Assembly: GCF_021462415.1 (NCBI RefSeq)
Contig: NZ_JAKEDS010000004.1
Location: 124,001-188,000 of the forward strand
Reading direction: 5' to 3'
Source: Rhodohalobacter sp. 614A
Lineage (GTDB): Bacteria; Bacteroidota; Rhodothermia; Balneolales; Balneolaceae
DNA: 64,000 nt
Part shown: positions 1 through 64,000 of the stretch, one piece after another
Numbering within the stretch: position 1 is the first letter of the stretch
Layout of the letters: every line of letters begins with the position of its first letter
Translations under genes and position numbers: made by a program
The notes under the pieces: model-generated
The model's input: only the letters and a program-made list of their open reading frames with translations
Told to the model about the DNA's origin: nothing
The model's database searches: none

Positions 1-194
1 TCCTCGTGAGACCAAGCCCGATAAATACGATCGGATTTTGAATGGAAACTGTCATAACTCCACTCATTTTGAACATACAACCCAATCAACAAACAGCAAG
101 CAATTCCAACCGCCAGGCCAAAGATGTTGATAAAAGAGTACACCTTGTGTTTAAACAGGTTTCTGAAGGCAATTTTGAAGTAGTTTTTGAGCAT
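1..194 (-). CDS. ABC transporter permease, FtsX/MacB type (N-terminal fragment at window edge; array copy 0)
   Basis: Reading the minus strand from the ATG at 192-194 gives 64 codons open to the window edge: MLKNYFKIAFRNLFKH, then a hydrophobic segment (about residues 20-42), then NEWSYDSFHSKSDRIYR. This matches the N-terminus of all fifteen complete permeases downstream on the same strand: a short amphipathic head, TM1, and the start of the first periplasmic MacB-like core domain. The rest of the gene lies outside the window, so intactness cannot be judged. It shows that the permease array continues to the left. Confidence 0.85.
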   Translation of the reverse strand, partial: MLKNYFKIAFRNLFKHKVYSFINIFGLAVGIACCLLIGLYVQNEWSYDSFHSKSDRIYRAWSHE

Positions 195-201
195 TTTATG
201 T

Positions 202-274
202 GTTGTTTGTTGTCAGTTGTTCGTAGCTATCTGTGGCACGTCTACAACTGACAACGATCCACCAACCACTAACT
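202..274. repeat. family B intergenic inverted repeat
   Basis: The gap between copies 0 and 1 is filled by GTTGTCAGTTGTTCGTAG facing CAACTGACAACGATCCACC, separated by about 15 bp. The two arms can form a hairpin in the transcript. The same sequence recurs at 2671-2745 with few changes. Confidence 0.75.
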
Positions 275-278
275 AAAT

Positions 279-2666
279 TCATTCACTCCGCAAACTTTTT
301 ACGGGATTCATAAGTGCTACTTTTATTAATTGAAAACTGATCGTTAAAAACGTAATCAGTAACAACCCAATCCCTGTTGCTGCAAATATTTGCCACGATA
401 AATTCGTGCTATATTGGTAATTCTGTAACCATTGGTGCATCAGATAATAAGCAACCGGCGTAGCGATGAATAACGAAATAATTACCAGCATGATGAACTC
501 GCCTGATAACAATCTCCAAAGAGCAAGGTTCGATGCGCCTAAAACTTTCCGCACACCGATCTCTTTTGTACGCTGTTCCGCAACGAAAGTGGTGAGTCCG
601 AACAGTCCCAAACACGAAATAAAAATGGCTAATACGGCGAAAATCGTAGCAAGATTACCTAACCTCTTTTCGTCCGAAAATTTTTGGGCGTATTCAGTAT
701 CCACAAATTGATACTCGAATGGCTGACCCGGACTGAACTCTTCAAATATTTTTTTTATAGTATCCAACGCTGTACCTGCACTAACCGATGGATTTAATCG
801 GAGATTTACGATGGGAGGTACATTTCTGTTGAGGAAGTAAAAAGTGGGCCGGATCGATGCATAAGGTGATTCCATAATCATATCTTTCACAACTCCGATC
901 ACCTTGAACGCCACCCCATCACTCCACCTGATGGTTTTTCCAACGGGATCTTCCAAGCCCATGTATTTCACCGCGGTTTCATTCAGAATAAACGCCGACG
1001 AATCTGATGGAAAATCTTTTGAAAAATCTCGTCCCTCTTTAATTTCCCAGCCAATGGTTTTTCCGTATTCATAAGAAACCCCACATGTAGGAAACATTAC
1101 GGTTTGATTGGCTTCTTTTCCCTCCCAATAAAAACCACCATTTGTCCGCCAAACCTGTGTGAGCGGATTGGCAGATTCCGCCATTTCCGTAATCGCTCCC
1201 GAATTTTTTAATGTATTTCGTACCGTATCAAAATGATTATGAATATCTGCTGAATGCATTGTAACCGATATCAATCCGGCATGATTGTAACCCAGCGGAC
1301 GATTTTCAGCGAATTGAATCTGGCGAAAAACAATGAGAGTAGCGATGATTAAAATCACAGAAACAGTGAACTGTACAACAACCAACAGCTTTCTCGGAAT
1401 TGAGGCGAATCGTCCTGTCCGAAAGCTCCCTTTTAATATTTTAACCGTATTAAGTTCTGATAAATAGAAAGATGGATAACTGCCTGCAATCAGCCCCAGG
1501 AACAAGGCAGATCCCACCATCATCAACCAAAAGAAAATATTGCTCCAGGGAACAGATAGTTGTTTATCTGCTAAACTGTTAAAAAATGGAAGAGATATCT
1601 CGGCAAATAAGAGTGATAAAATCAACGCGAGGAAAACAACCAGGAATGATTCAATTAAAAATTGATGAATCAATTGTGTTTTAAGAGATCCGATAGCCTT
1701 TCTAACTCCTACTTCCCTGGCTCGTCTTTCACTTTTAGCGGTAGACAAATTCATAAAATTGATGCACGCCAGTAACAGGATAAACACGCCAATCATCCCA
1801 AATAACCAAACAAATGTAATTCGTCCGCCGGTATTTATTCCTCCTTTAAATTCGGAATACAAATGCCATTTACTCATCGGTTGCAGAAAAAGCCGGGGGT
1901 TGCTGGATAATTGTTCTCTGCGAATATTGTTTGACTTGACATCCGCTATCTGTGATGAGACATTCGCCAAATCAACATTTTCGGCAAGCTGTACAAAAAC
2001 CTGGAATGAATTATTTCCCCACGGGTCGTCCATCTCTTCAATCCATTTGTCTATGGCAAGTTTGAGCTGCCAGGGACCAATAAAATCGATGCCTGCAAAT
2101 GCAGAATTGTTGGGAATATCCTTGTAAATCCCTGAAATGCTTGCTGTTACTTTTCCCTCAATCTCAATAATTTTGTCCAAAGGATTGGCATCACCAAATA
2201 TCGCTTCTGCAGCAGACTTGGAAATCAAAACAGAAGTAGGATCTGTTAATCCTGAATTTGCTCCTTCTAATATTTGAAGATCAAGCATATCCGGAGCACC
2301 CGGTTCCATATATGCTCCTCTTTTTGATATTGCTTTTTCATTGGTCTTAATGATCTGATCGTACGCACCGGAAGACAATATCACATGTTTAAAATTGCTT
2401 CCGTACTCTTTGCGAAGTTCTTCTGCCAATGGATACGGTACGCCTCCCCAAGTTGCAATATTATCATTAAGGGTCTGATTTTGCAGAACCTGGGCTATGC
2501 AGCCATAGTTTTTATTGTACTTGTCGTAACTGATTTTATTCCAAATCCAAAGACCTATCAAAATGGCTACAGCTATTCCTACAGAAAGCCCCGTAATATT
2601 AATAAAGGAGTGCGTCTTGTTTTTTACAAGATTACGCCACGCTGTTTTGATGTAGTTTTTGAACAT
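279..2666 (-). CDS. ABC transporter permease, duplicated FtsX/MacB-PCD architecture (array copy 1)
   Basis: This 795-aa membrane protein shows the layout shared by the array. TM1 spans about 21-43. A first extracytoplasmic MacB-like core domain spans about 45-283, with the recurring block ISKSAAEAIFGDANPLDK. TM2 (about 285-308) contains ACINFMNLSTA and is followed by the cytoplasmic coupling motif RRAREVGVRKAIGS (about 314-327). TM3-TM5 and a second core domain (about 450-665) follow, then TM6-TM8 with a second coupling motif RTKEIGVRKVLGA near 699. The C-terminus is NPVKSLRSE. In MacB/FtsX/Lol-type transporters this loop contacts the ATPase and the core domains transmit ATP-driven motion to periplasmic partners. 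No ATPase domain is fused, so the protein must use a separate ATPase; the only one visible is at 44048-44737. TM1 is unusual in ending in NKISYDKY rather than NELSYD. Substrate unknown. Confidence 0.92.
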   Translation of the reverse strand: MFKNYIKTAWRNLVKNKTHSFINITGLSVGIAVAILIGLWIWNKISYDKYNKNYGCIAQVLQNQTLNDNIATWGGVPYPLAEELRKEYGSNFKHVILSSGAYDQIIKTNEKAISKRGAYMEPGAPDMLDLQILEGANSGLTDPTSVLISKSAAEAIFGDANPLDKIIEIEGKVTASISGIYKDIPNNSAFAGIDFIGPWQLKLAIDKWIEEMDDPWGNNSFQVFVQLAENVDLANVSSQIADVKSNNIRREQLSSNPRLFLQPMSKWHLYSEFKGGINTGGRITFVWLFGMIGVFILLLACINFMNLSTAKSERRAREVGVRKAIGSLKTQLIHQFLIESFLVVFLALILSLLFAEISLPFFNSLADKQLSVPWSNIFFWLMMVGSALFLGLIAGSYPSFYLSELNTVKILKGSFRTGRFASIPRKLLVVVQFTVSVILIIATLIVFRQIQFAENRPLGYNHAGLISVTMHSADIHNHFDTVRNTLKNSGAITEMAESANPLTQVWRTNGGFYWEGKEANQTVMFPTCGVSYEYGKTIGWEIKEGRDFSKDFPSDSSAFILNETAVKYMGLEDPVGKTIRWSDGVAFKVIGVVKDMIMESPYASIRPTFYFLNRNVPPIVNLRLNPSVSAGTALDTIKKIFEEFSPGQPFEYQFVDTEYAQKFSDEKRLGNLATIFAVLAIFISCLGLFGLTTFVAEQRTKEIGVRKVLGASNLALWRLLSGEFIMLVIISLFIATPVAYYLMHQWLQNYQYSTNLSWQIFAATGIGLLLITFLTISFQLIKVALMNPVKSLRSE

Positions 2667-2670
2667 TTTG

Positions 2671-2745
2671 TGTGTTGTTTGTTGTCAGTTATTTGTAGTT
2701 ATCTGTGGCACGTCTGCAACTGACAACGAACCACCTACAATCAAC
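2671..2745. repeat. family B intergenic inverted repeat
   Basis: Arms GTTGTCAGTTATTTGTAG and CAACTGACAACGAACCACC flank the central ATCTGTGGCACGTCTG. It is nearly identical to the element at 202-274, including the loop, and lies at the same position relative to the two flanking permease genes. Confidence 0.75.
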
Positions 2746-2750
2746 TAAAT

Positions 2751-5198
2751 TCATTCACTCCTCAAGCTGTTTACAGGATTTACAATGGCGGCTTTGATCG
2801 ATTGATAACTGATCGTCAGCCATGCAATAAGAATCGCTGAACCGCCGGCGATGATGAACGACCAAACCGGCATATCAATTTGGTATGCGAATGTGTCCAG
2901 CCATTGAGCCATGGAATACCAGGCTATTGGCGTAGCGATGGCAATGGCCAATATCACCAGTAGTGTAAACCGGGTGGAAAGCAGCCAGACAATTTGTGAA
3001 ACTTTGGCTCCGAGTACTTTTCGAATGCCAATCTCTTTAATTCTCTGTTGTGCCGTAAATGATGCAAGACCGAATAAACCCAATGCAGCAATGATGATCG
3101 CAATCATCGAAAAGAAACCAAATAACGTGCCCAGTCTCTCTTCTGAATTGTACTGCTCATCGAAACTATCCTGCACAAAAAAGTAAGTGAACGGATAGCC
3201 GGGACGGAGCGTAGCCCACTGCTCTTCGAGAAAACTGAGAACTTCTTCACGCGAGTTATCCCTGATTTTTATGGATACGTTGTTGATGAGCTCATCAGGT
3301 ATCAAAAATACCATGGGGGCGATAGACTGGTGTAGTGATTCAAAATTGAAATCATTCACCACACCAATGACCCGACCCCTCCGGTTACCATACAAAAATT
3401 GCTTATCAATGGCTTCTTCGGGTGAATTCCAGCCGATGGTTTCAATAGCAGTTTCATTCAGGATAAACGCTTCGGTTGAATCACTGGCAAGATTGATATT
3501 AAAATTTCGGCCGGCAAGAAGGGTAATATCAAACGTTTGCAGATAATCGTGACCAATATGAATTTCGGCGATTCGAAAATTGATATTCTGCAATTCGCCA
3601 TTTACTTCTGCCTGTGTGCCTTGCGAGTCCAATAGCCGACCGGATGGAACCCGGCTGGCGAGTGACACATTTAACACCCCCGGATGTCCCAAAAGCCTTT
3701 CCCGAATATTCTCATAATTTGATGTGATCTGTTCACTGACCGGCAATACAACGATATTTTCTTTATCAAAGCCAAGGTCCTTCGTTCGCATAAAATCGAG
3801 CTGGGTGTACACAATGATCATACAAGAGATTAATGCAATGGAAATAGCGAATTGTGTAACAACCAACACCGACCGAAATCGCTCATGGATTTTCCCGGCT
3901 TTGAATGATCCCTTCAACACAGAAGCCGGTTGAAATCCGGAAAGGAAAAACGCTGGATAACTGCCCGCAACCAAACCCACAAAAAATACAATTGCCAAAA
4001 GCCACAAAAGTTGAGCGTAGTTCTGAAGAAGATTTAACCTCAGGTTGAGATTAATAAAATCGTTAACGACTGGAAGCATCAGCTCAACGATCAGAATGGC
4101 AAAAAGCAAGGAAAGTAAGGCCATCACCACAGATTCACCTATAAACTGCCGAACCAGTGACCATCGATTTGCACCAATCACTTTTCGGAGCCCCACTTCC
4201 ACTGCTCGTTTGACTGACCGGGCCGTACTCAAATTCATAAAATTGATGCATGCAATAATCAGAATAAAAAGAGCAATCGCACTATAGATATACACATATT
4301 CGATGCGGCTGTTGGCTTCAATTTCAGAGTCCAGATTTGAATGGAGATGAATATCGGTAAGTGGCTGCAGGAATAGCATAGTGCCATCGGACGCTGTGAC
4401 CGGCTTGCCATCTGGCCCTAAATAAGTTTCATCGGTACTAAGATGCCGATCTATAAATGCAGGAATTTGAAGCTGTAACTTCTGATAGTCATATCCTTCA
4501 GGCAGAAGCAGATAGGTAGCGAAATTATTACTACCGTAGTTTTCCATGAATGCTTCTTGCCCACCATAAAACTGGATGACTGGCTCCATAGACGCCAAAA
4601 AATCAAACTGGAAATGAGAATTCTCGGGAATATCCTCCATAATTCCCCGAACCTGAAACTGCAAATTCGTTCCTCCTATTTCTGCCTCAAGCGCTTTCCC
4701 CATTGGATCTTCCTCACCAAAATATTTCTCAGCCATACTTTCGGTAAGAACAATTCCGTCGGGATACGTGAGTGCTGTTTCGGGATCCCCCTCAATCATA
4801 TCCCAGGAAAACATATTAAATACATCCGCATCCGTGAAGAAAAAATGGTCTTCAACAAAGGAGTTCTCTTCATATCTCAGCAGTGGACTGACTTCAAAAA
4901 AACGAACCATTTCCTGAATGGTTCCTTCAAAATCCTGTTCCAAAAGTGGCCCAAACGGAGGAGCGGCATGACCAAGATGAAGACTAACCTCGCCATCTTG
5001 ATTGAACCAGGCACGGGTAGCCCGCACAATCCGGTCTGAATTTTCATGATACTTATCATAACTCAGTTCATGCTGAACATAAAGTAAAATGAGAATACAG
5101 ATTCCCATTCCCAGAGCCAACCCAAAAATATTGATAAACGAATACCCCGGGTTTTTTTTGAGATTTCTGAGTGCAATTTTTATGTAATTTTTGATCAT
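2751..5198 (-). CDS. ABC transporter permease, duplicated FtsX/MacB-PCD architecture (array copy 2)
   Basis: This 815-aa permease has TM1 about 21-43 and a first periplasmic core with LTESMAEKYFGEEDPMGK (about 152-169) and the block FLQPLTDIHLHS (about 276-287). TM2 carries IACINFMNLSTAR, followed by the coupling motif KRAVEVGLRKVIGA (about 330). The second core and second FtsX unit carry QRIKEIGIRKVLGA (near 718), and the C-terminus is NPVNSLRSE. The gene lies downstream of a 475-bp gap containing a sigma-54-like promoter (5350-5365) and a tandem enhancer pair (5418-5456). It is therefore probably the first gene of a regulated unit that continues into copy 1 and copy 0. The call to family is secure; the transported substrate is not deducible. 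Confidence 0.92.
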   Translation of the reverse strand: MIKNYIKIALRNLKKNPGYSFINIFGLALGMGICILILLYVQHELSYDKYHENSDRIVRATRAWFNQDGEVSLHLGHAAPPFGPLLEQDFEGTIQEMVRFFEVSPLLRYEENSFVEDHFFFTDADVFNMFSWDMIEGDPETALTYPDGIVLTESMAEKYFGEEDPMGKALEAEIGGTNLQFQVRGIMEDIPENSHFQFDFLASMEPVIQFYGGQEAFMENYGSNNFATYLLLPEGYDYQKLQLQIPAFIDRHLSTDETYLGPDGKPVTASDGTMLFLQPLTDIHLHSNLDSEIEANSRIEYVYIYSAIALFILIIACINFMNLSTARSVKRAVEVGLRKVIGANRWSLVRQFIGESVVMALLSLLFAILIVELMLPVVNDFINLNLRLNLLQNYAQLLWLLAIVFFVGLVAGSYPAFFLSGFQPASVLKGSFKAGKIHERFRSVLVVTQFAISIALISCMIIVYTQLDFMRTKDLGFDKENIVVLPVSEQITSNYENIRERLLGHPGVLNVSLASRVPSGRLLDSQGTQAEVNGELQNINFRIAEIHIGHDYLQTFDITLLAGRNFNINLASDSTEAFILNETAIETIGWNSPEEAIDKQFLYGNRRGRVIGVVNDFNFESLHQSIAPMVFLIPDELINNVSIKIRDNSREEVLSFLEEQWATLRPGYPFTYFFVQDSFDEQYNSEERLGTLFGFFSMIAIIIAALGLFGLASFTAQQRIKEIGIRKVLGAKVSQIVWLLSTRFTLLVILAIAIATPIAWYSMAQWLDTFAYQIDMPVWSFIIAGGSAILIAWLTISYQSIKAAIVNPVNSLRSE

Positions 5199-5214
5199 AT
5201 ATTTTTAGTTCTCT

Positions 5215-5282
5215 GCTGTTTGATATCAGCTGCCAGACATCAGCTACCAGTATGCACTCTGGTAACTGAATACTGACAGCTT
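5215..5282. repeat. family A intergenic repeat
   Basis: Contains ATCAGCTGCCAGACATCAGC on one side and TAACTGAATACTGACAGCT on the other, a diverged inverted pair of the CTGATAGCTGA/TCAGCTATCAG family seen between other permease genes. It lies within the predicted leader of copy 2. Confidence 0.6.
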
Positions 5283-5349
5283 TTGTTGGTAATCATTGAG
5301 AACGGTAAACTCAATGTTCTTCGATCTGCCACTGCTACATGTTATGTTT

Positions 5350-5365
5350 ATCAACTATCGTACCA
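5350..5365 (-). promoter_or_regulatory. sigma-54-like -24/-12 promoter for permease copy 2
   Basis: On the minus strand the sequence is TGGTACGATAGTTGAT. GG and GA are separated by 10 bp, as in the sigma-54 consensus TGGCACG-N4-TTGC except for A in place of the final C. The same string, apart from its last base, precedes permease copy 11. Predicted transcription start is near 5339, about 140 bp before the copy 2 ATG. Confidence 0.65.
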
Positions 5366-5417
5366 ATTTGTTGAAAATGGGTCACAAGCTTTAAAACAAA
5401 GCTACTTATTGAAATCT

Positions 5418-5456
5418 CTGTACGTATTTAAACATCGGGTGTTCGGATTCGGACAG
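5418..5456. promoter_or_regulatory. tandem enhancer sites for a sigma-54 activator
   Basis: Site 1 is CTGTACGTATTTAAACAT (5418-5435) and site 2 is GTGTTCGGATTCGGACAG (5439-5456). They are separated by 3 bp, so their centres lie 21 bp apart, two helical turns. Site 2 is a good inverted repeat (TGTTCG/CGGACA). They sit about 55-90 bp upstream of the -24 element, the usual position for NtrC-family enhancers. The same arrangement occurs at 28181, 41379 and 46656. Confidence 0.65.
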
Positions 5457-5673
5457 TGTTCGTATCTCTTCAATATCATAAATATTACGAGGAAGGGTAC
5501 TTTTAAAAACATGGCACCTCCTTTCAAAAATTGGCATTCAGAAAAACCAAAACTGCCATGACATACTTGTTTCATGTCCATAGAATGGTTAGTAGCAGAG
5601 CAATTTATGTGTACGCGGCGCCGTTCATCCGAATTCAATCCCAGGTATCTTTTAGATTGGATGTACAGTTTTT

Positions 5674-8136
5674 TTATTCACTCCTCAGACTGTCTACGGG
5701 ATTCATTCTGCCAGCTTTAAAGGATTGGTAGCTAACCGTTACAAGACAAATAATGACACTGAGAATTCCGGTTGCCGCAAATACCATGATGAGGTTCCAT
5801 CCCATTTCTATGCGGTAAGGAAAATCCTGGAGCCAGCGGTTGATCAGCAGGTATACAAATGGCCAGGCAATAATGTTAGCGAGCAAAATAAGTTTGATGT
5901 ACTCTTTTGACAGTAAAATTAAAATTCCACCAAGTGTGGCTCCCAGAGTTTTCCGGATACCAATCTCCTTGGTTCGTTTTGAGGCTGTAAATGATGCAAG
6001 TCCGAAAAGGCCAAGACAAGCAACCAAAATGCAAAGAAGCGTGAATGCACCCGTAACTTTCCCCAGGGTCATTTCAGAAGCATAGACTTTTGCCAATTCC
6101 TCATCCTGGAACGAGAATTCAAAGGGATCCACCCAGTTAATTTCGTACCAGACAGTTTCCAAATAATCAATAGCATGAGCCATACCGCCTGGCGCCACTT
6201 TCACGGCGGCATGATCAAGGGTTCTGAGTATCGGCATTGTGCCGCTGGAAAGCCGTATCACGAGGGGTTTTACTTCCTGCTTTATCGTTGTGAAGTTAAA
6301 ATTTTCTACCACCCCCACTACGGATAATGTATGACGTTCATCGTTACTATCGTCGTAATAAAAAAGTTCACCGAGGGCATCTTCAGGTGTCTCAACTCCA
6401 AGCACCTCAACCATTTGACGGTTAATCAGGACAGCCTGCTCATTGTCCGTTGTGAACTCTTCAGAAAAATCACGGCCTGCGATCACATCAATTCCAAAGG
6501 TTTCAACAAAATCGTGATTTACGTGGAGTGTAAGAGTTGATTTTTCTTCGCCCTGTGAGATGTTTGCAGGATAAATCTTCCAGCTTTCTCCATCTCTTTC
6601 CCCCAGAACGTGACTTATCCCCGTAACTGCCAGAATATTGGGGTTTTGCAACGCTCTCTCTTTAAACTGATCGTACTCCCAGGCAATCAGATTTTGACTC
6701 ATTGGAAGGATAATAATTCTCTCTTTTTCAAAACCGAGATCCCTGGTTTGCATGTGCTGAAGTTGCAGGTACACCACAATGGAACCAATAATGAGAATGA
6801 TAGAGAGACAAAACTGAAAAGTAACTAAACTTTTTCTGAAGAAAGCTCCTTTTGAGTCGAGCGAAGCATCCCCTTTTAAAACTCTTGTGGGTTTCAGGCC
6901 GGATAAAAACATGGACGGGTAAATCCCCGCAAAAAATCCAACTCCAACAACAATCACAGACAGTAAAGAGAAGAAAAACAGATTATCAAAGAGGTGGAGA
7001 GCCAGATCTTTCCCGATGAAATTATTGAAAAAGGGAAGCGTCAGATACACCAGGAAAACCGCAATCAGAACAGCCAGAAAACTCACCAGGATAGATTCTC
7101 CCATAAACTGCAAAAAAAGCTGGCCACGATCGGCACCCAAAGCTTTGCGCATCCCCACTTCTCGTGCCCGTTCGCTTGATCGGGCTGTAGCAAGATTCAT
7201 AAAATTCACACAAGCAATAATCAGGATAAGAACGGCTACTGCGGAAAAAAGGTAAATGGAAAAAACAGAACCGTTCGCATCAATTTCATTGTCGAGGTTC
7301 GAGTAGAGATGAATTTCCGTAATGGGTTGCAATTCAAGCCTTACCGTCTCCCCTTCTGGCCGGTTGGGGTAATAATATTTATCAGCAAACGCCGGTAGTT
7401 GATCCTCCAATTCTGATGCCGTAACATCTTCGTTAAGCTTGATATACGTCCAAATAGGATTCCACCACCAGTTATCTTCATAATCAGGATTTTGTGAATA
7501 GAGGATATCGAGGCTTGTAAAAGAAGCAAGCATATTCGGCGAAATGTGTGACTCCTCCGGCCAGTTTTTCATTACACCGGTAATCATCATTTCCATTGAT
7601 GAAATTCCCTTATAGCGAAGTGTTTTCCCTATCGGATCGCTATCCGGATATAAAGTAGTGGCCAGTGCTTCTGATATGACCAGGGATAGCGGTGCGTCCA
7701 ATACATTCTCCGGATTTCCACGAATCAAATCGATACTGAAAACATCAAAGAAAGTAGAATCAGTAAAAAAGAAATCAGGTGTTCTGAAAGAGATATCATC
7801 CGCTCTGCTCAGAAAGGTGTGGGCGGCATCTTGTGTATCAAACAAACGCACCTGCTGCTGCACCAAATGAGGGTATTCCGCTTTTAAAAAAGGTCCTGTT
7901 CGGAAAGGGCTGCTTGCTGCCGGAAGCTGGTCACTCGATGAGGTGGGAATCTGGGTAATACGATAAATACGATCAGAATCGTCAATAAAACGATCATAAC
8001 TCAACTCATTTAGTACGTAAATACTAATAAGAAGACAGCAAGCTACCCCTATTGCCAAGCCTGCTACGTTGATAAATGTATAGCCAATTCGCTTCCTGAA
8101 GTTACGAAAAGCAATCTTCGCGTAGTTCTCTATCAT
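5674..8136 (-). CDS. ABC transporter permease, duplicated FtsX/MacB-PCD architecture (array copy 3)
   Basis: The open frame extends upstream to 8187, but family alignment favours the ATG at 8134-8136, giving 820 aa beginning MIENYAKIAFRNFRKRIGYTF. TM1 contains ACCLLISIYVLNELSYDRF. The first core has VISEALATTLYPDSDPIGK, where the family block KYFG is altered to TLYP. TM2 carries IACVNFMNLATARS, and the coupling motifs are ERAREVGMRKALGA and KRTKEIGIRKTLGA (near 723). The C-terminus is NPVDSLRSE. It is the longest copy. Its upstream gap to copy 4 is 179 bp and has no sigma-54-like element, so it may be read through from copies upstream. Confidence 0.92.
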   Translation of the reverse strand: MIENYAKIAFRNFRKRIGYTFINVAGLAIGVACCLLISIYVLNELSYDRFIDDSDRIYRITQIPTSSSDQLPAASSPFRTGPFLKAEYPHLVQQQVRLFDTQDAAHTFLSRADDISFRTPDFFFTDSTFFDVFSIDLIRGNPENVLDAPLSLVISEALATTLYPDSDPIGKTLRYKGISSMEMMITGVMKNWPEESHISPNMLASFTSLDILYSQNPDYEDNWWWNPIWTYIKLNEDVTASELEDQLPAFADKYYYPNRPEGETVRLELQPITEIHLYSNLDNEIDANGSVFSIYLFSAVAVLILIIACVNFMNLATARSSERAREVGMRKALGADRGQLFLQFMGESILVSFLAVLIAVFLVYLTLPFFNNFIGKDLALHLFDNLFFFSLLSVIVVGVGFFAGIYPSMFLSGLKPTRVLKGDASLDSKGAFFRKSLVTFQFCLSIILIIGSIVVYLQLQHMQTRDLGFEKERIIILPMSQNLIAWEYDQFKERALQNPNILAVTGISHVLGERDGESWKIYPANISQGEEKSTLTLHVNHDFVETFGIDVIAGRDFSEEFTTDNEQAVLINRQMVEVLGVETPEDALGELFYYDDSNDERHTLSVVGVVENFNFTTIKQEVKPLVIRLSSGTMPILRTLDHAAVKVAPGGMAHAIDYLETVWYEINWVDPFEFSFQDEELAKVYASEMTLGKVTGAFTLLCILVACLGLFGLASFTASKRTKEIGIRKTLGATLGGILILLSKEYIKLILLANIIAWPFVYLLINRWLQDFPYRIEMGWNLIMVFAATGILSVIICLVTVSYQSFKAGRMNPVDSLRSE

Positions 8137-8213
8137 GTTGCCTGGAGGAAGGATCTTTTTTATAAACTTAAGTACGCAAATCCGCAAATGAATGACAAGA
8201 GGTAACTTGGCTT

Positions 8214-8255
8214 TTTTGACCGGCAGTCAAAAGAATTCCCTGTAATTATTTACAG
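8214..8255. promoter_or_regulatory. two small perfect inverted repeats upstream of copy 3
   Basis: TTTTGAC-cggca-GTCAAAA (8214-8232) and CTGTAA-ttat-TTACAG (8240-8255) lie next to each other between copies 3 and 4. They could be operators or weak hairpins. Neither has a T-tract on the minus strand, and neither resembles the A or B repeat families. Confidence 0.3.
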
Positions 8256-8315
8256 TTTTCTATCAGTCTCACCCCTCTCCGAAAATGCTCATAACTGAAT
8301 ACTGTGCGTTTGATA

Positions 8316-10745
8316 TCATTCGTTTCTCAAGCTTTTCACGGGATTCATTAACGCTGCTTTGATGGATTGCCAACTTACAGTTAGCAAAGCAATCACCAAT
8401 GTTACAGCACCGGCTCCGATAAACATCCAGATGTTGATATCAATTCTGTAGGCGAAATCCTTAAGCCATCCGCTCATTGTATACCAGGCTATGGGCACAG
8501 CAATTGCAAATCCAATCAGCACCAAAAGTATGTAGTCTTTGGAAAGTAAAGACACAATATCGGTTACAGTCGCGCCCAGTACTTTTCGCACACCAATTTC
8601 CTTGGTTCGCTGCTCGGCACTGAAAGCTGCCATGGCAAATAATCCCAGGCATGCAACAAAAATGGCCAGTGCAGAAAATATCGTCATGATCGTTCCCATC
8701 CGTTGTTCAGCGCGATACATTGATTCGAAACTGCTGTTCATAAAGGTATAGCTGAAAGGCTGATCCGGAGCCAGTTTATCCCATTCTCTTCTTGCCGTCT
8801 GTATAATTTCTGATGCGCCGGCTGCATCAAACCGGATCGCCGCAAGTCCGCTACTTCGGCCCAAGCGAAGTCCCAGAGCACCGATATTTTGATGCATTGA
8901 TTCAAAATGAAAATCCTCAACTACGCCTATCACGTGATAGGCCGTATACCCCTCATCTTCTCCAAACTCATTTAATGTGCGTATTTCTTCCCCAATGGGA
9001 TTTTCAAATCCAAATAAATCTGCCGCTTTTTGATTGATCACAATAGCCGATGAATCGGTTCCCATATCCCGGCTAAAATTTCGTCCGTCAGCCATTTCCA
9101 TTTTCAGAGTGGGGATGTAGTCGTAATCCACATTCCAGATTTGCATAGAAACACTATTCTCGTTCGTCATTTGAGAACCTGTATAGAAAGGTGTGTCTGT
9201 TCGCGACGACGGAACGGGCAAAAAACTGCTAATGGTTACATTCTCCACCTGCGGAAGACGTTTCATATTTTCCTTAAAGACCGGCAAATTTTGTTCCAGA
9301 CCGTATGCATTTTCAACAATTAACACCTGGCTTTTTTCATAACCGGGGTTTTTCTGTTGTACAAACTGAAGCTGCTGGTAAATAACAACGGTCCCAATAA
9401 TCAGGATGATTGAGATTGCAAATTGAGTAACTACCAGGCCGCTTCGGAGTTTTTTGCTTTTGGCTCCCTGCGATACACTTCCCTTTAAAACTTTAACCGG
9501 CTGAAAGGAAGAGAGGAAAAACGCAGGATAAATACCGGCCAGCAGACCAATCATCAGTGATGATGCGATCAGAAAAATCATCAATTCCGGATTGGTGAAA
9601 AGTGCAGGATCGAAGCTTTTTCCGGACAATTCATTAAAATACGGCATGGCTATTTGCACGCCGGCCATCGCGATCAAAAAAGCAATCATACTGAGTAGCA
9701 CCGACTCAAAAAGAAATTGTCCTATAAGGCTGCTCTTTCCCGATCCCAGAACTTTACGAACCCCAACTTCGCGAGCACGACCCGCCGAACGAGCCGTTGA
9801 AAGGTTCATAAAATTGATGCAGGCAATCAAAAGAACAAAAATCGCGATGGCAGAGAATATGTAAACGTATTGGATACTTCCGTTTACACCCAATTCTACC
9901 GTCAGATTGGAATGCAAATGAATGTCGGTAAGGGACTGCAGGTAATAGTGAATATCCGTACCTGAAGAAGCGATATCTTCTTCAGTAACATTTAGAAGTT
10001 GTAAAGCCTGAGGCAGCACATAATTTTTTAAAACATGATTATTCAGCTTTTGCTCGAATTCAGCTGCATCGGTGCCTTCAGCAAGCAGCAAATATGTATT
10101 GTAGTTGTTACTTAGCCACCATGTGTTTTTGCTGTCGGCAAAGGTGGACATGGAAACATAGATAGGAAAATGAAAATGAGAATTTTGAGGTAGATCTTTT
10201 ACAACTCCGGTAACCGTCATATCTGAAGAATTATCAAACCGGAGCGTTTTCCCTATGGGATCTTCGCTGCCAAAATATTTTTCGGCTGCTGTTTGAGTGA
10301 TGACGACCGAATGTGGAGCGGTCAGCGCCGTGTTGGGATCTCCTTCAATAAACTGAAATGTTAACACTTTGAAAATGGTGGAATCGGCAAATACAACATT
10401 GTCTTCCTTAAAAACCTGCTCTTTATATCTGACTAAATAATCTCCCTGATTATTGAAGCGAGTGACTTCTCTAACTTCAGGAAAATCATCTTTCAATGTA
10501 TAGGCCATCGGAGCCGGTGCTGTTGCCAACTCAAAATGATTTCCTCCAAATGTGATATCGGAAGCTACCCGGTAAATCCGGTCAGAATGGGTATTAAATT
10601 TGTCGTAGCTCAGTTCATCCTGCACATACAAAAAAATGAAAATACAGCAAAAAATCCCGACAGCTAATCCCAACACATTGATCAGCGAATAGAACTTTTT
10701 CTTCCAAAGATTTCTAACAGCAATTTTGATGTAGTTTTTTAGCAT
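8316..10745 (-). CDS. ABC transporter permease, duplicated FtsX/MacB-PCD architecture (array copy 4)
   Basis: This 809-aa permease has TM1 with FCCIFIFLYVQDELSYDKF and a first core with ITQTAAEKYFGSEDPIGK and YLQSLTDIHLHS. TM2 carries IACINFMNLSTARS, followed by GRAREVGVRKVLGS. TM3-TM5 and the second core follow, then QRTKEIGVRKVLGA near 712. The C-terminus is NPVKSLRNE, with Asn in place of the Ser found in nearly all siblings. It belongs to the same sub-branch as copies 2, 3 and 8 (CC-rich TM1, ELSYD). Separated from copy 5 by an 85-bp gap filled by a family B repeat, it is likely cotranscribed with it. Confidence 0.92.
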   Translation of the reverse strand: MLKNYIKIAVRNLWKKKFYSLINVLGLAVGIFCCIFIFLYVQDELSYDKFNTHSDRIYRVASDITFGGNHFELATAPAPMAYTLKDDFPEVREVTRFNNQGDYLVRYKEQVFKEDNVVFADSTIFKVLTFQFIEGDPNTALTAPHSVVITQTAAEKYFGSEDPIGKTLRFDNSSDMTVTGVVKDLPQNSHFHFPIYVSMSTFADSKNTWWLSNNYNTYLLLAEGTDAAEFEQKLNNHVLKNYVLPQALQLLNVTEEDIASSGTDIHYYLQSLTDIHLHSNLTVELGVNGSIQYVYIFSAIAIFVLLIACINFMNLSTARSAGRAREVGVRKVLGSGKSSLIGQFLFESVLLSMIAFLIAMAGVQIAMPYFNELSGKSFDPALFTNPELMIFLIASSLMIGLLAGIYPAFFLSSFQPVKVLKGSVSQGAKSKKLRSGLVVTQFAISIILIIGTVVIYQQLQFVQQKNPGYEKSQVLIVENAYGLEQNLPVFKENMKRLPQVENVTISSFLPVPSSRTDTPFYTGSQMTNENSVSMQIWNVDYDYIPTLKMEMADGRNFSRDMGTDSSAIVINQKAADLFGFENPIGEEIRTLNEFGEDEGYTAYHVIGVVEDFHFESMHQNIGALGLRLGRSSGLAAIRFDAAGASEIIQTARREWDKLAPDQPFSYTFMNSSFESMYRAEQRMGTIMTIFSALAIFVACLGLFAMAAFSAEQRTKEIGVRKVLGATVTDIVSLLSKDYILLVLIGFAIAVPIAWYTMSGWLKDFAYRIDINIWMFIGAGAVTLVIALLTVSWQSIKAALMNPVKSLRNE

Positions 10746-10750
10746 TTCTT

Positions 10751-10829
10751 TGTCTGTTGTAGGTTGTCAGTTGTCTGTAGTTCAGGATAGTTGCTTCCAA
10801 CTGACAACGAACCACCAACTACGAACCAG
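10751..10829. repeat. family B intergenic inverted repeat
   Basis: GTAGGTTGTCAGTTGTCTGTAG and CAACTGACAACGAACCACCAAC are the arms, around a centre (TTCAGGATAGTTGCTTC) that differs from the elements at 202 and 2671. The arms are conserved and the loop is not. Confidence 0.75.
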
Positions 10830-10830
10830 T

Positions 10831-13215
10831 TTATTCACTCCTCAAACTTTCGGCGGGATTTATCATCGCAGTTTTGATAGAATGATAACTAACTGTGAGA
10901 AGCCCTATCAACACAGCTATTATCCCCGCCTGGAAGAAAACTTCCATACTGAATTCTATTCTATAGGCAAAGTCGGTCAGCCATTGGTTCATTACGTACC
11001 ATGCAACAGGTACCGCGATGAGAAAGCCTGTGACAATAAGGATCAAAAAATCTTTGCTTAGCAAATTCACTATATCCGATATAGTTGCGCCTAAAACCTT
11101 ACGAATGCCGATTTCTTTTATACGTTGGGTGGACGTAAAAGTGCTCAATCCAAATAATCCGAGACAAGATATAAGTATTGCCAGAGCTGCAAATATGTCA
11201 ATCAGTTTACCCATTGTAATCTGCTGGTTATACAGTGCCTCAATACTTTCATCCATAAAATGATAGTCGAAAGGGTACTCCGGATCGAACTCTTTAAAAA
11301 CGTTCCCGATAGTAGCCAGGCTTTCCTGCATATTTCCCGGAGCTATTTTTATTGAAATAAAGTTTTTAAACATCTCGGGCGAGTTTCTTAGCATCAATGG
11401 CTCTATCGGTTTAAAAGCCGATTGAAAATTAAAGTCTTTCACCACACCTACAATTTTTCCCTCTTCCAGTCTTTTTCCTACTGGATCTTTCAATTGCATT
11501 ACTTTTAGCGCCGTCTCGTTCACGAGATAATATGTAAGTGTATCACCCGGATTACGAGGTTGAAAATTTTTCCCTTTCGAAATTTCCAAACCGAACGTTT
11601 CAGCGAATGAGTCATCTACTTCTAAATAATTCATCAAAAAATCTTCCCGGCCTTCAGGCATTCCTTCCCATTCAATACCTGAATAGGAGCCCTCGTGATT
11701 AATGGGCAGACTATTAGATTGAGTTACCTGCAAAACAGATGATTGCTGTAGCAAAGTTGATTTCAAACTCTCATATCTAACATCATTTCTTAATTCTGCT
11801 TTTACAGGTGTAAAGATTACATGCTCCTGATCAAAACCTACATTTCGTTCCAAAACGTAATCCATCTGTTGCCTGATGATGATAGCACCAATAATCAGCA
11901 TAACCGAGAGAGCAAACTGGCTTACAACCAGTATTTTTCTTAATGAAAGACGGCGCTTTCCCAGTCCTTCGATAGTTTTGAACGACCCTTTAAGAATATT
12001 AGTGGTACTAAATGCAGAAAGGAAAAATGATGGATAAAGCCCTGATAAGACTCCAACAGAAAATAAAATGATAAGAATAAGGGGTATTAAATATTCTGGT
12101 GGAAGAAGATGTAGCGATAGAGGAATACCACTTAAACTTGCAAAATATGAAATAGATACCTGGGTAATAGCCAGAGCAATAAAAGTGGAAAGAAAAGCAA
12201 AAATCATGGACTCCCCTATCAACTGGTAAACTAACTGTTTACGGCTGGCTCCCATTACTTTTCGAACCCCTATTTCTTTACCCCGCTCGAATGACCTTGC
12301 AGTGCTGAGGTTTACAAAATTGATACAAGAGATAAAAATAATGATAAGCCCAATAGCTCCGAACAAATAAATCGTTTGGAGATCACTTGTTTTAGCAAAC
12401 TCCGTATTAAAATCGAAGTCAGAATATAAATGAATATCCGTAAGTGGCTGCAAATATAGCTGAGGCTGCCAGGCCGGGTTATCTATATTATCACTGAGTA
12501 AAGGACGGATTTTTTGCTCAAATGCATCCGGATTTGCCGATTCTTTCAGTACGATATATGTGTACATCCAGTTCATTCCCCAATTTTCAAAGTCCCGGCG
12601 TCCCTGCAAGTTTTGCATAGGCAACAGGTAATTGAATGTTAAATGGATGTTTGATGGCAAATCCTCCAATACCGCCTGAACAACAACATCTTCCCGTTGA
12701 TTAATTGTAATTCGTTTTCCGATAGGATTTTCATCAGCAAAATATTTATGGGCCATTTGTTGCGTAATAATGATTGAACCGGGAGAAGCAAAAAAGGCCG
12801 AAATACTTCCTTTAGATATGGAAAGAGGAAACAGTTCAAAAAAGTTGGAATCTATATGGAAACCACCATCTTCTTCAAAATTCTTGTCCCGATATTGAAA
12901 TAGACGTTCACCGTTAATCCTGCTGAAACCAGTCGCAAGTTCAACCTCTGGATAGTCGGTTCCCAGTTTTTCTACAAGAGGAGCAGGCGTACTGGCTACC
13001 TGATATAAATCCCCAGCCTGGTTTTGCTCCTGGAAAACTCGATATATATGATCAGCGCGCGGGAAGAACCTGTCATAACTCACTTCATTTAAAATATAAA
13101 TCCCAATAATCACCCCGCACATGATACCAATACTCAAACCCACCACATTAATGGTGGAATAGGTTTTGTTGCGGACAAGATTCCGCCAGGCAATTTTGAT
13201 GTAGTTTTTAATCAT
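10831..13215 (-). CDS. ABC transporter permease, duplicated FtsX/MacB-PCD architecture (array copy 5)
   Basis: The frame opens at 13227, but the family start MIKNYIKIAWRN corresponds to the ATG at 13213-13215, giving 794 aa. TM1 reads MCGVIIGIYILNEVSYDRFF. The first core has ITQQMAHKYFADENPIGK and YLQPLTDIHLYS. TM2 carries ISCINFVNLSTARS (Phe-Val in place of Phe-Met), followed by ERGKEIGVRKVMGA. The second FtsX unit has QRIKEIGIRKVLGA near 697, and the C-terminus is NPAESLRSE. It is more A+T-rich and more diverged than its neighbours, but no frameshift or missing segment is seen. Confidence 0.92.
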   Translation of the reverse strand: MIKNYIKIAWRNLVRNKTYSTINVVGLSIGIMCGVIIGIYILNEVSYDRFFPRADHIYRVFQEQNQAGDLYQVASTPAPLVEKLGTDYPEVELATGFSRINGERLFQYRDKNFEEDGGFHIDSNFFELFPLSISKGSISAFFASPGSIIITQQMAHKYFADENPIGKRITINQREDVVVQAVLEDLPSNIHLTFNYLLPMQNLQGRRDFENWGMNWMYTYIVLKESANPDAFEQKIRPLLSDNIDNPAWQPQLYLQPLTDIHLYSDFDFNTEFAKTSDLQTIYLFGAIGLIIIFISCINFVNLSTARSFERGKEIGVRKVMGASRKQLVYQLIGESMIFAFLSTFIALAITQVSISYFASLSGIPLSLHLLPPEYLIPLILIILFSVGVLSGLYPSFFLSAFSTTNILKGSFKTIEGLGKRRLSLRKILVVSQFALSVMLIIGAIIIRQQMDYVLERNVGFDQEHVIFTPVKAELRNDVRYESLKSTLLQQSSVLQVTQSNSLPINHEGSYSGIEWEGMPEGREDFLMNYLEVDDSFAETFGLEISKGKNFQPRNPGDTLTYYLVNETALKVMQLKDPVGKRLEEGKIVGVVKDFNFQSAFKPIEPLMLRNSPEMFKNFISIKIAPGNMQESLATIGNVFKEFDPEYPFDYHFMDESIEALYNQQITMGKLIDIFAALAILISCLGLFGLSTFTSTQRIKEIGIRKVLGATISDIVNLLSKDFLILIVTGFLIAVPVAWYVMNQWLTDFAYRIEFSMEVFFQAGIIAVLIGLLTVSYHSIKTAMINPAESLRSE

Positions 13216-13229
13216 AATTGTAAGCATTC

Positions 13230-13287
13230 AGCTGTCAGTCATCAGCTATCAGCTTACTGAAAGCTGACGGCTGATCGCTGATAGCTT
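13230..13287. repeat. family A intergenic inverted repeat
   Basis: The left arm is AGCTGTCAGTCATCAGCTAT and the right arm is GCTGACGGCTGATCGCTG followed by ATAGCTT, around a short centre ACTGA. This is one of the clearest hairpin-forming copies of the family. Confidence 0.75.
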
Positions 13288-13292
13288 GTTAA

Positions 13293-15659
13293 TCATTCAC
13301 TCCTCAAACTCTTTACCGGGTTAATTAACGCAGCTTTGATGGATTGCCAGCTCACGGTCAGTATGGCAATCAGCAGCGCGGCTCCCCCGGCGATTCCAAA
13401 GATTCCCAACCCGATGTCAATTCGGTAAGCAAAACCCGTGAGCCATTGATGCATCAAATACCAGGCAACTGGAACTGCTATGACAAATCCGCTCACTACC
13501 AACAGCAAAAAATCACGGCTCAAAAGTGTGACAACGCTATACACTGTAGCTCCCAAAATCTTACGGATGCCAATCTCTTTTTGGCGGCGTTCGGCTGTGA
13601 AAGCGGCCAGACCAAATAGCCCGAGGCAGGAAATGACAATGGCAATAATCGCAAAATATTTTGAGAGGGTTGCCACCCGATCTTCCGCAATATAGAGTGA
13701 CTCGTAAGCCTGGTCTAAAAAGTTGTAGGAGAATGTAAAACCGGGATTAAATTCCTGGTAAAAACCTTCGAGTTGTTCGATGGTTTCCTGCTCCATACCG
13801 GGGGCAATTTTAGCGTATACTTTTTGAGTCTGGTCCGGATTTAAAAGAAAGAAAAGCGGGTCGACATTGGAATGAAGCGATTCGAAGTGAAAATTTTGAA
13901 CGACTCCGATAAGCTCAAAATTCTTTTCTTCATACTGTATAATTTTTCCAACAGGATTGTCGAGTCCCATAACATTAATTGCAGCTTCATTAAAAATGAT
14001 TTTGGACTCTTCGGCACTGAAATCCTTGGAAAAACTTCGTCCGGCCGCCATCTTCATGTCCATCATTTCTAACAGACCGTAGTTTACGAACCTGCGTGCA
14101 AATGGAAATTCAGTTGCGGGAGATTTCCCTTCCCATTGAATATCATTCACCGTATTTCCTCCTCCCAAAACTCCCCGTTCACTAATGGTGGATGCAGCCA
14201 TTATTCCCGGAATATTTTCGATCTGGTATAAGAAAGTTTCCCGATTCTCCGCAACTCTGCCTTCCACATTAAAAAAGAGGACGTGTTCCTTTTCATAACC
14301 AAGGTTCTTAGATTGAACAAATGCAGTCTGCTTGTATACTACGAGCACAGCTATAATCAGAACAATGGAAACTGCAAACTGGAATACCACCAAGCCTTTT
14401 CGGGCCCACATCTCACCAGTCGATCGTTCGAGTTTGCCTTTGAGAACAGATATAGGCTTAAAGCCGGATAGGTATAACGCAGGATAACTGCCGGCGATCA
14501 ACCCTGTAACCAACGTTCCACCGCAAAGCGAAAGGATCAAAGTACTGTTTAATGAAAGCGATAACTGTTTTCCGGCGATGATGTTAAATTGCGGGAGGAA
14601 AAGTTCCACCATCACGATGGATAAAATCATGGACAGTGTTACCATCAACAACGATTCGCCGAGATATTGAAAAATAAGAGAACCTCGATGCGCACCAATC
14701 GCTTTTTTAACTCCCACCTCTTTCATTCTTCTCGAAGCTTTTGCCGTCGACAGATTCATGAAATTGATACAGGCAATGAAAATGATAAAGATGGCTACGA
14801 TGGAAAAAAGCCGAACATATTCAATCCGTCCGCCTGTTTGAACACCATTTTCGTAATTTCCATAGAGGTAGGCATCTGAATAATGCCGTGTGAACAGAGT
14901 TCGGTTTTCAGCGTTCTCTATTTTGGTGCTGATGTAGTTTTTTATTTTCTGATTGAACTCCTCAACATCCGCTCCCTCCTGTAACAAGACCAGGGTTTCA
15001 GGACCGGAATTCTCCCATCCCATCAATCCGGCATACATATTTTTCAACAAATCATAGGCCAAAACATAATCAAACTGATCGGATGAGTTTGACGGTGGAT
15101 TTTCAAAAATTCCTGATACCTGGAACTGCTGAGCTTTCTGCCACTCCACGGCTTTTCCAACTGCATTCTCGGCTGAACCGAATAATCTTTTAGCTAGATC
15201 TTCGGAAAGTACAATAGAATTTATATCAGAGAGAACCTGCTCTTTGTCTCCCTGAATAAGCTTATAGGAGAAAATCTTGAAAAAATCCTGGCCAACAAAT
15301 TTTCCATTGGCTTTGATTCTATTCTCATCTACAGAAACAGTTATTCCTGAAAACCAATCGGTAGGAGTTGCGGTGGCAGCGTATTCAACTTCGGGCATTT
15401 CACTTTTTAGAGTTTCAGCTAACAAACCCGGCGTAGAATCAGTCACCCTAATATTCCCTGTATGCTGCTGATGCTCCATCACCTGGTAAAGCCGGCTGTC
15501 ATTCTCATGAAATGCATCCATGCTCAATTCATCATTTACCCAGAGAAAAATCAAAAGAGCACACGCGAGTCCCGTTGAAAGCCCAATCAGGTTGATGAAG
15601 AATGAACTTTTGAACCGAATAAAATTACGGTAAATAAGTTTTAGTGTGTGTTTTAGCAT
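13293..15659 (-). CDS. ABC transporter permease, duplicated FtsX/MacB-PCD architecture (array copy 6)
   Basis: This 788-aa copy belongs to a distinct sub-branch with copies 7, 9 and 12: the N-terminus is MLKHTLKLIYRNFIRFKSSF and TM1 ends FLWVNDELSMDAFHEN. The first core has LSEDLAKRLFGSAENAVGK and lacks the LQPLTDIHL block, having HYSDAYLYGNYENG instead. TM2 carries IACINFMNLSTAKA. The coupling motifs are RRMKEVGVKKAIGA (Lys in place of the usual Arg) and RRQKEIGIRKILGA near 691. The C-terminus is NPVKSLRSE. The first 17 residues are identical to those of copy 7, and the DNA around both starts is very similar, pointing to recent duplication or gene conversion. Confidence 0.92.
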   Translation of the reverse strand: MLKHTLKLIYRNFIRFKSSFFINLIGLSTGLACALLIFLWVNDELSMDAFHENDSRLYQVMEHQQHTGNIRVTDSTPGLLAETLKSEMPEVEYAATATPTDWFSGITVSVDENRIKANGKFVGQDFFKIFSYKLIQGDKEQVLSDINSIVLSEDLAKRLFGSAENAVGKAVEWQKAQQFQVSGIFENPPSNSSDQFDYVLAYDLLKNMYAGLMGWENSGPETLVLLQEGADVEEFNQKIKNYISTKIENAENRTLFTRHYSDAYLYGNYENGVQTGGRIEYVRLFSIVAIFIIFIACINFMNLSTAKASRRMKEVGVKKAIGAHRGSLIFQYLGESLLMVTLSMILSIVMVELFLPQFNIIAGKQLSLSLNSTLILSLCGGTLVTGLIAGSYPALYLSGFKPISVLKGKLERSTGEMWARKGLVVFQFAVSIVLIIAVLVVYKQTAFVQSKNLGYEKEHVLFFNVEGRVAENRETFLYQIENIPGIMAASTISERGVLGGGNTVNDIQWEGKSPATEFPFARRFVNYGLLEMMDMKMAAGRSFSKDFSAEESKIIFNEAAINVMGLDNPVGKIIQYEEKNFELIGVVQNFHFESLHSNVDPLFFLLNPDQTQKVYAKIAPGMEQETIEQLEGFYQEFNPGFTFSYNFLDQAYESLYIAEDRVATLSKYFAIIAIVISCLGLFGLAAFTAERRQKEIGIRKILGATVYSVVTLLSRDFLLLVVSGFVIAVPVAWYLMHQWLTGFAYRIDIGLGIFGIAGGAALLIAILTVSWQSIKAALINPVKSLRSE

Positions 15660-15671
15660 TCTTTTAAGCTT

Positions 15672-15730
15672 TTAGCTGTCAGTTATCAGCTATCAGCGAC
15701 TGAAGTCTGACGGCTGAAAGCTGATAACTT
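15672..15730. repeat. family A intergenic inverted repeat
   Basis: TTAGCTGTCAGTTATCAGCT faces CGGCTGAAAGCTGATAACTT. It occupies nearly the whole gap between copies 6 and 7. Confidence 0.75.
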
Positions 15731-15734
15731 GTTA

Positions 15735-18098
15735 TTATTCACTCCTCAAACTCTTCACCGGATTCATCAGCGCTGCTTTGATGGATTGCCAGCTTACCGT
15801 TACCAAAGCAATCAAAAGTGCTACTCCACCCGCGATTGCAAATACACCGGGACCAATTTCAATCCTGTAGGCATAATCTGCCAGCCATTGGTTCATCAGG
15901 TACCAGGCGATAGGAACGGCACATACAAAACCGAGCAATACAAGTACGATAAAATCCTTACTTATCAGCCCTACAATATTCGTCACGGTTGCACCCAGCA
16001 CTTTACGCACACCAATCTCTTTGGTGCGCTGCTCAGCCATAAAAATGGACAGACCGAAAAGTCCGAGACAAGAAATTAATATGGCAAATATCCCAAAATA
16101 CCTGGCCAGTTCCCCTACTTTCATCTCACTGCGATATAAGGCGGCAAACTGTTCATCCATAAAGCTGTAATCGAACGGATAATCGGGATTAAATGTCTTA
16201 TACGTTTTCTCCACATTTGCCAGCGTTCGGCTAATGTCATTAGAGTTTAAGCGCATATATCCAAAATTAGTCCCGAAACTTTCCCCTCCGTTGAGAATCA
16301 TGACGATAGGTTCCACTTTGAATTGAAAATTCTGGTAGTTAAAATCTTTTAGTACGCCAATAATTTCACTGTCATCATACCAGGCATCAAGAGTTTTACC
16401 GACCGGCTGTTCCATGCCCATCACTTTTACAGCTGCTTCATTGACGATAACCCGGGCTGAATCAGCGCCATATTCTCTTGAAAATGAGCGGCCTTCGGCC
16501 AATTCGAAGTCAAACGTTTCGATCAGATCATAATCAACCAAAATTAATTCAAACAGTACGTTGGCGTCAGGATCCTTACCCGGCCAATGTACATCTGCTG
16601 CGCTCGTATATCTTCCTAAAAAGTTATGATTAGCACTTGAAATTGATTCAACACCCGGTTCTGTTTGTACTTGTTTACTAAAAGATTCCCAGTTATCAGC
16701 CAGGTTGCCTTCAATTGGAAATGCAATAAGATTTTCCTGTTTGTATCCCAGGTTTTTTTGCTGGAAGTACTGAATCTGTTTGTAGATAACAATCGTTGAA
16801 ACGATAAGAATAATTGACATCGTAAATTGAAAAACAACCAACCCTTTTCGGGCAAACGCCTCTCTATTCGAAGATTTCACTTTTCCTTTGAGGGCTTTAG
16901 CTGCCTCAAATGATGATAAATACAGGGCAGGATAACTACCAGAAATCAATCCCGTAATGAATGCTATAGCTCCCAAAAATAGTAGCAGTGAAGGGTCTGT
17001 ATATTGAATGGTAATCGTTTTTTCGGTTACATCATTAAAGATGGGCAAACCTAATTCTACTATCAGTAAAGTAAATCCTAAGGCTGAAAAAGCTGTAATA
17101 ATGGACTCCCCCATATACTGGCCTATCAAAGAGCCACGCCCAGCTCCGATGGATTTACGAATACCTACCTCTTTGGCCCGTCTGGAAGACCGCGCCGTAC
17201 TCAAATTCATAAAATTGATGCAGGCAATCAGGAGGATAAAAAAGGCGATAACAGAGAATAACCTTACATAGGCGATACGCCCTCCCACAGATTCCCCATT
17301 ATCAAAACTGCCGTATAAATATGAATCCGCATACGGATATAAAAATAGCTCCGTATCGGATTGTTCACTGCGTTCTTTTACAAAATGTTTAATTTTACGG
17401 TCTACAGATTTTACATCGGCTTCCGGACGCAGCATTACTATCGTTTGCGCACTATTATTTGCCCAGTCGGCGGCCCATTCATTTTGTTGTAAATACTCTT
17501 GGAATGGAAGCACAAAATTAAACTGAAGCGTAGAGTTATCTGAAATATCGCTAAATACTCCGGTAATCGTGTAGGTACCGCCATCATCTATATCTATAGA
17601 TTTGCCCACAGCACTTTCATCGCCAAAGTATTTTTTAGCAAGTTCCTCGGAAATAACTACCGAGTATGGAGCGGTCAAAAGTTCGTCTTCATTGCCGGAT
17701 ATTAATGGAATGCTGAGAATGTTGAACAAGTCTTCCCGGGCAAAAATCCCGTTTTCTTTCAATGATTTATCTCCCCGCCTAAAAAGATAATCTACATTCC
17801 AGGTGTAGGTTGCAGCATACTCTATTTCAGGGATTTCTTCCTTCAATGCAGGGGCTAAAATGCCGGGTGTTTCGGTGGTTGTATGAATAGAGCCTTCAGC
17901 ATATTCCTGGTTTTCCATCACCTGGTAAATGTTTTCGACATTGCTATGATATCGATCAACATTCAATTCGTCCATTACCCACAAAAGTATAAATATGGTA
18001 CAAGCCATCCCTACAGACAGCCCAACAAGGTTGATAAAAAACGAACTTTTAAACCGAATAAAATTACGATAAATGAGTTTTAATGTGTGTTTTAGCAT
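15735..18098 (-). CDS. ABC transporter permease, duplicated FtsX/MacB-PCD architecture (array copy 7)
   Basis: This 787-aa member of the copies 6/7/9/12 sub-branch has TM1 ending LLWVMDELNVDRYHSN. The first core has ISEELAKKYFGDESAVGK and PYADSYLYGSFDNG. TM2 carries IACINFMNLSTARS, followed by RRAKEVGIRKSIGA. After the second core (EGRSFSREYGADSARVIVNE) comes QRTKEIGVRKVLGA near 690. The C-terminal third, IEIGPGVFAIAGGVALLIAL, is shared almost exactly with copy 9. This mosaic, with an N-terminus like copy 6 and a C-terminus like copy 9, suggests exchange between neighbours. All expected membrane segments are present. Confidence 0.92.
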   Translation of the reverse strand: MLKHTLKLIYRNFIRFKSSFFINLVGLSVGMACTIFILLWVMDELNVDRYHSNVENIYQVMENQEYAEGSIHTTTETPGILAPALKEEIPEIEYAATYTWNVDYLFRRGDKSLKENGIFAREDLFNILSIPLISGNEDELLTAPYSVVISEELAKKYFGDESAVGKSIDIDDGGTYTITGVFSDISDNSTLQFNFVLPFQEYLQQNEWAADWANNSAQTIVMLRPEADVKSVDRKIKHFVKERSEQSDTELFLYPYADSYLYGSFDNGESVGGRIAYVRLFSVIAFFILLIACINFMNLSTARSSRRAKEVGIRKSIGAGRGSLIGQYMGESIITAFSALGFTLLIVELGLPIFNDVTEKTITIQYTDPSLLLFLGAIAFITGLISGSYPALYLSSFEAAKALKGKVKSSNREAFARKGLVVFQFTMSIILIVSTIVIYKQIQYFQQKNLGYKQENLIAFPIEGNLADNWESFSKQVQTEPGVESISSANHNFLGRYTSAADVHWPGKDPDANVLFELILVDYDLIETFDFELAEGRSFSREYGADSARVIVNEAAVKVMGMEQPVGKTLDAWYDDSEIIGVLKDFNYQNFQFKVEPIVMILNGGESFGTNFGYMRLNSNDISRTLANVEKTYKTFNPDYPFDYSFMDEQFAALYRSEMKVGELARYFGIFAILISCLGLFGLSIFMAEQRTKEIGVRKVLGATVTNIVGLISKDFIVLVLLGFVCAVPIAWYLMNQWLADYAYRIEIGPGVFAIAGGVALLIALVTVSWQSIKAALMNPVKSLRSE

Positions 18099-18110
18099 TT
18101 TTAAGCGTTT

Positions 18111-18172
18111 GGCTATCAGTCTTCAGCTATCAGTACCTCCTTTCCGAAGGCTGATAGCTGACTGCTGACAGC
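18111..18172. repeat. family A intergenic inverted repeat
   Basis: GGCTATCAGTCTTCAGCTAT and GGCTGATAGCTGACTGCTGA form the arms around CAGTACCTCCTTTCCGAA. Confidence 0.75.
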
Positions 18173-18178
18173 TCGTTA

Positions 18179-20608
18179 TTATTCACTCCTCAAACTGTTT
18201 ATGGGATTCATTAATGCTGCACGGAGGGATTGCCAGCTTACGGTTATCAATGCTACAAGTATGGCTATAGCGCCGGCGATAGCAAAAATCCTCCATCCTA
18301 TGTCAATCCTATAGGCAAAATCGGCCAGCCACTGGTTCATTACGTACCATGCTATTGGTATTGCAATTACGAACCCTATACACACAAGTTTTACAAAATC
18401 TTTGGAAAGCAATGCTATGATATCTCTGACGGTCGCCCCCAACACTTTTCGAACGCCGATCTCTTTCGTTCGCTGTTGAGCTGCATAAGCGGCAAGACCG
18501 AATAAGCCTAAACAGGCCACGAATATGGCCAAGGCTGTAAATATTCCGAAGAGAGCTCCAAATTTTTCAACTGTCTGATATTGGGCGTCAAAGGACTGAT
18601 CCAGGAAACTGAACAAAAAGGGCCGGTGAGGAGCAACTTCTCTCCACGTTGCTTCAACATCAGAAAGGGTAGCTGAGATATCATCGGTTGAAACCTGAAG
18701 CACTACGTAATTGAGCCAAGGTGCAACCCGAAATGTGAGCGGACGAATTTCATTCTGGAGGGATTCATGATTGAAATTTTTTACCACTCCAATCACTTCT
18801 CCTTCCCTTCCCCATTGCTGGAATCTTTTCCCAATTACTTCAGAAGGATCGCTGTAGCCTAATTGCTCAGCGGCCACATCATTTATGATTAAGGCTTCTT
18901 CTGCATCTGTGGAATAATCTTCGCTGAACAGGCGACCCGCTGCAACTTCTACCTCAATTTGGTTTAAGAACTCAGCGTCTACCTCATATAACCCCGGGTT
19001 TATCTGCTGCATGGCTCCCTGGGCGGTTTCAATCTGACTGGTAGCATGTGGAAAGTAGCCGCCCGGTATACTGCGGGTTGCAGATACATTCTGAACACCC
19101 GGCACTCTTTCAAATTCCTGCTTTATGTTATCAATGTTATCATTTACAAGTGCATCGGCTCCATAATCGAGGACAAGTTGTTGTCGATCCTGGAATCCTA
19201 ACGGCTGTTCCTGCAGGTATTGCAACTGGTTTCGAACCACCAGTGTCCCGATAATCAAAACAATTGCAGCCGTAAATTGAAAAACAACCAATCCTTTTCG
19301 CAGTGCTGCCCCTGAACCTGATGAAGAAAAGTTGCCTTTCAAGACCTGAACCGGGCGAAAAGCGGATAATACGAATGCGGGATAAAAACCCGCCAGAAGT
19401 CCTACGGCTACAGTTCCAATAATCAGAATAGCTATCACATGTATTCCGGTGAAGATGGCACCCGGGATCTCTTTTCCGGAAAGCTCCTGGAAAAAGGGCA
19501 GCGCGATTTGTGATATTGCCAATGCCAAAACTGTGGCCGTACCGGCTAAAAGAATAGCTTCTGATATAAATTGCCAGATCAGTCCGCCGCGTTTGGCTCC
19601 AATAGATTTACGAATACCCACCTCTTTTGCTCGGGTTGTTGAGTATGCCGTTGCCAGGTTCATAAAGTTGACGCATGCAATCAGGAGAATAAAAAAACCG
19701 ATGAAACTAAAGATATATAGGTTAGCCTCATTCCCTTTGGGGCCAGGTTGAAATCCGGATACCACACTCAAATACGCTTCAGTAATTGGTTCTAAGTTGA
19801 AGTCCAACGTTTGCGGAGGATCTTGTAATTCATCTCCAACATATTTTTGAACAAACGCCGGAAGTTTCTCTTCTAATGCTTCAGCTGATGTATTTTCTTC
19901 GAGCAGCACATAAGTGAAAAAATCAACATATCCCCAACTATCAAACACAAAAGCCCGATCAATGGCACGCGATTCATTTTCAAAAGTACTCATGGACAGA
20001 AGCATGTTGAAGTCAAGATGCGTATTTGATGGTATATCAGCCATTACTCCAGTCACAGTAAGGGGAGTTTCCTCTGAACCAAGCTGGAGCAATTTTCCAA
20101 GCGGGTCTTCCTCTCCAAAATATCTAACAGCCGAACTTTCAGTTAAAATGATACTGTTCGGTTGAACCAATGCTGTCTCGGGATCACCTTGTATCAACGA
20201 AAAGCTAAAAACATCAAAAAAAGATGGATCTGCAAAAAAGTATCGTTCTTCCTGAAAGGCTTCATCACCACGACTAATAAGCTGTTGATGCCTTCCTGAT
20301 AAACGAACGGTATGTTCAACCTCAGGAAAATCTTGTTCTAAAAGTGGTGCGATTGCTGCTGATCCCCAAGCCATGTACTCCTCCGGTGTTGCAGGAGGAA
20401 GATCTTCACCAATTCTGTGTTCGTAGGTCAGACGATAAAGCCGGTCCGATTTCTCATGAAAGGTATCATAGTTCCATTCGTGACTTACATAGATGCCAAT
20501 GAGCAGACAGCAGGAAATCCCAATAGCAAGACCACCGATATTTATAAATGAATACCCCGGATTCTTCCAAAGATTTCTAAGTGCAATTTTAATGTAGTTT
20601 TTAAACAT
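18179..20608 (-). CDS. ABC transporter permease, duplicated FtsX/MacB-PCD architecture (array copy 8)
   Basis: This 809-aa copy has TM1 ISCCLLIGIYVSHEWNYDTF. The first core has LTESSAVRYFGEEDPLGK and a divergent last block (FNLEPITEAYLSVVSGF) before TM2. TM2 carries IACVNFMNLATAYS, followed by TRAKEVGIRKSIGA. The second core is followed by QRTKEIGVRKVLGA near 712, and the C-terminus is NPINSLRSE. Its TM1 and N-terminus (MFKNYIKIALRNLWKNPGYS) are closest to copy 2. It is separated from copy 7 by 80 bp with a family A repeat. Confidence 0.92.
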   Translation of the reverse strand: MFKNYIKIALRNLWKNPGYSFINIGGLAIGISCCLLIGIYVSHEWNYDTFHEKSDRLYRLTYEHRIGEDLPPATPEEYMAWGSAAIAPLLEQDFPEVEHTVRLSGRHQQLISRGDEAFQEERYFFADPSFFDVFSFSLIQGDPETALVQPNSIILTESSAVRYFGEEDPLGKLLQLGSEETPLTVTGVMADIPSNTHLDFNMLLSMSTFENESRAIDRAFVFDSWGYVDFFTYVLLEENTSAEALEEKLPAFVQKYVGDELQDPPQTLDFNLEPITEAYLSVVSGFQPGPKGNEANLYIFSFIGFFILLIACVNFMNLATAYSTTRAKEVGIRKSIGAKRGGLIWQFISEAILLAGTATVLALAISQIALPFFQELSGKEIPGAIFTGIHVIAILIIGTVAVGLLAGFYPAFVLSAFRPVQVLKGNFSSSGSGAALRKGLVVFQFTAAIVLIIGTLVVRNQLQYLQEQPLGFQDRQQLVLDYGADALVNDNIDNIKQEFERVPGVQNVSATRSIPGGYFPHATSQIETAQGAMQQINPGLYEVDAEFLNQIEVEVAAGRLFSEDYSTDAEEALIINDVAAEQLGYSDPSEVIGKRFQQWGREGEVIGVVKNFNHESLQNEIRPLTFRVAPWLNYVVLQVSTDDISATLSDVEATWREVAPHRPFLFSFLDQSFDAQYQTVEKFGALFGIFTALAIFVACLGLFGLAAYAAQQRTKEIGVRKVLGATVRDIIALLSKDFVKLVCIGFVIAIPIAWYVMNQWLADFAYRIDIGWRIFAIAGAIAILVALITVSWQSLRAALMNPINSLRSE

Positions 20609-20611
20609 TTT

Positions 20612-20690
20612 GTTTGTCGTTCGTTGTCAGTGGTTAATACATGTGCCGTCAGACGGCTTGAAGTAGTCTGACAGCTAAAAATCACAAACC
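20612..20690. repeat. mosaic of family B and family A repeat halves
   Basis: The half nearest copy 8 reads TTTGTCGTTCGTTGTCAGTG (family B-like), while the rest reads TGCCGTCAGACGGCTTG and TAGTCTGACAGCT (family A-like). The CCGTCAGACGG core is itself palindromic. It appears to be a hybrid of the two repeat families. Confidence 0.5.
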
Positions 20691-20693
20691 AAT

Positions 20694-23054
20694 CTATTCA
20701 CTCCTCAAACTTTTCACCGGATTCATCAACGCGGCTTTAATCGATTGCCAACTTACGGTTGCCAAGGCAATAAAAAGGGCGACTCCACCCGCGATTGCAA
20801 ATACACCCGGGCCAATTTCAATACTGTAAGCATAATCGGCCAGCCATCGGCTCATCATATACCACGCAATAGGAACTGCTATGGCAAATCCGGTGATTAC
20901 AAGAAGGATAAAGTCTTTACCCATCAAACCGACGATATTCAACACACTTGCGCCCAATACCTTGCGCACTCCAATTTCTTTGGTTCGTTGCTCAGCGGTA
21001 TGGGCGGCAAGGCCTAACAATCCCAGGCAGGAAATCAGAATGGCAAGCCCGGCAAAATATTTTGATAAGGATGCAACCCGCTGTTCTGCGGTATACTGGG
21101 CCTGAAAGCTTTCATCGAGAAATTGGTATTCAAAAGGATAGCCGGGATTAAACTGTTGGTACAAGTCTCCGAGGCTTGCCAACGCCTCGCGTTCATTTCC
21201 AGCCTCTATCCTTACCACAACATATTTAACCACATCGGGCATCATTCGCAGGTATATCGGTTCAACTTTATCATGCAGAGATTTGAAATGGAAATCTTTT
21301 ATAACGCCAATTATTTGTGCTCTGCCATTAGCAACTGTTTTGCCCACCGGGTCTTCGATGCCCATTGCCCTGATAGCCGTTTCATTAAAAATGATTCCCG
21401 AACTGTCTGTACTAAATTCCCGGCTAAAACTTCGCCCTGATGAAACTTCCATGCCCATCGTTTCGACAAAATCATAGTCCACACCAAAAATTTGAAACTG
21501 AAAAATATCGTCCGGGTTTTTGCCTTCCCAATCCAACGTCCCGCTCCAATTCTGTCCAATCATGCTATGGGTCGTGCTCGACGTATTCCTTATGCCCGGT
21601 AATTTTTTGGCTTCGGATTGAAACGTCCGTAACTGATTTTTTAAACTTCCCTCTACTTTAAGCTGTACAATATTGTCTTGCTCATACCCCAGGTTTTGGC
21701 TTTGCACAAATTCAATCTGTTTATAGACAACCAACACCGAAACAATCAGCACGATGGAAAGAGTAAACTGAACGATGACTAACCCTTTTCGTGTCCACGA
21801 TTCACCGGAACTATTGCTATTCGGTTTTCCTTTGAGAACGGCTACTGCATTAAATCCTGAGAGATAAAGTGCCGGATAACTCCCAGCAATAAGACCTGTA
21901 AAAACCACTATGCCTGCCATTATGGTAACAAGACGAACATCGGCATTTAATACCAATTGTTTTCCTACAATACTGTTGAATTGGGGAAGAAAGATTTCTA
22001 CTAACAAAACGGCAAGCATCAATGCCATAAAAGCCATTGCAACAGATTCACCCAAAAATTGACCAATGAAGGTGTTTCGTTGAGCCCCCACAGCTTTTTT
22101 TATTCCTATCTCTTTTAATCGTTTGGAAGCACGTGCCGTCGACAGATTCATAAAATTAATACAGGCAATCACCAGGATAATCAAAGCGATAACAGAGAAT
22201 AGCCTCACATATTGGATTCTCCCTCCCGCCTGTGTCCCATTTTCATACCTTCCGTAAAGATAATGTTCTGAAAAGGGAATAAGCGTAGCGGTGCGAATGG
22301 TATTTTCATCCCGGTTTCTTCGAACCTGTTCGACTTTTGCATTTAATTGTTCGATATCCGTTCCTTCCTGTACCAATACATATACTTTAGGGCCGCTGCT
22401 ATTCCAGGTATGTAGTGACGTCCATGGAGGCGTTTCCCTCGAAGCTTCAGTGGATAATGCAAAATCGAACTGCATGGTAGAGTTGGAAGGCACGTTCTCA
22501 AAAATTCCGGTTACCTGGAATATTCGGTTATGCTCAAATTCTACGGCTTCACCCACTACATTATCAATACTGCCAAACAGATTGGCAGCTAATTCTTCGG
22601 ATAATACAATTGAATTCGGATCTGTCATGACCGAATTTTTGTCTCCCTGAATGATATCAAAAGAAAAAATATTGAAATAATCTTCACCCACGAGCTGGCC
22701 TGTAGCCTTGATATTGTTCTCTCCAACCGAAAGAAGATGCTCGCCAAACCACGATGGAGGAATGGTCGCGGTTGCATATTCTACTTCGGGCATTTCAGCC
22801 GCTAATAGTTCGGCCATGGGACCTGAAGTTTCTATAATGGTTTGAATACCATCCGTAAATTCTACATGTTCGATAACCTGGTAAATTCGCTCATGATTTT
22901 CATGAAATTTATCCACACTCAGTTCATCATTCACCCACAGATAAATTAACAATACACATGCCAGCCCTGTGGATAAACCTATCAGATTGATCAAAAAAGT
23001 ACTTTTATCTTTCTTGATATTTCGAAAGAAAAGATTGAAATAGTGTTTCAGCAT
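20694..23054 (-). CDS. ABC transporter permease, duplicated FtsX/MacB-PCD architecture (array copy 9)
   Basis: This 786-aa member of the copies 6/7/9/12 group begins MLKHYFNLFFRNIKKDKSTF, and TM1 ends YLWVNDELSVDKFHEN. The first core has LSEELAANLFGSIDNVVGE and PFSEHYLYGRYENG. TM2 carries IACINFMNLSTARA. The coupling motifs are KRLKEIGIKKAVGA (Lys as in copy 6) and QRTKEIGVRKVLGA near 689. The last 40 residues nearly match copy 7. The gene is intact by length and motif order. Confidence 0.92.
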   Translation of the reverse strand: MLKHYFNLFFRNIKKDKSTFLINLIGLSTGLACVLLIYLWVNDELSVDKFHENHERIYQVIEHVEFTDGIQTIIETSGPMAELLAAEMPEVEYATATIPPSWFGEHLLSVGENNIKATGQLVGEDYFNIFSFDIIQGDKNSVMTDPNSIVLSEELAANLFGSIDNVVGEAVEFEHNRIFQVTGIFENVPSNSTMQFDFALSTEASRETPPWTSLHTWNSSGPKVYVLVQEGTDIEQLNAKVEQVRRNRDENTIRTATLIPFSEHYLYGRYENGTQAGGRIQYVRLFSVIALIILVIACINFMNLSTARASKRLKEIGIKKAVGAQRNTFIGQFLGESVAMAFMALMLAVLLVEIFLPQFNSIVGKQLVLNADVRLVTIMAGIVVFTGLIAGSYPALYLSGFNAVAVLKGKPNSNSSGESWTRKGLVIVQFTLSIVLIVSVLVVYKQIEFVQSQNLGYEQDNIVQLKVEGSLKNQLRTFQSEAKKLPGIRNTSSTTHSMIGQNWSGTLDWEGKNPDDIFQFQIFGVDYDFVETMGMEVSSGRSFSREFSTDSSGIIFNETAIRAMGIEDPVGKTVANGRAQIIGVIKDFHFKSLHDKVEPIYLRMMPDVVKYVVVRIEAGNEREALASLGDLYQQFNPGYPFEYQFLDESFQAQYTAEQRVASLSKYFAGLAILISCLGLLGLAAHTAEQRTKEIGVRKVLGASVLNIVGLMGKDFILLVITGFAIAVPIAWYMMSRWLADYAYSIEIGPGVFAIAGGVALFIALATVSWQSIKAALMNPVKSLRSE

Positions 23055-23114
23055 AATGTTGTCCGTTATTACTTGATTATTTTCTTGTCTGGCAGATACT
23101 TACCACGATCCGGC

Positions 23115-25526
23115 TTATTCACTTCTCAGGCTCTTTACCGGGTTTGCCAGTGCTGATTTAACAGCATGATAGCCAACCGTTAAAAGTGCTATTGCAAGAG
23201 CTCCAAAACCCGCTGCCAAAAAGAACCAAACTGAAAGCGGAACCCGATAGGCAAAATTGGTAAGCCAGTTTTGCATAATTATGTAGGCCAGTGGGGTTGC
23301 AACTACTACTCCTAATAAAATCAGCATCGCAAATTCGCGGGATATCAGTGTAACAATATGGTGTACTTTTGCTCCCAGAACTTTCCTGATTCCAATTTCT
23401 TTTGTCCGGCGGGATACTGTCAATGCGGTTAATCCCAACAAACCAAGACAGGCAATCAGCACAGAAAACATTGCTGCGTAGCGTATGATTTCACTCCATC
23501 GCCGATCATTTGCGTATTGTGTCTGCATCTGATCATCAAGAAAATGATAGGTGAAAGGAAGTTCAGAAACTGTGCCTTGCCAGGTTTCCTTAAGAAGATC
23601 CAGTGTGGAAGGAATATTATCGGGACGGATACGAACAAGCATCTGCTCAAAATACCAGTTCGGATCCAGCGTGAGCATTAATGGGCCCACTTCTTGATAT
23701 AATGACTGGAAATGATAGTCTTTTACAACCCCGATTATTTCCGGCCCTTCGCCGGGTTTTGCCCAGGGGAAGGGAATCGTCTGGCCAACCGGATCCTCAA
23801 TCTCTAAATCCCTGACCAGCGCTTCATCAACAATAACAGCCCGGTTGGAAGCCATATCTCGGTTCACATCAAAATCACGTCCGGCCACCAAGTTCAATCC
23901 CAGAAAATCAATGTAATAGGGATCCACACGGAAAACACTTATGGCAACATGTTTATCTTTGTATGGAAATGCCATGCCCATGGTACCTGTCCGGCCGAGT
24001 TCATTACCTGAAGCTGTTATCCCAACAATACTCGTCTCCTGCCCCAGCCTGTTTCGAAATTTTTGTGCAATTTCTCCGGCATCCAGCCCACTTGTTGGAA
24101 TAACTACCACTTGTTCATTATTGAAGCCTAAATCTATCGAACGGGTATAGGCAAGCTGGCGGGACATGATTAACGTACTTGTAATCAAAAAGACCGTAAC
24201 TGTAAACTGAAACACAATTAAAGATTTCGAGAAAATACCCGTCTTGCCGGTCTGTATATGTTTTGAAAGAGAATCTACCGGTTTAAAACCAGACAGCAGA
24301 AGGGCCGGATAACTGCCTGAAATAAAACTGGTGATAATAAGCAGGCCAGTCAAAACTAAAATTGTGATGCTATTGGCAGCCATGTTAATCTCAAGGCTTT
24401 TATCAGTAAGTTGATTAAACACGGGCAAGAATATTTCTGCCATCATCACACCAAGAGCCAATGCAATACTGCTCAGAAAAAAAGCTTCACCCCAGAATTG
24501 AACCATCAGCTGTTTTCTGTCTGCACCCACCACTTTACGAACGCCCACTTCGGTAGCGCGGCGTACCGACCTTCCAATAGACAGCGTCATAAAATTTATA
24601 CAAGCAATAATAAGTACTGCAATGGCAATCCCAGAGAGAATAATAGAATAACTGGGATCACTATCTCTTGTGAGGTGAATCTCCTGAATGGGATTCAAAT
24701 TGTAAGTATCTGTTTCGGTGCTATCATATCGGCCTGCTTCTTTTTCTTGTGCAATATCGGTCGCATGATATTTTTCATAGAATGCAGGAAGATTGGACTC
24801 AATCTGAGATTCCCTCGACCCTGAATTCAATTGAACATATGTATGAGCAGAATAAAAATGCCAGCTATCGGCATTGCTCTTAAAGGCTTCATCAAACATC
24901 AATAACCGCTGAAATGGCAGTAAAATGCCAAATTGAATGGTTGAGTTGCCGGGTATATTTTGAGCAACTCCGCTCACAACAAAACTTTCGAACTGTTGGT
25001 TAAGCCGAATTTCCATTGTTTTGCCAACAGGGTTTTCATCCCCAAAGTATTTACCGGCCATCTCCCGGGTCAGCACAACATGATCGGGGTTTTCCAGAGC
25101 CGTTAATGGATCTCCTGACTGCAATGGAAACGTAAATACGGTTAGCAAAGACGGATCAGCGAAAAGCACATTTTCTTGCAGAGCTTCGGATGAGGAGCCC
25201 TGTACCCGTACAAAAAGTTCTTTATGTTGAATCCGAATATACTCTTCAATTCCGGAAATCTCGGATTGCAATGCGGGGCCAAGTACAACAGGGCCGGTAG
25301 GCGTACCGGTAGACTGGCTTCCATCTGCGTAAAGTGTGGTTTCTTCCACCCGGAAAATCTGATCTCCTTCCTGATGAAACTGATCAAAAGTAAGTTCATC
25401 TTGTACAAAGAGATAAATCAGAATGCAAAATGCAATTCCGATACTCAAACCAAACACATTTACAAAAGCATATCCTTTTTCACGAAGAATATTACGCCAG
25501 GCAATTTTGATGTAGTTTTTAATCAT
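23115..25526 (-). CDS. ABC transporter permease, duplicated FtsX/MacB-PCD architecture (array copy 10)
   Basis: This 803-aa copy stands apart from its neighbours. TM1 ends IYLFVQDELTFDQFHQ. The first core has LTREMAGKYFGDENPVGK and LNPIQEIHLTRDSDPSYS. TM2 carries IACINFMTLSIGRS, with Thr-Leu-Ser-Ile-Gly replacing the usual Asn-Leu-Ser-Thr-Ala. The coupling motifs are RRATEVGVRKVVGA and RRTKEIGIRKVLGA near 706. The C-terminus is NPVKSLRSE. The 60-bp gap to copy 9 carries no A or B repeat. It is probably part of the same transcript as copy 11 upstream. Confidence 0.92.
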   Translation of the reverse strand: MIKNYIKIAWRNILREKGYAFVNVFGLSIGIAFCILIYLFVQDELTFDQFHQEGDQIFRVEETTLYADGSQSTGTPTGPVVLGPALQSEISGIEEYIRIQHKELFVRVQGSSSEALQENVLFADPSLLTVFTFPLQSGDPLTALENPDHVVLTREMAGKYFGDENPVGKTMEIRLNQQFESFVVSGVAQNIPGNSTIQFGILLPFQRLLMFDEAFKSNADSWHFYSAHTYVQLNSGSRESQIESNLPAFYEKYHATDIAQEKEAGRYDSTETDTYNLNPIQEIHLTRDSDPSYSIILSGIAIAVLIIACINFMTLSIGRSVRRATEVGVRKVVGADRKQLMVQFWGEAFFLSSIALALGVMMAEIFLPVFNQLTDKSLEINMAANSITILVLTGLLIITSFISGSYPALLLSGFKPVDSLSKHIQTGKTGIFSKSLIVFQFTVTVFLITSTLIMSRQLAYTRSIDLGFNNEQVVVIPTSGLDAGEIAQKFRNRLGQETSIVGITASGNELGRTGTMGMAFPYKDKHVAISVFRVDPYYIDFLGLNLVAGRDFDVNRDMASNRAVIVDEALVRDLEIEDPVGQTIPFPWAKPGEGPEIIGVVKDYHFQSLYQEVGPLMLTLDPNWYFEQMLVRIRPDNIPSTLDLLKETWQGTVSELPFTYHFLDDQMQTQYANDRRWSEIIRYAAMFSVLIACLGLLGLTALTVSRRTKEIGIRKVLGAKVHHIVTLISREFAMLILLGVVVATPLAYIIMQNWLTNFAYRVPLSVWFFLAAGFGALAIALLTVGYHAVKSALANPVKSLRSE

Positions 25527-25532
25527 ATTTTT

Positions 25533-25604
25533 TCAGCTTTCAGCTAACAGACGTCAGCTTTCAGTTCCGCCTTTCTAACGGCTGATAGCTGATGGCTGAC
25601 AGCT
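25533..25604. repeat. family A intergenic inverted repeat
   Basis: CAGCTTTCAGCTAACAGACG and ACGGCTGATAGCTGATGGCT are opposed around a pyrimidine-rich centre (TTCCGCCTTTCT). Confidence 0.7.
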
Positions 25605-25610
25605 CATTTG

Positions 25611-28025
25611 TCATTCACTCTTTAAACTGTTTACGGGATTGGCCAAAGCGGCGCTTAACGATTTATACCCAACTGTTAAAGCCGCGATCAAAATGGTTCC
25701 GCCAAATGCTATGGCAAAAATCCCTACGCCGACTTCAATTTTGTACGCAAAATCGGCCAGCCATTGTTGCATTAAATACCAGGAGACCGGAGCAGCTATC
25801 AGAAAAGCAATTCCGGTGAGAAGCATCAACTCTGAGGCAAAAATCCTGAGGATATCGCCAATACTTGCACCCAAAACTTTTCGGACGCCAATCTCTTTTG
25901 TACGGGTAGCCGCCATATAAGAAACCAGGCCAAACAAACCGAGACAGCCAATCAATATGGCAACAATGGTAAATGCATTCATGATATCGGCAGTGCGCTG
26001 TTCCGATTCGTACATTTCAGCAATATTTTCATCCACAAAGCGATATTCGAAGACAAAGTCCGGAAAGAGTTCTACATATGCCTTTTCAAGTGCCATCAAG
26101 GCATCCTTGGTACGGGATGGCTGAGTACGTATGGCTCCTAAAGAAAAGGATCGGCGTGGAGCAAGAATTACAGGTTGAAGCTCTGTATGTAAAGAGGACG
26201 TGTTAAAATCTTTTACGACCCCTACAATAGGTGCCTCCTGCCCCCAAAATCGGTTTGTTTTTCCAATCAAGGCCTGATAATTATCACCATAACCAACCTG
26301 CCTGGCAAAAGCCTCATTTACTAAAAACTGATTGACCGTATCAGAAGGAGTAATATCCCGCCCGGCCAGTATGGTCAGTCCATAGGTGGAGATGAAATCT
26401 TCATCCACAAACTTGATTTCGGCATTATTTTCAAGCCGGGTGGTATCTATCTGAAGAACATAGTTTCCTCCCCAGGTGTTATTACTGGTGGTTCCGGTAT
26501 TCGAGAAGGTTACATTCTGTATACTTGATTCATTCAGAAGTTGATTTTTCAGTGTGTTCAAGGTTTGTTCATTATCATTGGGAATGGAGACTTCCACCAG
26601 GGCTTCTTTGTTAAATCCCAGATCCTTCGTCTGAAAGAATTTGATTTGATTGGCGATGATAATCGTACCGATAATTAATATCTGAGTAATAGCAAACTGA
26701 ATAATAATCAGACCACGGCGAAGAGTTAGCCCGCGACTGTAACTGGCATTTATTTTATTCCGGATAGCTTCCATCGGGTTGAAAGAAGAAAGATGGCGGG
26801 CTGGATACCATCCTGCAGCCAGTGTTATTCCTAAAAACAGAACTGTGATAAACAATATCAGCTCAGGATTTGAAAACAGATTCAGTTTGGGAGTAAAACC
26901 AAGAAGGGGTTCAATGCCACTCAGAACTATTTCGGTGATTGCAATTCCCAGAATAAGAGAAATAAGTGTGGTGAATGCCGTTTCGCCCAAAAAGTGAAAC
27001 GTTAGCTGAAGTCTCGTTCCTCCCAATGTTTTTCGCAAGCCAACTTCTTTCGATCTCTGGGTGGCAATGGCCGTATTCAGATTTATAAAATTGATGCATG
27101 CTGTCAATAGCAGCAAAAACCCGATGATGCCCAGTGCCGTCAGTGTTTCCTTTTCGATCACGCGACCGGAATAATTTTCATAACGGCTGTCGAAGTGTAT
27201 TTCTGACAAAGGCTGAAGAAGATATTCCTTCTCCTCAGCCATCTTCTGATCTGTGTACTTCACAATCATCGGATCGAACTGTACCTGCACCTGCTCGGGA
27301 GTAACGCCGGGTTGTAGTTTCACATAAGTTTGTAGTGAACTGGAACTGCTTCCCCATTCGGTATATTCTTCTTCATACGTGTATCCTGATCTTGAACGGG
27401 AATTTGCAGCTACGAAGACCGTAAATGGAAAGTCGGATTTGGCAGGCAGATCTTCCACCATGCCTGTGATTTCGAGGTCGATAAAATCTTCCGTAAAAAT
27501 GACCAACTCTTTCCCGATAACATCCGTAGTACCGAACATTTTTTGAGCAAAATTTTTGCTGATAACCACCGAGTTGGGGTTTTCCAAAGCCGTATTAGAA
27601 TCACCCGACAACCACGTATACGTAAAAATCTCAAAATATTCTGGCTCTACAAGTGCAAGATTCTCTTCTTTAAATTTAGTATCAGTACCCGCCCCTTCGG
27701 GAAGTGAAACTACAGGAGTGGCAAAATTAGTATTCACCAATGTTACTGATTCAAGACCCGTTATGTCCTCTCGAATGGCTTTTGTTCTGGGATAAGGTCC
27801 ACCTCTATCATAATCAATTGTACCATAATCACTGTTTTCAGTAACCACACGATAGATTCGGTCGGCGTCTTGGTGAAAGGTGTCGAAGTTCAGATCGTAC
27901 TGAATCACCAAAAAAATGACTAAAGCACTTACAATTCCCAGACTGAGGCCGCCAATATTTATCAGAGTGTGACTCTTATTTTTAACCAGGTTGCGTGCAG
28001 CAATTTTCAGATAATTTTTGAACAT
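25611..28025 (-). CDS. ABC transporter permease, duplicated FtsX/MacB-PCD architecture (array copy 11)
   Basis: This 804-aa copy has TM1 VSALVIFLVIQYDLNFDTF. The first core has ISKNFAQKMFGTTDVIGK and LLQPLSEIHFDS. TM2 is LTACINFINLNTAIA, with Leu-Asn-Thr in place of Leu-Ser-Thr. The coupling motifs are QRSKEVGLRKTLGG and TRTKEIGVRKVLGA near 707, and the C-terminus is NPVNSLKSE. A sigma-54-like promoter (28115-28130) and enhancer pair (28181-28219) lie directly upstream. This makes it the likely head of a transcription unit running through copies 10, 9 and further. It is one of the more diverged paralogues. Confidence 0.92.
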   Translation of the reverse strand: MFKNYLKIAARNLVKNKSHTLINIGGLSLGIVSALVIFLVIQYDLNFDTFHQDADRIYRVVTENSDYGTIDYDRGGPYPRTKAIREDITGLESVTLVNTNFATPVVSLPEGAGTDTKFKEENLALVEPEYFEIFTYTWLSGDSNTALENPNSVVISKNFAQKMFGTTDVIGKELVIFTEDFIDLEITGMVEDLPAKSDFPFTVFVAANSRSRSGYTYEEEYTEWGSSSSSLQTYVKLQPGVTPEQVQVQFDPMIVKYTDQKMAEEKEYLLQPLSEIHFDSRYENYSGRVIEKETLTALGIIGFLLLLTACINFINLNTAIATQRSKEVGLRKTLGGTRLQLTFHFLGETAFTTLISLILGIAITEIVLSGIEPLLGFTPKLNLFSNPELILFITVLFLGITLAAGWYPARHLSSFNPMEAIRNKINASYSRGLTLRRGLIIIQFAITQILIIGTIIIANQIKFFQTKDLGFNKEALVEVSIPNDNEQTLNTLKNQLLNESSIQNVTFSNTGTTSNNTWGGNYVLQIDTTRLENNAEIKFVDEDFISTYGLTILAGRDITPSDTVNQFLVNEAFARQVGYGDNYQALIGKTNRFWGQEAPIVGVVKDFNTSSLHTELQPVILAPRRSFSLGAIRTQPSRTKDALMALEKAYVELFPDFVFEYRFVDENIAEMYESEQRTADIMNAFTIVAILIGCLGLFGLVSYMAATRTKEIGVRKVLGASIGDILRIFASELMLLTGIAFLIAAPVSWYLMQQWLADFAYKIEVGVGIFAIAFGGTILIAALTVGYKSLSAALANPVNSLKSE

Positions 28026-28032
28026 GTATTCG

Positions 28033-28107
28033 ATCGTTGAAGGTTGTTCCGGGTTAGTTGAGGGTAGGAAAAATTTAACTATGAACTACAAACAACTAAC
28101 CACATAC
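28033..28107. repeat. family B-like intergenic repeat (diverged)
   Basis: AGGTTGTTCCGGGTTAGTTG faces TACAAACAACTAACCACATA, a TTAGTTG-type variant of the family. It lies between the copy 11 start codon and its sigma-54-like promoter, so it would be in the 5' leader. Confidence 0.55.
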
Positions 28108-28114
28108 AAGACCA

Positions 28115-28130
28115 TTCAACTATCGTACCA
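28115..28130 (-). promoter_or_regulatory. sigma-54-like -24/-12 promoter for permease copy 11
   Basis: The minus strand reads TGGTACGATAGTTGAA, matching the element before copy 2 at 15 of 16 positions. Predicted start is near 28104, about 79 bp before the ATG. Confidence 0.65.
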
Positions 28131-28180
28131 AAGTGAAAAATCTATTCAAATCTCTCTAAATCGATGAGGCAAAAGTTTCC

Positions 28181-28219
28181 TTGTTCGGATTGATACAACA
28201 GGTGTACGATTGCGGACAG
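28181..28219. promoter_or_regulatory. tandem enhancer sites for a sigma-54 activator
   Basis: TTGTTCGGATTGATACAA (28181-28198), a 3-bp spacer, then GTGTACGATTGCGGACAG (28202-28219). The 18+3+18 layout and half-sites (TGTWCG/CGGACA) match the pairs at 5418, 41379 and 46656. It is about 50-90 bp upstream of the -24 element. Confidence 0.65.
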
Positions 28220-28263
28220 TTTTTTCAGTGTTCAATAAGCAGTAACCATTTAACAGAATTTCA

Positions 28264-28307
28264 TGATCACTGATAATTGTTTACTGAACTCTGACAGCCG
28301 ACCGCTC
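28264..28307. repeat. partial family A repeat downstream of permease copy 12
   Basis: Only a right-hand portion is recognisable (TGATAATTGTTTACTGAACT then CTGACAGCCGACCGCT). The opposing arm is too diverged to call. Confidence 0.4.
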
Positions 28308-30659
28308 TTATTCACTCTTTAAACTTTGAACCGGATTTACCAGCGCCGCTTTGATGGATTGCCAGCTTAACGTCAGCCACGCGATGACAATGGCAAGAAT
28401 TCCGGAGAGAGCAAAAATCCACCATTCCATTCCGGATTGATAAGCGAAATCAGACAACCATTTATTCATCAGCCACCAGGAGAGCGGGATAGCAATTCCA
28501 ATAGAAATGATTACCAGCTTGGTGAAATCTTTGGTCAAAAGAAGTACCAGATTTTGTATGGAAGCTCCAAGCACTTTTCTTACACCAATCTCTTTGGCAC
28601 GTTGTTCTGCGGTGAAGGCTGACAAGCCAAACAATCCCAGACATGAAATAATAATTGCAAAAATGGAAAAATACTTTGCCAAATCTCCTATTCGCTGCTC
28701 ACTTCGATAGAGTGCCGCATACTGTTGGTCCATAAACTCGTACGCAAACGGATAGGTCGGATTGAATTCTTTATACACATCTTCAATTTGGGCAAGTGTA
28801 CTTTGAATATTCACTGAACCGATGCGCACGTAAGCCAGGTCACTATAGTCAGCCAGCCGGAAAAAGAGCGGGGCAATTTCACTCCGAAGTGTCTGAAAGT
28901 GAAAATCTTTTACAACTCCGATGATCTCGGTTTCTTCATCCCACAACGTAATCAACTCCCCTACGGGATTTCCCAATCCCATCACAGCCGCGGCAGTCTC
29001 GTTTATAACGATTCGCGAACTATCCGCACCAAACTCCTCAGAATGCGTTCTGCCAGAGAGCAATTCGAAGCCCATCGTTTCAATCAATCCATAATCCACC
29101 CCAACATTCTCAAATAGTATCAGTGTTTCAGGATCTTTTCCCGGCCAATCCAAGCCCGACGTGTTCGAATTCCTGCCCATGAATGAGGCACTGGCCCTGG
29201 ATACATTTATCACTTCGGGAATGGTTTTGAGCCTGTTCTGAAACGAGTTCCATTGATTTTGAACATCACCTTCCATGGTGAACGTAATCAGGTTTTCGTT
29301 TTGATACCCCAGGTTTTTCGTCTGTGTATATTGAATCTGTTTGTAGATAATAACCGTGGAAATAATCAGAACAACGGAAAGTGTAAACTGGAATATCACC
29401 AACCCTTTTCTCGCAAAAACTTCGCCTCCTGATGATTTCAGAGTCCCTTTCAATGTTTTCACCGCTTCAAAGGATGACAAATAAAAAGCCGGGTAACTTC
29501 CTGCAATCAAGCCGGTTACAAGAGCCGTTCCTATAAAAATCATCAACAGATTTGCTTCCAGGTAATTGACTTCTATAGCTTTGTCTGTGAGATCATTAAA
29601 TATTGGCAAACTCATTTCTACAAGAAAGATTGAAATGATCAGGGAAAAGAAAGTGATGATCATCGACTCCCCGATAAACTGGCCGATCAAAGAAGCTTTA
29701 CTGGCTCCAATGGATTTTCGAATGCCAACTTCCCTTGCCCGCTTGGTGGCTTTCGCCGTGCTCAGGTTCATAAAATTGATACAGGCAATCAGAAGAATAA
29801 AAATTGCAACAATAGTAAAGAGACGAACATATTCGATGCGCCCACCGGCTACCACTCCATTCTCAAACTGTCCGTATAAATAACGTTCCTTAAACGGGTA
29901 AACAAACAATTCTACGTTTGAATCATCCTCATCTTTATTCTTAATAAAATTGCTGATCTTGTTATTTAAAGCAGCAATGTTTGTACCGGGATATAACTTT
30001 GCGATGCTTCTCGGACCGTTGTTTCCCCATTGCTGTGCCCATTCATTCCGTTCCAACCAGTCTTCAAACGGCAGAACGTAATCGAACTCTATAGAGGAAC
30101 TCTCCGGCAATTTCTCAAAAACTCCGGTGATGGTATGGAGTTCAGTTCCATCAATGGTGATCGATTCACCCAAAACATTCTCCCGATTGAAATACTTAAC
30201 CGCCAACTCTTTGGAAATAGCGATGGTTTTAGGGCTGTTGATCAATTCATCCCGATTTCCATGAAGTAAATTGATATCCAAAATGTGAAAGAAATCGGGC
30301 CGGGCATACAAACCATTTTCTTTCAGAGATTTTTCATCTTTTGTGAACAGAAATTCCACATTCCAGGTATAAGTGGCTACATACTCAAATTCCGGAACTT
30401 CATCCTTGAGGGCGGGAGCTAAAATTCCGGGCGTTGAAAGTGTGGTCATAATTTCATCCGAATAACTTTGATGTTCCATCACCTGGAAAATCTGATCCGC
30501 ATCAGCATGAAATCGGTCAACATTCATTTCGTCCATCACCCAAAGAAGAATCAGGATACTGCAAGCCATTCCAATGGAAAGGCCAATCACGTTTATAAAA
30601 AAGGAACTCTTGTGTCTTTTAAAAGTTCGGAAGGCAGTTTTAATGTAGTTAGTCAGCAT
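28308..30659 (-). CDS. ABC transporter permease, duplicated FtsX/MacB-PCD architecture (array copy 12)
   Basis: This 783-aa copy, the shortest complete one, belongs to the copies 6/7/9 sub-branch: TM1 ends ILLWVMDEMNVDRFHAD and the core has PFKERYLYGQFENG. The first core block is ISKELAVKYFNRENVLGE. TM2 carries IACINFMNLSTAKA. The coupling motifs are KRAREVGIRKSIGA and QRAKEIGVRKVLGA near 686. The C-terminus is NPVQSLKSE. It is the last copy before the sulfur operon and is transcribed divergently from it. No sigma-54-like element or enhancer pair was found in the 450 bp upstream, so its promoter must be of another type. Confidence 0.92.
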   Translation of the reverse strand: MLTNYIKTAFRTFKRHKSSFFINVIGLSIGMACSILILLWVMDEMNVDRFHADADQIFQVMEHQSYSDEIMTTLSTPGILAPALKDEVPEFEYVATYTWNVEFLFTKDEKSLKENGLYARPDFFHILDINLLHGNRDELINSPKTIAISKELAVKYFNRENVLGESITIDGTELHTITGVFEKLPESSSIEFDYVLPFEDWLERNEWAQQWGNNGPRSIAKLYPGTNIAALNNKISNFIKNKDEDDSNVELFVYPFKERYLYGQFENGVVAGGRIEYVRLFTIVAIFILLIACINFMNLSTAKATKRAREVGIRKSIGASKASLIGQFIGESMIITFFSLIISIFLVEMSLPIFNDLTDKAIEVNYLEANLLMIFIGTALVTGLIAGSYPAFYLSSFEAVKTLKGTLKSSGGEVFARKGLVIFQFTLSVVLIISTVIIYKQIQYTQTKNLGYQNENLITFTMEGDVQNQWNSFQNRLKTIPEVINVSRASASFMGRNSNTSGLDWPGKDPETLILFENVGVDYGLIETMGFELLSGRTHSEEFGADSSRIVINETAAAVMGLGNPVGELITLWDEETEIIGVVKDFHFQTLRSEIAPLFFRLADYSDLAYVRIGSVNIQSTLAQIEDVYKEFNPTYPFAYEFMDQQYAALYRSEQRIGDLAKYFSIFAIIISCLGLFGLSAFTAEQRAKEIGVRKVLGASIQNLVLLLTKDFTKLVIISIGIAIPLSWWLMNKWLSDFAYQSGMEWWIFALSGILAIVIAWLTLSWQSIKAALVNPVQSLKSE

Positions 30660-31109
30660 GTTCTTACCCGGAGAGAATTAAAGTTATTACCGTGAGTAAG
30701 ACGAGGTAAAAGAAATAACGTTACAAGGTTTTTTGTTAGCGGATGTTGGTTCGTTTTAAATCTTCATCATTTTGATTTTTTAGTTACTCACGCACAAATT
30801 TTCCGGATCAACTCTTTTCTGGCTGAATTCATACCCTCACAAAAGAGACTATTTTCACTTCTTTTTAAATTTTTTTCATTCAATTACAGAATTGATAAAA
30901 GCGCTTTTTTTATATTTTAAGTGCATCTCATCCGAAATAATAAAACCTCTTATCGATAAGCTTTTGTTATTTTTTAATCTCGGGGCTTGACATGAAGCGA
31001 TATAGTGTTTAACCTATTCCCACGTTGAAAATGACTTGATGTCTAAACACTTTTTTTAATGAATCAGAAAAAACCAACCACTAACATTCTCGCTCCTGCG
31101 CACCGAAAT
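30660..31109. other. 450-bp divergent intergenic region (permease copy 12 / sulfur operon)
   Basis: No coding frame is convincing here. It contains a 12-bp palindrome (30949-30960), a possible -35/-10 pair on the plus strand (TTGACA at 30987-30992, TAACCT at 31010-31015, 17-bp spacer; weak -10), and an 8-bp inverted repeat AGTGTTTA/TAAACACT (31004-31011 and 31044-31051). This is presumably the control region of the sulfur operon. The first 250 bp show only A+T-rich sequence. Confidence 0.5.
30949..30960. promoter_or_regulatory. 12-bp perfect palindrome, possible operator of the sulfur operon
   Basis: CTTATCGATAAG is a perfect palindrome 27 bp upstream of a TTGACA hexamer and 150 bp upstream of the Cys/Met leader. 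Position suits a regulator of sulfur assimilation, but no regulator gene is nearby. Confidence 0.3.
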
Positions 31110-31169
31110 ATGTGCTGTATGATGTGTTGTATGATGATGCCGAGAAAGGTAGTGGAAAGGATATGCTGA
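31110..31169 (+). CDS. Cys/Met-rich leader peptide of the sulfur-assimilation operon
   Basis: This 19-codon frame encodes MCCMMCCMMMPRKVVERIC and ends TGA. Of its first ten codons four are Cys and six are Met, an extreme composition for chance, and it is followed 24 bp later by a strong terminator hairpin. All the downstream genes serve sulfur reduction. This is the signature of a ribosome-stalling leader: scarcity of charged Cys- or Met-tRNA would stall ribosomes within codons 2-10. No strong ribosome-binding site is seen, which is normal for this group. The peptide itself probably has no other role. Confidence 0.7.
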   Translation: MCCMMCCMMMPRKVVERIC

Positions 31170-31225
31170 TTTAACACAACGATCTTCATACAAAGCCCGC
31201 TACCAACCAGGTGGCGGGCTTTTTT
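31148..31225 (+). terminator. attenuator: antiterminator segment plus intrinsic terminator before the sulfur operon
   Basis: The terminator stem pairs AGCCCGCTACC (31194-31204) with GGTGGCGGGCT (31210-31220) around the loop AACCA, followed by TTTTTGTTTT. The leader codons for Lys-Val-Val-Glu contain GGTAGTGG (31148-31155), which can pair with CCGCTACC (31197-31204), the left arm of the terminator, over 8 bp including one G-U pair. The two structures are mutually exclusive. A ribosome stalled on Cys/Met codons leaves GGTAGTGG free to block the terminator. A ribosome reaching the stop codon covers GGTAGTGG and lets the terminator form. Confidence 0.7.
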
Positions 31226-31311
31226 GTTTTAATCGACCCGCCTGCCTGTCTGTAAAAATGGGCTTTGTGAGAATGACTTAAACCACCAATCAAAAACACA
31301 AAGCTAAAACA

Positions 31312-32154
31312 ATGCCAGATACACTAACTGATAAACAAGTACTCGTTACAACCGATTGGGCAGCCGATCATTTAACCGATGAAGGCGTCCGTTTTGTTGA
31401 GGTCGACGTAAATACCCGATCCTACGATTCTGGTCACATTACCGGAGCCGTTGGTTGGAACTGGAAAAAAGAACTCCAGGATCAACTGCGAAGAACCATC
31501 GCATCCAAAGAAGATTTTGAAAAACTCCTTCAAAAATCCGGAATTGCTGCAGACACCACCGTTGTCCTGTATGGCGACAATAACAACTGGTTTGCCGCAT
31601 GGGCGTATTGGTTGCTGAAATATTACGGATTCAATGATGTTCGCATTCTTGATGGCGGCCGCAAAAAGTGGGAAGCCGAAGGACGCGAACTCACAACCGA
31701 CATTCCCGAATACGAATCCACCGACTACACCGTATCGGAAATTAAAGGGGAATTCCGGGCCTTCAGGGATGACATCAAAGAACGACTCAACGCCGGTGAC
31801 TTCGGTCTCGTTGATGTTCGCTCTCCTGATGAATTCACTGGAAAAATCCTGGCACCTCCCGGATTGGATGAACTCTCACAACGTGCCGGACATATTCCCG
31901 GAGCGTCTAACATTCCATGGTCCAAAGCCGTGAATGAAGACGGTACCTTCAAAAGCAAAGAAGAGCTCACAAAAATCTATGCTGATGAAGGAATCACACC
32001 TGACAAAGAAATTATCGCTTATTGCCGAATCGGCGAGCGTTCTGCTCACTCCTGGTTTGTCCTGAATGAACTGCTCGAATTCCCAACTGTGCGGAATTAC
32101 GACGGTTCCTGGACAGAATGGGGTAACCTGATCGATGCCCCCATCGAGAAGTAA
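31312..32154 (+). CDS. thiosulfate sulfurtransferase (two-domain rhodanese)
   Basis: This 280-aa protein has tandem rhodanese domains. The first, inactive one (about 5-130) contains WKKELQDQL and YGDNNNWFAAWAYWLL. The second (about 150-275) contains the active-site loop CRIGERS with the persulfide Cys at 238 in AYCRIGERSAHSWFVL, a form typical of CysA-like thiosulfate sulfurtransferases rather than 3-mercaptopyruvate transferases. It transfers sulfane sulfur from thiosulfate to a thiol or cyanide acceptor, releasing sulfite, which the next gene product could reduce. First gene after the attenuator; the 118-bp gap to the sulfite reductase holds a hairpin. Start chosen at the only upstream ATG in frame. 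Confidence 0.88.
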   Translation: MPDTLTDKQVLVTTDWAADHLTDEGVRFVEVDVNTRSYDSGHITGAVGWNWKKELQDQLRRTIASKEDFEKLLQKSGIAADTTVVLYGDNNNWFAAWAYWLLKYYGFNDVRILDGGRKKWEAEGRELTTDIPEYESTDYTVSEIKGEFRAFRDDIKERLNAGDFGLVDVRSPDEFTGKILAPPGLDELSQRAGHIPGASNIPWSKAVNEDGTFKSKEELTKIYADEGITPDKEIIAYCRIGERSAHSWFVLNELLEFPTVRNYDGSWTEWGNLIDAPIEK

Positions 32155-32175
32155 CCTCAATTTCAACCACAGAAT

Positions 32176-32212
32176 TTGCGCGTTGCGGGGCTGCTGCCTC
32201 GTAACGCTGCAA
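32176..32212 (+). other. strong RNA hairpin between sulfurtransferase and sulfite reductase genes
   Basis: GCGTTGCGGGG (32180-32190) pairs with CCTCGTAACGC (32197-32207) around CTGCTG, and TTGC/GCAA extends the stem past a bulged T. No T-tract follows, so it is more likely an RNA-processing or stability element within the operon than a terminator. Confidence 0.5.
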
Positions 32213-32272
32213 TTTCTCTCCTTCAACAAAAACAAGCGATAATCAGCAATTCCAAACAGGCTTAACCCACCA

Positions 32273-33946
32273 ATGAGCAGTAAGAAAAAGAGCAAACTTG
32301 AAAACATTAAAGAAGGCAGCAATTACCTTCGTGGACCTTTGGATGTGGAGGTCGGGAATGATGAAGATCATTTCAGTAAAGACGCCATCCAGGTTTTGAA
32401 ATTTCATGGTACCTATCAACAAGATGATCGGGATAAAAGACAAGGCCGCGACCGCCACTACATTTTTATGATTCGCAGCCGTACACCCGGCGGCAAACTC
32501 ACTCCCGCCCAATATCTCGCTGTTGATAACATTTCCAATACGCACGCCGATGGCACCATCCGGGTAACCACGAGGCAGGCTTTCCAGCTTCACGGTATCA
32601 TCAAAAAAGATTTAAAGAAAACAATTAAAGAGATTAATGAATCTCTGATTACAACTCTCGGCGCCTGCGGGGATATTGTACGAAATGTGATGGCCACTCC
32701 TGCTCCCGACATCGACGGCCGCCAAGCCAAAGTCCAGGAATTTTCAGATGAGATTTCTGATATCCTGCTTCCGGCTACCAATGCCTATCATGAAATTTGG
32801 CTGGATGGCGAGAAAGTTTACTCAGGAAAAGAAGAGATAACCAACACCGAGCCACTTTACGACCGTTCTTACCTGCCGCGTAAATTTAAAATTGCTGTTG
32901 CACTTCCCGGAGACAATAGCGTGGATCTCTATACTCAGGATATTGGTTTAGTCGCTTTTTTTGATGAAACGCAGGAAATCGAAGGATTTAATGTTGTTGT
33001 TGGCGGCGGAATGGGTATGCACCACCGGAAGCCGGAAACCTTTCCCCGCCTGGGAGATCACCTGGGATACATCACCAAAGACAAAGTGGTAGATGTAATA
33101 AAAGGAATTATTGGAATTCAGCGGGATTACGGAAACCGTGAAAACCGTAAACAGGCCCGAATGAAATACCTGATTCACGATTGGGGACTCGCCAAATTCA
33201 AAAATGAATTGACGGACCGTCTGGGCTATGAACTCGAAGAATTCCGTGAACTTCCAAAGTTTGAACTGGAATTGTATTTGGGATGGAAAAAGCAATCGGA
33301 CGGAAACTGGTTTTTGGGCATTTCTGTCGAAAATGGACGCATCAAAGATGAAGGGGATTTAAAACTGAAAAGTGCTCTTCGAAAGATAGTAGAAGACTTT
33401 CAGCCTGAAGTTCGGATGACTCCCAATCACAATGTTCTCCTCACCAATATCCCTGAAGAATACAAGCAGCCTATTGAACAGATTTTTCATGAGTATGGTG
33501 TTCAGTTGCCCGATGAAATTCCAAATGCTATCAAGTTTTCCATGGCCTGCCCTGCCCTGCCCACCTGCGGACTTGCCATTGCGGAGTCTGAACGGGTTAT
33601 GCCAGATGTTATTCGCGATTTGAATGGAGTTTTGGAAGAGCTTGAACTCCAGAATGAAAAACTCTCCGTACGAATGACCGGCTGCCCCAATGGATGTGCA
33701 AGGCCATATGTAGCCGACATTGGTTTTGTAGGCCGTTCGCTGGATAAATACACTATTTTTATTGGCGGAGATCCGTCAGGAACACGATTGAATAAAGAGT
33801 ACAAAGACATGGTTCCGCGGGAAGAACTAATTCAGGAAGTTCGCCCGTTACTCGAACATTTCAAAAAAGAGCGATCAGTAAATGAGTCCTTCAGTGATTT
33901 CTGGAATCGTATTGGAATTGAAGACTCACCACAAATACCAGCCTGA
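32273..33946 (+). CDS. cysI: assimilatory sulfite reductase hemoprotein (CysI/Sir type)
   Basis: This 557-aa protein has two nitrite/sulfite-reductase half repeats. Siroheme and phosphate contacts are visible in RVTTRQAFQLHG (about 97-108) and RNVMATPAP (about 137). The [4Fe-4S]-siroheme cysteines are C426 and C432 in ACPALPTCGLAIAESE and C471 and C475 in TGCPNGCARPY. It catalyses six-electron reduction of sulfite to sulfide in the cytoplasm. The pattern fits sulfite more than nitrite reductase, as does the neighbourhood: siroheme and APS reductase genes follow immediately. No flavoprotein (CysJ) gene is in the window, so the electron donor (ferredoxin or a distant flavoprotein) is open; the symbol is by family. 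Confidence 0.85.
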   Translation: MSSKKKSKLENIKEGSNYLRGPLDVEVGNDEDHFSKDAIQVLKFHGTYQQDDRDKRQGRDRHYIFMIRSRTPGGKLTPAQYLAVDNISNTHADGTIRVTTRQAFQLHGIIKKDLKKTIKEINESLITTLGACGDIVRNVMATPAPDIDGRQAKVQEFSDEISDILLPATNAYHEIWLDGEKVYSGKEEITNTEPLYDRSYLPRKFKIAVALPGDNSVDLYTQDIGLVAFFDETQEIEGFNVVVGGGMGMHHRKPETFPRLGDHLGYITKDKVVDVIKGIIGIQRDYGNRENRKQARMKYLIHDWGLAKFKNELTDRLGYELEEFRELPKFELELYLGWKKQSDGNWFLGISVENGRIKDEGDLKLKSALRKIVEDFQPEVRMTPNHNVLLTNIPEEYKQPIEQIFHEYGVQLPDEIPNAIKFSMACPALPTCGLAIAESERVMPDVIRDLNGVLEELELQNEKLSVRMTGCPNGCARPYVADIGFVGRSLDKYTIFIGGDPSGTRLNKEYKDMVPREELIQEVRPLLEHFKKERSVNESFSDFWNRIGIEDSPQIPA

Positions 33947-33952
33947 AAAATT

Positions 33953-34768
33953 ATGAGCAGATTACAGCATTTGAATAAAGGAACGGTGTACCTGGTGGGT
34001 GCCGGCCCCGGCGATCCAGACCTCATAACAGTAAAAGGGTCGAAAGTTCTGGAATTGGCGGATGTCATTGTGTATGACAGGCTTGCCAATCCAGAACTTC
34101 TGGGGCTTACCCGTGAAGATTCCGAACATATTTATGTGGGTAAAACCCCGGATAAGCCATCGGTATCCCAGGAACAGATTAACCAGATATTGGTATCCAA
34201 AGCGCTGAGTGGCAAACATGTTGCACGACTCAAAGGAGGCGACCCGTTTGTTTTCGGACGAGGCGGAGAAGAGTGTGAGGCTTTACGTGCCCACGGTGTT
34301 CCCTACGAAGTGATACCCGGTATCAGCAGTTCAATGGCTGCTCCCGCATTTGCTGGGATTCCAGTAACGCATCGAAAAATTGCCCGATCGTTTACCGTGG
34401 TTACCGGACATACCATCACAGGCTCGGATGATTTTGAAAACTGGTGCCATCTCGTTCACGCCGATACCCTTGTCATTTTGATGGGAATGCGGAATCTCGC
34501 CAATATTTCTGAAACACTCATTCAACTGGGGAAAAACGCAGATACACCGGCTGCTGTGATTCAGGAGGCTACTTTTGAATCCCAACAAGTTGTCGTCGGC
34601 ACGCTTGCTGATATTTCTCAGAAAGCTTCGCACTTATCCTCTCCGGCCACAATCGTTATCGGGGAGCTTGCCTCGCTGAGCCATGATTTGGCATGGTTCA
34701 ACAATGAGAATGAGTTAGAAACCGTGACTGAATCTCAACCCCAACTGCTTGCCAACTATGCAGGATGA
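33953..34768 (+). CDS. cobA: uroporphyrinogen-III C-methyltransferase (SUMT)
   Basis: This 271-aa protein of the tetrapyrrole methylase family has the N-terminal SAM-binding loop VGAGPGDPDLITVKG (about 15-29), ARLKGGDPFVFGRGGEE (about 90-106) and VIPGISSSMAAPAFAGIPVTHR. These are hallmarks of CobA and the CysG C-domain. It methylates uroporphyrinogen III at C2 and C7 to precorrin-2, the first step to siroheme for the sulfite reductase just upstream (6-bp gap). It overlaps the following gene by 20 bp, suggesting translational coupling. Confidence 0.93.
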   Translation: MSRLQHLNKGTVYLVGAGPGDPDLITVKGSKVLELADVIVYDRLANPELLGLTREDSEHIYVGKTPDKPSVSQEQINQILVSKALSGKHVARLKGGDPFVFGRGGEECEALRAHGVPYEVIPGISSSMAAPAFAGIPVTHRKIARSFTVVTGHTITGSDDFENWCHLVHADTLVILMGMRNLANISETLIQLGKNADTPAAVIQEATFESQQVVVGTLADISQKASHLSSPATIVIGELASLSHDLAWFNNENELETVTESQPQLLANYAG

Positions 34769-35534
34769 AATTCGGAAGAATATGCTGGACGTTCTTGAAC
34801 CGGGTAAAACAGAAGTGAAATTTTCAGAAAACGAACTGGATCAGTTAAATCAACAATTCGAAAATGCTGATCCCATTGAAATTCTCTTATGGGGATTTGA
34901 AACATTCGGAGGCGAAATGGTTTTGGGAACAGGTTTTGGATCTTCTGGAGTTCTCCTGATTCATTTCCTCCGGGAACACAACATTGACATCCCGATTTTT
35001 TATCTGGACACAAATCTCTTGTTTGATTCTACCTATGAATTGCGGGACATACTTGAAGCTCGATATAACATCGATATTACGAGAGTCACTCCCGAACTTT
35101 CTCTTCAGGAACAAGCAGAACGATTTGGCGATGAACTCTGGAAAAAAAATCCCAATCAGTGCTGTTTTTACCGGAAAGTGCTGCCTTTGAAAAACTATCT
35201 CTCAGACAAAAAAGCCTGGGTGACAGGACTCCGGCGCAGCCAATCTGAAACCAGGACACAAGCCCGTATCATTGAATGGAATGAAGAAAACGAAGTAATC
35301 AAAATCAATCCACTTGCAAACTGGAGCGGAAAAAAAGTCTGGGATTCTATCCATCATCTGGATTTGCCTTATAATCCGCTTCATGATGAAGGTTATCCAA
35401 GCATCGGCTGTATTCCGTGTACCCAACCGGTGGATGCCTCCAAAGAAAGTGATGACCGAAACGGCCGCTGGAATGGCACGGATAAAACCGAATGTGGAAT
35501 TCATTTTCCAGATCATTATAAGAATGGGAGCTAA
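34749..35534 (+). CDS. cysH: adenylylsulfate/phosphoadenylylsulfate reductase (CysH family, Fe-S type)
   Basis: This 261-aa protein has a PAPS-reductase fold with the P-loop-like GTGFGSSG (60-67) and YLDTN (85-89). Two Cys pairs, C138-C139 (NQCCFYRK) and C221/C224 (GCIPC), form the [4Fe-4S]-binding set characteristic of bacterial APS reductases; enzymes strictly using PAPS lack it. The catalytic Cys is C249 in TECGIHF. It reduces activated sulfate to sulfite using thioredoxin or glutaredoxin-like donors. The start at 34749 lies inside cobA; nearby in-frame ATGs at 34758 and 34782 are also possible. Substrate preference for APS is inferred from the Cys pairs. Confidence 0.9.
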   Translation: MPTMQDEIRKNMLDVLEPGKTEVKFSENELDQLNQQFENADPIEILLWGFETFGGEMVLGTGFGSSGVLLIHFLREHNIDIPIFYLDTNLLFDSTYELRDILEARYNIDITRVTPELSLQEQAERFGDELWKKNPNQCCFYRKVLPLKNYLSDKKAWVTGLRRSQSETRTQARIIEWNEENEVIKINPLANWSGKKVWDSIHHLDLPYNPLHDEGYPSIGCIPCTQPVDASKESDDRNGRWNGTDKTECGIHFPDHYKNGS

Positions 35535-35536
35535 AA

Positions 35537-35554
35537 TCCCCCTTTGAAGGGGGA
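35537..35554. repeat. short GC hairpin in the cysH / precorrin-2 dehydrogenase gap
   Basis: TCCCCCTT-TG-AAGGGGGA is a perfect 8-bp stem three bases after the cysH stop. There is no T-tract. It resembles small dispersed intergenic repeats seen in Bacteroidota genomes. Confidence 0.5.
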
Positions 35555-35595
35555 ATTTCAAATCGATATCAATCAAACCTTTACAAAACTTAAAC

Positions 35596-36276
35596 ATGTC
35601 AAAAGCTTTAGACGTCTACCCCATTTACCTGCGCCGGTTGAGTGAACGAAAAACTGTGATCATCGGGGGAAACTGGGAAGCGGAAGGAAAAGTGAAGGAT
35701 TTTCTGGATCGCGGTGCGTGGCTGACAGTCATCAGTCCCGAATTAAATGAACAGCTTCAGGAGTGGGCAGATGAAGATCGGTTTGAATGGATTCCACGGC
35801 AATATCAATATGGGGATTTTGAAGGTGCTTCGGTTGTAATTGTAGCTGAATATGAAGGTAATATCAACGAAAAAGCTTATCAAGAAGCCGAAGAACGAAA
35901 TATTCTCATCAATGTGATGGATGATCTGCCGCACGCCAATTTTGCGTTTGGGTCGATTGTAAAACAAGGTCCGCTGACAATCTCCATTTCAACGGGAGGT
36001 GCGGCTCCCGCTTTGGCTGTTCGACTCAGACAGCGATTCGAAAAGGAGTTCGGAAAAGAGTATGGCGAATTCCTGGAATTTATGCAGAGCCTCAGAAAGC
36101 CAATGAAAAAACACATCCATGAATTTGATACCCGAAAAAAACTCTGGTACGAACTGATCGATTCTGAAATCCTTACCCTCTTCCGTGAAAGAAAAGTTGA
36201 TGAAGCGCATCAACGAGCAAAAGAAATTTTGGGTAATGAACTCGTGGAAGATGCGCTGGCTGATTTGAGCTATTAG
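35596..36276 (+). CDS. precorrin-2 dehydrogenase / sirohydrochlorin ferrochelatase (Met8/CysG N-terminal type)
   Basis: This 226-aa protein opens with YPIYLRRLSERKTVIIGGNWEAEGKV, a Rossmann NAD-binding region in which the usual GGG is GGN. It continues with FGSIVKQGPLTISISTGGAAPALAVRLRQRFE, the family signature. It oxidises precorrin-2 to sirohydrochlorin and may insert iron, completing siroheme. With cobA this replaces the fused CysG enzyme. It is the last gene of the operon, followed at once by a family A repeat and a convergent permease. Confidence 0.88.
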   Translation: MSKALDVYPIYLRRLSERKTVIIGGNWEAEGKVKDFLDRGAWLTVISPELNEQLQEWADEDRFEWIPRQYQYGDFEGASVVIVAEYEGNINEKAYQEAEERNILINVMDDLPHANFAFGSIVKQGPLTISISTGGAAPALAVRLRQRFEKEFGKEYGEFLEFMQSLRKPMKKHIHEFDTRKKLWYELIDSEILTLFRERKVDEAHQRAKEILGNELVEDALADLSY

Positions 36277-36280
36277 CCAT

Positions 36281-36335
36281 AAGACTTTAGCTATCAGGTC
36301 TTTTCTGAAGTCTGATAGCTGAATGCTGACAGCTC
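36281..36335. repeat. family A intergenic inverted repeat between convergent genes
   Basis: TTTAGCTATCAG and CTGATAGCTGAA pair around GTCTTTTCTGAAGT. Located between the end of the sulfur operon and permease copy 13, it may also end transcription from either side, though T-tracts are short. Confidence 0.7.
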
Positions 36336-36340
36336 GTTCA

Positions 36341-38695
36341 TCATTCACTCCTTAAACTTTCGATTGGATTTATTGATGCTGCACGAGCAGCCTGCCAGCT
36401 AACGGTAATCAAAGCAATGACAATAACGGCCAGCCCTGAGATTAGAAACGGCCAGACGGAGAGATCTATCCGGTAAGGAAAATTCTGGAGCCATCGGTGA
36501 GTAAAAAACCACGCCGTTGGCCAGGCAACGAGACTTGAAATTAAAACGAGATTCAAGAACTCTTTTGATATGGGCCGAACGATTCCAAAAACCGAACTAC
36601 CCAGAACTTTACGAATGCCGATCTCTTTGGTTCTGAATTCCGTTTCGATGGCTACGAGGCTATACAACCCGAGAAAAGCGATAAAAAGTGCCAACATTGT
36701 GGAGTACAAAAAAAGCTGTCCCATTATATTTTCCCGACGATAGAGTGTATCGAAAGCATCATCCAAGAACCAATATTCGAACGGAGCAGAAGGAAGTACT
36801 TCTGCAACCGCATTTTGTATTTGCGGGATTGCCGTGCCGGAAGTGATGGCATTATTGTCAATGCGAAGAGCAAGTTGGCCAAGATATCCGGCAGTTCCGC
36901 TGTTTGCGATAATTAACGGTTCGATTTTATCGTGCATGGAAGCAAAATGAAAATCCTTTACAACGCCGAGCACCTCATGAGTTCCACTTCGTTCAATCGT
37001 TTTCCCAAGGGGATCTTCCCATTGCAGCATGTTAACAAGTGCTTCATTGATTACATAAGCATCCCGATCCGCTTCCATGTCAGCACGAAAAATTCTGCCT
37101 TCAACAATGTCAATATCAAACGTTTCCAGAAAATCGCTGTCTGTGTGAATAACATGCACGAGCTTGTGCGAATCAAAACCTTCCGGAAGATAGCCGTTTG
37201 CTTCCACTCCCCGATACGGTATTTGTGAACAGAGTGTAGCACCTTCCACGAATGGAAAATTCAGAACCTCTTCTTTGATGAGTTGATTATTGGCTTTCAT
37301 TTCATCTGTCGGCAGATTCACCACAAGAATATTGTTTTTATTGAAACCAAGAACTTTGTTTTTCATAAATACCTGCTGTTGATAAATCACCAGGGTTCCA
37401 AAAATCAAAAGTACCGAGATAAAAAATTGGACAAACAAGAGGCCATTTCGAAAACCTCCTTTCCCATGACCGGATAGCAATGAATTCTTTAAAATTTTTA
37501 CCGGTGAAAGGGATGCAAGATAGAATGCCGGAATGCTGCCGGCCGCAATGCCAACTAATCCCGCAATGGCGATCAAAACAAGGATAAAATATGTAGAGTA
37601 GAGAGATGAACGCGGTAACTCCTGCCCCAAAATTTCGGAATAGGTGGGAAAAACAAGCTCAATCAGTAAAATGGCAACAGCGGCGGCGATTGCCGTGGTC
37701 AGAACGGATTCAGCCAGGAATTGAAAAACAAGTTGTCTTTTCTCCGCTCCCATCACTTTTCGGACGCCGGTTTCTTTCGCCCTTCGGGTCGATTGTGCAA
37801 GAGAAATGTTAATAAAATTAGAACTGCCCATGATTAAAATCAGCAGGGCGATAGCACCAAACTGAAGGATTCTCCGGAACAAGAACCCCGGATCATAAAA
37901 AAGGTGAATATCAGGAAGAGGTTCGAGTGTTAAGTGATAGGTAATGGCAATGCTTTCATCCAAATACTTTCCTATAAAATCATCCAAAAGATCCTCAAAC
38001 TGTGAGGGATCGACCTGCTCCTGAAGTTGAATAAATGTTGTGTACTGATTTCCGCCATTCCAGCCCATAAACATATTTGGATCCTGGTATAGAGTACTGA
38101 ACGAAATAAGTGCATCAAATTGAATAGAGGAGTTTATGGGCGGGTCTTGGACAACGGCTGTAACTGTATATGTTTCGCCACTTTCCGATTGTAAGGTGTT
38201 TCCCAGAACCTCTTCACGACCCCAGATATCTTTTGCTTTTGAACGGGTAACTACAATTGAATAAGGTGAAGCCAGAGCTGACTTTGGGTCTCCCGAAAGA
38301 ATATCAAATGAAAAGATGTCGAAAAATGTGGAATCGACATGATGAATTTCGTCAATTCGATAGGGATTATTTTGTGAATAGAAATATTGGCTGACGGGCT
38401 GACGCACCCGGGTAAAATTTTCGACCTGTCGAAAATCATTTTTCAGGGCCGGTCCAACGGGAGCCAGAAACGTGTTGAATTTTCCGATACGCCCTTCCCA
38501 GTTTTCCTCCACAGCAACCCGGTAAATGTGATCTCTGTTTTCATGAAAACGGTCGTAACTCCACTCAAACTTCAGATAAATAAAAATCAAGACCACAGCC
38601 GCAATCCCGATGGATAGCCCAAGTATATTTATAAATGAATACTGCCTGTTTTTCCACAGATTTCGTAATGCAATTTTGATGTAGTTTTTAAGCAT
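36341..38695 (-). CDS. ABC transporter permease, duplicated FtsX/MacB-PCD architecture (array copy 13)
   Basis: This 784-aa copy lies on the regulator side of the sulfur operon. TM1 is AAVVLIFIYLKFEWSYDRF. The first core has VTRSKAKDIWGREEVLGN, where the usual KYFG is DIWG, and LEPLPDIHLFYDPGF. TM2 is MGSSNFINISLAQS, lacking the Cys and Met of the common ACINFMNLS block. The coupling motifs are RRAKETGVRKVMGA and FRTKEIGIRKVLGS near 687, and the C-terminus is NPIESLRSE. It is more diverged than most but complete. Probably transcribed together with copy 14 upstream, from the sigma-54-like promoter at 41312. Confidence 0.92.
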   Translation of the reverse strand: MLKNYIKIALRNLWKNRQYSFINILGLSIGIAAVVLIFIYLKFEWSYDRFHENRDHIYRVAVEENWEGRIGKFNTFLAPVGPALKNDFRQVENFTRVRQPVSQYFYSQNNPYRIDEIHHVDSTFFDIFSFDILSGDPKSALASPYSIVVTRSKAKDIWGREEVLGNTLQSESGETYTVTAVVQDPPINSSIQFDALISFSTLYQDPNMFMGWNGGNQYTTFIQLQEQVDPSQFEDLLDDFIGKYLDESIAITYHLTLEPLPDIHLFYDPGFLFRRILQFGAIALLILIMGSSNFINISLAQSTRRAKETGVRKVMGAEKRQLVFQFLAESVLTTAIAAAVAILLIELVFPTYSEILGQELPRSSLYSTYFILVLIAIAGLVGIAAGSIPAFYLASLSPVKILKNSLLSGHGKGGFRNGLLFVQFFISVLLIFGTLVIYQQQVFMKNKVLGFNKNNILVVNLPTDEMKANNQLIKEEVLNFPFVEGATLCSQIPYRGVEANGYLPEGFDSHKLVHVIHTDSDFLETFDIDIVEGRIFRADMEADRDAYVINEALVNMLQWEDPLGKTIERSGTHEVLGVVKDFHFASMHDKIEPLIIANSGTAGYLGQLALRIDNNAITSGTAIPQIQNAVAEVLPSAPFEYWFLDDAFDTLYRRENIMGQLFLYSTMLALFIAFLGLYSLVAIETEFRTKEIGIRKVLGSSVFGIVRPISKEFLNLVLISSLVAWPTAWFFTHRWLQNFPYRIDLSVWPFLISGLAVIVIALITVSWQAARAASINPIESLRSE

Positions 38696-38702
38696 AATCT
38701 TA

Positions 38703-38772
38703 AGCTTTTAGCCATCAGACTTCAGCTTTCAGCTTCTCTTTTCTGAAGTCTGATAGCTGAGTGCTGACAGCT
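38703..38772. repeat. family A intergenic inverted repeat
   Basis: AGCTTTTAGCCATCAGACTT and AAGTCTGATAGCTGAGTGCT are the opposed arms; the pyrimidine-rich centre (CTTCTCTTTTCTG) resembles that of the 36281 copy. Confidence 0.7.
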
Positions 38773-38778
38773 TGTTTT

Positions 38779-41175
38779 TTATTCACTCCTTAAACTATCC
38801 ACCGGATTGGCTCTTGCCGCACGGATTGCCTGCCAACTTACGGTCAACAGGGCGATTACCAATGCACTCATCCCGGCGAGGATAAATGGCAATACGGTCA
38901 ACTCGATGTGATAGGCATAATTCTGTAGCCATTGATTTGTGGCTAACCATGCGATGGGCCATGCAATCACATTGGCTATTACAATCCATTTCACGAAATC
39001 TTTGGTCAGCAGGCCAACAATTCCTGAAACAGTGGCTCCTAATACTTTTCGAATTCCGATCTCTTTTGTCCGCCGATCCGCAATAAATGCGACAATACCA
39101 AGTAAACCGAGAGAAGCGAGTATAATTGCCAAAACGGTAAATAATCCCACCAACGTTTTTGTATTCTGTTCCGCCTCATAAAGTTGGCGATATGCTGATG
39201 AGACAAACTCGTATTCAAACGGAATACCGGGATTGAATTTTGCCCATGTGGACTCAATTGAATGAAGTGATTCACTGACATTATCAGGTGACAACCGAAC
39301 CAGTAAAACGGCATTATACCACGGCAGCATATCAAACGCCATCGGTTCGATAGGTACATTCAACGGGCGATAGTGAAAGTCTTCCACCACTCCAACAATT
39401 CTCCCAACTTTGCCATACAGCGAGAACATCTTTCCGATGGGATCTTTCAGTCCCATTCGTTCAACGGCAGTTTGGTTCAGTATAAAATTTCCGCCATCTC
39501 CATTATTTACATCTCCCGGATAATCACTGGAAAATCCTCTTCCTTCAACAATATCAACTCCCAGAGTTTCAAAATAATCAAACCAGATGCTGTTCCAATG
39601 AATCTGGACGGATTGTCCGTCTTGCTGACCTTCCCATGAAGCATCACCCGCAGAGGTCTCAATATTTTCCGGAGATGCCACCGTCATGGTCACATTCTGA
39701 ACGCCGGGATATCTCCTCAGTTCATCGCTAAATGCATCAAAACGTTCTGATCGTATGCCGCTTCCCAAAGGCATTGTCATCGGGATGGAGACAAGTTGGT
39801 CACGGTCAAACCCCGGCGATTTTTGCTGCATAAAACTGATTTGATCCTGAATAACCAGGCTGCCGGTAATCAAAGCAATTGTGAGGATAAACTGGACTAA
39901 GATTAACGGATGAAATATTTTATTTGATTGTGTAATGCGACTTTTACTTCGAAATGTTTCTCCCACTCTCATTCCTGAAAACCTGATTGCAGGAAAAATT
40001 CCAACAACAATTCCCATAAGAGTGGCTAAACTAATTACCAGAATCATTGCATCTGTTGGAAACTGGTCAACATTGAAAACAGCCTGGGATGTTAGCTGGA
40101 GAAATACAGGCCTTGTCAACTCAATACAGATGATCGCGATACCGGCAGCAATACCGGTATAAAGAAACGCCTCTGTTAAAATTTGTTTGATAATATGTCT
40201 TCTTCCTGCTCCATACACTTTCCTCAAGTCGATTGCACCCCGGCGTTTTAAAGTCATCGCCGATGTAAGCGTTACAAAATTGATACAGGCCATAGCAAAG
40301 ACCAAAAGGGAAATCAACGCCAAACTATACATCGTTCGCTTGTCCGTGTGATTCGCAAAATCATGGAGAACATTCGAGGCAAAATGGATGTTCTTGAGAG
40401 GCTGAAGGTACAACTGATCGCTGGATTCCTGTACATATTGGTCATGAATCGGTGCGATTTTCTTTTCCAATTCGCCCCAGTCAGCATTTTCATTTAAAAG
40501 AATATATGTGTGAATTTCATCAAAACGGTGCCATTGTTCTTGTGCGATTTCCCGTCCCATTTGGTCAGCCAGTTCCAAAGGAATCAGGGCCTCAAAATTT
40601 AGATGAGTGTTGACCGGCAGATCTTCAAAAACCGCTGTAATCACAAGAGACCTTTCCTCTTCAATATCCAGTCTCTCACCAACAGGGTTGACGTCTTCAC
40701 CAAAATATTTCTCGGCAAAACTTCTATTAATAGCGATTGAATTATCCACATCCAGCGAATGCTCCAGGTTGCCATGCAGAGCCTTGAGAGAAAAGATTGA
40801 GAAAATAGACGGATCTACCGCCATGATTTGATTTTCTGAGAAGCTCTGCTCACCATGATGAAGTGTGATATCTGCAAATGGATGAAGCCGAACAGATTCA
40901 ACGACTTCAGGAAATTCACGCTCCAAAAGGGGCGCCAGCGGCGTTGGGGTTGCTGAACCGTAGTGGATTCCGTCAGAATCGTTCATTTCAAGCTCAACCC
41001 TGTAAATCCGGTCGGCATTATCGTGCACATTTTCAAAACTAAACTCCTGGATCAGCCAGTAGAACATCCAGAAAGAAACGGTAAGTCCAATCGCCATTCC
41101 GGAGATAAGAATGAAAGTCTGCATTTTCTGTTTCGCCATGGAGCGAAAGGCGGCTGTAAGGTTGTGTTTGAACAT
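38779..41175 (-). CDS. ABC transporter permease, duplicated FtsX/MacB-PCD architecture, degenerate first coupling loop (array copy 14)
   Basis: This 798-aa copy is the most divergent. TM1 reads VSFWMFYWLIQEFSFENVH. The first core has INRSFAEKYFGEDVNPVGE and YLQPLKNIHFASNV. TM2 is MACINFVTLTSAMT. The first coupling motif is KRRGAIDLRKVYGA instead of RAKEVGVRKxxGA: the conserved Glu-Val/Ile-Gly is Ile-Asp-Leu. The second, RRTKEIGIRKVLGA near 701, is canonical. The C-terminus is NPVDSLRSE. It carries its own sigma-54-like promoter and enhancer pair upstream. The altered loop might weaken or change ATPase docking on one half; this is inference. Confidence 0.9.
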   Translation of the reverse strand: MFKHNLTAAFRSMAKQKMQTFILISGMAIGLTVSFWMFYWLIQEFSFENVHDNADRIYRVELEMNDSDGIHYGSATPTPLAPLLEREFPEVVESVRLHPFADITLHHGEQSFSENQIMAVDPSIFSIFSLKALHGNLEHSLDVDNSIAINRSFAEKYFGEDVNPVGERLDIEEERSLVITAVFEDLPVNTHLNFEALIPLELADQMGREIAQEQWHRFDEIHTYILLNENADWGELEKKIAPIHDQYVQESSDQLYLQPLKNIHFASNVLHDFANHTDKRTMYSLALISLLVFAMACINFVTLTSAMTLKRRGAIDLRKVYGAGRRHIIKQILTEAFLYTGIAAGIAIICIELTRPVFLQLTSQAVFNVDQFPTDAMILVISLATLMGIVVGIFPAIRFSGMRVGETFRSKSRITQSNKIFHPLILVQFILTIALITGSLVIQDQISFMQQKSPGFDRDQLVSIPMTMPLGSGIRSERFDAFSDELRRYPGVQNVTMTVASPENIETSAGDASWEGQQDGQSVQIHWNSIWFDYFETLGVDIVEGRGFSSDYPGDVNNGDGGNFILNQTAVERMGLKDPIGKMFSLYGKVGRIVGVVEDFHYRPLNVPIEPMAFDMLPWYNAVLLVRLSPDNVSESLHSIESTWAKFNPGIPFEYEFVSSAYRQLYEAEQNTKTLVGLFTVLAIILASLGLLGIVAFIADRRTKEIGIRKVLGATVSGIVGLLTKDFVKWIVIANVIAWPIAWLATNQWLQNYAYHIELTVLPFILAGMSALVIALLTVSWQAIRAARANPVDSLRSE

Positions 41176-41311
41176 ATTATTATACTCCCATTCAATTATA
41201 AAAGCCTCTTTTATCTTTAATAACTAGTATCTCAAAAAACTATTTTAAAGGAACTTTCTAAGGACTTTGCTTCTTCCCTATTATTCAATAAATACTTCCT
41301 CTTTTTTAGAG

Positions 41312-41327
41312 ATCAATAATCATACCA
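41312..41327 (-). promoter_or_regulatory. sigma-54-like -24/-12 promoter for permease copy 14
   Basis: Minus strand TGGTATGATTATTGAT: GG and GA are 10 bp apart. Predicted start is near 41301, about 126 bp before the ATG. Confidence 0.6.
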
Positions 41328-41378
41328 AACTGAAGAATGCAGCTTCTTTTTAAAGATAGAAGGTTTGTATGATTTAAG

Positions 41379-41417
41379 CTGTCCGATACCAGACAGGGAT
41401 TGTTCGAAAATGAACGG
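41379..41417. promoter_or_regulatory. tandem enhancer sites for a sigma-54 activator
   Basis: CTGTCCGATACCAGACAG (41379-41396), 3-bp spacer GGA, then TTGTTCGAAAATGAACGG (41400-41417). Both are imperfect palindromes (CTGTC/GACAG; GTTCG/GAAC). Spacing is identical to the other three pairs. Confidence 0.65.
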
Positions 41418-41422
41418 TTTTA

Positions 41423-41497
41423 TTTGTTGTAAGTTGTTAGTAGTCCGTTGTTTGTGCCGGGTCTTAACAACCAACAACAGACCACGAACCACAAACT
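41423..41497. repeat. family B intergenic inverted repeat
   Basis: GTTGTAAGTTGTTAGTAG faces CAACCAACAACAGACCACG. It separates the enhancer pair from the end of copy 15. Confidence 0.65.
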
Positions 41498-41503
41498 AAA
41501 AAG

Positions 41504-43879
41504 TCATTCACTTCTCAAACTGTCTACGGGATTTTCAAACGCGGCTCTGATGGATTGCCAGCTTACGGTAAGAATTGCAATCAGTAAGGCAGCTCCTCCG
41601 GCCAACACAAATATATCAGCACCAATATCAATGCGATAGGCAAAATCGGTTAGCCATTGATTCATGGCATACCAGCCAACAGGTATGGCGATCACAAAAC
41701 CAATGATTACTAACAGTACAAAATCTTTGGAGAGAAGAGCCATAATATTTGATACAGAAGCTCCCAATACTTTTCGAATCGCCAGTTCCTTGGTTCTGCT
41801 CTGAATAAAATATCCTACCAAACCAAGTAGCCCCATTCCCGCGATAAACACAGCCAACAAAGTGAAAGAAGTAACGATCCTAAGGAAATTCTCATCGGCC
41901 CGATAGTATTCAGACAGATAATCATCTACGAAATGATATTCGAATGTGGAGTTCGGATTTACTTCGTTAAAAGCATCTCTGATAAAACTTAGAGCAGATT
42001 GAGTTTGGCCTTCGGCAAACCGAACAATCATATTCACGTTGAAGCCGATCTGATACATAACCAAAGGCTGTATGGTTTCTCTGAGTGATGCAGTATTAAA
42101 ATCTTCAATTACGCCTACAACTTCATACATCGGTCTTTCGTCAGCCCTTGGGTCTGTTCTGGTGATTTGTTTCCCGATGGGATTTTCTCCCAAACCAAAT
42201 CTCTGAACGGCTGTCTCATTGATGATGACGGATTGCTGATCATTCTCGGTAAAGTCTCTCCCCTCTTTGATATTCATTCCAAAAACATCCACAAAGTCAG
42301 GCCCCACGAATCCCATTTCTGCATATTCTCCAACTGTTTCACCCGGCAACCAATGTTGTGCATTTGCATATTCCCCTCCTGGGTACATAGGCGCGGAAGT
42401 AATACCGAGGATATTTGAATTTGCAAGGAGCTTATCTTTTAAAGCCTGGAAACCGTTCCGTTCTTCACCAGTTCCCAATGGAATAACTATCAAATTGCTT
42501 TCTTCAAATCCTAAATCTTTTTGCTGAATAAACCGCATCTGTTTCAGAATAACGAGAGATGAAACCATCAGGGTGATACAAATCAAAAACTGGAAAACCA
42601 CCATCGATCGTCTGCCCCAGGAAAATGAATTTTTTGTGTTGACTCCGGCATCTCCTTTCAAAACTTTCTTTGCTGAAAAAGAGGTCAGATAAAATGCGGG
42701 ATAGATTCCTGCTAATAGAGCCGTTAAAACCATCAGACTAACAAAAATACTCATGCTGACCGGTTCAAACAGCATACTTGAATTCAACTCCTGGTTGAAA
42801 AGAGTATTAAAGCCGGGGAGAATCGTTTCAATAATCATTAATGACAGCAAAAAAGAGATCCCCGTTAAGGCAAAGGCTTCACCCAAAAATTGAAAAATCA
42901 GGTGAGCTCTTCCCGAACCAAGTGCTTTTCTGATGCCTACCTCTTTCGCTCTTTTTCGAGCCCTGGCTGTCGACAAATTAATGTAGTTCACGCATGCATT
43001 CAGAAGAATCAAAAAGGCAATGGCAAGAATAATCTGAATGGTTCGAATACTGCCGTTCTGTTCCAGTTCTCCCTCCAGGTTGGAATAGAGGTGAATATCG
43101 GTCAGCGCCTGAGGTGTATATGTAAACTCAATACCCAATTCTTGTGCCTGCTCCCCAAATTTACTCTCCAGGATGGATGGAAGCTTTTGCATTAAAGATT
43201 TGATAGATGCTTTTTCTTCAAGCAAAAAATACGTTCGGTTATTGAAAGAAAACCAACTGTCGTCCTCAGAAGAACCAAGGGTATTGAAGGTTGCAATAAA
43301 CTGGGGACGAAAATGAGAATTGGCCGGCCAGTCATCAACGACTCCCGTAACCCTATAGGTATCGTTACTAAGTTGAATAGTTTTTCCCAATGGATTCGCG
43401 CTATTAAAATAAGTTTCGGAGACCGATTGTGTAATGACAATAGAATTGGGATTACTTAAAAACTCAGGCTCATTCCCTTCTATAACAGAAACCGAAAAGA
43501 TGTCGAAGAAATTCTGATCCGTCCAGTAAAAATCTTCAATGGTAACCGTTTGATCCTCAATTTCTATTCTTGCACTATTTGTCCGGCTGAGGTGAGTGGC
43601 CATTTCCACTTCCGGCAGTTCGTCCTTTAATGCTTGAACTAACGGAACTGGTGTATACGCTCTCTCAATCACTTCATTCTCCGTTTCTGCAACAGAGGTC
43701 ATCCGGTAGATTCGGTCTGATTTTTCATGAAACGTATCAAAACTCAGTTCATACCTCGCAAACAGAACAAGCAGAAGGCAGGCAGACAGACCAATGGTTA
43801 AACCGGCTATATTGATAAAAGAGTAGGTACGGTCGCGAATTAAATTCCGCCACGCAATTTTGATGTAGTTTATAAGCAT
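41504..43879 (-). CDS. ABC transporter permease, duplicated FtsX/MacB-PCD architecture (array copy 15)
   Basis: This 791-aa copy is the first permease after the ATPase gene in transcription order. TM1 is ACLLLVLFARYELSFDTF. The first core has ITQSVSETYFNSANPLGK and YTPQALTDIHLYS. TM2 carries LNACVNYINLSTARA (Tyr-Ile in place of Phe-Met). The coupling motifs are KRAKEVGIRKALGS and SRTKELAIRKVLGA near 694, the latter with Leu-Ala in place of Ile-Gly. The C-terminus is NPVDSLRSE. A weak sigma-54-like element lies 65 bp upstream. The gap to the ATPase is 168 bp with a family A repeat, so cotranscription with the ATPase is possible. Confidence 0.92.
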   Translation of the reverse strand: MLINYIKIAWRNLIRDRTYSFINIAGLTIGLSACLLLVLFARYELSFDTFHEKSDRIYRMTSVAETENEVIERAYTPVPLVQALKDELPEVEMATHLSRTNSARIEIEDQTVTIEDFYWTDQNFFDIFSVSVIEGNEPEFLSNPNSIVITQSVSETYFNSANPLGKTIQLSNDTYRVTGVVDDWPANSHFRPQFIATFNTLGSSEDDSWFSFNNRTYFLLEEKASIKSLMQKLPSILESKFGEQAQELGIEFTYTPQALTDIHLYSNLEGELEQNGSIRTIQIILAIAFLILLNACVNYINLSTARARKRAKEVGIRKALGSGRAHLIFQFLGEAFALTGISFLLSLMIIETILPGFNTLFNQELNSSMLFEPVSMSIFVSLMVLTALLAGIYPAFYLTSFSAKKVLKGDAGVNTKNSFSWGRRSMVVFQFLICITLMVSSLVILKQMRFIQQKDLGFEESNLIVIPLGTGEERNGFQALKDKLLANSNILGITSAPMYPGGEYANAQHWLPGETVGEYAEMGFVGPDFVDVFGMNIKEGRDFTENDQQSVIINETAVQRFGLGENPIGKQITRTDPRADERPMYEVVGVIEDFNTASLRETIQPLVMYQIGFNVNMIVRFAEGQTQSALSFIRDAFNEVNPNSTFEYHFVDDYLSEYYRADENFLRIVTSFTLLAVFIAGMGLLGLVGYFIQSRTKELAIRKVLGASVSNIMALLSKDFVLLVIIGFVIAIPVGWYAMNQWLTDFAYRIDIGADIFVLAGGAALLIAILTVSWQSIRAAFENPVDSLRSE

Positions 43880-43943
43880 GTCTCTCGGTTTTGGTGAAAA
43901 AAATATATGATCAGAGATATTTAGAACATCACTGATTATTTAC

Positions 43944-43959
43944 CTGAACTCCCGTACCA
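43944..43959 (-). promoter_or_regulatory. weak sigma-54-like promoter candidate for permease copy 15
   Basis: Minus strand TGGTACGGGAGTTCAG: the -24 half matches, but the -12 half has CA in place of GA/GC. No enhancer pair was found between it and the ATPase gene. It could be a relic or rely on distant enhancers. Confidence 0.35.
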
Positions 43960-43974
43960 CTATGTATAACAAAT

Positions 43975-44047
43975 TAGCTGTCAGACTCCAGCTCTCAGTT
44001 CTACGCATTAATACTCTGATAGCTATTGGCTGACGACTGAAAGCTAC
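43975..44047. repeat. family A intergenic inverted repeat
   Basis: AGCTGTCAGACTCCAGCTCT faces CTGATAGCTATTGGCTGACG; lies directly after the ATPase stop codon. Confidence 0.65.
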
Positions 44048-44737
44048 TTAAACATGAAACCCTTCCTGCATATTCTCCGTCACAACATGGCCATCGAACA
44101 GGTGAATCACGCGTCGGGCATAGTCGGCATCGTGGGGGGAGTGAGTTACCATGACGATGGTGGTTCCGGCATCGTTGAGTTCCGCCAACAGTTTCATCAC
44201 TTCGTCGCCATGATCGGAATCGAGGTTTCCGGTCGGCTCATCGGCGAGGATTAATTTAGCATTCGCTACAACGGCACGCGCAATGGCCACCCGCTGCTGC
44301 TGACCACCGGAAAGCTGCTGTGGAAAGTGATTGCGCCGATGCATCATTCCCATTCGTTCCAGAGCTGTTTCTACTTTCTCTTTTCGTTCTTTGGAATCCA
44401 CACCTAAATAAAGAAGAGGCAGTTCCACATTTTCAAAAACGGTCAGTTCGTCAATCAGGTTAAAGCTTTGGAAAATGAATCCAATATTTCCTTTTCGGAG
44501 CTGGGCTCGTTCTCTTTCCGAATGGTTGGAAATCTCATGATCCATAAAATAATATTCTCCTTCAGAGGGATTATCCAGCAGCCCCATAATATTCAAAAGA
44601 GTCGATTTCCCGCATCCTGAAGGACCCATAATGGCACAAAATTCACCTTCTTTAATTTCAAGATTCACATCATTCAAAGCAGTCGTTTCCACTTCTTCAG
44701 TGATGTATACTTTTCTAAGATTCTTTGTTTTAATCAT
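44048..44737 (-). CDS. ABC transporter ATP-binding protein (LolD/MacB-like)
   Basis: This 229-aa single nucleotide-binding domain has Walker A GPSGCGKST (38-46), Q-loop Gln at 90 (GFIFQSFNL), signature LSGGQQQRVA (142-151), Walker B LILADE (162-167), D-loop NLDS, and the switch His in VTHSPHDADYA (199). The FQSFNLIDELTVFENVELPL segment is typical of the MacB/LolD/FtsE group that pairs with FtsX-type permeases. It presumably docks on the coupling loops of the permeases downstream and hydrolyses ATP in the cytoplasm. It is the only ATPase gene seen for at least sixteen permeases. Transcribed in the same direction as the array, between adaptor and copy 15. Confidence 0.93.
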   Translation of the reverse strand: MIKTKNLRKVYITEEVETTALNDVNLEIKEGEFCAIMGPSGCGKSTLLNIMGLLDNPSEGEYYFMDHEISNHSERERAQLRKGNIGFIFQSFNLIDELTVFENVELPLLYLGVDSKERKEKVETALERMGMMHRRNHFPQQLSGGQQQRVAIARAVVANAKLILADEPTGNLDSDHGDEVMKLLAELNDAGTTIVMVTHSPHDADYARRVIHLFDGHVVTENMQEGFHV

Positions 44738-44800
44738 GGCTTTGTTCGTTTTGTTGTTTTGTACGTGTATAAATTTTTGTAAGGAATTCGTGGTTTTGGG

Positions 44801-44850
44801 CTCTTATAAATAAGAGTTCGTAGTCAGTGGCTTGTTGTTAGTTGTAACTA
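44801..44850. repeat. palindrome and half family B repeat upstream of the ATPase
   Basis: CTCTTAT-AA-ATAAGAG (44801-44816) is a perfect 7-bp inverted repeat. GTAGTCAGTGGCTTGTTG and TTAGTTGTAAC (to 44849) is a left half of family B without its partner arm; a full family B copy follows the next gene at 45231. Confidence 0.45.
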
Positions 44851-44870
44851 TTCATCAAAAAATTTAAATA

Positions 44871-45230
44871 ATGTCTAAATCTAATTTTGAGACGCTTGAA
44901 GTCTATCAACTTTCCGAAACGTTGGCTGATAAAATTTGGAGTGTCGTTATAGTCTGGAATTACTTCGCTAAAGATACCGTTGGCAAACAACTTGTCCGTG
45001 CTGCTGATAGTATTGGTGCCAATATTGCGGAAGGAACTGGCAGAGGTACTTTTAAAGAAAATAAACGATTTGTTAAAATCGCCAGATCTTCTCTTTATGA
45101 AACCAAATTCTGGCTCAAAAGAGCTTCCAAACGAAATTTGATTAGTAAGAAAGAACTTCATGAACTCGCTCCTTTAATTACTGAATTAGCACCAAGATTA
45201 AATGCATATTTAAATTCAATAGGGAATTAG
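44871..45230 (+). CDS. four-helix bundle protein (23S rRNA intervening-sequence protein family)
   Basis: This 119-aa, fully helical-looking protein has the family landmarks: an N-terminal FETLEVYQLSETLADKIW, a central AKDTVGKQLVRAADSIGANIAEG, and a C-terminal ETKFWLKRASKRNLIS. Members form pentameric bundles and were first found inside 23S rRNA intervening sequences, but many occur as free genes of unknown role. Here it stands alone between the ATPase and adaptor genes, on the opposite strand to both, flanked by family B repeat sequence on each side. That placement looks like an insertion into the transporter operon. Function in this context unknown. Confidence 0.85.
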   Translation: MSKSNFETLEVYQLSETLADKIWSVVIVWNYFAKDTVGKQLVRAADSIGANIAEGTGRGTFKENKRFVKIARSSLYETKFWLKRASKRNLISKKELHELAPLITELAPRLNAYLNSIGN

Positions 45231-45294
45231 TCAGTTGTTGGTAGTATACTTGTTGAAAACCACCACTAACAACCTACAACTAACCACATACAAC
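45231..45294. repeat. family B intergenic inverted repeat
   Basis: CAGTTGTTGGTAG faces CACTAACAACCTACAACTAA, filling the gap between the convergent four-helix-bundle and adaptor genes. Confidence 0.6.
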
Positions 45295-46551
45295 TTATTC
45301 TAACACCAAAACCTCATTATCACCAAATGTATCATAGCTTGAGGTGATGACTTTATCTCCGGGCTCAAGACCGGACAATACTTCGAAATACTCGGGGTTC
45401 TGTCTCCCTAAACGGATTTCGTGACGCACAGCCCGCGTTTCCTCTTCATTCAGCAGGAAGACCCAATTACCACCGCTGGTTTGATAAAATCCGCCACGTG
45501 CCAGACGAACGGCCTGGGCAGATTCTCCCAGTTCAAGCCGGATTCGAACAGTCTGGCCGCGCCGTAATCCTTCAGGTGCATCGCCCGGAAATTCCATATC
45601 CACTTCAAATTGCCCATCTGTAATAACCGGATAAATTTTTGTGATCTCCAGTTCATGATCTTCCCCATCAAAAGGAAACGACCCTTCGAGACCCGGAACA
45701 ATCCTGGACAAATGAAACTCATCAATATTCACTCTCACTTTGTAATCATCCAGATTGTCAACCTGTCCAATTCGCTCTCCCGCAGAAATGGATTGCCCCT
45801 GGTTCAGCTCAATCGTACTCAACTGACCCGATGCCGGTGCGGTAACCGTTAAATTCTCCAGAATCTGCTGAACAGCTTCCAAATTTTGGTACATTCGCTG
45901 CTCCGAGTTATCCAACTGGCGGGATTGTGTTATGGTTTGAAGTGAATCCTTTTGGTATGATTCGTACGTCAGTTCATACCGTTTCTTCTGATAATCATAA
46001 TTTGCACTGGTCTCTTCAAATTCCTGTTGAGAAATTAAATCATCTTCCCTGAGCTTCCTTTGGCGCTCATACTGGGCTTCTAAAATTTCCATCTGAGATC
46101 TTGCATTCGCCAGCTGTTCTTGAAGTTGCAACGTGTTTTGTTCGAGATTCAACCGCGAATTCCGAACATTGTTAATCTGATCATACAGTGCAGATGTCTG
46201 TTGCATTACCTGGAGTTGCAGGTTCGAATTAGACATCGAAAGAATCGTATCTCCCTCCTCAACCATCGTACCGGATTCGAGATAAACCTGCTTTACAACC
46301 CCACCTTCAATCGCATCAAGGAAAATGGTTTCGATCGGCTGAACCGTCCCCGTTACCTGGATAAACTCCTGGAATACATCTTCCTGAACCGTAGAAACGG
46401 TTATTCGCTCTCTTTCTACATTTAACGTCGATCGTACATCCATAAACCCGAGCACATACACAATCAATGCAACCAACAGTACTCCTCCGGCAACCATCGA
46501 AATCCGTTTGGTTGTCCAGGTTTTCTTCTCAATTTTTCGATCCATTCCCAT
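45295..46551 (-). CDS. efflux periplasmic adaptor (HlyD/MacA family)
   Basis: This 418-aa protein has a membrane anchor at about 19-36 (ISMVAGGVLLVALIVYVLGF). A barrel-sandwich half motif follows (about 60-105, GTVQPIETIFLDAIEGGVVKQVYLESGTMVEEGD). A long coiled-coil hairpin (about 108-225) is rich in Gln, Leu and Arg, and includes LRLRED-type turns (LREDDLISQQEFEETSANYDYQ). The returning lipoyl half has LTVTAPASGQLSTIELNQGQSISAGERIGQV, and beta-barrel and membrane-proximal domains run to the end. It would bridge the inner-membrane permease to an outer-membrane channel, as MacA does. A sigma-54-like promoter lies 40-55 bp upstream, sharing an enhancer pair with the divergent regulator gene. 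No TolC-like gene is in the window. Confidence 0.9.
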   Translation of the reverse strand: MGMDRKIEKKTWTTKRISMVAGGVLLVALIVYVLGFMDVRSTLNVERERITVSTVQEDVFQEFIQVTGTVQPIETIFLDAIEGGVVKQVYLESGTMVEEGDTILSMSNSNLQLQVMQQTSALYDQINNVRNSRLNLEQNTLQLQEQLANARSQMEILEAQYERQRKLREDDLISQQEFEETSANYDYQKKRYELTYESYQKDSLQTITQSRQLDNSEQRMYQNLEAVQQILENLTVTAPASGQLSTIELNQGQSISAGERIGQVDNLDDYKVRVNIDEFHLSRIVPGLEGSFPFDGEDHELEITKIYPVITDGQFEVDMEFPGDAPEGLRRGQTVRIRLELGESAQAVRLARGGFYQTSGGNWVFLLNEEETRAVRHEIRLGRQNPEYFEVLSGLEPGDKVITSSYDTFGDNEVLVLE

Positions 46552-46588
46552 ATTTAAAAAGTAATTCTTTTGTTTTGAGTAATTTTAG

Positions 46589-46604
46589 TTCAACAAACGT
46601 GCCA
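46589..46604 (-). promoter_or_regulatory. sigma-54-like -24/-12 promoter of the adaptor gene
   Basis: Minus strand TGGCACGTTTGTTGAA is the best match in the window to TGGCACG-N4-TTGC, differing only at the final C. GG and GA are 10 bp apart. Predicted start is near 46578, about 27 bp before the ATG. Confidence 0.75.
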
Positions 46605-46655
46605 AACTTCTAAATCGCGGTTTGAACAAGTTGAGCAAATATTCTATCCATTTAT

Positions 46656-46694
46656 CTGTACGGAATGCAACAGGCAGTGTTCGATTTCGTACAC
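46656..46694. promoter_or_regulatory. shared tandem enhancer sites between divergent sigma-54 promoters
   Basis: CTGTACGGAATGCAACAG (46656-46673), 3-bp spacer, then GTGTTCGATTTCGTACAC (46677-46694). The second is the best palindrome of the family (GTGTTCGA/TCGTACAC type). The pair sits about 52 bp from the adaptor -24 element on one side and 52 bp from the regulator -24 element on the other, almost exactly central. Confidence 0.7.
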
Positions 46695-46746
46695 TTTTTT
46701 TGATAGAACATGCAAATGCAGTTACTAATCAGCTATTTTACCCCAC

Positions 46747-46762
46747 TGGTACGATTTTTGAT
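46747..46762 (+). promoter_or_regulatory. sigma-54-like -24/-12 promoter of the response-regulator gene
   Basis: TGGTACGATTTTTGAT: GG and GA are 10 bp apart, with the TGGTACGAT block shared with the copy 2 and copy 11 promoters. Predicted start is near 46773, about 43 bp before the ATG. It implies positive autoregulation. Confidence 0.65.
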
Positions 46763-46815
46763 TACTTTGGTGTGTCTCTACGTGATGTTAAGGAAAATGT
46801 TTAAGTATAAGGGCT

Positions 46816-48198
46816 ATGAATAAACAGTTAAAAATGGGTCGGGTTCTTGTTGTTGATGACGATAAAGATGTTTTGCATGCAGCCCAGCTTTTCCTCAAAC
46901 AACATGTCCAAAAAGTTCATGTTGAATCTAATCCCAAGGAAATTCCCAAACAACTTCAGGAGAACGATTATGATGTGGTTCTTCTCGACATGAATTTTCA
47001 TGATGATGTAAGCAGTGGTGAGGAAGGATTTTACTGGCTGGATAAAATTCTGGAAATCGATTCTTCTTTGGCGGTTGTACTGATAACCGCCTACGGTGAT
47101 ATCGAAAAAGCCGTAAAAGCGGTTAAAAAAGGCGCCTCTGATTTCGTGTTGAAACCCTGGCAAAATGAAAAGCTTTTGGCAACCGTTCATTCAGCCGTTA
47201 ATCTTAGCACATCCAAACGAGAAGTTCAGCAGTTAAAAAGTAAATACGACACGCTTCGCTCCGATCTTGAACAGCCCTATCAAAATATAATTGGTACAAG
47301 TCCGGCTATGCAGAAGGTCTTTCACACCATCGAAAAGGTGGCAAAAACCGATGCCAATGTATTAATTACGGGAGAAAACGGAACCGGTAAAGAATTGGTA
47401 GCCAGGGCGGTTCATCGCCGGTCCAACCGCAATGAGAATACCTTTATCACGGTCGACATGGGTGCCCTCCATGAAAATCTCTTCGAAAGTGAACTGTTTG
47501 GACACGAAAAAGGAGCATTTACCGATGCGCGGGAATCGCGCGTGGGACGATTTGAAATTGCCAACGGCGGTACACTTTTTTTGGATGAAATCGGAAACCT
47601 TCCCCTGCATCTTCAACCCAAATTATTGTCCGCTCTCCAAACTCATAAAATTGTGCGAATCGGCTCCAACAAACCGATTGAGATTGACATACGGCTTATT
47701 TGTGCCACAAATGAATCCCTTAAAGAAAAAGTGGCCAACAACACGTTCCGACAGGATTTACTTTACAGGATTAACACGATTGAAATTCACCTTCCGCCTC
47801 TCAGAGAACGAAATGAAGATATCGATCTTCTGGCCGACCATTTTCTGCAGCAGTACAAAAAGAAATACAAAAAAGAGGATCTAAAACTATCAGATAAGGC
47901 GTTGGCTCATTTAAAATCGTATCATTGGCCGGGGAATATTCGTGAACTGGAACATGCTGTTGAAAGGGCTGTGATTCTTTCAGACGAGTCCGTTTTATCA
48001 CCCGGCGATTTTCTGCTCACATCCGGAACAGGAGCTTCTCATGAAATTCCTGTAGACGATCTGAATCTTGAAGAAATCGAGAAAACCGTGATCCAAAAAG
48101 CACTCGAGAAACATCAGGGAAATATCTCACGCGCAGCGGATGATCTGGGCCTGACCCGAACCTCGCTGTACCGAAGAATGGAGAAGTATGAGTTGTGA
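46816..48198 (+). CDS. sigma-54-dependent response regulator (NtrC family)
   Basis: This 460-aa protein has a receiver domain (about 8-125) with the acidic pocket D14-D16, phosphoacceptor D58 (VVLLDMNF) and K113 (LKPWQ). A sigma-54 AAA+ domain (about 155-390) has Walker A GENGTGKE (186-193), the sigma-54 contact loop as GAFTDA (233-238) where the consensus is GAFTGA, Walker B GGTLFLDEIG (251-260), and the arginine-finger region RQDLLYRINTIEIHLPPLRER. A Fis-type HTH forms the last 35 residues (HQGNISRAADDLGLTRTSLYRRMEKYEL region). When phosphorylated it should bind paired palindromes and open sigma-54 promoters. The enhancer pairs found here and in the permease array are the obvious targets. 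The kinase gene follows. Confidence 0.93.
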   Translation: MNKQLKMGRVLVVDDDKDVLHAAQLFLKQHVQKVHVESNPKEIPKQLQENDYDVVLLDMNFHDDVSSGEEGFYWLDKILEIDSSLAVVLITAYGDIEKAVKAVKKGASDFVLKPWQNEKLLATVHSAVNLSTSKREVQQLKSKYDTLRSDLEQPYQNIIGTSPAMQKVFHTIEKVAKTDANVLITGENGTGKELVARAVHRRSNRNENTFITVDMGALHENLFESELFGHEKGAFTDARESRVGRFEIANGGTLFLDEIGNLPLHLQPKLLSALQTHKIVRIGSNKPIEIDIRLICATNESLKEKVANNTFRQDLLYRINTIEIHLPPLRERNEDIDLLADHFLQQYKKKYKKEDLKLSDKALAHLKSYHWPGNIRELEHAVERAVILSDESVLSPGDFLLTSGTGASHEIPVDDLNLEEIEKTVIQKALEKHQGNISRAADDLGLTRTSLYRRMEKYEL

Positions 48199-48205
48199 GT
48201 TTGAT

Positions 48206-48281
48206 TGTTGTTAGTTGTGTGTTGCCAGTTGCCAGTTGCCAGAAATCATGTTAACAACTAACAACTGACCACGAACAACAA
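48206..48281. repeat. family B intergenic inverted repeat in the regulator-kinase gap
   Basis: GTTGTTAGTTGTGTGTTG faces CAACTAACAACTGACCACGA. The centre holds three tandem TTGCCAG/GCCAGTT units. Confidence 0.65.
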
Positions 48282-48360
48282 ATTTGTAAATTGAAGAGTA
48301 GACAACTACGAAAGCAATTATCCCATAATAGGCAATAGGCAAAACAATGATATCAAAAAT

Positions 48361-49725
48361 ATGATTAAACGCTTTCGTTTGGGCATTTTAATCCGGGTAC
48401 TGTTGCTGACAGTAACCCTCTTTCTCCTTTTGTACTTGTTGATGGAAACTCAATATTACATCAGCATCGGCTTCCTGGTTATTCTGACGATTCTTCAAAT
48501 CATTTTTCTGATCCAGTTTGTTGAAAAGACCAACTTGCTTCTCACGCGGTTCCTGGAATCCATTCGCTATTCTGATTTCACCGGCACTTTTCAAAATCAT
48601 GGTTTGGGAAGTAATTTCAAGGAACTGAATGAAGCTTTTGCACGCGTTATCGATAAATTCAAAGAGGAACGGGGAAAAAAAGAAGATACACTCCGATACT
48701 TGGAGACTGTTGTTCAGCATATCGGTATCGGGCTGATTTGTGTGAATGCAGACGGAGAAATTGTTCTCATTAACCGGGCTGCAAAACGCCTCTTCGGTTC
48801 TTCAAATCTGAGAACCATCAACTCCTTCAAAAATATTTCAGGGAAGCTTGCCGAAACGATTACCAAACTGGAAGGTGGCGGCAGATCACTTCTAAGGATC
48901 TCTGTTGCTGATGAGATTCTGGAGCTCGCCATTGATGCAACTGAATTTCGAATGCGGGGTGAAGCCTTTAAATTGGTTTCTTTCCAGAATATTCAAACCG
49001 AACTTGAACAAAAAGAGATGGAATCGTGGCAGAATATCACACAGGTGCTGGCGCATGAAATCATGAATTCCATCACTCCAATTGCCTCCCTTTCCGGGAC
49101 CATCCACATGTTGGTTCAACAGCGTTCAAAACAAGAGAACAATCAGGTATTGCTGGATCCTGAAACGGCTGGTGATGTGAATGAAGCTCTCAACACAATC
49201 AACAAGCGCAGCCACGGCCTGATGCGGTTTGTAAACTCCTACCGGGATTTCACACAAATCCCCACTCCGAACTACGAACATTTTTCTGTGAAAGAACTGC
49301 TTCACCGAATTGAACACCTGATGAAAGCGGAATTTGAAAAACAGGGGATTACTGTTAAAACCGAACTGCAAACAGAAACGCTTGAACTGCATGCCGATCC
49401 CCAACTTATTGAACAGATTCTGATTAATCTGACCAAAAATGCCCTGAGAGCTTTACGAAGGGTTGATGATCCCGAATTAACCTACAAAGCCGGGATCAAT
49501 ATTGACGGACGGGTTTTTATTGACATTATTGATAACGGTCCCGGCATCAAAAAAGAAGATCTTGAGAAAATCTTTATTCCGTTCTATTCAACCGCGGGAA
49601 ATGATCCGGATAAAGGCACGGGAATTGGCCTGAGTTTATCCCGTCAAATCATGCGACTTCATGGCGGAGCACTTCAGGTTCATTCTGAGCCCGAAAAAGA
49701 GACGGCTTTTACATTGAAATTTTAA
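48361..49725 (+). CDS. sensor histidine kinase with PAS domain (NtrY/NtrB-like)
   Basis: This 454-aa protein has two close N-terminal TM helices (about 8-28 and 33-52) with almost no periplasmic loop, so the signal is probably membrane-borne or cytoplasmic. A linker is followed by a PAS domain (about 112-205, VVQHIGIGLICVNADGEIVLINRA). HisKA has the phosphoacceptor H232 in LAHEIMNSITPI, a form typical of kinases partnering NtrC-type regulators. The ATPase domain has N-box NLTKNALRAL, G1 DNGPGI and G2 GTGIGLSLS. It lies 162 bp after the regulator gene and ends 3 bp from the convergent AAA+ gene. Confidence 0.92.
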   Translation: MIKRFRLGILIRVLLLTVTLFLLLYLLMETQYYISIGFLVILTILQIIFLIQFVEKTNLLLTRFLESIRYSDFTGTFQNHGLGSNFKELNEAFARVIDKFKEERGKKEDTLRYLETVVQHIGIGLICVNADGEIVLINRAAKRLFGSSNLRTINSFKNISGKLAETITKLEGGGRSLLRISVADEILELAIDATEFRMRGEAFKLVSFQNIQTELEQKEMESWQNITQVLAHEIMNSITPIASLSGTIHMLVQQRSKQENNQVLLDPETAGDVNEALNTINKRSHGLMRFVNSYRDFTQIPTPNYEHFSVKELLHRIEHLMKAEFEKQGITVKTELQTETLELHADPQLIEQILINLTKNALRALRRVDDPELTYKAGINIDGRVFIDIIDNGPGIKKEDLEKIFIPFYSTAGNDPDKGTGIGLSLSRQIMRLHGGALQVHSEPEKETAFTLKF

Positions 49726-49728
49726 AAC

Positions 49729-51237
49729 TCAGCCCTCACCATAATCTTCATCATCAAACCCGGTCATGCCACCAAGCATGCTTCCCAACATGTCGGAGTA
49801 AGTTCGGGTTTCGTCCGTATCTTCTTTTCCAAGCTTTGAATTTTGATGTAAGGCTTCAATAACCAAATCCATCAATGCATAGATGTTATCATCAGAATCG
49901 TTAGCATATTTTTTTACGATTTGGCTCAGCCCTGTTATCTGATCTAACCGGTTTTTGTACCCGGTAGTACTTAACAAGTCTGGAATTTCAAGTGAATTTC
50001 CCTTCGCAAACCAGTCCAGAATATCCTGGTATTCACCTTCTTCCTCACTTTCCGACCGTCTTTGGGGATCCGGGAAATAGCTCTTGAATGTTTTATTCAC
50101 CGCTTTTCCAATGATGTGCTTGGCTACATTCGTTGCCCCTTCCTGCTCGCCTTCATACACAAGTTCCAGCTTTCCGGTAAGGGCCGGAATCATTGCGTAA
50201 AGATCCGTAATCCTGAGAGTTACCTCTGATTCATCATTACTTACCGCCCGGCGTTCAGCAGCAGAAATAATTTGCTCCATCGCTGTAATTGTCATCCTGG
50301 TAGACACACCACTTTTCTGATCGATATACTCGCTGTTTCGGGCCTCAAAAGCCACATTTTCCAGAATCATACGATAGCTGTCCGGTATGTTCACTTTCAC
50401 TCCATCCTCCCGATCGGTCCACGACTCCTGCTTTGTGATTTCCACAGCAACATCCATTTCACGCGGATAGTGTGTGATGATTTGTGAATCAATCCGGTCC
50501 TTCAGAGGCGTAATGATATTTCCGCGGTTTGTGTAATCTTCGGGATTGGCAGAAAACGCCATCGACACATCCAGCGGAATTCGAATATTGAAACCACGAA
50601 TTTGAATATCTCTTTCCTGCATAATGTTGAGTAAGGCTACCTGGATTCTCGGCTGTAAATCCGGAAGCTCGTTAATTACAAAAATGCCACGGTTTGTGCG
50701 TGGAATTAACCCAAAGTTGATTACTTCTTCATTAGCCAGAGCCAATTTTCTTGAAGCAGCTTTAATAGGGTCCAGGTCACCAATTAAATCGGCAACGGTT
50801 GTATCCGGAGTGGCTAATTTTTCTCCATATCTCCGGCTTCTGTGAATCCATTCGATTGGAGTTTCATCTCCTTCTTCATCAAGCAGGTCTTTGGCATATT
50901 TCGATACGGGTTGAAAGGGATCGTCATTCACTTCAGAACCTTTAACGATCGGCATGTATTCATCCAATAACTGGACCAACATCCGTAAAATCCGGGTTTT
51001 AGCCTGTCCTCTAAGTCCCAGTAAGATTAAATCGTGCTTGGCAAGAATTGCATTTTGAATCTGTGGAATCACCGTTTTTTCATATCCCAGGATTCCAGGA
51101 AATAATGCTTCTTTGTTTTTCATTTTCCGAATGAGGTTTCTCCGCATTTCCTCCTTGATGGATACGGATTTCCAACCACTTTCTTTTAACTGGCCAAACG
51201 TTGTTTCTTTTTTTGTCATCTCAATTTGTTGATTCAA
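49729..51237 (-). CDS. magnesium chelatase subunit I-like / MoxR-type AAA+ ATPase
   Basis: This 502-aa AAA+ protein has Walker A GLRGQAKT (Ala before Lys in place of Gly), Walker B-like GIFVINELPDL (Asn-Glu for Asp-Glu), the sensor region AFSANPEDYTNRGNIITPLKDRID, and a C-terminal helical lid. It resembles Mg-chelatase ChlI/BchI relatives that act with a von Willebrand factor-A partner as a metallochaperone or remodelling ATPase. No VWA partner or chlorophyll genes are present, so a role in pigment synthesis is unlikely. The C-terminus is acidic (DDEDYGEG). Substrate unknown. Confidence 0.8.
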   Translation of the reverse strand: MNQQIEMTKKETTFGQLKESGWKSVSIKEEMRRNLIRKMKNKEALFPGILGYEKTVIPQIQNAILAKHDLILLGLRGQAKTRILRMLVQLLDEYMPIVKGSEVNDDPFQPVSKYAKDLLDEEGDETPIEWIHRSRRYGEKLATPDTTVADLIGDLDPIKAASRKLALANEEVINFGLIPRTNRGIFVINELPDLQPRIQVALLNIMQERDIQIRGFNIRIPLDVSMAFSANPEDYTNRGNIITPLKDRIDSQIITHYPREMDVAVEITKQESWTDREDGVKVNIPDSYRMILENVAFEARNSEYIDQKSGVSTRMTITAMEQIISAAERRAVSNDESEVTLRITDLYAMIPALTGKLELVYEGEQEGATNVAKHIIGKAVNKTFKSYFPDPQRRSESEEEGEYQDILDWFAKGNSLEIPDLLSTTGYKNRLDQITGLSQIVKKYANDSDDNIYALMDLVIEALHQNSKLGKEDTDETRTYSDMLGSMLGGMTGFDDEDYGEG

Positions 51238-51279
51238 TGCTTATTTAACTCTTTAACTTAAAAACCAAGAGCTTCATTT

Positions 51280-52560
51280 CTAAAGATTGGATTCTTCTGC
51301 AAAAATTTCTGTCAAATTCCTGGATTTTATCATACACTCTTCCCATTCCAACTCCGGGTCAGAATCGCTGGTAATGGCTCCACCCACCGGGTAAAAAAGC
51401 GAGTCGCCTTGTAAAATGGCCGTCCTGATGACAACGTTAAAATCAAAATCATCGTCCGGAGTTATATAACCTATGGCACCTGAGTAGATTCCACGTTTAT
51501 ACATTTCAATTTCATCAGTGGTTTTCATTACTTCAATTTTCGGCGCGCCGGTCATCGAACCCATCGGGAAACAACTTTCAATAATATCAACAAGATCAAT
51601 GCCATCGCGTGCAACGGACTCAACCGTTGAAATAAGCTGATGAACGGTACCGAATGTCTGAACATCATACAAATTGGATACTTTCACCGACCCCGGTTTT
51701 GAAACTCTTGCAAGATCGTGCCGCACCAAATCAACAATCATCAAATTTTCCGCACGATTTTTTTCATTCAGAAGTTGTTTACGATTGATGGCATCCAACT
51801 CACTATCCTGAGACCGGGCGGCAGTTCCCTTAATTGGCTCGGACAGAATACTGTCTCCCTGTTTTTTCAGAAATTGCTCCGGAGAAGCACAGCAAACGGA
51901 AAATTTCTCATCAGAAATAAATGCGCCAAAAGGTACGGGATTGATGTCACGCATTTTGGAATAGAGCCAAAAAGGATCACCCATGTAGGACCCACATAAT
52001 GGAAAGGTGTAATTCATTTCATAAAAATCACCATTGTGGATCTTCTTCTGGATAGTTTTAACATTCCGGATATACTCATTCTTACGGATTAATGCCCCCA
52101 GCTCATTTTCAATCGAACCGGGAAGAGGGTTTTTTGAGTTCATCTCAACAGAAAAATCTCCCAAAAGAACTTCCGCTTCATTGTTTTCAATTTTGATGAG
52201 AATTTCAGGTTCCATGAAATAGAGATCAGGAACGTCCGTCAGCGGTGAATTTAGTGATTCCAAACCTTCGGTATGATTCTTCAGATCATAACCCAAAAAT
52301 CCAAAAAGCCATCTTTTCTTTTGAGCACGAAACTGTTTCAGAGCCTCCCATGGATTCATCTCCAAGGTTTGTTTATCCCCATTTTCTACAATCTCAACCT
52401 TTGTACCGGTTGCGGTTATTGAACTTTGGGGTTTGGCTGCGATAAAAGAACTTTTGGAGGAGCGATGATCTTTCAGTTGAGATTCAAGAATCATCAGAGG
52501 ATATCCACTCAGACTCTCATAAATCCCGTCGATCGTCAAATTTTTAGGAAGTATTTCCAT
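51280..52560 (-). CDS. pabB: aminodeoxychorismate synthase component I
   Basis: This 426-aa protein is counted from the ATG at 52558-52560. The frame runs 13 codons further to a TTG, but homologues do not support that. It is a chorismate-binding enzyme with EPIKGTAARS, where Lys marks PabB rather than the PIAGTR of anthranilate synthase, and with RAENLMIVDLVRHDL, GSMTGAPKIEVM and YSGAIGYITPDDDFDFNVVIRT. It converts chorismate to 4-amino-4-deoxychorismate using ammonia from a PabA glutaminase, for folate. No pabA or pabC is adjacent. Divergent from pyrD with a 97-bp gap. Confidence 0.88.
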   Translation of the reverse strand: MEILPKNLTIDGIYESLSGYPLMILESQLKDHRSSKSSFIAAKPQSSITATGTKVEIVENGDKQTLEMNPWEALKQFRAQKKRWLFGFLGYDLKNHTEGLESLNSPLTDVPDLYFMEPEILIKIENNEAEVLLGDFSVEMNSKNPLPGSIENELGALIRKNEYIRNVKTIQKKIHNGDFYEMNYTFPLCGSYMGDPFWLYSKMRDINPVPFGAFISDEKFSVCCASPEQFLKKQGDSILSEPIKGTAARSQDSELDAINRKQLLNEKNRAENLMIVDLVRHDLARVSKPGSVKVSNLYDVQTFGTVHQLISTVESVARDGIDLVDIIESCFPMGSMTGAPKIEVMKTTDEIEMYKRGIYSGAIGYITPDDDFDFNVVIRTAILQGDSLFYPVGGAITSDSDPELEWEECMIKSRNLTEIFAEESNL

Positions 52561-52657
52561 GGGGTGAATGATAACAGATTTATTATTTACAATGAACAAG
52601 TTTCGTTATTAACCGTTCACTCTGTACCTTTAAGAAAACGCGTTCGGACCCAAAACT

Positions 52658-53740
52658 ATGTATAAATATTTAGCCCGGCCTCTGTTATTCCGGTTATCTG
52701 CGGATACAACCCACGAGGCCACTGTTAGATTTGCTTCCTCCGTGGCCCAGCATGAATGGATGAAAAAAGCAGTAGGATCTATCTATTCCTACTCCGACCC
52801 AAGTCTCGAACAGAATATTTTCGGGTTGAAGTTTCCTAACCCCATTGGAATCGCCGCCGGCTTTGACAAGAATGCAACGATGGCCCCGGTTCTATCAAAA
52901 ATGGGTTTTGGATACCTCGAAATCGGAAGTATAACTGCGAATTCATCTACAGGAAATCCCAAACCAAGAAGCTTTCGCCTTCCGGCCGACCGGTCCCTCA
53001 TCAATCGCCTCGGATTGAATAACGATGGTGTTCAAACCATTTCAAGACGGTTAAAAAAACTGGATCTGCCGATTCCCATGGGTATCAATATTGCAAAAAC
53101 TCATGATCCATCCATTACGGGAGAGGACGCCATCCAGGATTATGTGTACAGTTTTGAAATTCTAAAGAATATTGCCGATTACGTTACACTGAACATCTCC
53201 TGCCCCAATACAACAGAGGGTAAAACATTTGAAGAACCTGAAACGCTGAATGCTTTACTCGAGCATCTTGAGATTGGAAAAGATTCAAGCCTTCCCCCGG
53301 TTCTTATAAAATTTTCTGTTGATCTTGAAGACTCTCAGCTTGAAGAACTGATTTCCATTTGCGAAGATCACGCTATTGACGGATACGTTGCAACCAACAC
53401 ATCCTCCAAAAGGGTAAACTTAAAATCTTCTTCTTCGGTCGTTGAAAAAATTGGAAGAGGTGGGTTGAGTGGTAAAGCAATAGCAACGAGAAGCACCGAA
53501 ATGATTCGGAAAATTTATGCCCAAACCAAAGGAGAAAAAGTAATTATTGGTGTGGGTGGAATCAGCACAACCGAAGATGCCATTGAGAAACTAAAAGCCG
53601 GTGCCGATCTTTTACAAATGTATACTGCTCTTGTCTATGAAGGGCCAGGAATTGTGAGAAAAATCAATAAAGGATTGGCTCAATATCTTGAGAAGCATGG
53701 AATTGAGCATATCTATCACATCCGAAAAATCAGAGATTGA
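52658..53740 (+). CDS. pyrD: dihydroorotate dehydrogenase, class 2-like (membrane-linked)
   Basis: This 360-aa protein has the class 2 N-terminal helical extension (MYKYLARPLLFRLSADTTHE), FMN-barrel motifs PNPIGIAAGFDKNA and GYLEIGSITANSSTGNPKPR, NRLGLNNDG, and GVGGISTTEDAIEKLKAGADLLQMYTALVYEGP. It oxidises dihydroorotate to orotate in pyrimidine synthesis, probably passing electrons to quinone. Unusually, the active-site block is NISCPNT: Cys sits where most class 2 enzymes have Ser (NxSSPNT), the residue type of class 1. Its 3' end overlaps the convergent TPR lipoprotein gene by 11 bp. Confidence 0.92.
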   Translation: MYKYLARPLLFRLSADTTHEATVRFASSVAQHEWMKKAVGSIYSYSDPSLEQNIFGLKFPNPIGIAAGFDKNATMAPVLSKMGFGYLEIGSITANSSTGNPKPRSFRLPADRSLINRLGLNNDGVQTISRRLKKLDLPIPMGINIAKTHDPSITGEDAIQDYVYSFEILKNIADYVTLNISCPNTTEGKTFEEPETLNALLEHLEIGKDSSLPPVLIKFSVDLEDSQLEELISICEDHAIDGYVATNTSSKRVNLKSSSSVVEKIGRGGLSGKAIATRSTEMIRKIYAQTKGEKVIIGVGGISTTEDAIEKLKAGADLLQMYTALVYEGPGIVRKINKGLAQYLEKHGIEHIYHIRKIRD

Positions 53741-56468
53741 ACGGAAAAATAACCGTGCACTGAACAGTCTCTTCTTCCTCCGGAGGAGTAAAGCGAAGGC
53801 TATTTTCAATACCGGCTTCTACCGCCTGGGGAATGCCTGAGCGATCCATTTTGCTGATTTGTTCGTAGGATTGTATCGTTCCGTCCGGTGCAATTGTAAA
53901 GAGGTATTCCAATTCTCCCCGAATAGAAACGTCATTCGTCCAGGACGGATAACTTAGTGAATTCATAAACGAGTCGATCCCGCCGTCAACATTTACATTC
54001 ATTCCCAAATCACTGCATCGTTGATATTCCGACAATTCCTCTCCATCCAACCCATCGAAAGCCTGTTCAAAAGCTTCATCAAAAGAAGAATCCGCAAGTG
54101 CGGAATCAGCACTTGGCTTGGCGAGTGTTTGTTGCAGGATTTGAACCTGAGGCATGATTTTACTTGAAGAATATTGATTTTCAATTTGGGAAAGGACGGT
54201 CCGGGAGCTGTCCCAGTAAGCACCTTCAAAGGGAAAAACATCGGAAAAATCCGGTTCGGAAAGTGTTGAATCTGCGATCTGTTGCCAATGCTGTAATTGT
54301 TCTTCGGTCAGGCTTGTATCTGAAAGTATTACCTGCGCTGAATCTTTCAGAGCCTGAAGCTCATCTTTTTGGGATTTAAATGCTTCTTCTCTCTCGTACC
54401 ATTGGCGAATCGACTCATCGAAACCAGGTTGGTTTTTGGCCTCTTGCATGTAATTTTTCGCTTTGTCTAAAAGTAAATATGGGCGAATATTTTCATTGGA
54501 TGTACTGTCCGATAACATCACCAATTCGTTTGAAGCCGTGGCAGAATCACTTGCAAAAAAAACATACTCAGGTTGTGGTTGAGCGGCAGGCTGATCAGAT
54601 TGTTCTCCCTGTTCAATGTCAAGTCGTTCTGCAAGGCGGTTTGAAAAATTCGCGGCTGAATCTCTCTCTCTGAGTTTTTGATACCATTGCCTGGCCTGAT
54701 CAGGATTGTTATTCAAAAGTTCAACTTCTGCAATGGAGTATATGGACTTTGTAATTAGCTCTTCATCGTATCCGGAATCAATCACTTTTTGATAATAAAC
54801 CTTTGCGCTGTCCGGCATATCCAAGGAGAGGAAAAAGACATTTCCAAGCCGATAGTTCAGAGCTTCGATTTCCGATTGCATCTGCGTTTTCGCTTCTTCC
54901 GAAAAGGGAATATCACTTGTATCGATGGTGGGCTCGATACCTGTGGAGGTCAACTCCCTGTTGAGGCGTTGATTCGATTCTGTACTGCCTTCACTTATTT
55001 GATCAAACCGGCTGCCGCTCACAGCTTCACGCCGACGCCAGTTATCGGCCAAAGGACGATCGCCCCAAACAGCCTGGAATTGCAAACTTGCATCGGCAAG
55101 CCTTGGTGGGCTTTCGATATTCAAAAATCCATATTCCGCTGTGGCAGCGGCCTGTACGGGTTCCTCGCTTGAATCGACAACCAGCATTTGGTTTCGCTGA
55201 TCATTTATTTCCTCAAGCTCCTCTTCCATTCTCTCCAGTTCCTGTTGTCTCAGTTCCTCGATAAATGCCTCCAACTCTTCCGGGTCCATTTCAGCAAGAT
55301 TCATCAAACTGTCTTTTCCTGCAATATCTCTTTTGATGGAGACATATTCCCCAAAAGAAGTGGCCAGTTCCCGTGCATCAAAATCTTCAACCAGCAATGA
55401 TTGATCCACTCTTTGAGAAGCTGCCGAATCGAAATAGGCGGCAGCCAGTCCAAGATCTCCCCTATCATCGCGGTATATCTCTCCCAAACCATAATAGGTT
55501 TTGGCTATGGTGATATTGGCAGGCGTCTGGGCCCGATCCGAAAGTACATTATTATAGCTTGTGATGGCTGCATCTACATCTCCCTTCAAGTGAAGGCTAC
55601 GGGCAATTTCATACTGAAGATCACTGCGGTATTCAAGAAATTTATCATCGCGGCGGATTCTCCTGTAGATGCTAACCGCATAATCATAATTTCCGATTTG
55701 CCTCGACACTTCGGCTTGTTTTCGAAAGGCATTGAACTCAAGATCAAAATCTGTTCGGAGTTCGTTGATCCTGTTGTAAGAAAAAAGGGCTCGATTTAAA
55801 TCACCCATCCGTTCAAAAACCTGGCCCAACAGAAATTGAGTCCGCGCTTTTTTCTCGTCACTCTCTATATTCGTGAGTGAGTTTTGAAGATGTTCTGAAG
55901 CGGTCACCCAGTTCTCCCGCTCCGTGTAAAGCTCGCCGAGAACAATATCCGCCTCTGCTCTCCAGTGAGGTGTCCACTCCATATCACCATCCATTTCAAA
56001 CTCCAGGATTTCTATTCCCTGATCGAAGTTCGACATTTCCAGATAGGTCAAACCCAGCCAGACAATTGCCTCCTGCCGGTCTTCGCTGGTTGCAAGCGCG
56101 TTTAGCTCCTGGAATTTTTCGAGAGCGGCAAAATATTCAGACCGGTAGTAATAAGATTTCCCGATAATGAATAACGCCGGTATTACATATTTTGAATTCT
56201 CATGACTTCGAAGAATGCCGCTCCCTTTTTCAATCGCTTTTTCAAAATCTTCCAAACCAGCATTGGTTGGTGAAGGGTGAACCCGAATGGGCTGGTTTGG
56301 ATTGATTTCCGGAAGCTGATTCAGATTTTTTTCCAACCCGGAATTGTAAAACTTCTTGGCGTTGTAAAATGTGTTGTAGTATGCTGTAAAATTATTCCAT
56401 CCTTGCTTCAGACTTCCGCAGCCTGCAAGCAGAAATGCAAGAACCGTTATTTGAACAGCTTTTTTCAC
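53730..56468 (-). CDS. TPR outer-membrane lipoprotein with TonB-like C-terminal domain
   Basis: This 912-aa protein begins with a lipoprotein signal (MKKAVQITVLAFLLAGC, lipid Cys 17), then NNFTAYYNTFYNAKKFYNSG and at least eight TPR-like repeats (about 70-400). Coiled and charged low-complexity segments follow (about 400-430, EEFIEELRQQELERMEEELE region), then more TPRs (about 540-640). A C-terminal domain of about 70 residues (LEYLFTIAPDGTIQSY to RFTPPEEEETVQCTVIFPF) resembles the TonB/AgmX C-terminal fold. The N-terminal half recalls SprE/PorW-type lipoproteins of gliding and type 9 secretion, but no other such gene is near. Likely periplasmic scaffold; function not assignable. Confidence 0.75.
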   Translation of the reverse strand: MKKAVQITVLAFLLAGCGSLKQGWNNFTAYYNTFYNAKKFYNSGLEKNLNQLPEINPNQPIRVHPSPTNAGLEDFEKAIEKGSGILRSHENSKYVIPALFIIGKSYYYRSEYFAALEKFQELNALATSEDRQEAIVWLGLTYLEMSNFDQGIEILEFEMDGDMEWTPHWRAEADIVLGELYTERENWVTASEHLQNSLTNIESDEKKARTQFLLGQVFERMGDLNRALFSYNRINELRTDFDLEFNAFRKQAEVSRQIGNYDYAVSIYRRIRRDDKFLEYRSDLQYEIARSLHLKGDVDAAITSYNNVLSDRAQTPANITIAKTYYGLGEIYRDDRGDLGLAAAYFDSAASQRVDQSLLVEDFDARELATSFGEYVSIKRDIAGKDSLMNLAEMDPEELEAFIEELRQQELERMEEELEEINDQRNQMLVVDSSEEPVQAAATAEYGFLNIESPPRLADASLQFQAVWGDRPLADNWRRREAVSGSRFDQISEGSTESNQRLNRELTSTGIEPTIDTSDIPFSEEAKTQMQSEIEALNYRLGNVFFLSLDMPDSAKVYYQKVIDSGYDEELITKSIYSIAEVELLNNNPDQARQWYQKLRERDSAANFSNRLAERLDIEQGEQSDQPAAQPQPEYVFFASDSATASNELVMLSDSTSNENIRPYLLLDKAKNYMQEAKNQPGFDESIRQWYEREEAFKSQKDELQALKDSAQVILSDTSLTEEQLQHWQQIADSTLSEPDFSDVFPFEGAYWDSSRTVLSQIENQYSSSKIMPQVQILQQTLAKPSADSALADSSFDEAFEQAFDGLDGEELSEYQRCSDLGMNVNVDGGIDSFMNSLSYPSWTNDVSIRGELEYLFTIAPDGTIQSYEQISKMDRSGIPQAVEAGIENSLRFTPPEEEETVQCTVIFPFNL

Positions 56469-56506
56469 ATTAGTTAAACGCCATTCTTCCAGGCAGCGTA
56501 TTTAAT

Positions 56507-57946
56507 TTAGGAGTCTTTAATGGTGCTTACTTTAATCATATTGGTTCGGCCTCGTTTTGCCAATGGAATTCCTGTAGCAATAATTACTCTATCTCCACTG
56601 CTCACCAGTCCGTCTTCCAAAAGATAATCTTCCATCATTTTCACGCTCATATCGGTATCAAAAATTTCATCGAGCCGTACGGAACTCACACCCCAAACCA
56701 AATTTAACTGGCGCCGCACAATCTGGCTTTCGGTAAATGCCACAACCGGAACGCGGGGCCTGAATTTGGCAATTCTTCTCGCGGTATTTCCGGAATGTGT
56801 AATCGTGCTGATTGCTTTAGCATCCACGTTGTCGGCAATTGTAACACACGAATAGGCAAGCGATTCAATAACCTGTTTCTCTTTCCAATCGGGCTTTCTG
56901 TATTTCAGGCTGTAGTAAATAGAAGAGGCATTATCCTCAACAGATTTAATAATCTTAGCCATCGTTCTAACCGCTTCGACCGGGTATTTTCCGGCTGCTG
57001 TTTCACCTGAAAGCATTACCGCGTCCGTTCCGTCAACAACGGCGTTCGCCACGTCTGAGCTTTCTGCACGGGTTGCCCGCGGATTATTAATCATGGAATC
57101 GAGCATTTGCGTAGCTGTGATAACCGGTTTCCCGGCCATACGACACCGTTCAATAATTTTTTTCTGAACCAGCGGAACCTGCTCACTCGGGATCTCAATA
57201 CCCAAATCGCCGCGGGCCACCATAATTCCGTCCGCTTCTTCAATAATTTCATCAATCACTTCAACAGCTTCCGGTTTTTCAATCTTGGCGATAATCGCTG
57301 CATTACTATTTTTTGCGCGAATCCGGGAAATTACATCCTGCACATCGCGGGCCGACCGTACAAAAGACATCGCTACAAAATCCACACCTACATCCAGCCC
57401 AAACTCCAAATCCCTGATGTCTTTCTCAGTAAGGGACGACATGGAGATATCCACATCCGGGAGGTTGACCCCTTTTCGTGATTTCAAAACTCCTCCCACA
57501 ACCACTTTCGCTGTTAAATCAGAACCATTCTTTTTGATGATTTTCAACTCAAGAAGGCCATCATCAACTAAAATCTGGTTGCCCTCCACAGCATCCTGAG
57601 CAAGATTGGGGTAATCAATGGGAACAACTTCACTGGTTCCTTCAATATTTTCGGTTGTTAACTTTACGATGGATCCGGTTTCAACAAACTGGCCACCATC
57701 TTTCATATTTCCGACGCGAATTTTCGGACCCTGGAGATCCATCAAAACCGGTAGAGAGTATTGATGCTTTCGGGCAACTTCACGAACATAGCCAATGGTT
57801 CGCTTGTGATCTTCGTGCGAACCGTGAGAAAAATTAATTCGAACAACGTTCATTCCTGCCTGGTAGAGTTGTTCAATCCCTTCCAGGGTATTACTACTTG
57901 GACCTAATGTACAGACAATTTTAGTCCTTCGGGCACTTCCTAACAT
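56507..57946 (-). CDS. pyk: pyruvate kinase
   Basis: This 479-aa protein has all landmarks: RRTKIVCTLGPSS at the start, INFSHGSHEDH, LMDLQGPKIRVG, the catalytic Lys in IAKIEKPEAV, VARGDLGIEIP, and ATQMLDSMINNPRATRAESSDVANAV with DGTDAVMLSGETAAGKYPVEAV. It makes pyruvate and ATP from phosphoenolpyruvate. The length is usual for bacterial enzymes without the extra C-terminal PEP-utiliser domain. The 112-bp gap to the divergent GWxTD gene shows no striking element. Confidence 0.97.
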   Translation of the reverse strand: MLGSARRTKIVCTLGPSSNTLEGIEQLYQAGMNVVRINFSHGSHEDHKRTIGYVREVARKHQYSLPVLMDLQGPKIRVGNMKDGGQFVETGSIVKLTTENIEGTSEVVPIDYPNLAQDAVEGNQILVDDGLLELKIIKKNGSDLTAKVVVGGVLKSRKGVNLPDVDISMSSLTEKDIRDLEFGLDVGVDFVAMSFVRSARDVQDVISRIRAKNSNAAIIAKIEKPEAVEVIDEIIEEADGIMVARGDLGIEIPSEQVPLVQKKIIERCRMAGKPVITATQMLDSMINNPRATRAESSDVANAVVDGTDAVMLSGETAAGKYPVEAVRTMAKIIKSVEDNASSIYYSLKYRKPDWKEKQVIESLAYSCVTIADNVDAKAISTITHSGNTARRIAKFRPRVPVVAFTESQIVRRQLNLVWGVSSVRLDEIFDTDMSVKMMEDYLLEDGLVSSGDRVIIATGIPLAKRGRTNMIKVSTIKDS

Positions 57947-58058
57947 AAATATGCGTTTGTTATTGAGAAAATTTTTGAATAGATAATATAAATACTGCTA
58001 AAGGTAAGCAATTATCCCGCAGTTTATACTGTTATAATAATGCAAACTTAACTTTCTG

Positions 58059-59507
58059 ATGACTTCCGCTTCCATGAAAACCAAATTTAAAACGGCAAGC
58101 CTGTTGATAATATTACTTTTTACAGGATATGCAACAGGTTGTGTTCGCTCATCAAACCCCGATGTTGAACGAGGTTCAACATTTCGTTTCCAGGATGGAT
58201 ATCCAGAAGTAAGAATGTCTTCTATCGGCTTACTGAGCGAAGATGATCAAGCGTTAGTAGACATTACCACTGATATTGTTCTTGGAAGTTTAATCTATTC
58301 AACAAAAGACAGCGTACGATCGGCGCAGGTTTCTCTTGAAATTCGAATTCTTGAAAAAGAAGGAGAATTCACAAAAACGGTTCGCCGAGATTTTAGTGTA
58401 GAAGCCGACTTCGCCGCCGGCTATCAAAGCCAGGAGGTGTTTACCCATCAAGAATCTATTGAAGTAGAGCCAGGTGACTACGATGTTACTGTAACCGTTT
58501 TGGATCAGTCCTCCGGCAAGGCAACCAGCCGATCGAGCGAGGCAGAAATACCCGATCCGGAAAATCCCCAGATCAATTTAACAACTGTTCGCCTTCTTGG
58601 TAAACCAAACGCCGAGAATATTAGAGCAACCCCTCAGTATACTCCCATTACCACGTATACCGTTTCGGCCGGGTTAGATAGTCTGAAGTTTATGTTTCAG
58701 GTTACCAATAACGATATGGAAGATCCACTGGAAATTCGTTCCCGGCTTTTAAAATATGAGGCGGATACTTCTGTTGCACGCCCCATGAATTATAATAACT
58801 ACAGCCCCTCAACCTTGCCATACGTGGGTGTGGAAATGAGAGGTCCGGAGGAAATCGATTTTATAACACGGCGCCTGGACCAACCCGGAAGTGTATTGAT
58901 TGAATTTAAATACGCAATGCTGGAGAAGGGTACATACCGTTTTGAAGTTGAAACTACCGATGAAAATGGAGATGAAGTTTACAAAGCCAGGGATTTCTCT
59001 ATTAAAAGTGAGCACTACCCCACCGTGCAAACTCCCCAAGAACTGGCCCGTCCTTTAATTTATTTGATGGACAGGGGCGAACATGAAGAAATGATGGAGA
59101 TCCAGGATTCCGACTCCCTTAAAGCAGCCATTGACCGTTTCTGGTTGTCGCACATCGGTAATATGAACAAAGCAAAATCCGTCATCAGCCTTTATTATGA
59201 ACGGGTTGAACAGGCTAATAAACAGTTCACTAATTTCAAAGAGGGCTGGAAAACCGATCTAGGAATGATCTACATTTTATTTGGCCCGCCCTGGTATGTA
59301 GACCGATATCTGAATACAATGGTCTGGTCATATTCTTATGACAGAACGGATCCCAGGTATAACTATACCTTTGAGCGGCCTCAAATGAAAAATGAATTCT
59401 TCCCCTTCGACAATTATTTACTTCAGCGAAATCAGGGATACTTCAATATCCAATACAGGCAGATTCAGCTTTGGCTCTCCGGAAACATTCTGACCACACG
59501 AATTTAA
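58059..59507 (+). CDS. GWxTD-domain lipoprotein
   Basis: This 482-aa protein has a signal ending LLFTGYATGC (lipid Cys about residue 28). Beta-rich regions without a recognised domain fill about 30-320. The C-terminal GWxTD domain contains FKEGWKTDLGMIYILFGPPWYVD, WSYSYD, and a final strand (FNIQYRQIQLWLSGNIL). GWxTD proteins occur in Bacteroidota, Rhodothermota and related phyla, usually as exported lipoproteins of unknown role. Start at 58059; an alternative ATG at codon 6 also fits the signal. A bidirectional terminator follows. Confidence 0.85.
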   Translation: MTSASMKTKFKTASLLIILLFTGYATGCVRSSNPDVERGSTFRFQDGYPEVRMSSIGLLSEDDQALVDITTDIVLGSLIYSTKDSVRSAQVSLEIRILEKEGEFTKTVRRDFSVEADFAAGYQSQEVFTHQESIEVEPGDYDVTVTVLDQSSGKATSRSSEAEIPDPENPQINLTTVRLLGKPNAENIRATPQYTPITTYTVSAGLDSLKFMFQVTNNDMEDPLEIRSRLLKYEADTSVARPMNYNNYSPSTLPYVGVEMRGPEEIDFITRRLDQPGSVLIEFKYAMLEKGTYRFEVETTDENGDEVYKARDFSIKSEHYPTVQTPQELARPLIYLMDRGEHEEMMEIQDSDSLKAAIDRFWLSHIGNMNKAKSVISLYYERVEQANKQFTNFKEGWKTDLGMIYILFGPPWYVDRYLNTMVWSYSYDRTDPRYNYTFERPQMKNEFFPFDNYLLQRNQGYFNIQYRQIQLWLSGNILTTRI

Positions 59508-59512
59508 ACAAA

Positions 59513-59547
59513 AAAAGGCTTGTCTCTTTCTCAAAGACAAGCCTTTT
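59513..59547. terminator. bidirectional hairpin terminator
   Basis: AAAAGGCTTGTCT (59513-59525) and AGACAAGCCTTTT (59535-59547) form a perfect 13-bp stem with an 8-base loop. A-rich and T-rich flanks serve both strands, between the convergent GWxTD and bacilliredoxin genes. Confidence 0.9.
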
Positions 59548-59578
59548 AATTTTGTGGTAAAAATCAGGATAACTGAAA

Positions 59579-60031
59579 TCAGCCTTTATCCTGACCTTCT
59601 TTTATAAACGCATCAAAAACCATTTCCAGATCCTGGGCAACTTCTTCGCGGGTTCGCCCTTCAATTCTGTGTCTTGGTATCATAGCTTTGATTTCGCCGT
59701 CTACAAAAAATGCAAATGCCGGTGAAGATGGAGGATACTCACTAAAATATTCTCGCGCCCGTGCAGTCGCTTCCTTATCCTGGCCGGCAAATACCGTTAC
59801 CAGGTGATTCGGTTTTTGAGCCGTATTTTCTAATGCGATGGAAAGTCCGGGACGGGCATTTCCAGCTGCACAGCCACAAACAGAATTAATGGCCATCAGC
59901 ATTGTTCCCTTATCATATTCTTTCATAGCCCGGTCAACATCTTCGGGAGTTTTAAGCTCTTCAACTCCTACATCCGTAAGTTCTTTCCTCATCCAGGAGG
60001 TATCGGGGCCTACGCCAAATCCAAATTGCAT
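59579..60031 (-). CDS. bacilliredoxin (BrxA/BrxB, YphP/YqiW family)
   Basis: This protein has 150 aa from the ATG at 60029-60031 (MQFGFGVGPDTSWMRKELT). The frame reaches 60085, but the extra 18 residues are not family-like and the shorter form matches the usual length of about 145. The active-site Cys-Gly-Cys is in AINSVCGCAAGNARPGL, with the later FAGQDKEATARAREYF and PPSSPAFAFFVDGEIKAMIPRHRIEGR typical of the family. In Firmicutes these proteins remove bacillithiol from proteins; in this group the thiol partner is not certain. Redox-repair role inferred. Confidence 0.9.
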   Translation of the reverse strand: MQFGFGVGPDTSWMRKELTDVGVEELKTPEDVDRAMKEYDKGTMLMAINSVCGCAAGNARPGLSIALENTAQKPNHLVTVFAGQDKEATARAREYFSEYPPSSPAFAFFVDGEIKAMIPRHRIEGRTREEVAQDLEMVFDAFIKEGQDKG

Positions 60032-60216
60032 AGCAGTTTCGTTTTGTTTGAAATTTACACTCAAAATATAACGATAATTCATCACTTTTAATACCAGCGG
60101 GTCTTCTATATTTATTATGAATCCGTTAGTTAAAATTGATGATCAAAATTTCATTTCATTTTTAAATATTCGCTCTTTATTCTAATTACCACTCATTTAA
60201 AAAATACAGAAACCCG

Positions 60217-61023
60217 ATGTCTATGATTTACCAAAGATTATTTCTGCTGCTCTTTTTATTCGTTTTTCTTCTGAACTGTTCTGGTCCGGAGCAATTAACG
60301 GTTCATCAGGAAGATCAACCCATAGAAGTTGACGGAAGTCTTTCGAACTGGAATACAAACGAAGCACTGCTAAAATCGGACGATGGTGTTGATTATTATG
60401 CTACCGTCGTTGGAAATAATCTCTATCTGTTTGTGGACGTAAAAGGAATTATGAAGTACAGTGCTATTACCAGATCGGGTTTAATTGTTTATTTAAGTGA
60501 TTCTGAAGAGAACAGGAAACGCTCCGGCCTGGCTTTTCCTCCGGGATCTTTCAACCTGCTGAGGCAATATCCCAATGCATTTGAGGAATTTACAACGGAC
60601 ATGGAGTGGATGCGCCAACCCGAAAATACCGAGCTCATGGAAAACCTTTCGGAGCAACTATTTTCCAATATTATGATTGTAGAACGCCCACTGGGAAATA
60701 ACGATCCAGAATATGGATTTATCGATAAGTCTCAGCTGGAAATTGACGGCTTTGAAATTGCAGGAAATGAAGAACAGCGATTTATCTCCATGGAAATGAA
60801 AATTCCACTGGGCGAGACATCCCTTTTTAATCTCACGAAAGATCAAATCTGGCTCGGGTTTTCTATCGAACCGCCGGATTTTAATTTCCGGGACGAAAGT
60901 TCTTCAACGCCAAGCCAACGGGACAATTATGGGCAACGAAGCCAGCGACAGGCAAATATGCGGTTTGCAATGAGCCGAAATTTGGGCGAAAACGATGAAT
61001 GGTTTCTTATCGACTTGAATTAG
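60217..61023 (+). CDS. lipoprotein with CBM9/DOMON-like beta domain
   Basis: This 268-aa protein has the signal MSMIYQRLFLLLFLFVFLLN followed by Cys 21 as the lipobox residue. The block VDGSLSNWNTNEALLKSDDGVDYYATVVGNNLYLFVDV is characteristic of carbohydrate-binding-module-9 or DOMON-like sandwiches. The rest (about 100-268) ends in IWLGFSIEPPDFNFR and a charged tail. No catalytic motif is seen. Exported and membrane-anchored; ligand unknown. It ends 8 bp before a strong terminator. Confidence 0.75.
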   Translation: MSMIYQRLFLLLFLFVFLLNCSGPEQLTVHQEDQPIEVDGSLSNWNTNEALLKSDDGVDYYATVVGNNLYLFVDVKGIMKYSAITRSGLIVYLSDSEENRKRSGLAFPPGSFNLLRQYPNAFEEFTTDMEWMRQPENTELMENLSEQLFSNIMIVERPLGNNDPEYGFIDKSQLEIDGFEIAGNEEQRFISMEMKIPLGETSLFNLTKDQIWLGFSIEPPDFNFRDESSSTPSQRDNYGQRSQRQANMRFAMSRNLGENDEWFLIDLN

Positions 61024-61031
61024 GCAAATAA

Positions 61032-61059
61032 AAAAAGGCGCTCAAATGAGCGCCTTTTT
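61032..61059. terminator. bidirectional hairpin terminator
   Basis: AAAAAGGCGCTC (61032-61043) and GAGCGCCTTTTT (61048-61059) form a perfect 12-bp stem around AAAT, between the convergent lipoprotein and superoxide dismutase genes. Confidence 0.92.
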
Positions 61060-61084
61060 AGTTAAATCAATCTTGAATGCGCGT

Positions 61085-61693
61085 TTACTTGGCATTCTTG
61101 TAATTCTCTTCAACCTGATCCCAGTTAACAACATTCCAGATTGCAGACAAGTAATCCGGACGCTTGTTTTGGTAATTCAGGTAGTAGGCATGTTCCCAAA
61201 CATCAACGCCCAAAATAGGGGTTAATCCATGCATGTATGGGCTGTCCTGGTTCGCAGTTGAGATTATTTTCAGATCGCCTGATTTATCTACAACCAACCA
61301 GCCCCATCCAGAGCCGAATTGTCCGGCGGCAGTGGATGAAAACTTGTCTTTAAATTCATCAAAACTGCCAAATTTCTCATTGATAGCTTCAGCAAGTTCT
61401 CCGGAAGGTTCTCCGCCGCCATTGGGTGACAAAACAGTCCAAAAGAGTGAATGGTTGGCATATCCGCCGCCATTGTTGATAACTGCCTGACGAATGTCTT
61501 CAGGAACTTCTTCAATTCTGCTCAACACTTCTTCAATCGGCAGATCCGCAAAAGGATGCCCTTCAAGAGCTGCATTCACCTTATTCGTATATCCCTGATG
61601 ATGCTTTCCATGATGGATCTCCATTGTTCTTTTATCAATGCTTGGTTCAAGCGCATCATGTTCATATGGTAATTCAGGAAGTTCGTAAGCCAT
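61085..61693 (-). CDS. sodA: superoxide dismutase, Mn-type
   Basis: This 202-aa protein has metal ligands visible at H27 (MEIHHGKHH), H81 ([10 protein letters not shown]), D164 and H168 (DVWEHAYYL). Gln in [12 protein letters not shown] (about 149) is the position that marks Mn enzymes rather than Fe enzymes; cambialistic use cannot be excluded. No signal peptide, so cytoplasmic. It converts superoxide to hydrogen peroxide and oxygen. Divergent from the transhydrogenase gene. Confidence 0.95.
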
Positions 61694-61845
61694 TATATTT
61701 CTTTTTTATGATTTAAGTTTACTACTCTAATGTATTTAACGTCAATACGTTAACTATTGGTTCTTACATTACTGATAATATCAAATTAGATCAAAAACGT
61801 TCCAACTTTTTTAGCTCCACCAGATATTCATTAAACTTGAGAAGA

Positions 61846-61872
61846 TTTGCTCTTTTATTTCTTCTATCTTTG
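61846..61872 (+). promoter_or_regulatory. Bacteroidota-like -7 element candidate upstream of sthA
   Basis: TATCTTTG (61865-61872) fits TAnnTTTG, with TTTG at 61846-61849. The 15-bp spacing is shorter than usual. It lies about 30 bp before the ATG. Confidence 0.35.
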
Positions 61873-61903
61873 GTCTTTGAAAAAGAATAATTATTAGATT
61901 TTT

Positions 61904-63358
61904 ATGAAGTACGATTACGACGTAATCATTATCGGCAGCGGACCCGCTGGTTTTTCCTGTGCCATGCAAAGCACAAAATTTGACAAAAAGGTACTTATTG
62001 TTGAATCGAACGATGCTAACCTGGGAGGTACCTGGGTTAATAAAGGAACGGTGCCCAGTAAAGCGCTGCGTGCAGCGGCAAAACTAATTCAGTCTTACCA
62101 TTATCAATTCGGTGATGAAAAGGGCCGGAAACCCTACGAACGCTTCCGAATGGAAGATATTATGGATTACAAGCGCCCCATCCTTGAAAGCAAGAACAAA
62201 AAAATCAAGGATGATATTATCAAAAATGAGGTAGATACCGCCCGTGGCTGGGGTAAAATTGTTGATAAAAATACGGTAGAGGTTTTTACCAATATCGACA
62301 ATAAGGAAACCTATACAGCCGAATACATTCTGATATCTACCGGAAGCCGGCCTTCGTCTCCCAAAAATGTAAATATTGATCAGACCAAAGTGCTGGACTA
62401 CTCATCCATACTGGATCTTACGCACATTCCACGCCGACTTGTGATTGTGGGCAGCGGTATCATCTCGTTTGAGTACGCTACCATCTTTGCAGCATTGGGA
62501 ACCCGCGTTACCATTTTAAGCGATCTGGATGAAATCCTTCCATTTCTCGATTCCGAAATCAAAACCTCCGTTTTTAAATCCATTCGGAAGAAAAACATTC
62601 AAATTTTCAATAACACCACGATTGAAAATATTTCCAGCAATGATCTGAGAACTTGCGACGAAGTTCTTTTCCGAACCAAAACGGACGATCGGCTTCAGGT
62701 TGTTGAAACCGATCATGTGCTTTACATCGGTGGAAAAATTCCAAACACAGATAATCTCGGCCTGGACGAATTGGGCGTAAAAAGAGATGCTGAAGGCTAT
62801 ATTGAAGTGAATGATCAATATCAGACCAATATTCCCAACATTTTTGCTGCGGGTGATGTGATTGGTTATCCCGCACTTGCATCCGCATCTTTTCTGCAGG
62901 GACGGCTTTCTTCATGCGAAATGTTTGGAAATAAAGTGGTCGCAGAAATGAGCGATACCAGCATGCCATACGGCATTTATTCAATACCTGAAATTTCCGG
63001 GATTGGATTAACCGAACAACAGGCACAAGATTTGGATATTGATGTAACCGTTGGCCGCGCCTATTTCGAAAACCTGACCCGCGCCGACCTCAATCATGAA
63101 ATAGAAGGAATCCTGAAACTCGTTTTCCGAACGGATAACCTGAAATTACTGGGTGTTCATATTTTTGGTGAGCATGCTTCCGATATGATTCATCTGGGCC
63201 AAAGTATCATGGCGCATAATGGAAGTATCAAGTATTTCATTGAACGGGTTCTCAATTACCCGACGTACACAGAAGCCTACAAAATTGCGGCATTCAATGG
63301 TTTGAACCGAGTGCACAAGGCAGGCGTTAAGTACAAGAAGATTTTGGATAAGAGTTAA
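61904..63358 (+). CDS. sthA: soluble NAD(P)(+) transhydrogenase
   Basis: This 484-aa FAD flavoprotein has the FAD-binding IIIGSGPAGFSCAM (about 9-22), GGTWVNKGTVPSKAL where disulfide-type relatives have CxxxxC, the NAD(P)-binding VIVGSGIISFEYATIFAALG, FAAGDVIGYPALASASFLQGR, and a C-terminal dimer domain with HIFGEHASDMIHLGQSIM and NYPTYTEAYKIAAFNG. Absence of both redox cysteines rules out dihydrolipoamide dehydrogenase or glutathione reductase and fits SthA. It balances NADPH and NADH pools in the cytoplasm. Confidence 0.92.
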   Translation: MKYDYDVIIIGSGPAGFSCAMQSTKFDKKVLIVESNDANLGGTWVNKGTVPSKALRAAAKLIQSYHYQFGDEKGRKPYERFRMEDIMDYKRPILESKNKKIKDDIIKNEVDTARGWGKIVDKNTVEVFTNIDNKETYTAEYILISTGSRPSSPKNVNIDQTKVLDYSSILDLTHIPRRLVIVGSGIISFEYATIFAALGTRVTILSDLDEILPFLDSEIKTSVFKSIRKKNIQIFNNTTIENISSNDLRTCDEVLFRTKTDDRLQVVETDHVLYIGGKIPNTDNLGLDELGVKRDAEGYIEVNDQYQTNIPNIFAAGDVIGYPALASASFLQGRLSSCEMFGNKVVAEMSDTSMPYGIYSIPEISGIGLTEQQAQDLDIDVTVGRAYFENLTRADLNHEIEGILKLVFRTDNLKLLGVHIFGEHASDMIHLGQSIMAHNGSIKYFIERVLNYPTYTEAYKIAAFNGLNRVHKAGVKYKKILDKS

Positions 63359-63378
63359 AGCTGTTTATCCGCAAGAGC

Positions 63379-63436
63379 CATCGGATGAATGTTTGAGAGC
63401 TTAAAAAATACTTTAAGCACATTCACTCATCCGGTG
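63379..63436. terminator. long hairpin between convergent sthA and DUF429 genes
   Basis: CATCGGATGA (63379-63388) pairs with TCATCCGGTG (63427-63436), and the inner GCTTAAA (63399-63405) with TTTAAGC (63412-63418). It lacks a clear T-tract, so termination is inferred from structure and position. Confidence 0.55.
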
Positions 63437-63448
63437 ATTCACTTTAGA

Positions 63449-64000
63449 TTAAACGTAATGAATTGCTTTAATCAACCCGCTTGAGTCTTTTTCCGGGTTT
63501 TCAGGAAGTGTTTTTATCCCCTTTTCTACAGATTGCTTTGCACCGAGTGCAAGAGCCATGGAATCCACGATATCATCTTCCTCTACCTCATTTCGCCGGA
63601 AATCCTCTTTGATATCCCGGAAAAAATCCTTGGCGATATCTTCCCGTTCGCTCACCAGTGAGAGCCGATGGCGTAATCCTTTCTTCGTGTTCTTCTTCTG
63701 AAAAATCATTCCGCCATTCAAATTCATAAAAAGCAGCTCCGGGTGGCTCTCAAAAACCACATTCTGAAGTTCGGGCTCTTCAGTCAGAAATCGATCAACC
63801 ACTTTTATTTTTGGCGTGATATTCCATGCCTGAACAGTCATTTTCTTTTCGGTGAATTCAAAACTTTGCATGTTGGCTTCCACGTAAGATGGTGCATGCA
63901 AAGCCGGACGAATGGGCGGATTAAATACACTTGCCGCGTATTCCGGACCCAGTTTTTTTCGTAGAAGCGCATCGCATTCGCGTGTATATTGGTCATCCTC
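63449..64000 (-). CDS. DUF429 family protein (predicted RNase H-like nuclease), N-terminus beyond window
   Basis: The frame is open to position 64000. Upstream of LHAPSYVEAN it reads RECDALLRKKLGPEYAASVF followed by NPPIRPA, so the CDS is cut by the window edge and does not start at the TTG near 63901. The visible 184 codons show the DUF429 pattern: CDxxLRKKLG, SVFNPPIR, SYVEANMQSF, NITPKIKVVDRFL, VFESHPELLFMNLNGG, KKTKKGLRHRLSL-like and a late EEDDIVDSMALALGA. The family is predicted to be RNase H-fold, possibly nuclease; biological role unknown. Confidence 0.8.
   Translation of the reverse strand, partial: EDDQYTRECDALLRKKLGPEYAASVFNPPIRPALHAPSYVEANMQSFEFTEKKMTVQAWNITPKIKVVDRFLTEEPELQNVVFESHPELLFMNLNGGMIFQKKNTKKGLRHRLSLVSEREDIAKDFFRDIKEDFRRNEVEEDDIVDSMALALGAKQSVEKGIKTLPENPEKDSSGLIKAIHYV

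Follow-up and report, generated by a model that had tools for sequence, protein, structure and literature searches.

A Cys/Met leader with competing RNA helices ahead of the sulfite-reductase operon of Rhodohalobacter and other Balneolaceae

Attenuators of the trp, his and thr type combine a short reading frame carrying a run of codons for the end product, competing RNA helices and an intrinsic terminator followed by a U tract; in the trp leader, the regulatory codons lie inside strand 1. Polycysteine attenuators of mycobacteria were reportedly described by Canestrari in 2020. The leader reported here for Balneolaceae has frame, helices and terminator in common with the Proteobacteria trp, his and thr leaders (Trp_leader, RF00513; Thr_leader, RF00506) but differs from them in its Cys and Met codons, in having these codons in the loop that joins strand 1 to strand 2, in its Bacteroidota-side lineage and in the absence of an Rfam match at gathering score. 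In the cys operons of Mycobacterium and other actinobacteria, the Cys run of the frame lies close to the stop codon and no terminator was found to be conserved, as far as the accessible part of that report goes (Seliverstov 2005, PMC1262725). Both leaders have a short Cys-rich frame upstream of cys genes; in our locus, in contrast, the run lies mid-frame, is mixed with Met and is followed by a terminator and an antiterminator. Nine codons separate its end from the stop, the last of them a single Cys, so that the locus does not fit the actinobacterial type, with its run at the stop and no terminator. For Flavobacterium psychrophilum, also one of the Bacteroidetes, leader-peptide attenuation has been suggested for amino-acid operons (PMC9723704); the same general mechanism is inferred there, while Cys/Met leaders are not named in the portion of the paper available to us. 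An earlier note on this DNA had stated that Cys-rich leaders are known in actinobacteria and that the Cys/Met mix looks less described in this group. This agrees with the literature searched, parts of which were available only in excerpt: it contained Cys leaders, and neither a leader with a Cys/Met mix nor a leader in tandem with a SAM-I riboswitch, an absence that is weak evidence since most subscription journals were outside the scope. No literature was found on Rhodohalobacter with sulfate and cysteine.

Leader, terminator and sulfur operon in the window

The window (the whole 64,000-nt stretch of Rhodohalobacter sp. 614A DNA that was analyzed) contains the following leader features.

30987-31015, plus strand: probable promoter, inferred from TTGACA (30987-30992), a 17-nt spacer and TAACCT (31010-31015)
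31059-31169, plus strand: leader peptide frame of 36 codons, MNQKKPTTNILAPAHRNMCCMMCCMMMPRKVVERIC; start and Cys/Met run conserved in relatives
31074-31092 (about), plus strand: strand 1, pairing with the strand 2 region (about 31141-31161) according to the MFE fold and permutation
31110-31139, plus strand: Cys/Met codon run MCCMMCCMMM, the putative regulatory codons, read from the sequence
31148-31155, plus strand: strand 2, GGTAGTGG, 5' strand of the antiterminator, inside the leader frame
31192-31222, plus strand: terminator (strands 3 and 4), AAAGCCCGCTACC/GGTGGCGGGCTTT, 13 bp, T-rich sequence after it
31197-31204, plus strand: strand 3 core, CCGCTACC, within the left arm of the terminator

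The leader had been described as a 19-codon frame starting at 31110. The ATG at this position does open M-C-C-M-M-C-C-M-M-M-P-R-K-V-V-E-R-I-C, ending at the stop codon 31167-31169, but it did not hold up as the start codon. The same frame is open from the ATG at 31059, which places the Cys/Met run in the middle of a 36-codon leader, and because relatives retain an upstream start (mostly ATGAAT...) ahead of the run, 31110 was rejected and 31059 is the likelier start. TTGAC was counted by eye upstream of 12 of 16 related leaders; the window's promoter at 30987-31015 is absent from the output of a consensus promoter scan. The hairpin with its T-rich tail is present as noted earlier, although its limits are 31192-31222 (13 pairs) and not 31194-31220. 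The complementarity claimed between GGTAGTGG (31148-31155) and CCGCTACC (31197-31204) is found, with one G-U pair. The mutual exclusivity of antiterminator and terminator was also borne out, but the earlier description lacked the upstream strand 1, which covaries strongly with strand 2 and could hold it away from strand 3. The minimum free energy of 31018-31230 is -59.9 kcal/mol, compared with a shuffle mean of -42.9 (sd 4.1, z -4.1), and none of 200 shuffles was as stable as the native sequence.

The genes behind the leader are as follows.

31312-32154, plus strand: sulfurtransferase with two rhodanese domains, 3-mercaptopyruvate sulfurtransferase-like (PF00581; NF008557 at 129.1 bits, below the cut-off of 250)
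32273-33946, plus strand: assimilatory sulfite reductase hemoprotein (NF010029 at 787.9 bits, cut-off 457)
33953-34768, plus strand: cobA, uroporphyrinogen-III C-methyltransferase for siroheme (TIGR01469 above cut-off)
34749-35534, plus strand: cysH, phosphoadenylyl-sulfate (APS/PAPS) reductase (NF002537 above cut-off; start codon uncertain)
35596-36276, plus strand: siroheme synthase of the cysG N-terminal type (TIGR01470 above cut-off)

No terminator was found in a plus-strand scan from 31223 to 36276. The operon is one for sulfate reduction with siroheme supply, and this pathway leads to Cys and Met. The closest named sulfite reductase, with 86% identity, is that of Rhodohalobacter sulfatireducens. 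The operon is flanked on the minus strand (25611-30659 and 36341-43879) by five long, similar-looking genes of 783-804 aa that have the look of ABC-transporter permeases.

Conservation and covariation of the leader

Sulfite reductase was present in 20/92 Balneolaceae genomes, one of which (G115) was excluded because the gene starts at a contig edge. A Cys/Met leader lies upstream in all 19 sulfite-reductase loci having upstream sequence, and in these an intrinsic terminator is readable between the leader and the first gene. Examples are MNQQNGSTNFSATEHKNMCCMMCCRMPRKVVEKLC in R. sulfatireducens, MKTQNYIQTTTAATEQAMNCCCMCMCMMCNTPTVVDVMC in Gracilimonas mengyeensis and MNFHNQIHNFLVMPVAMCCMCMCCCMHMPGGSGTDMRK in Fodinibius salsisoli; a more distant leader, with its own terminator, is found in Roseithermus sacchariphilus. 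A search upstream of sulfur operons for MCCMMCC-like frames followed by a terminator, as proposed in the earlier note, was thus positive in 19/19 Balneolaceae loci, and also at sulfur loci of the distant genus g44 (see below). Loss of the frame or of the pairing in relatives, named there as grounds for refutation, was not seen in the sequences: the frame is kept in 19/19 loci, and of the 16 aligned loci, 14 have a complete 2:3 pairing if G-U is counted, while two have a single mismatch.

Covariation was tested by comparing the duplex energies of matched strands with those of strands permuted between loci (20000 permutations, 19 loci). Matched strands were more stable for 1:2 (-25.5 versus -19.2 kcal/mol, reached by 0/20000), 2:3 (-17.0 versus -15.6 kcal/mol, 2/20000) and the terminator arms 3:4 (-25.0 versus -22.7 kcal/mol, 0/20000), and a control region set against strand 2 in the same 19 loci was not significant (-14.7 versus -14.8 kcal/mol, 11146/20000). 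With 13 representatives, the counts were 0, 15, 0 and, for the control, 12042 of 20000; relatedness among loci is not fully removed in these tests. On the 16-sequence alignment, 98.4% of cells are paired in the 8-bp 2:3 core, whose single double change was reached by 30/500 shuffles, and 99.0% in the terminator, where three pairs have double changes and the six double-changed cells were reached by 0/500 shuffles. In locus L118, strands 2, 3 and 4 are altered together (GATAGTGG/CCACTATC/GATAG), giving a terminator CTATC/GATAG. Taken locus by locus, the 2:3 energy had p<=0.05 in 15/20 leaders of the sulfite-reductase type; two of the five others had no terminator found by the script (one is readable), and three failed, including Roseithermus.

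Downstream of the terminator, two further features were noted.

31241-31252, plus strand: element D (CCTGCCTGTCTG), with complementarity to the apex of the terminator and, as an alternative partner, to the initial codons of the sulfurtransferase gene
31262-31304, plus strand: stem GCTTTGTG (31262-31269)/CACAAAGC (31297-31304), ending 7 nt before the ATG of the first gene

Element D reads CTGNNTCAG in many loci and CCTGCCTGTCTG in the window. Its boundaries were first chosen by eye, and the tests were repeated with mechanical boundaries. With the latter, permutation over 18 loci gave 0/20000 both for the apex and for the first 14 nt of the gene (0 and 18 of 20000 with 13 representatives), with no signal for the next 16 nt of the gene (17631/20000 in 18 loci, 14139 in 13 representatives). 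Examples are CCAACACAG with CTGTGTTG in L118, CTTCAG with CTGAAG in L034, CGTCAG with CTGACG in L006 and CATCAGG with CCTGATG in L114. With boundaries set by eye, the window's own D:apex pairing is the weakest of 16 and its D:start pairing is among the weakest. In a folding model of 18 loci, blocking strand 3 raised the mean openness of the start region from 0.34 to 0.48, with an increase of more than 0.1 in 13 loci and a decrease of more than 0.1 in none. While the terminator is open, D would be paired to its apex, and in all other cases to the opening codons of the sulfurtransferase gene; it may be, on comparative evidence alone, a lock on translation that is tied to the terminator. If this start-codon lock is real, one hairpin decision would set both transcription and translation. 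Both strands of the downstream stem can be read by eye, with minor changes, in 15/19 loci, and it is the longest stem in 11; it is lost in L119 and degraded in L114, L116 and L008. As a genome-wide operator, the stem was considered and rejected: CTTTGTGA..CACAAAG occurs only at the locus and in one palindrome elsewhere, with one control match, and being almost confined to the locus it is unlikely to be a regulon operator.

The sulfite-reductase operon is patchy in Balneolaceae, and outside Rhodothermia-side records the best named matches of the reductase are cyanobacterial, at about 50% identity; together, these observations may reflect gain or loss by transfer. In one genome (G312, L161:5118-5426), the sulfurtransferase gene expected between the leader and the sulfite reductase appears to be deleted apart from what, by eye, resembles a C-terminal remnant; D is nevertheless kept, as is its complementarity to the apex of the terminator. 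In two genomes of genus g39, a frame ending ..RMCMCC directly follows the sulfite reductase (L023:3158-3241, L027:3161-3244).

Related leaders at metY and in a distant genus

The pattern ATGTGYTGYATGATG was searched in 296 genomes of the phylum, with the reversed pattern as a control, and was found at 45 places in 37 genomes, compared with 1 for the control. Of these places, 30 were read: 12 have a short frame and then a terminator (9 outside Balneolaceae, and 3 that are the Balneolaceae sulfite-reductase leaders), 15 have no terminator, and 3 were left out of the terminator test because the frame ran on for at least 40 codons. In the window's own genome, two 12-base Cys/Met patterns listed 10 places, two of them overlapping, and among these 10 only the metY leader is leader-like.

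The metY homologue of this genome (C1:1928643-1929929) is 53% identical to the query, an O-acetylhomoserine sulfhydrylase named by TIGR01326 above cut-off. It is preceded, in this order, by MKNLTNNIDYCICIMCMCCCST, TGCAGAGGG, a hairpin with a T tract and a SAM-I riboswitch (RF00162; 76.5 bits, gathering cut-off 44.4), and CAGAGGG of TGCAGAGGG matches CCCTCTG of the hairpin. Of 36 Balneolaceae genomes with a metY match, 27 were examined for an upstream ATG frame with at least 3 Cys in 9 residues. Such a leader was found in 25/27 loci, in ten of them only in longer stretches (about 1-3 kb); the other two have two Cys (G262) and a GTG-start frame, ICMMCMYC, seen by eye (G207). SAM-I was present in 27/27 examined loci and the leader lay 5' of it in 26/26 loci with a located leader (the 25 and G262), with 73-117 nt between leader stop and aptamer. 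Sulfite reductase is absent from 18 of these 27 genomes. In the permutation test on metY leaders of the order (26 of 28 loci, two having given no terminator and one near-duplicate having been left out beforehand), the 1:2 signal was strong (0/20000) and the 2:3 signal weak (508/20000); locus by locus, 2:3 had p<=0.05 in 15/29. In a set of 80 stretches, each the 800 nt upstream of metY, a frame with at least 3 Cys in 9 was found in sense in 28, of which 15 are Balneolaceae, and in antisense in 6. Outside the family, 13 sense and 6 antisense frames in 53 stretches indicate that some of the sense matches are due to chance.

Placing a leader in line with a SAM riboswitch would naturally create a gate with two inputs. 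For Bacillus clausii metE, the accessible part of PMC2258182 reports SAM-I and AdoCbl riboswitches in tandem; there, too, two sensors stand in series in one 5' untranslated region of a methionine gene, but those of Balneolaceae metY would be a leader-peptide attenuator and a SAM-I riboswitch. According to the portion of PMC7270179 at hand, uncharged initiator tRNA is sensed in addition to SAM by the SAM-I riboswitch of the met operon in Xanthomonas, and thus SAM and tRNA inputs are likewise joined on one methionine transcript. One RNA does both in that case, whereas the tRNA input in Balneolaceae would come from translation of a separate leader.

Short frames upstream of metY in other families end in or contain polycysteine (L206 CCCCCC, L208 CCCCM, L209 CCCTPCCCCC, L211 CCMCICCPCC) and resemble the actinobacterial type with a Cys run near the stop. 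In another genome (G021), SAM-I (3888-3995, plus strand) and SAM-II (552-658, minus strand) lie within one 4.3-kb locus (L162); in a 2007 survey, as far as it was available, no species carried both (PMC2258182).

Leaders of this kind are also found in a distant genus. Genus g44 of family f26, which we take to be Flavobacterium, has a Cys/Met leader (here at least 2 Cys in 9 residues) and a terminator at 12/14 metY loci, six of them with two in tandem; 2/14 have no leader. In the other f26 genera, reading of 8 metY loci gave no leader, two having a frame with 2 Cys. Two g44 genomes contain a cluster of cysE-like, cysK, cobA and sulfite-reductase genes (names taken from one of the two) with a leader of its own, MMLFVCNMCCMMWKNPQS.., in which CGCAGAG is the segment pairing with the terminator. 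The g44 RNA strands differ from those of Balneolaceae, and the antiterminator of the second metY leaders reached p<=0.05 in 2/12. In three g44 genomes (L158 in G174, L159 in G025 and L130 in G222), an MCCMM leader with a terminator precedes a glutamate-dehydrogenase-like gene instead of a sulfur gene; for L159, the best NCBIfam matches are glutamate dehydrogenases below cut-off, and the MCCMM leaders of L158 and L159 are followed by another short frame that contains Cys. The g44 examples may be among the leaders of PMC9723704, of which only a part was accessible.

Proposed mechanism and rival explanations

The layout originally proposed for this locus, a leader peptide with an antiterminator exclusive of the terminator ahead of a sulfur operon, is supported by the comparative data: frame, run, terminator and mutually exclusive helices are there, they are conserved and covary, and sulfur genes lie behind them. 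In the absence of expression data, we consider it highly probable that the sulfite-reductase operon is under the control of a translation-coupled transcription attenuator of the trp/his type that responds to charged Cys-tRNA and perhaps also to Met-tRNA. The steps of the ribosome, translation of the frame, the tRNAs sensed, the direction of the response and the response to Cys/Met limitation are inferred. During transcription of the leader, strand 1 would fold on strand 2, and a ribosome starting at 31059 would open this helix. A shortage of Cys-tRNA, and possibly of Met-tRNA, would stall the ribosome on the Cys/Met codons at 31110-31139; strand 2 (31148-31155), left uncovered, could then pair with strand 3 (31197-31204), so that no terminator would form and the operon would be transcribed. 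With plentiful charged tRNA, the ribosome would read to the stop at 31167 and mask strand 2 wholly or partly, so that 3:4 terminates; after its release, 1:2 could re-form. Without translation, 1:2 would form and termination would be the default.

The geometry leaves a gap in this scheme. In the 15 loci passing the per-locus test, the strand 2 duplex begins 7-21 nt past the last Cys codon of the scored run. Measured back from the last nucleotide of the stop codon, it spans 22 to 13 nt in the window and 28 to 18 nt in several relatives; given the size of the ribosome footprint, strand 2 would be well covered by a ribosome that has reached the stop in the former, but only in part in the latter. 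The regulatory codons sit 3' of strand 1, in the loop between strands 1 and 2, and a stalled ribosome therefore need not by itself prevent 1:2. What stops 1:2 from re-forming around it is not shown by the present data.

Other explanations of the locus were weighed against such an attenuator. A chance frame ahead of a constitutive 5' UTR terminator draws support from the Cys count: the frame is the single ATG frame of 6-60 aa with at least 4 Cys in 9 residues on both strands of the whole 64 kb, and first-order Markov sequences, used as the chance control rather than exact shuffles, contain a mean of 0.97 such frames per 64 kb, so that the Cys count alone is not rare (the pattern CC..CC occurred twice in 40 x 64 kb of Markov sequence). 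The evidential weight, as judged from sequence, rests on conservation rather than on this count, and with a frame in the same place in all 19 relatives and covariation of 1:2, 2:3 and 3:4, chance can practically be discounted. It is very unlikely that the frame encodes a working Cys-rich small protein, such as a metal or redox peptide, followed by an ordinary terminator. Cys-rich peptides can bind metals and the Cys run is conserved, but M1 and two Cys are the only three invariant columns in 16 aligned peptides, and the hairpin is placed between leader and operon. Furthermore, the codons that cross the nearly invariant strand 2 are GTA GTG (V V) in four of 16 leaders (window, L112, L003, L034), the other 12 using a G-S-G type frame; since the codon frame over GGTAGTGG differs between relatives, it is the RNA and not the peptide that is conserved, and the RNA helices covary. 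Control by a metabolite riboswitch or a T-box, with the frame incidental, retains no more than a very slim chance; a SAM-I riboswitch does precede metY in the same genome, yet no Rfam family, SAM-I (RF00162) included, reaches its gathering score in the window, and the five E-value matches within 30950-31400 (trpB, Trp_leader, Thr_leader twice and STnc180) are all far below gathering.

An explanation closer to ours is that the same attenuator senses Cys-tRNA only, with the Met codons being neutral spacers or by-products of TGT/ATG repeat growth. Met codons are favored in Balneolales runs, making up 56/78 non-Cys residues inside runs of the sulfite-reductase type compared with 56/529 outside (20 leaders, Roseithermus included) and 55/103 compared with 38/467 in metY leaders of the order (29 leaders). 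This excess argues against a Cys-only sensor, as do the use of both TGC and TGT in the window's run, unlike a simple repeat, and the recurrence of Cys/Met runs in g44. However, the second metY leaders of g44 (n=11) have no Met enrichment in the run (13/54 versus 41/159), and polycysteine runs with few Met precede metY elsewhere (L206 CCCCCC, L208 CCCC, L209 CCCTPCCCCC). Limitation for Met would hit initiation too and thereby favor termination, which counts against Met as the signal. That Met is sensed rests on composition alone, and a Met-tRNA signal is not shown; the Cys-only sensor is a serious contender, even if we lean slightly against it. More tentative still, and in our judgment rather doubtful as a whole, is the wider proposal that the sulfur regulon of Balneolaceae and, with other sequences, of a distant Bacteroidota genus is run by leaders reading Cys-tRNA and Met-tRNA, that the metY leader and SAM-I form an AND gate, and that D locks leaky read-through transcripts of the sulfite-reductase operon.

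Returning to the translation-coupled attenuator as such, the comparisons made here point to a conserved putative class for sulfur genes that is larger than first noted, with the Cys/Met mix and the tandem with SAM-I as its apparently new elements. The mixed runs raise the question of whether a single leader can respond to two amino acids from the same pathway when one of them also initiates every protein. In practical terms, the finding points to many short leader frames and would tie metY and sulfite-reductase operons to a common signal. No translation-based sensing of sulfur amino acids has been assigned to Bacteroidota-side sulfate assimilation in the literature searched; if our reading is true, such sensing would now be defined for these bacteria. 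Most likely, the sulfur-assimilation genes are switched on only when sulfur amino acids are scarce, by a device common to close relatives.
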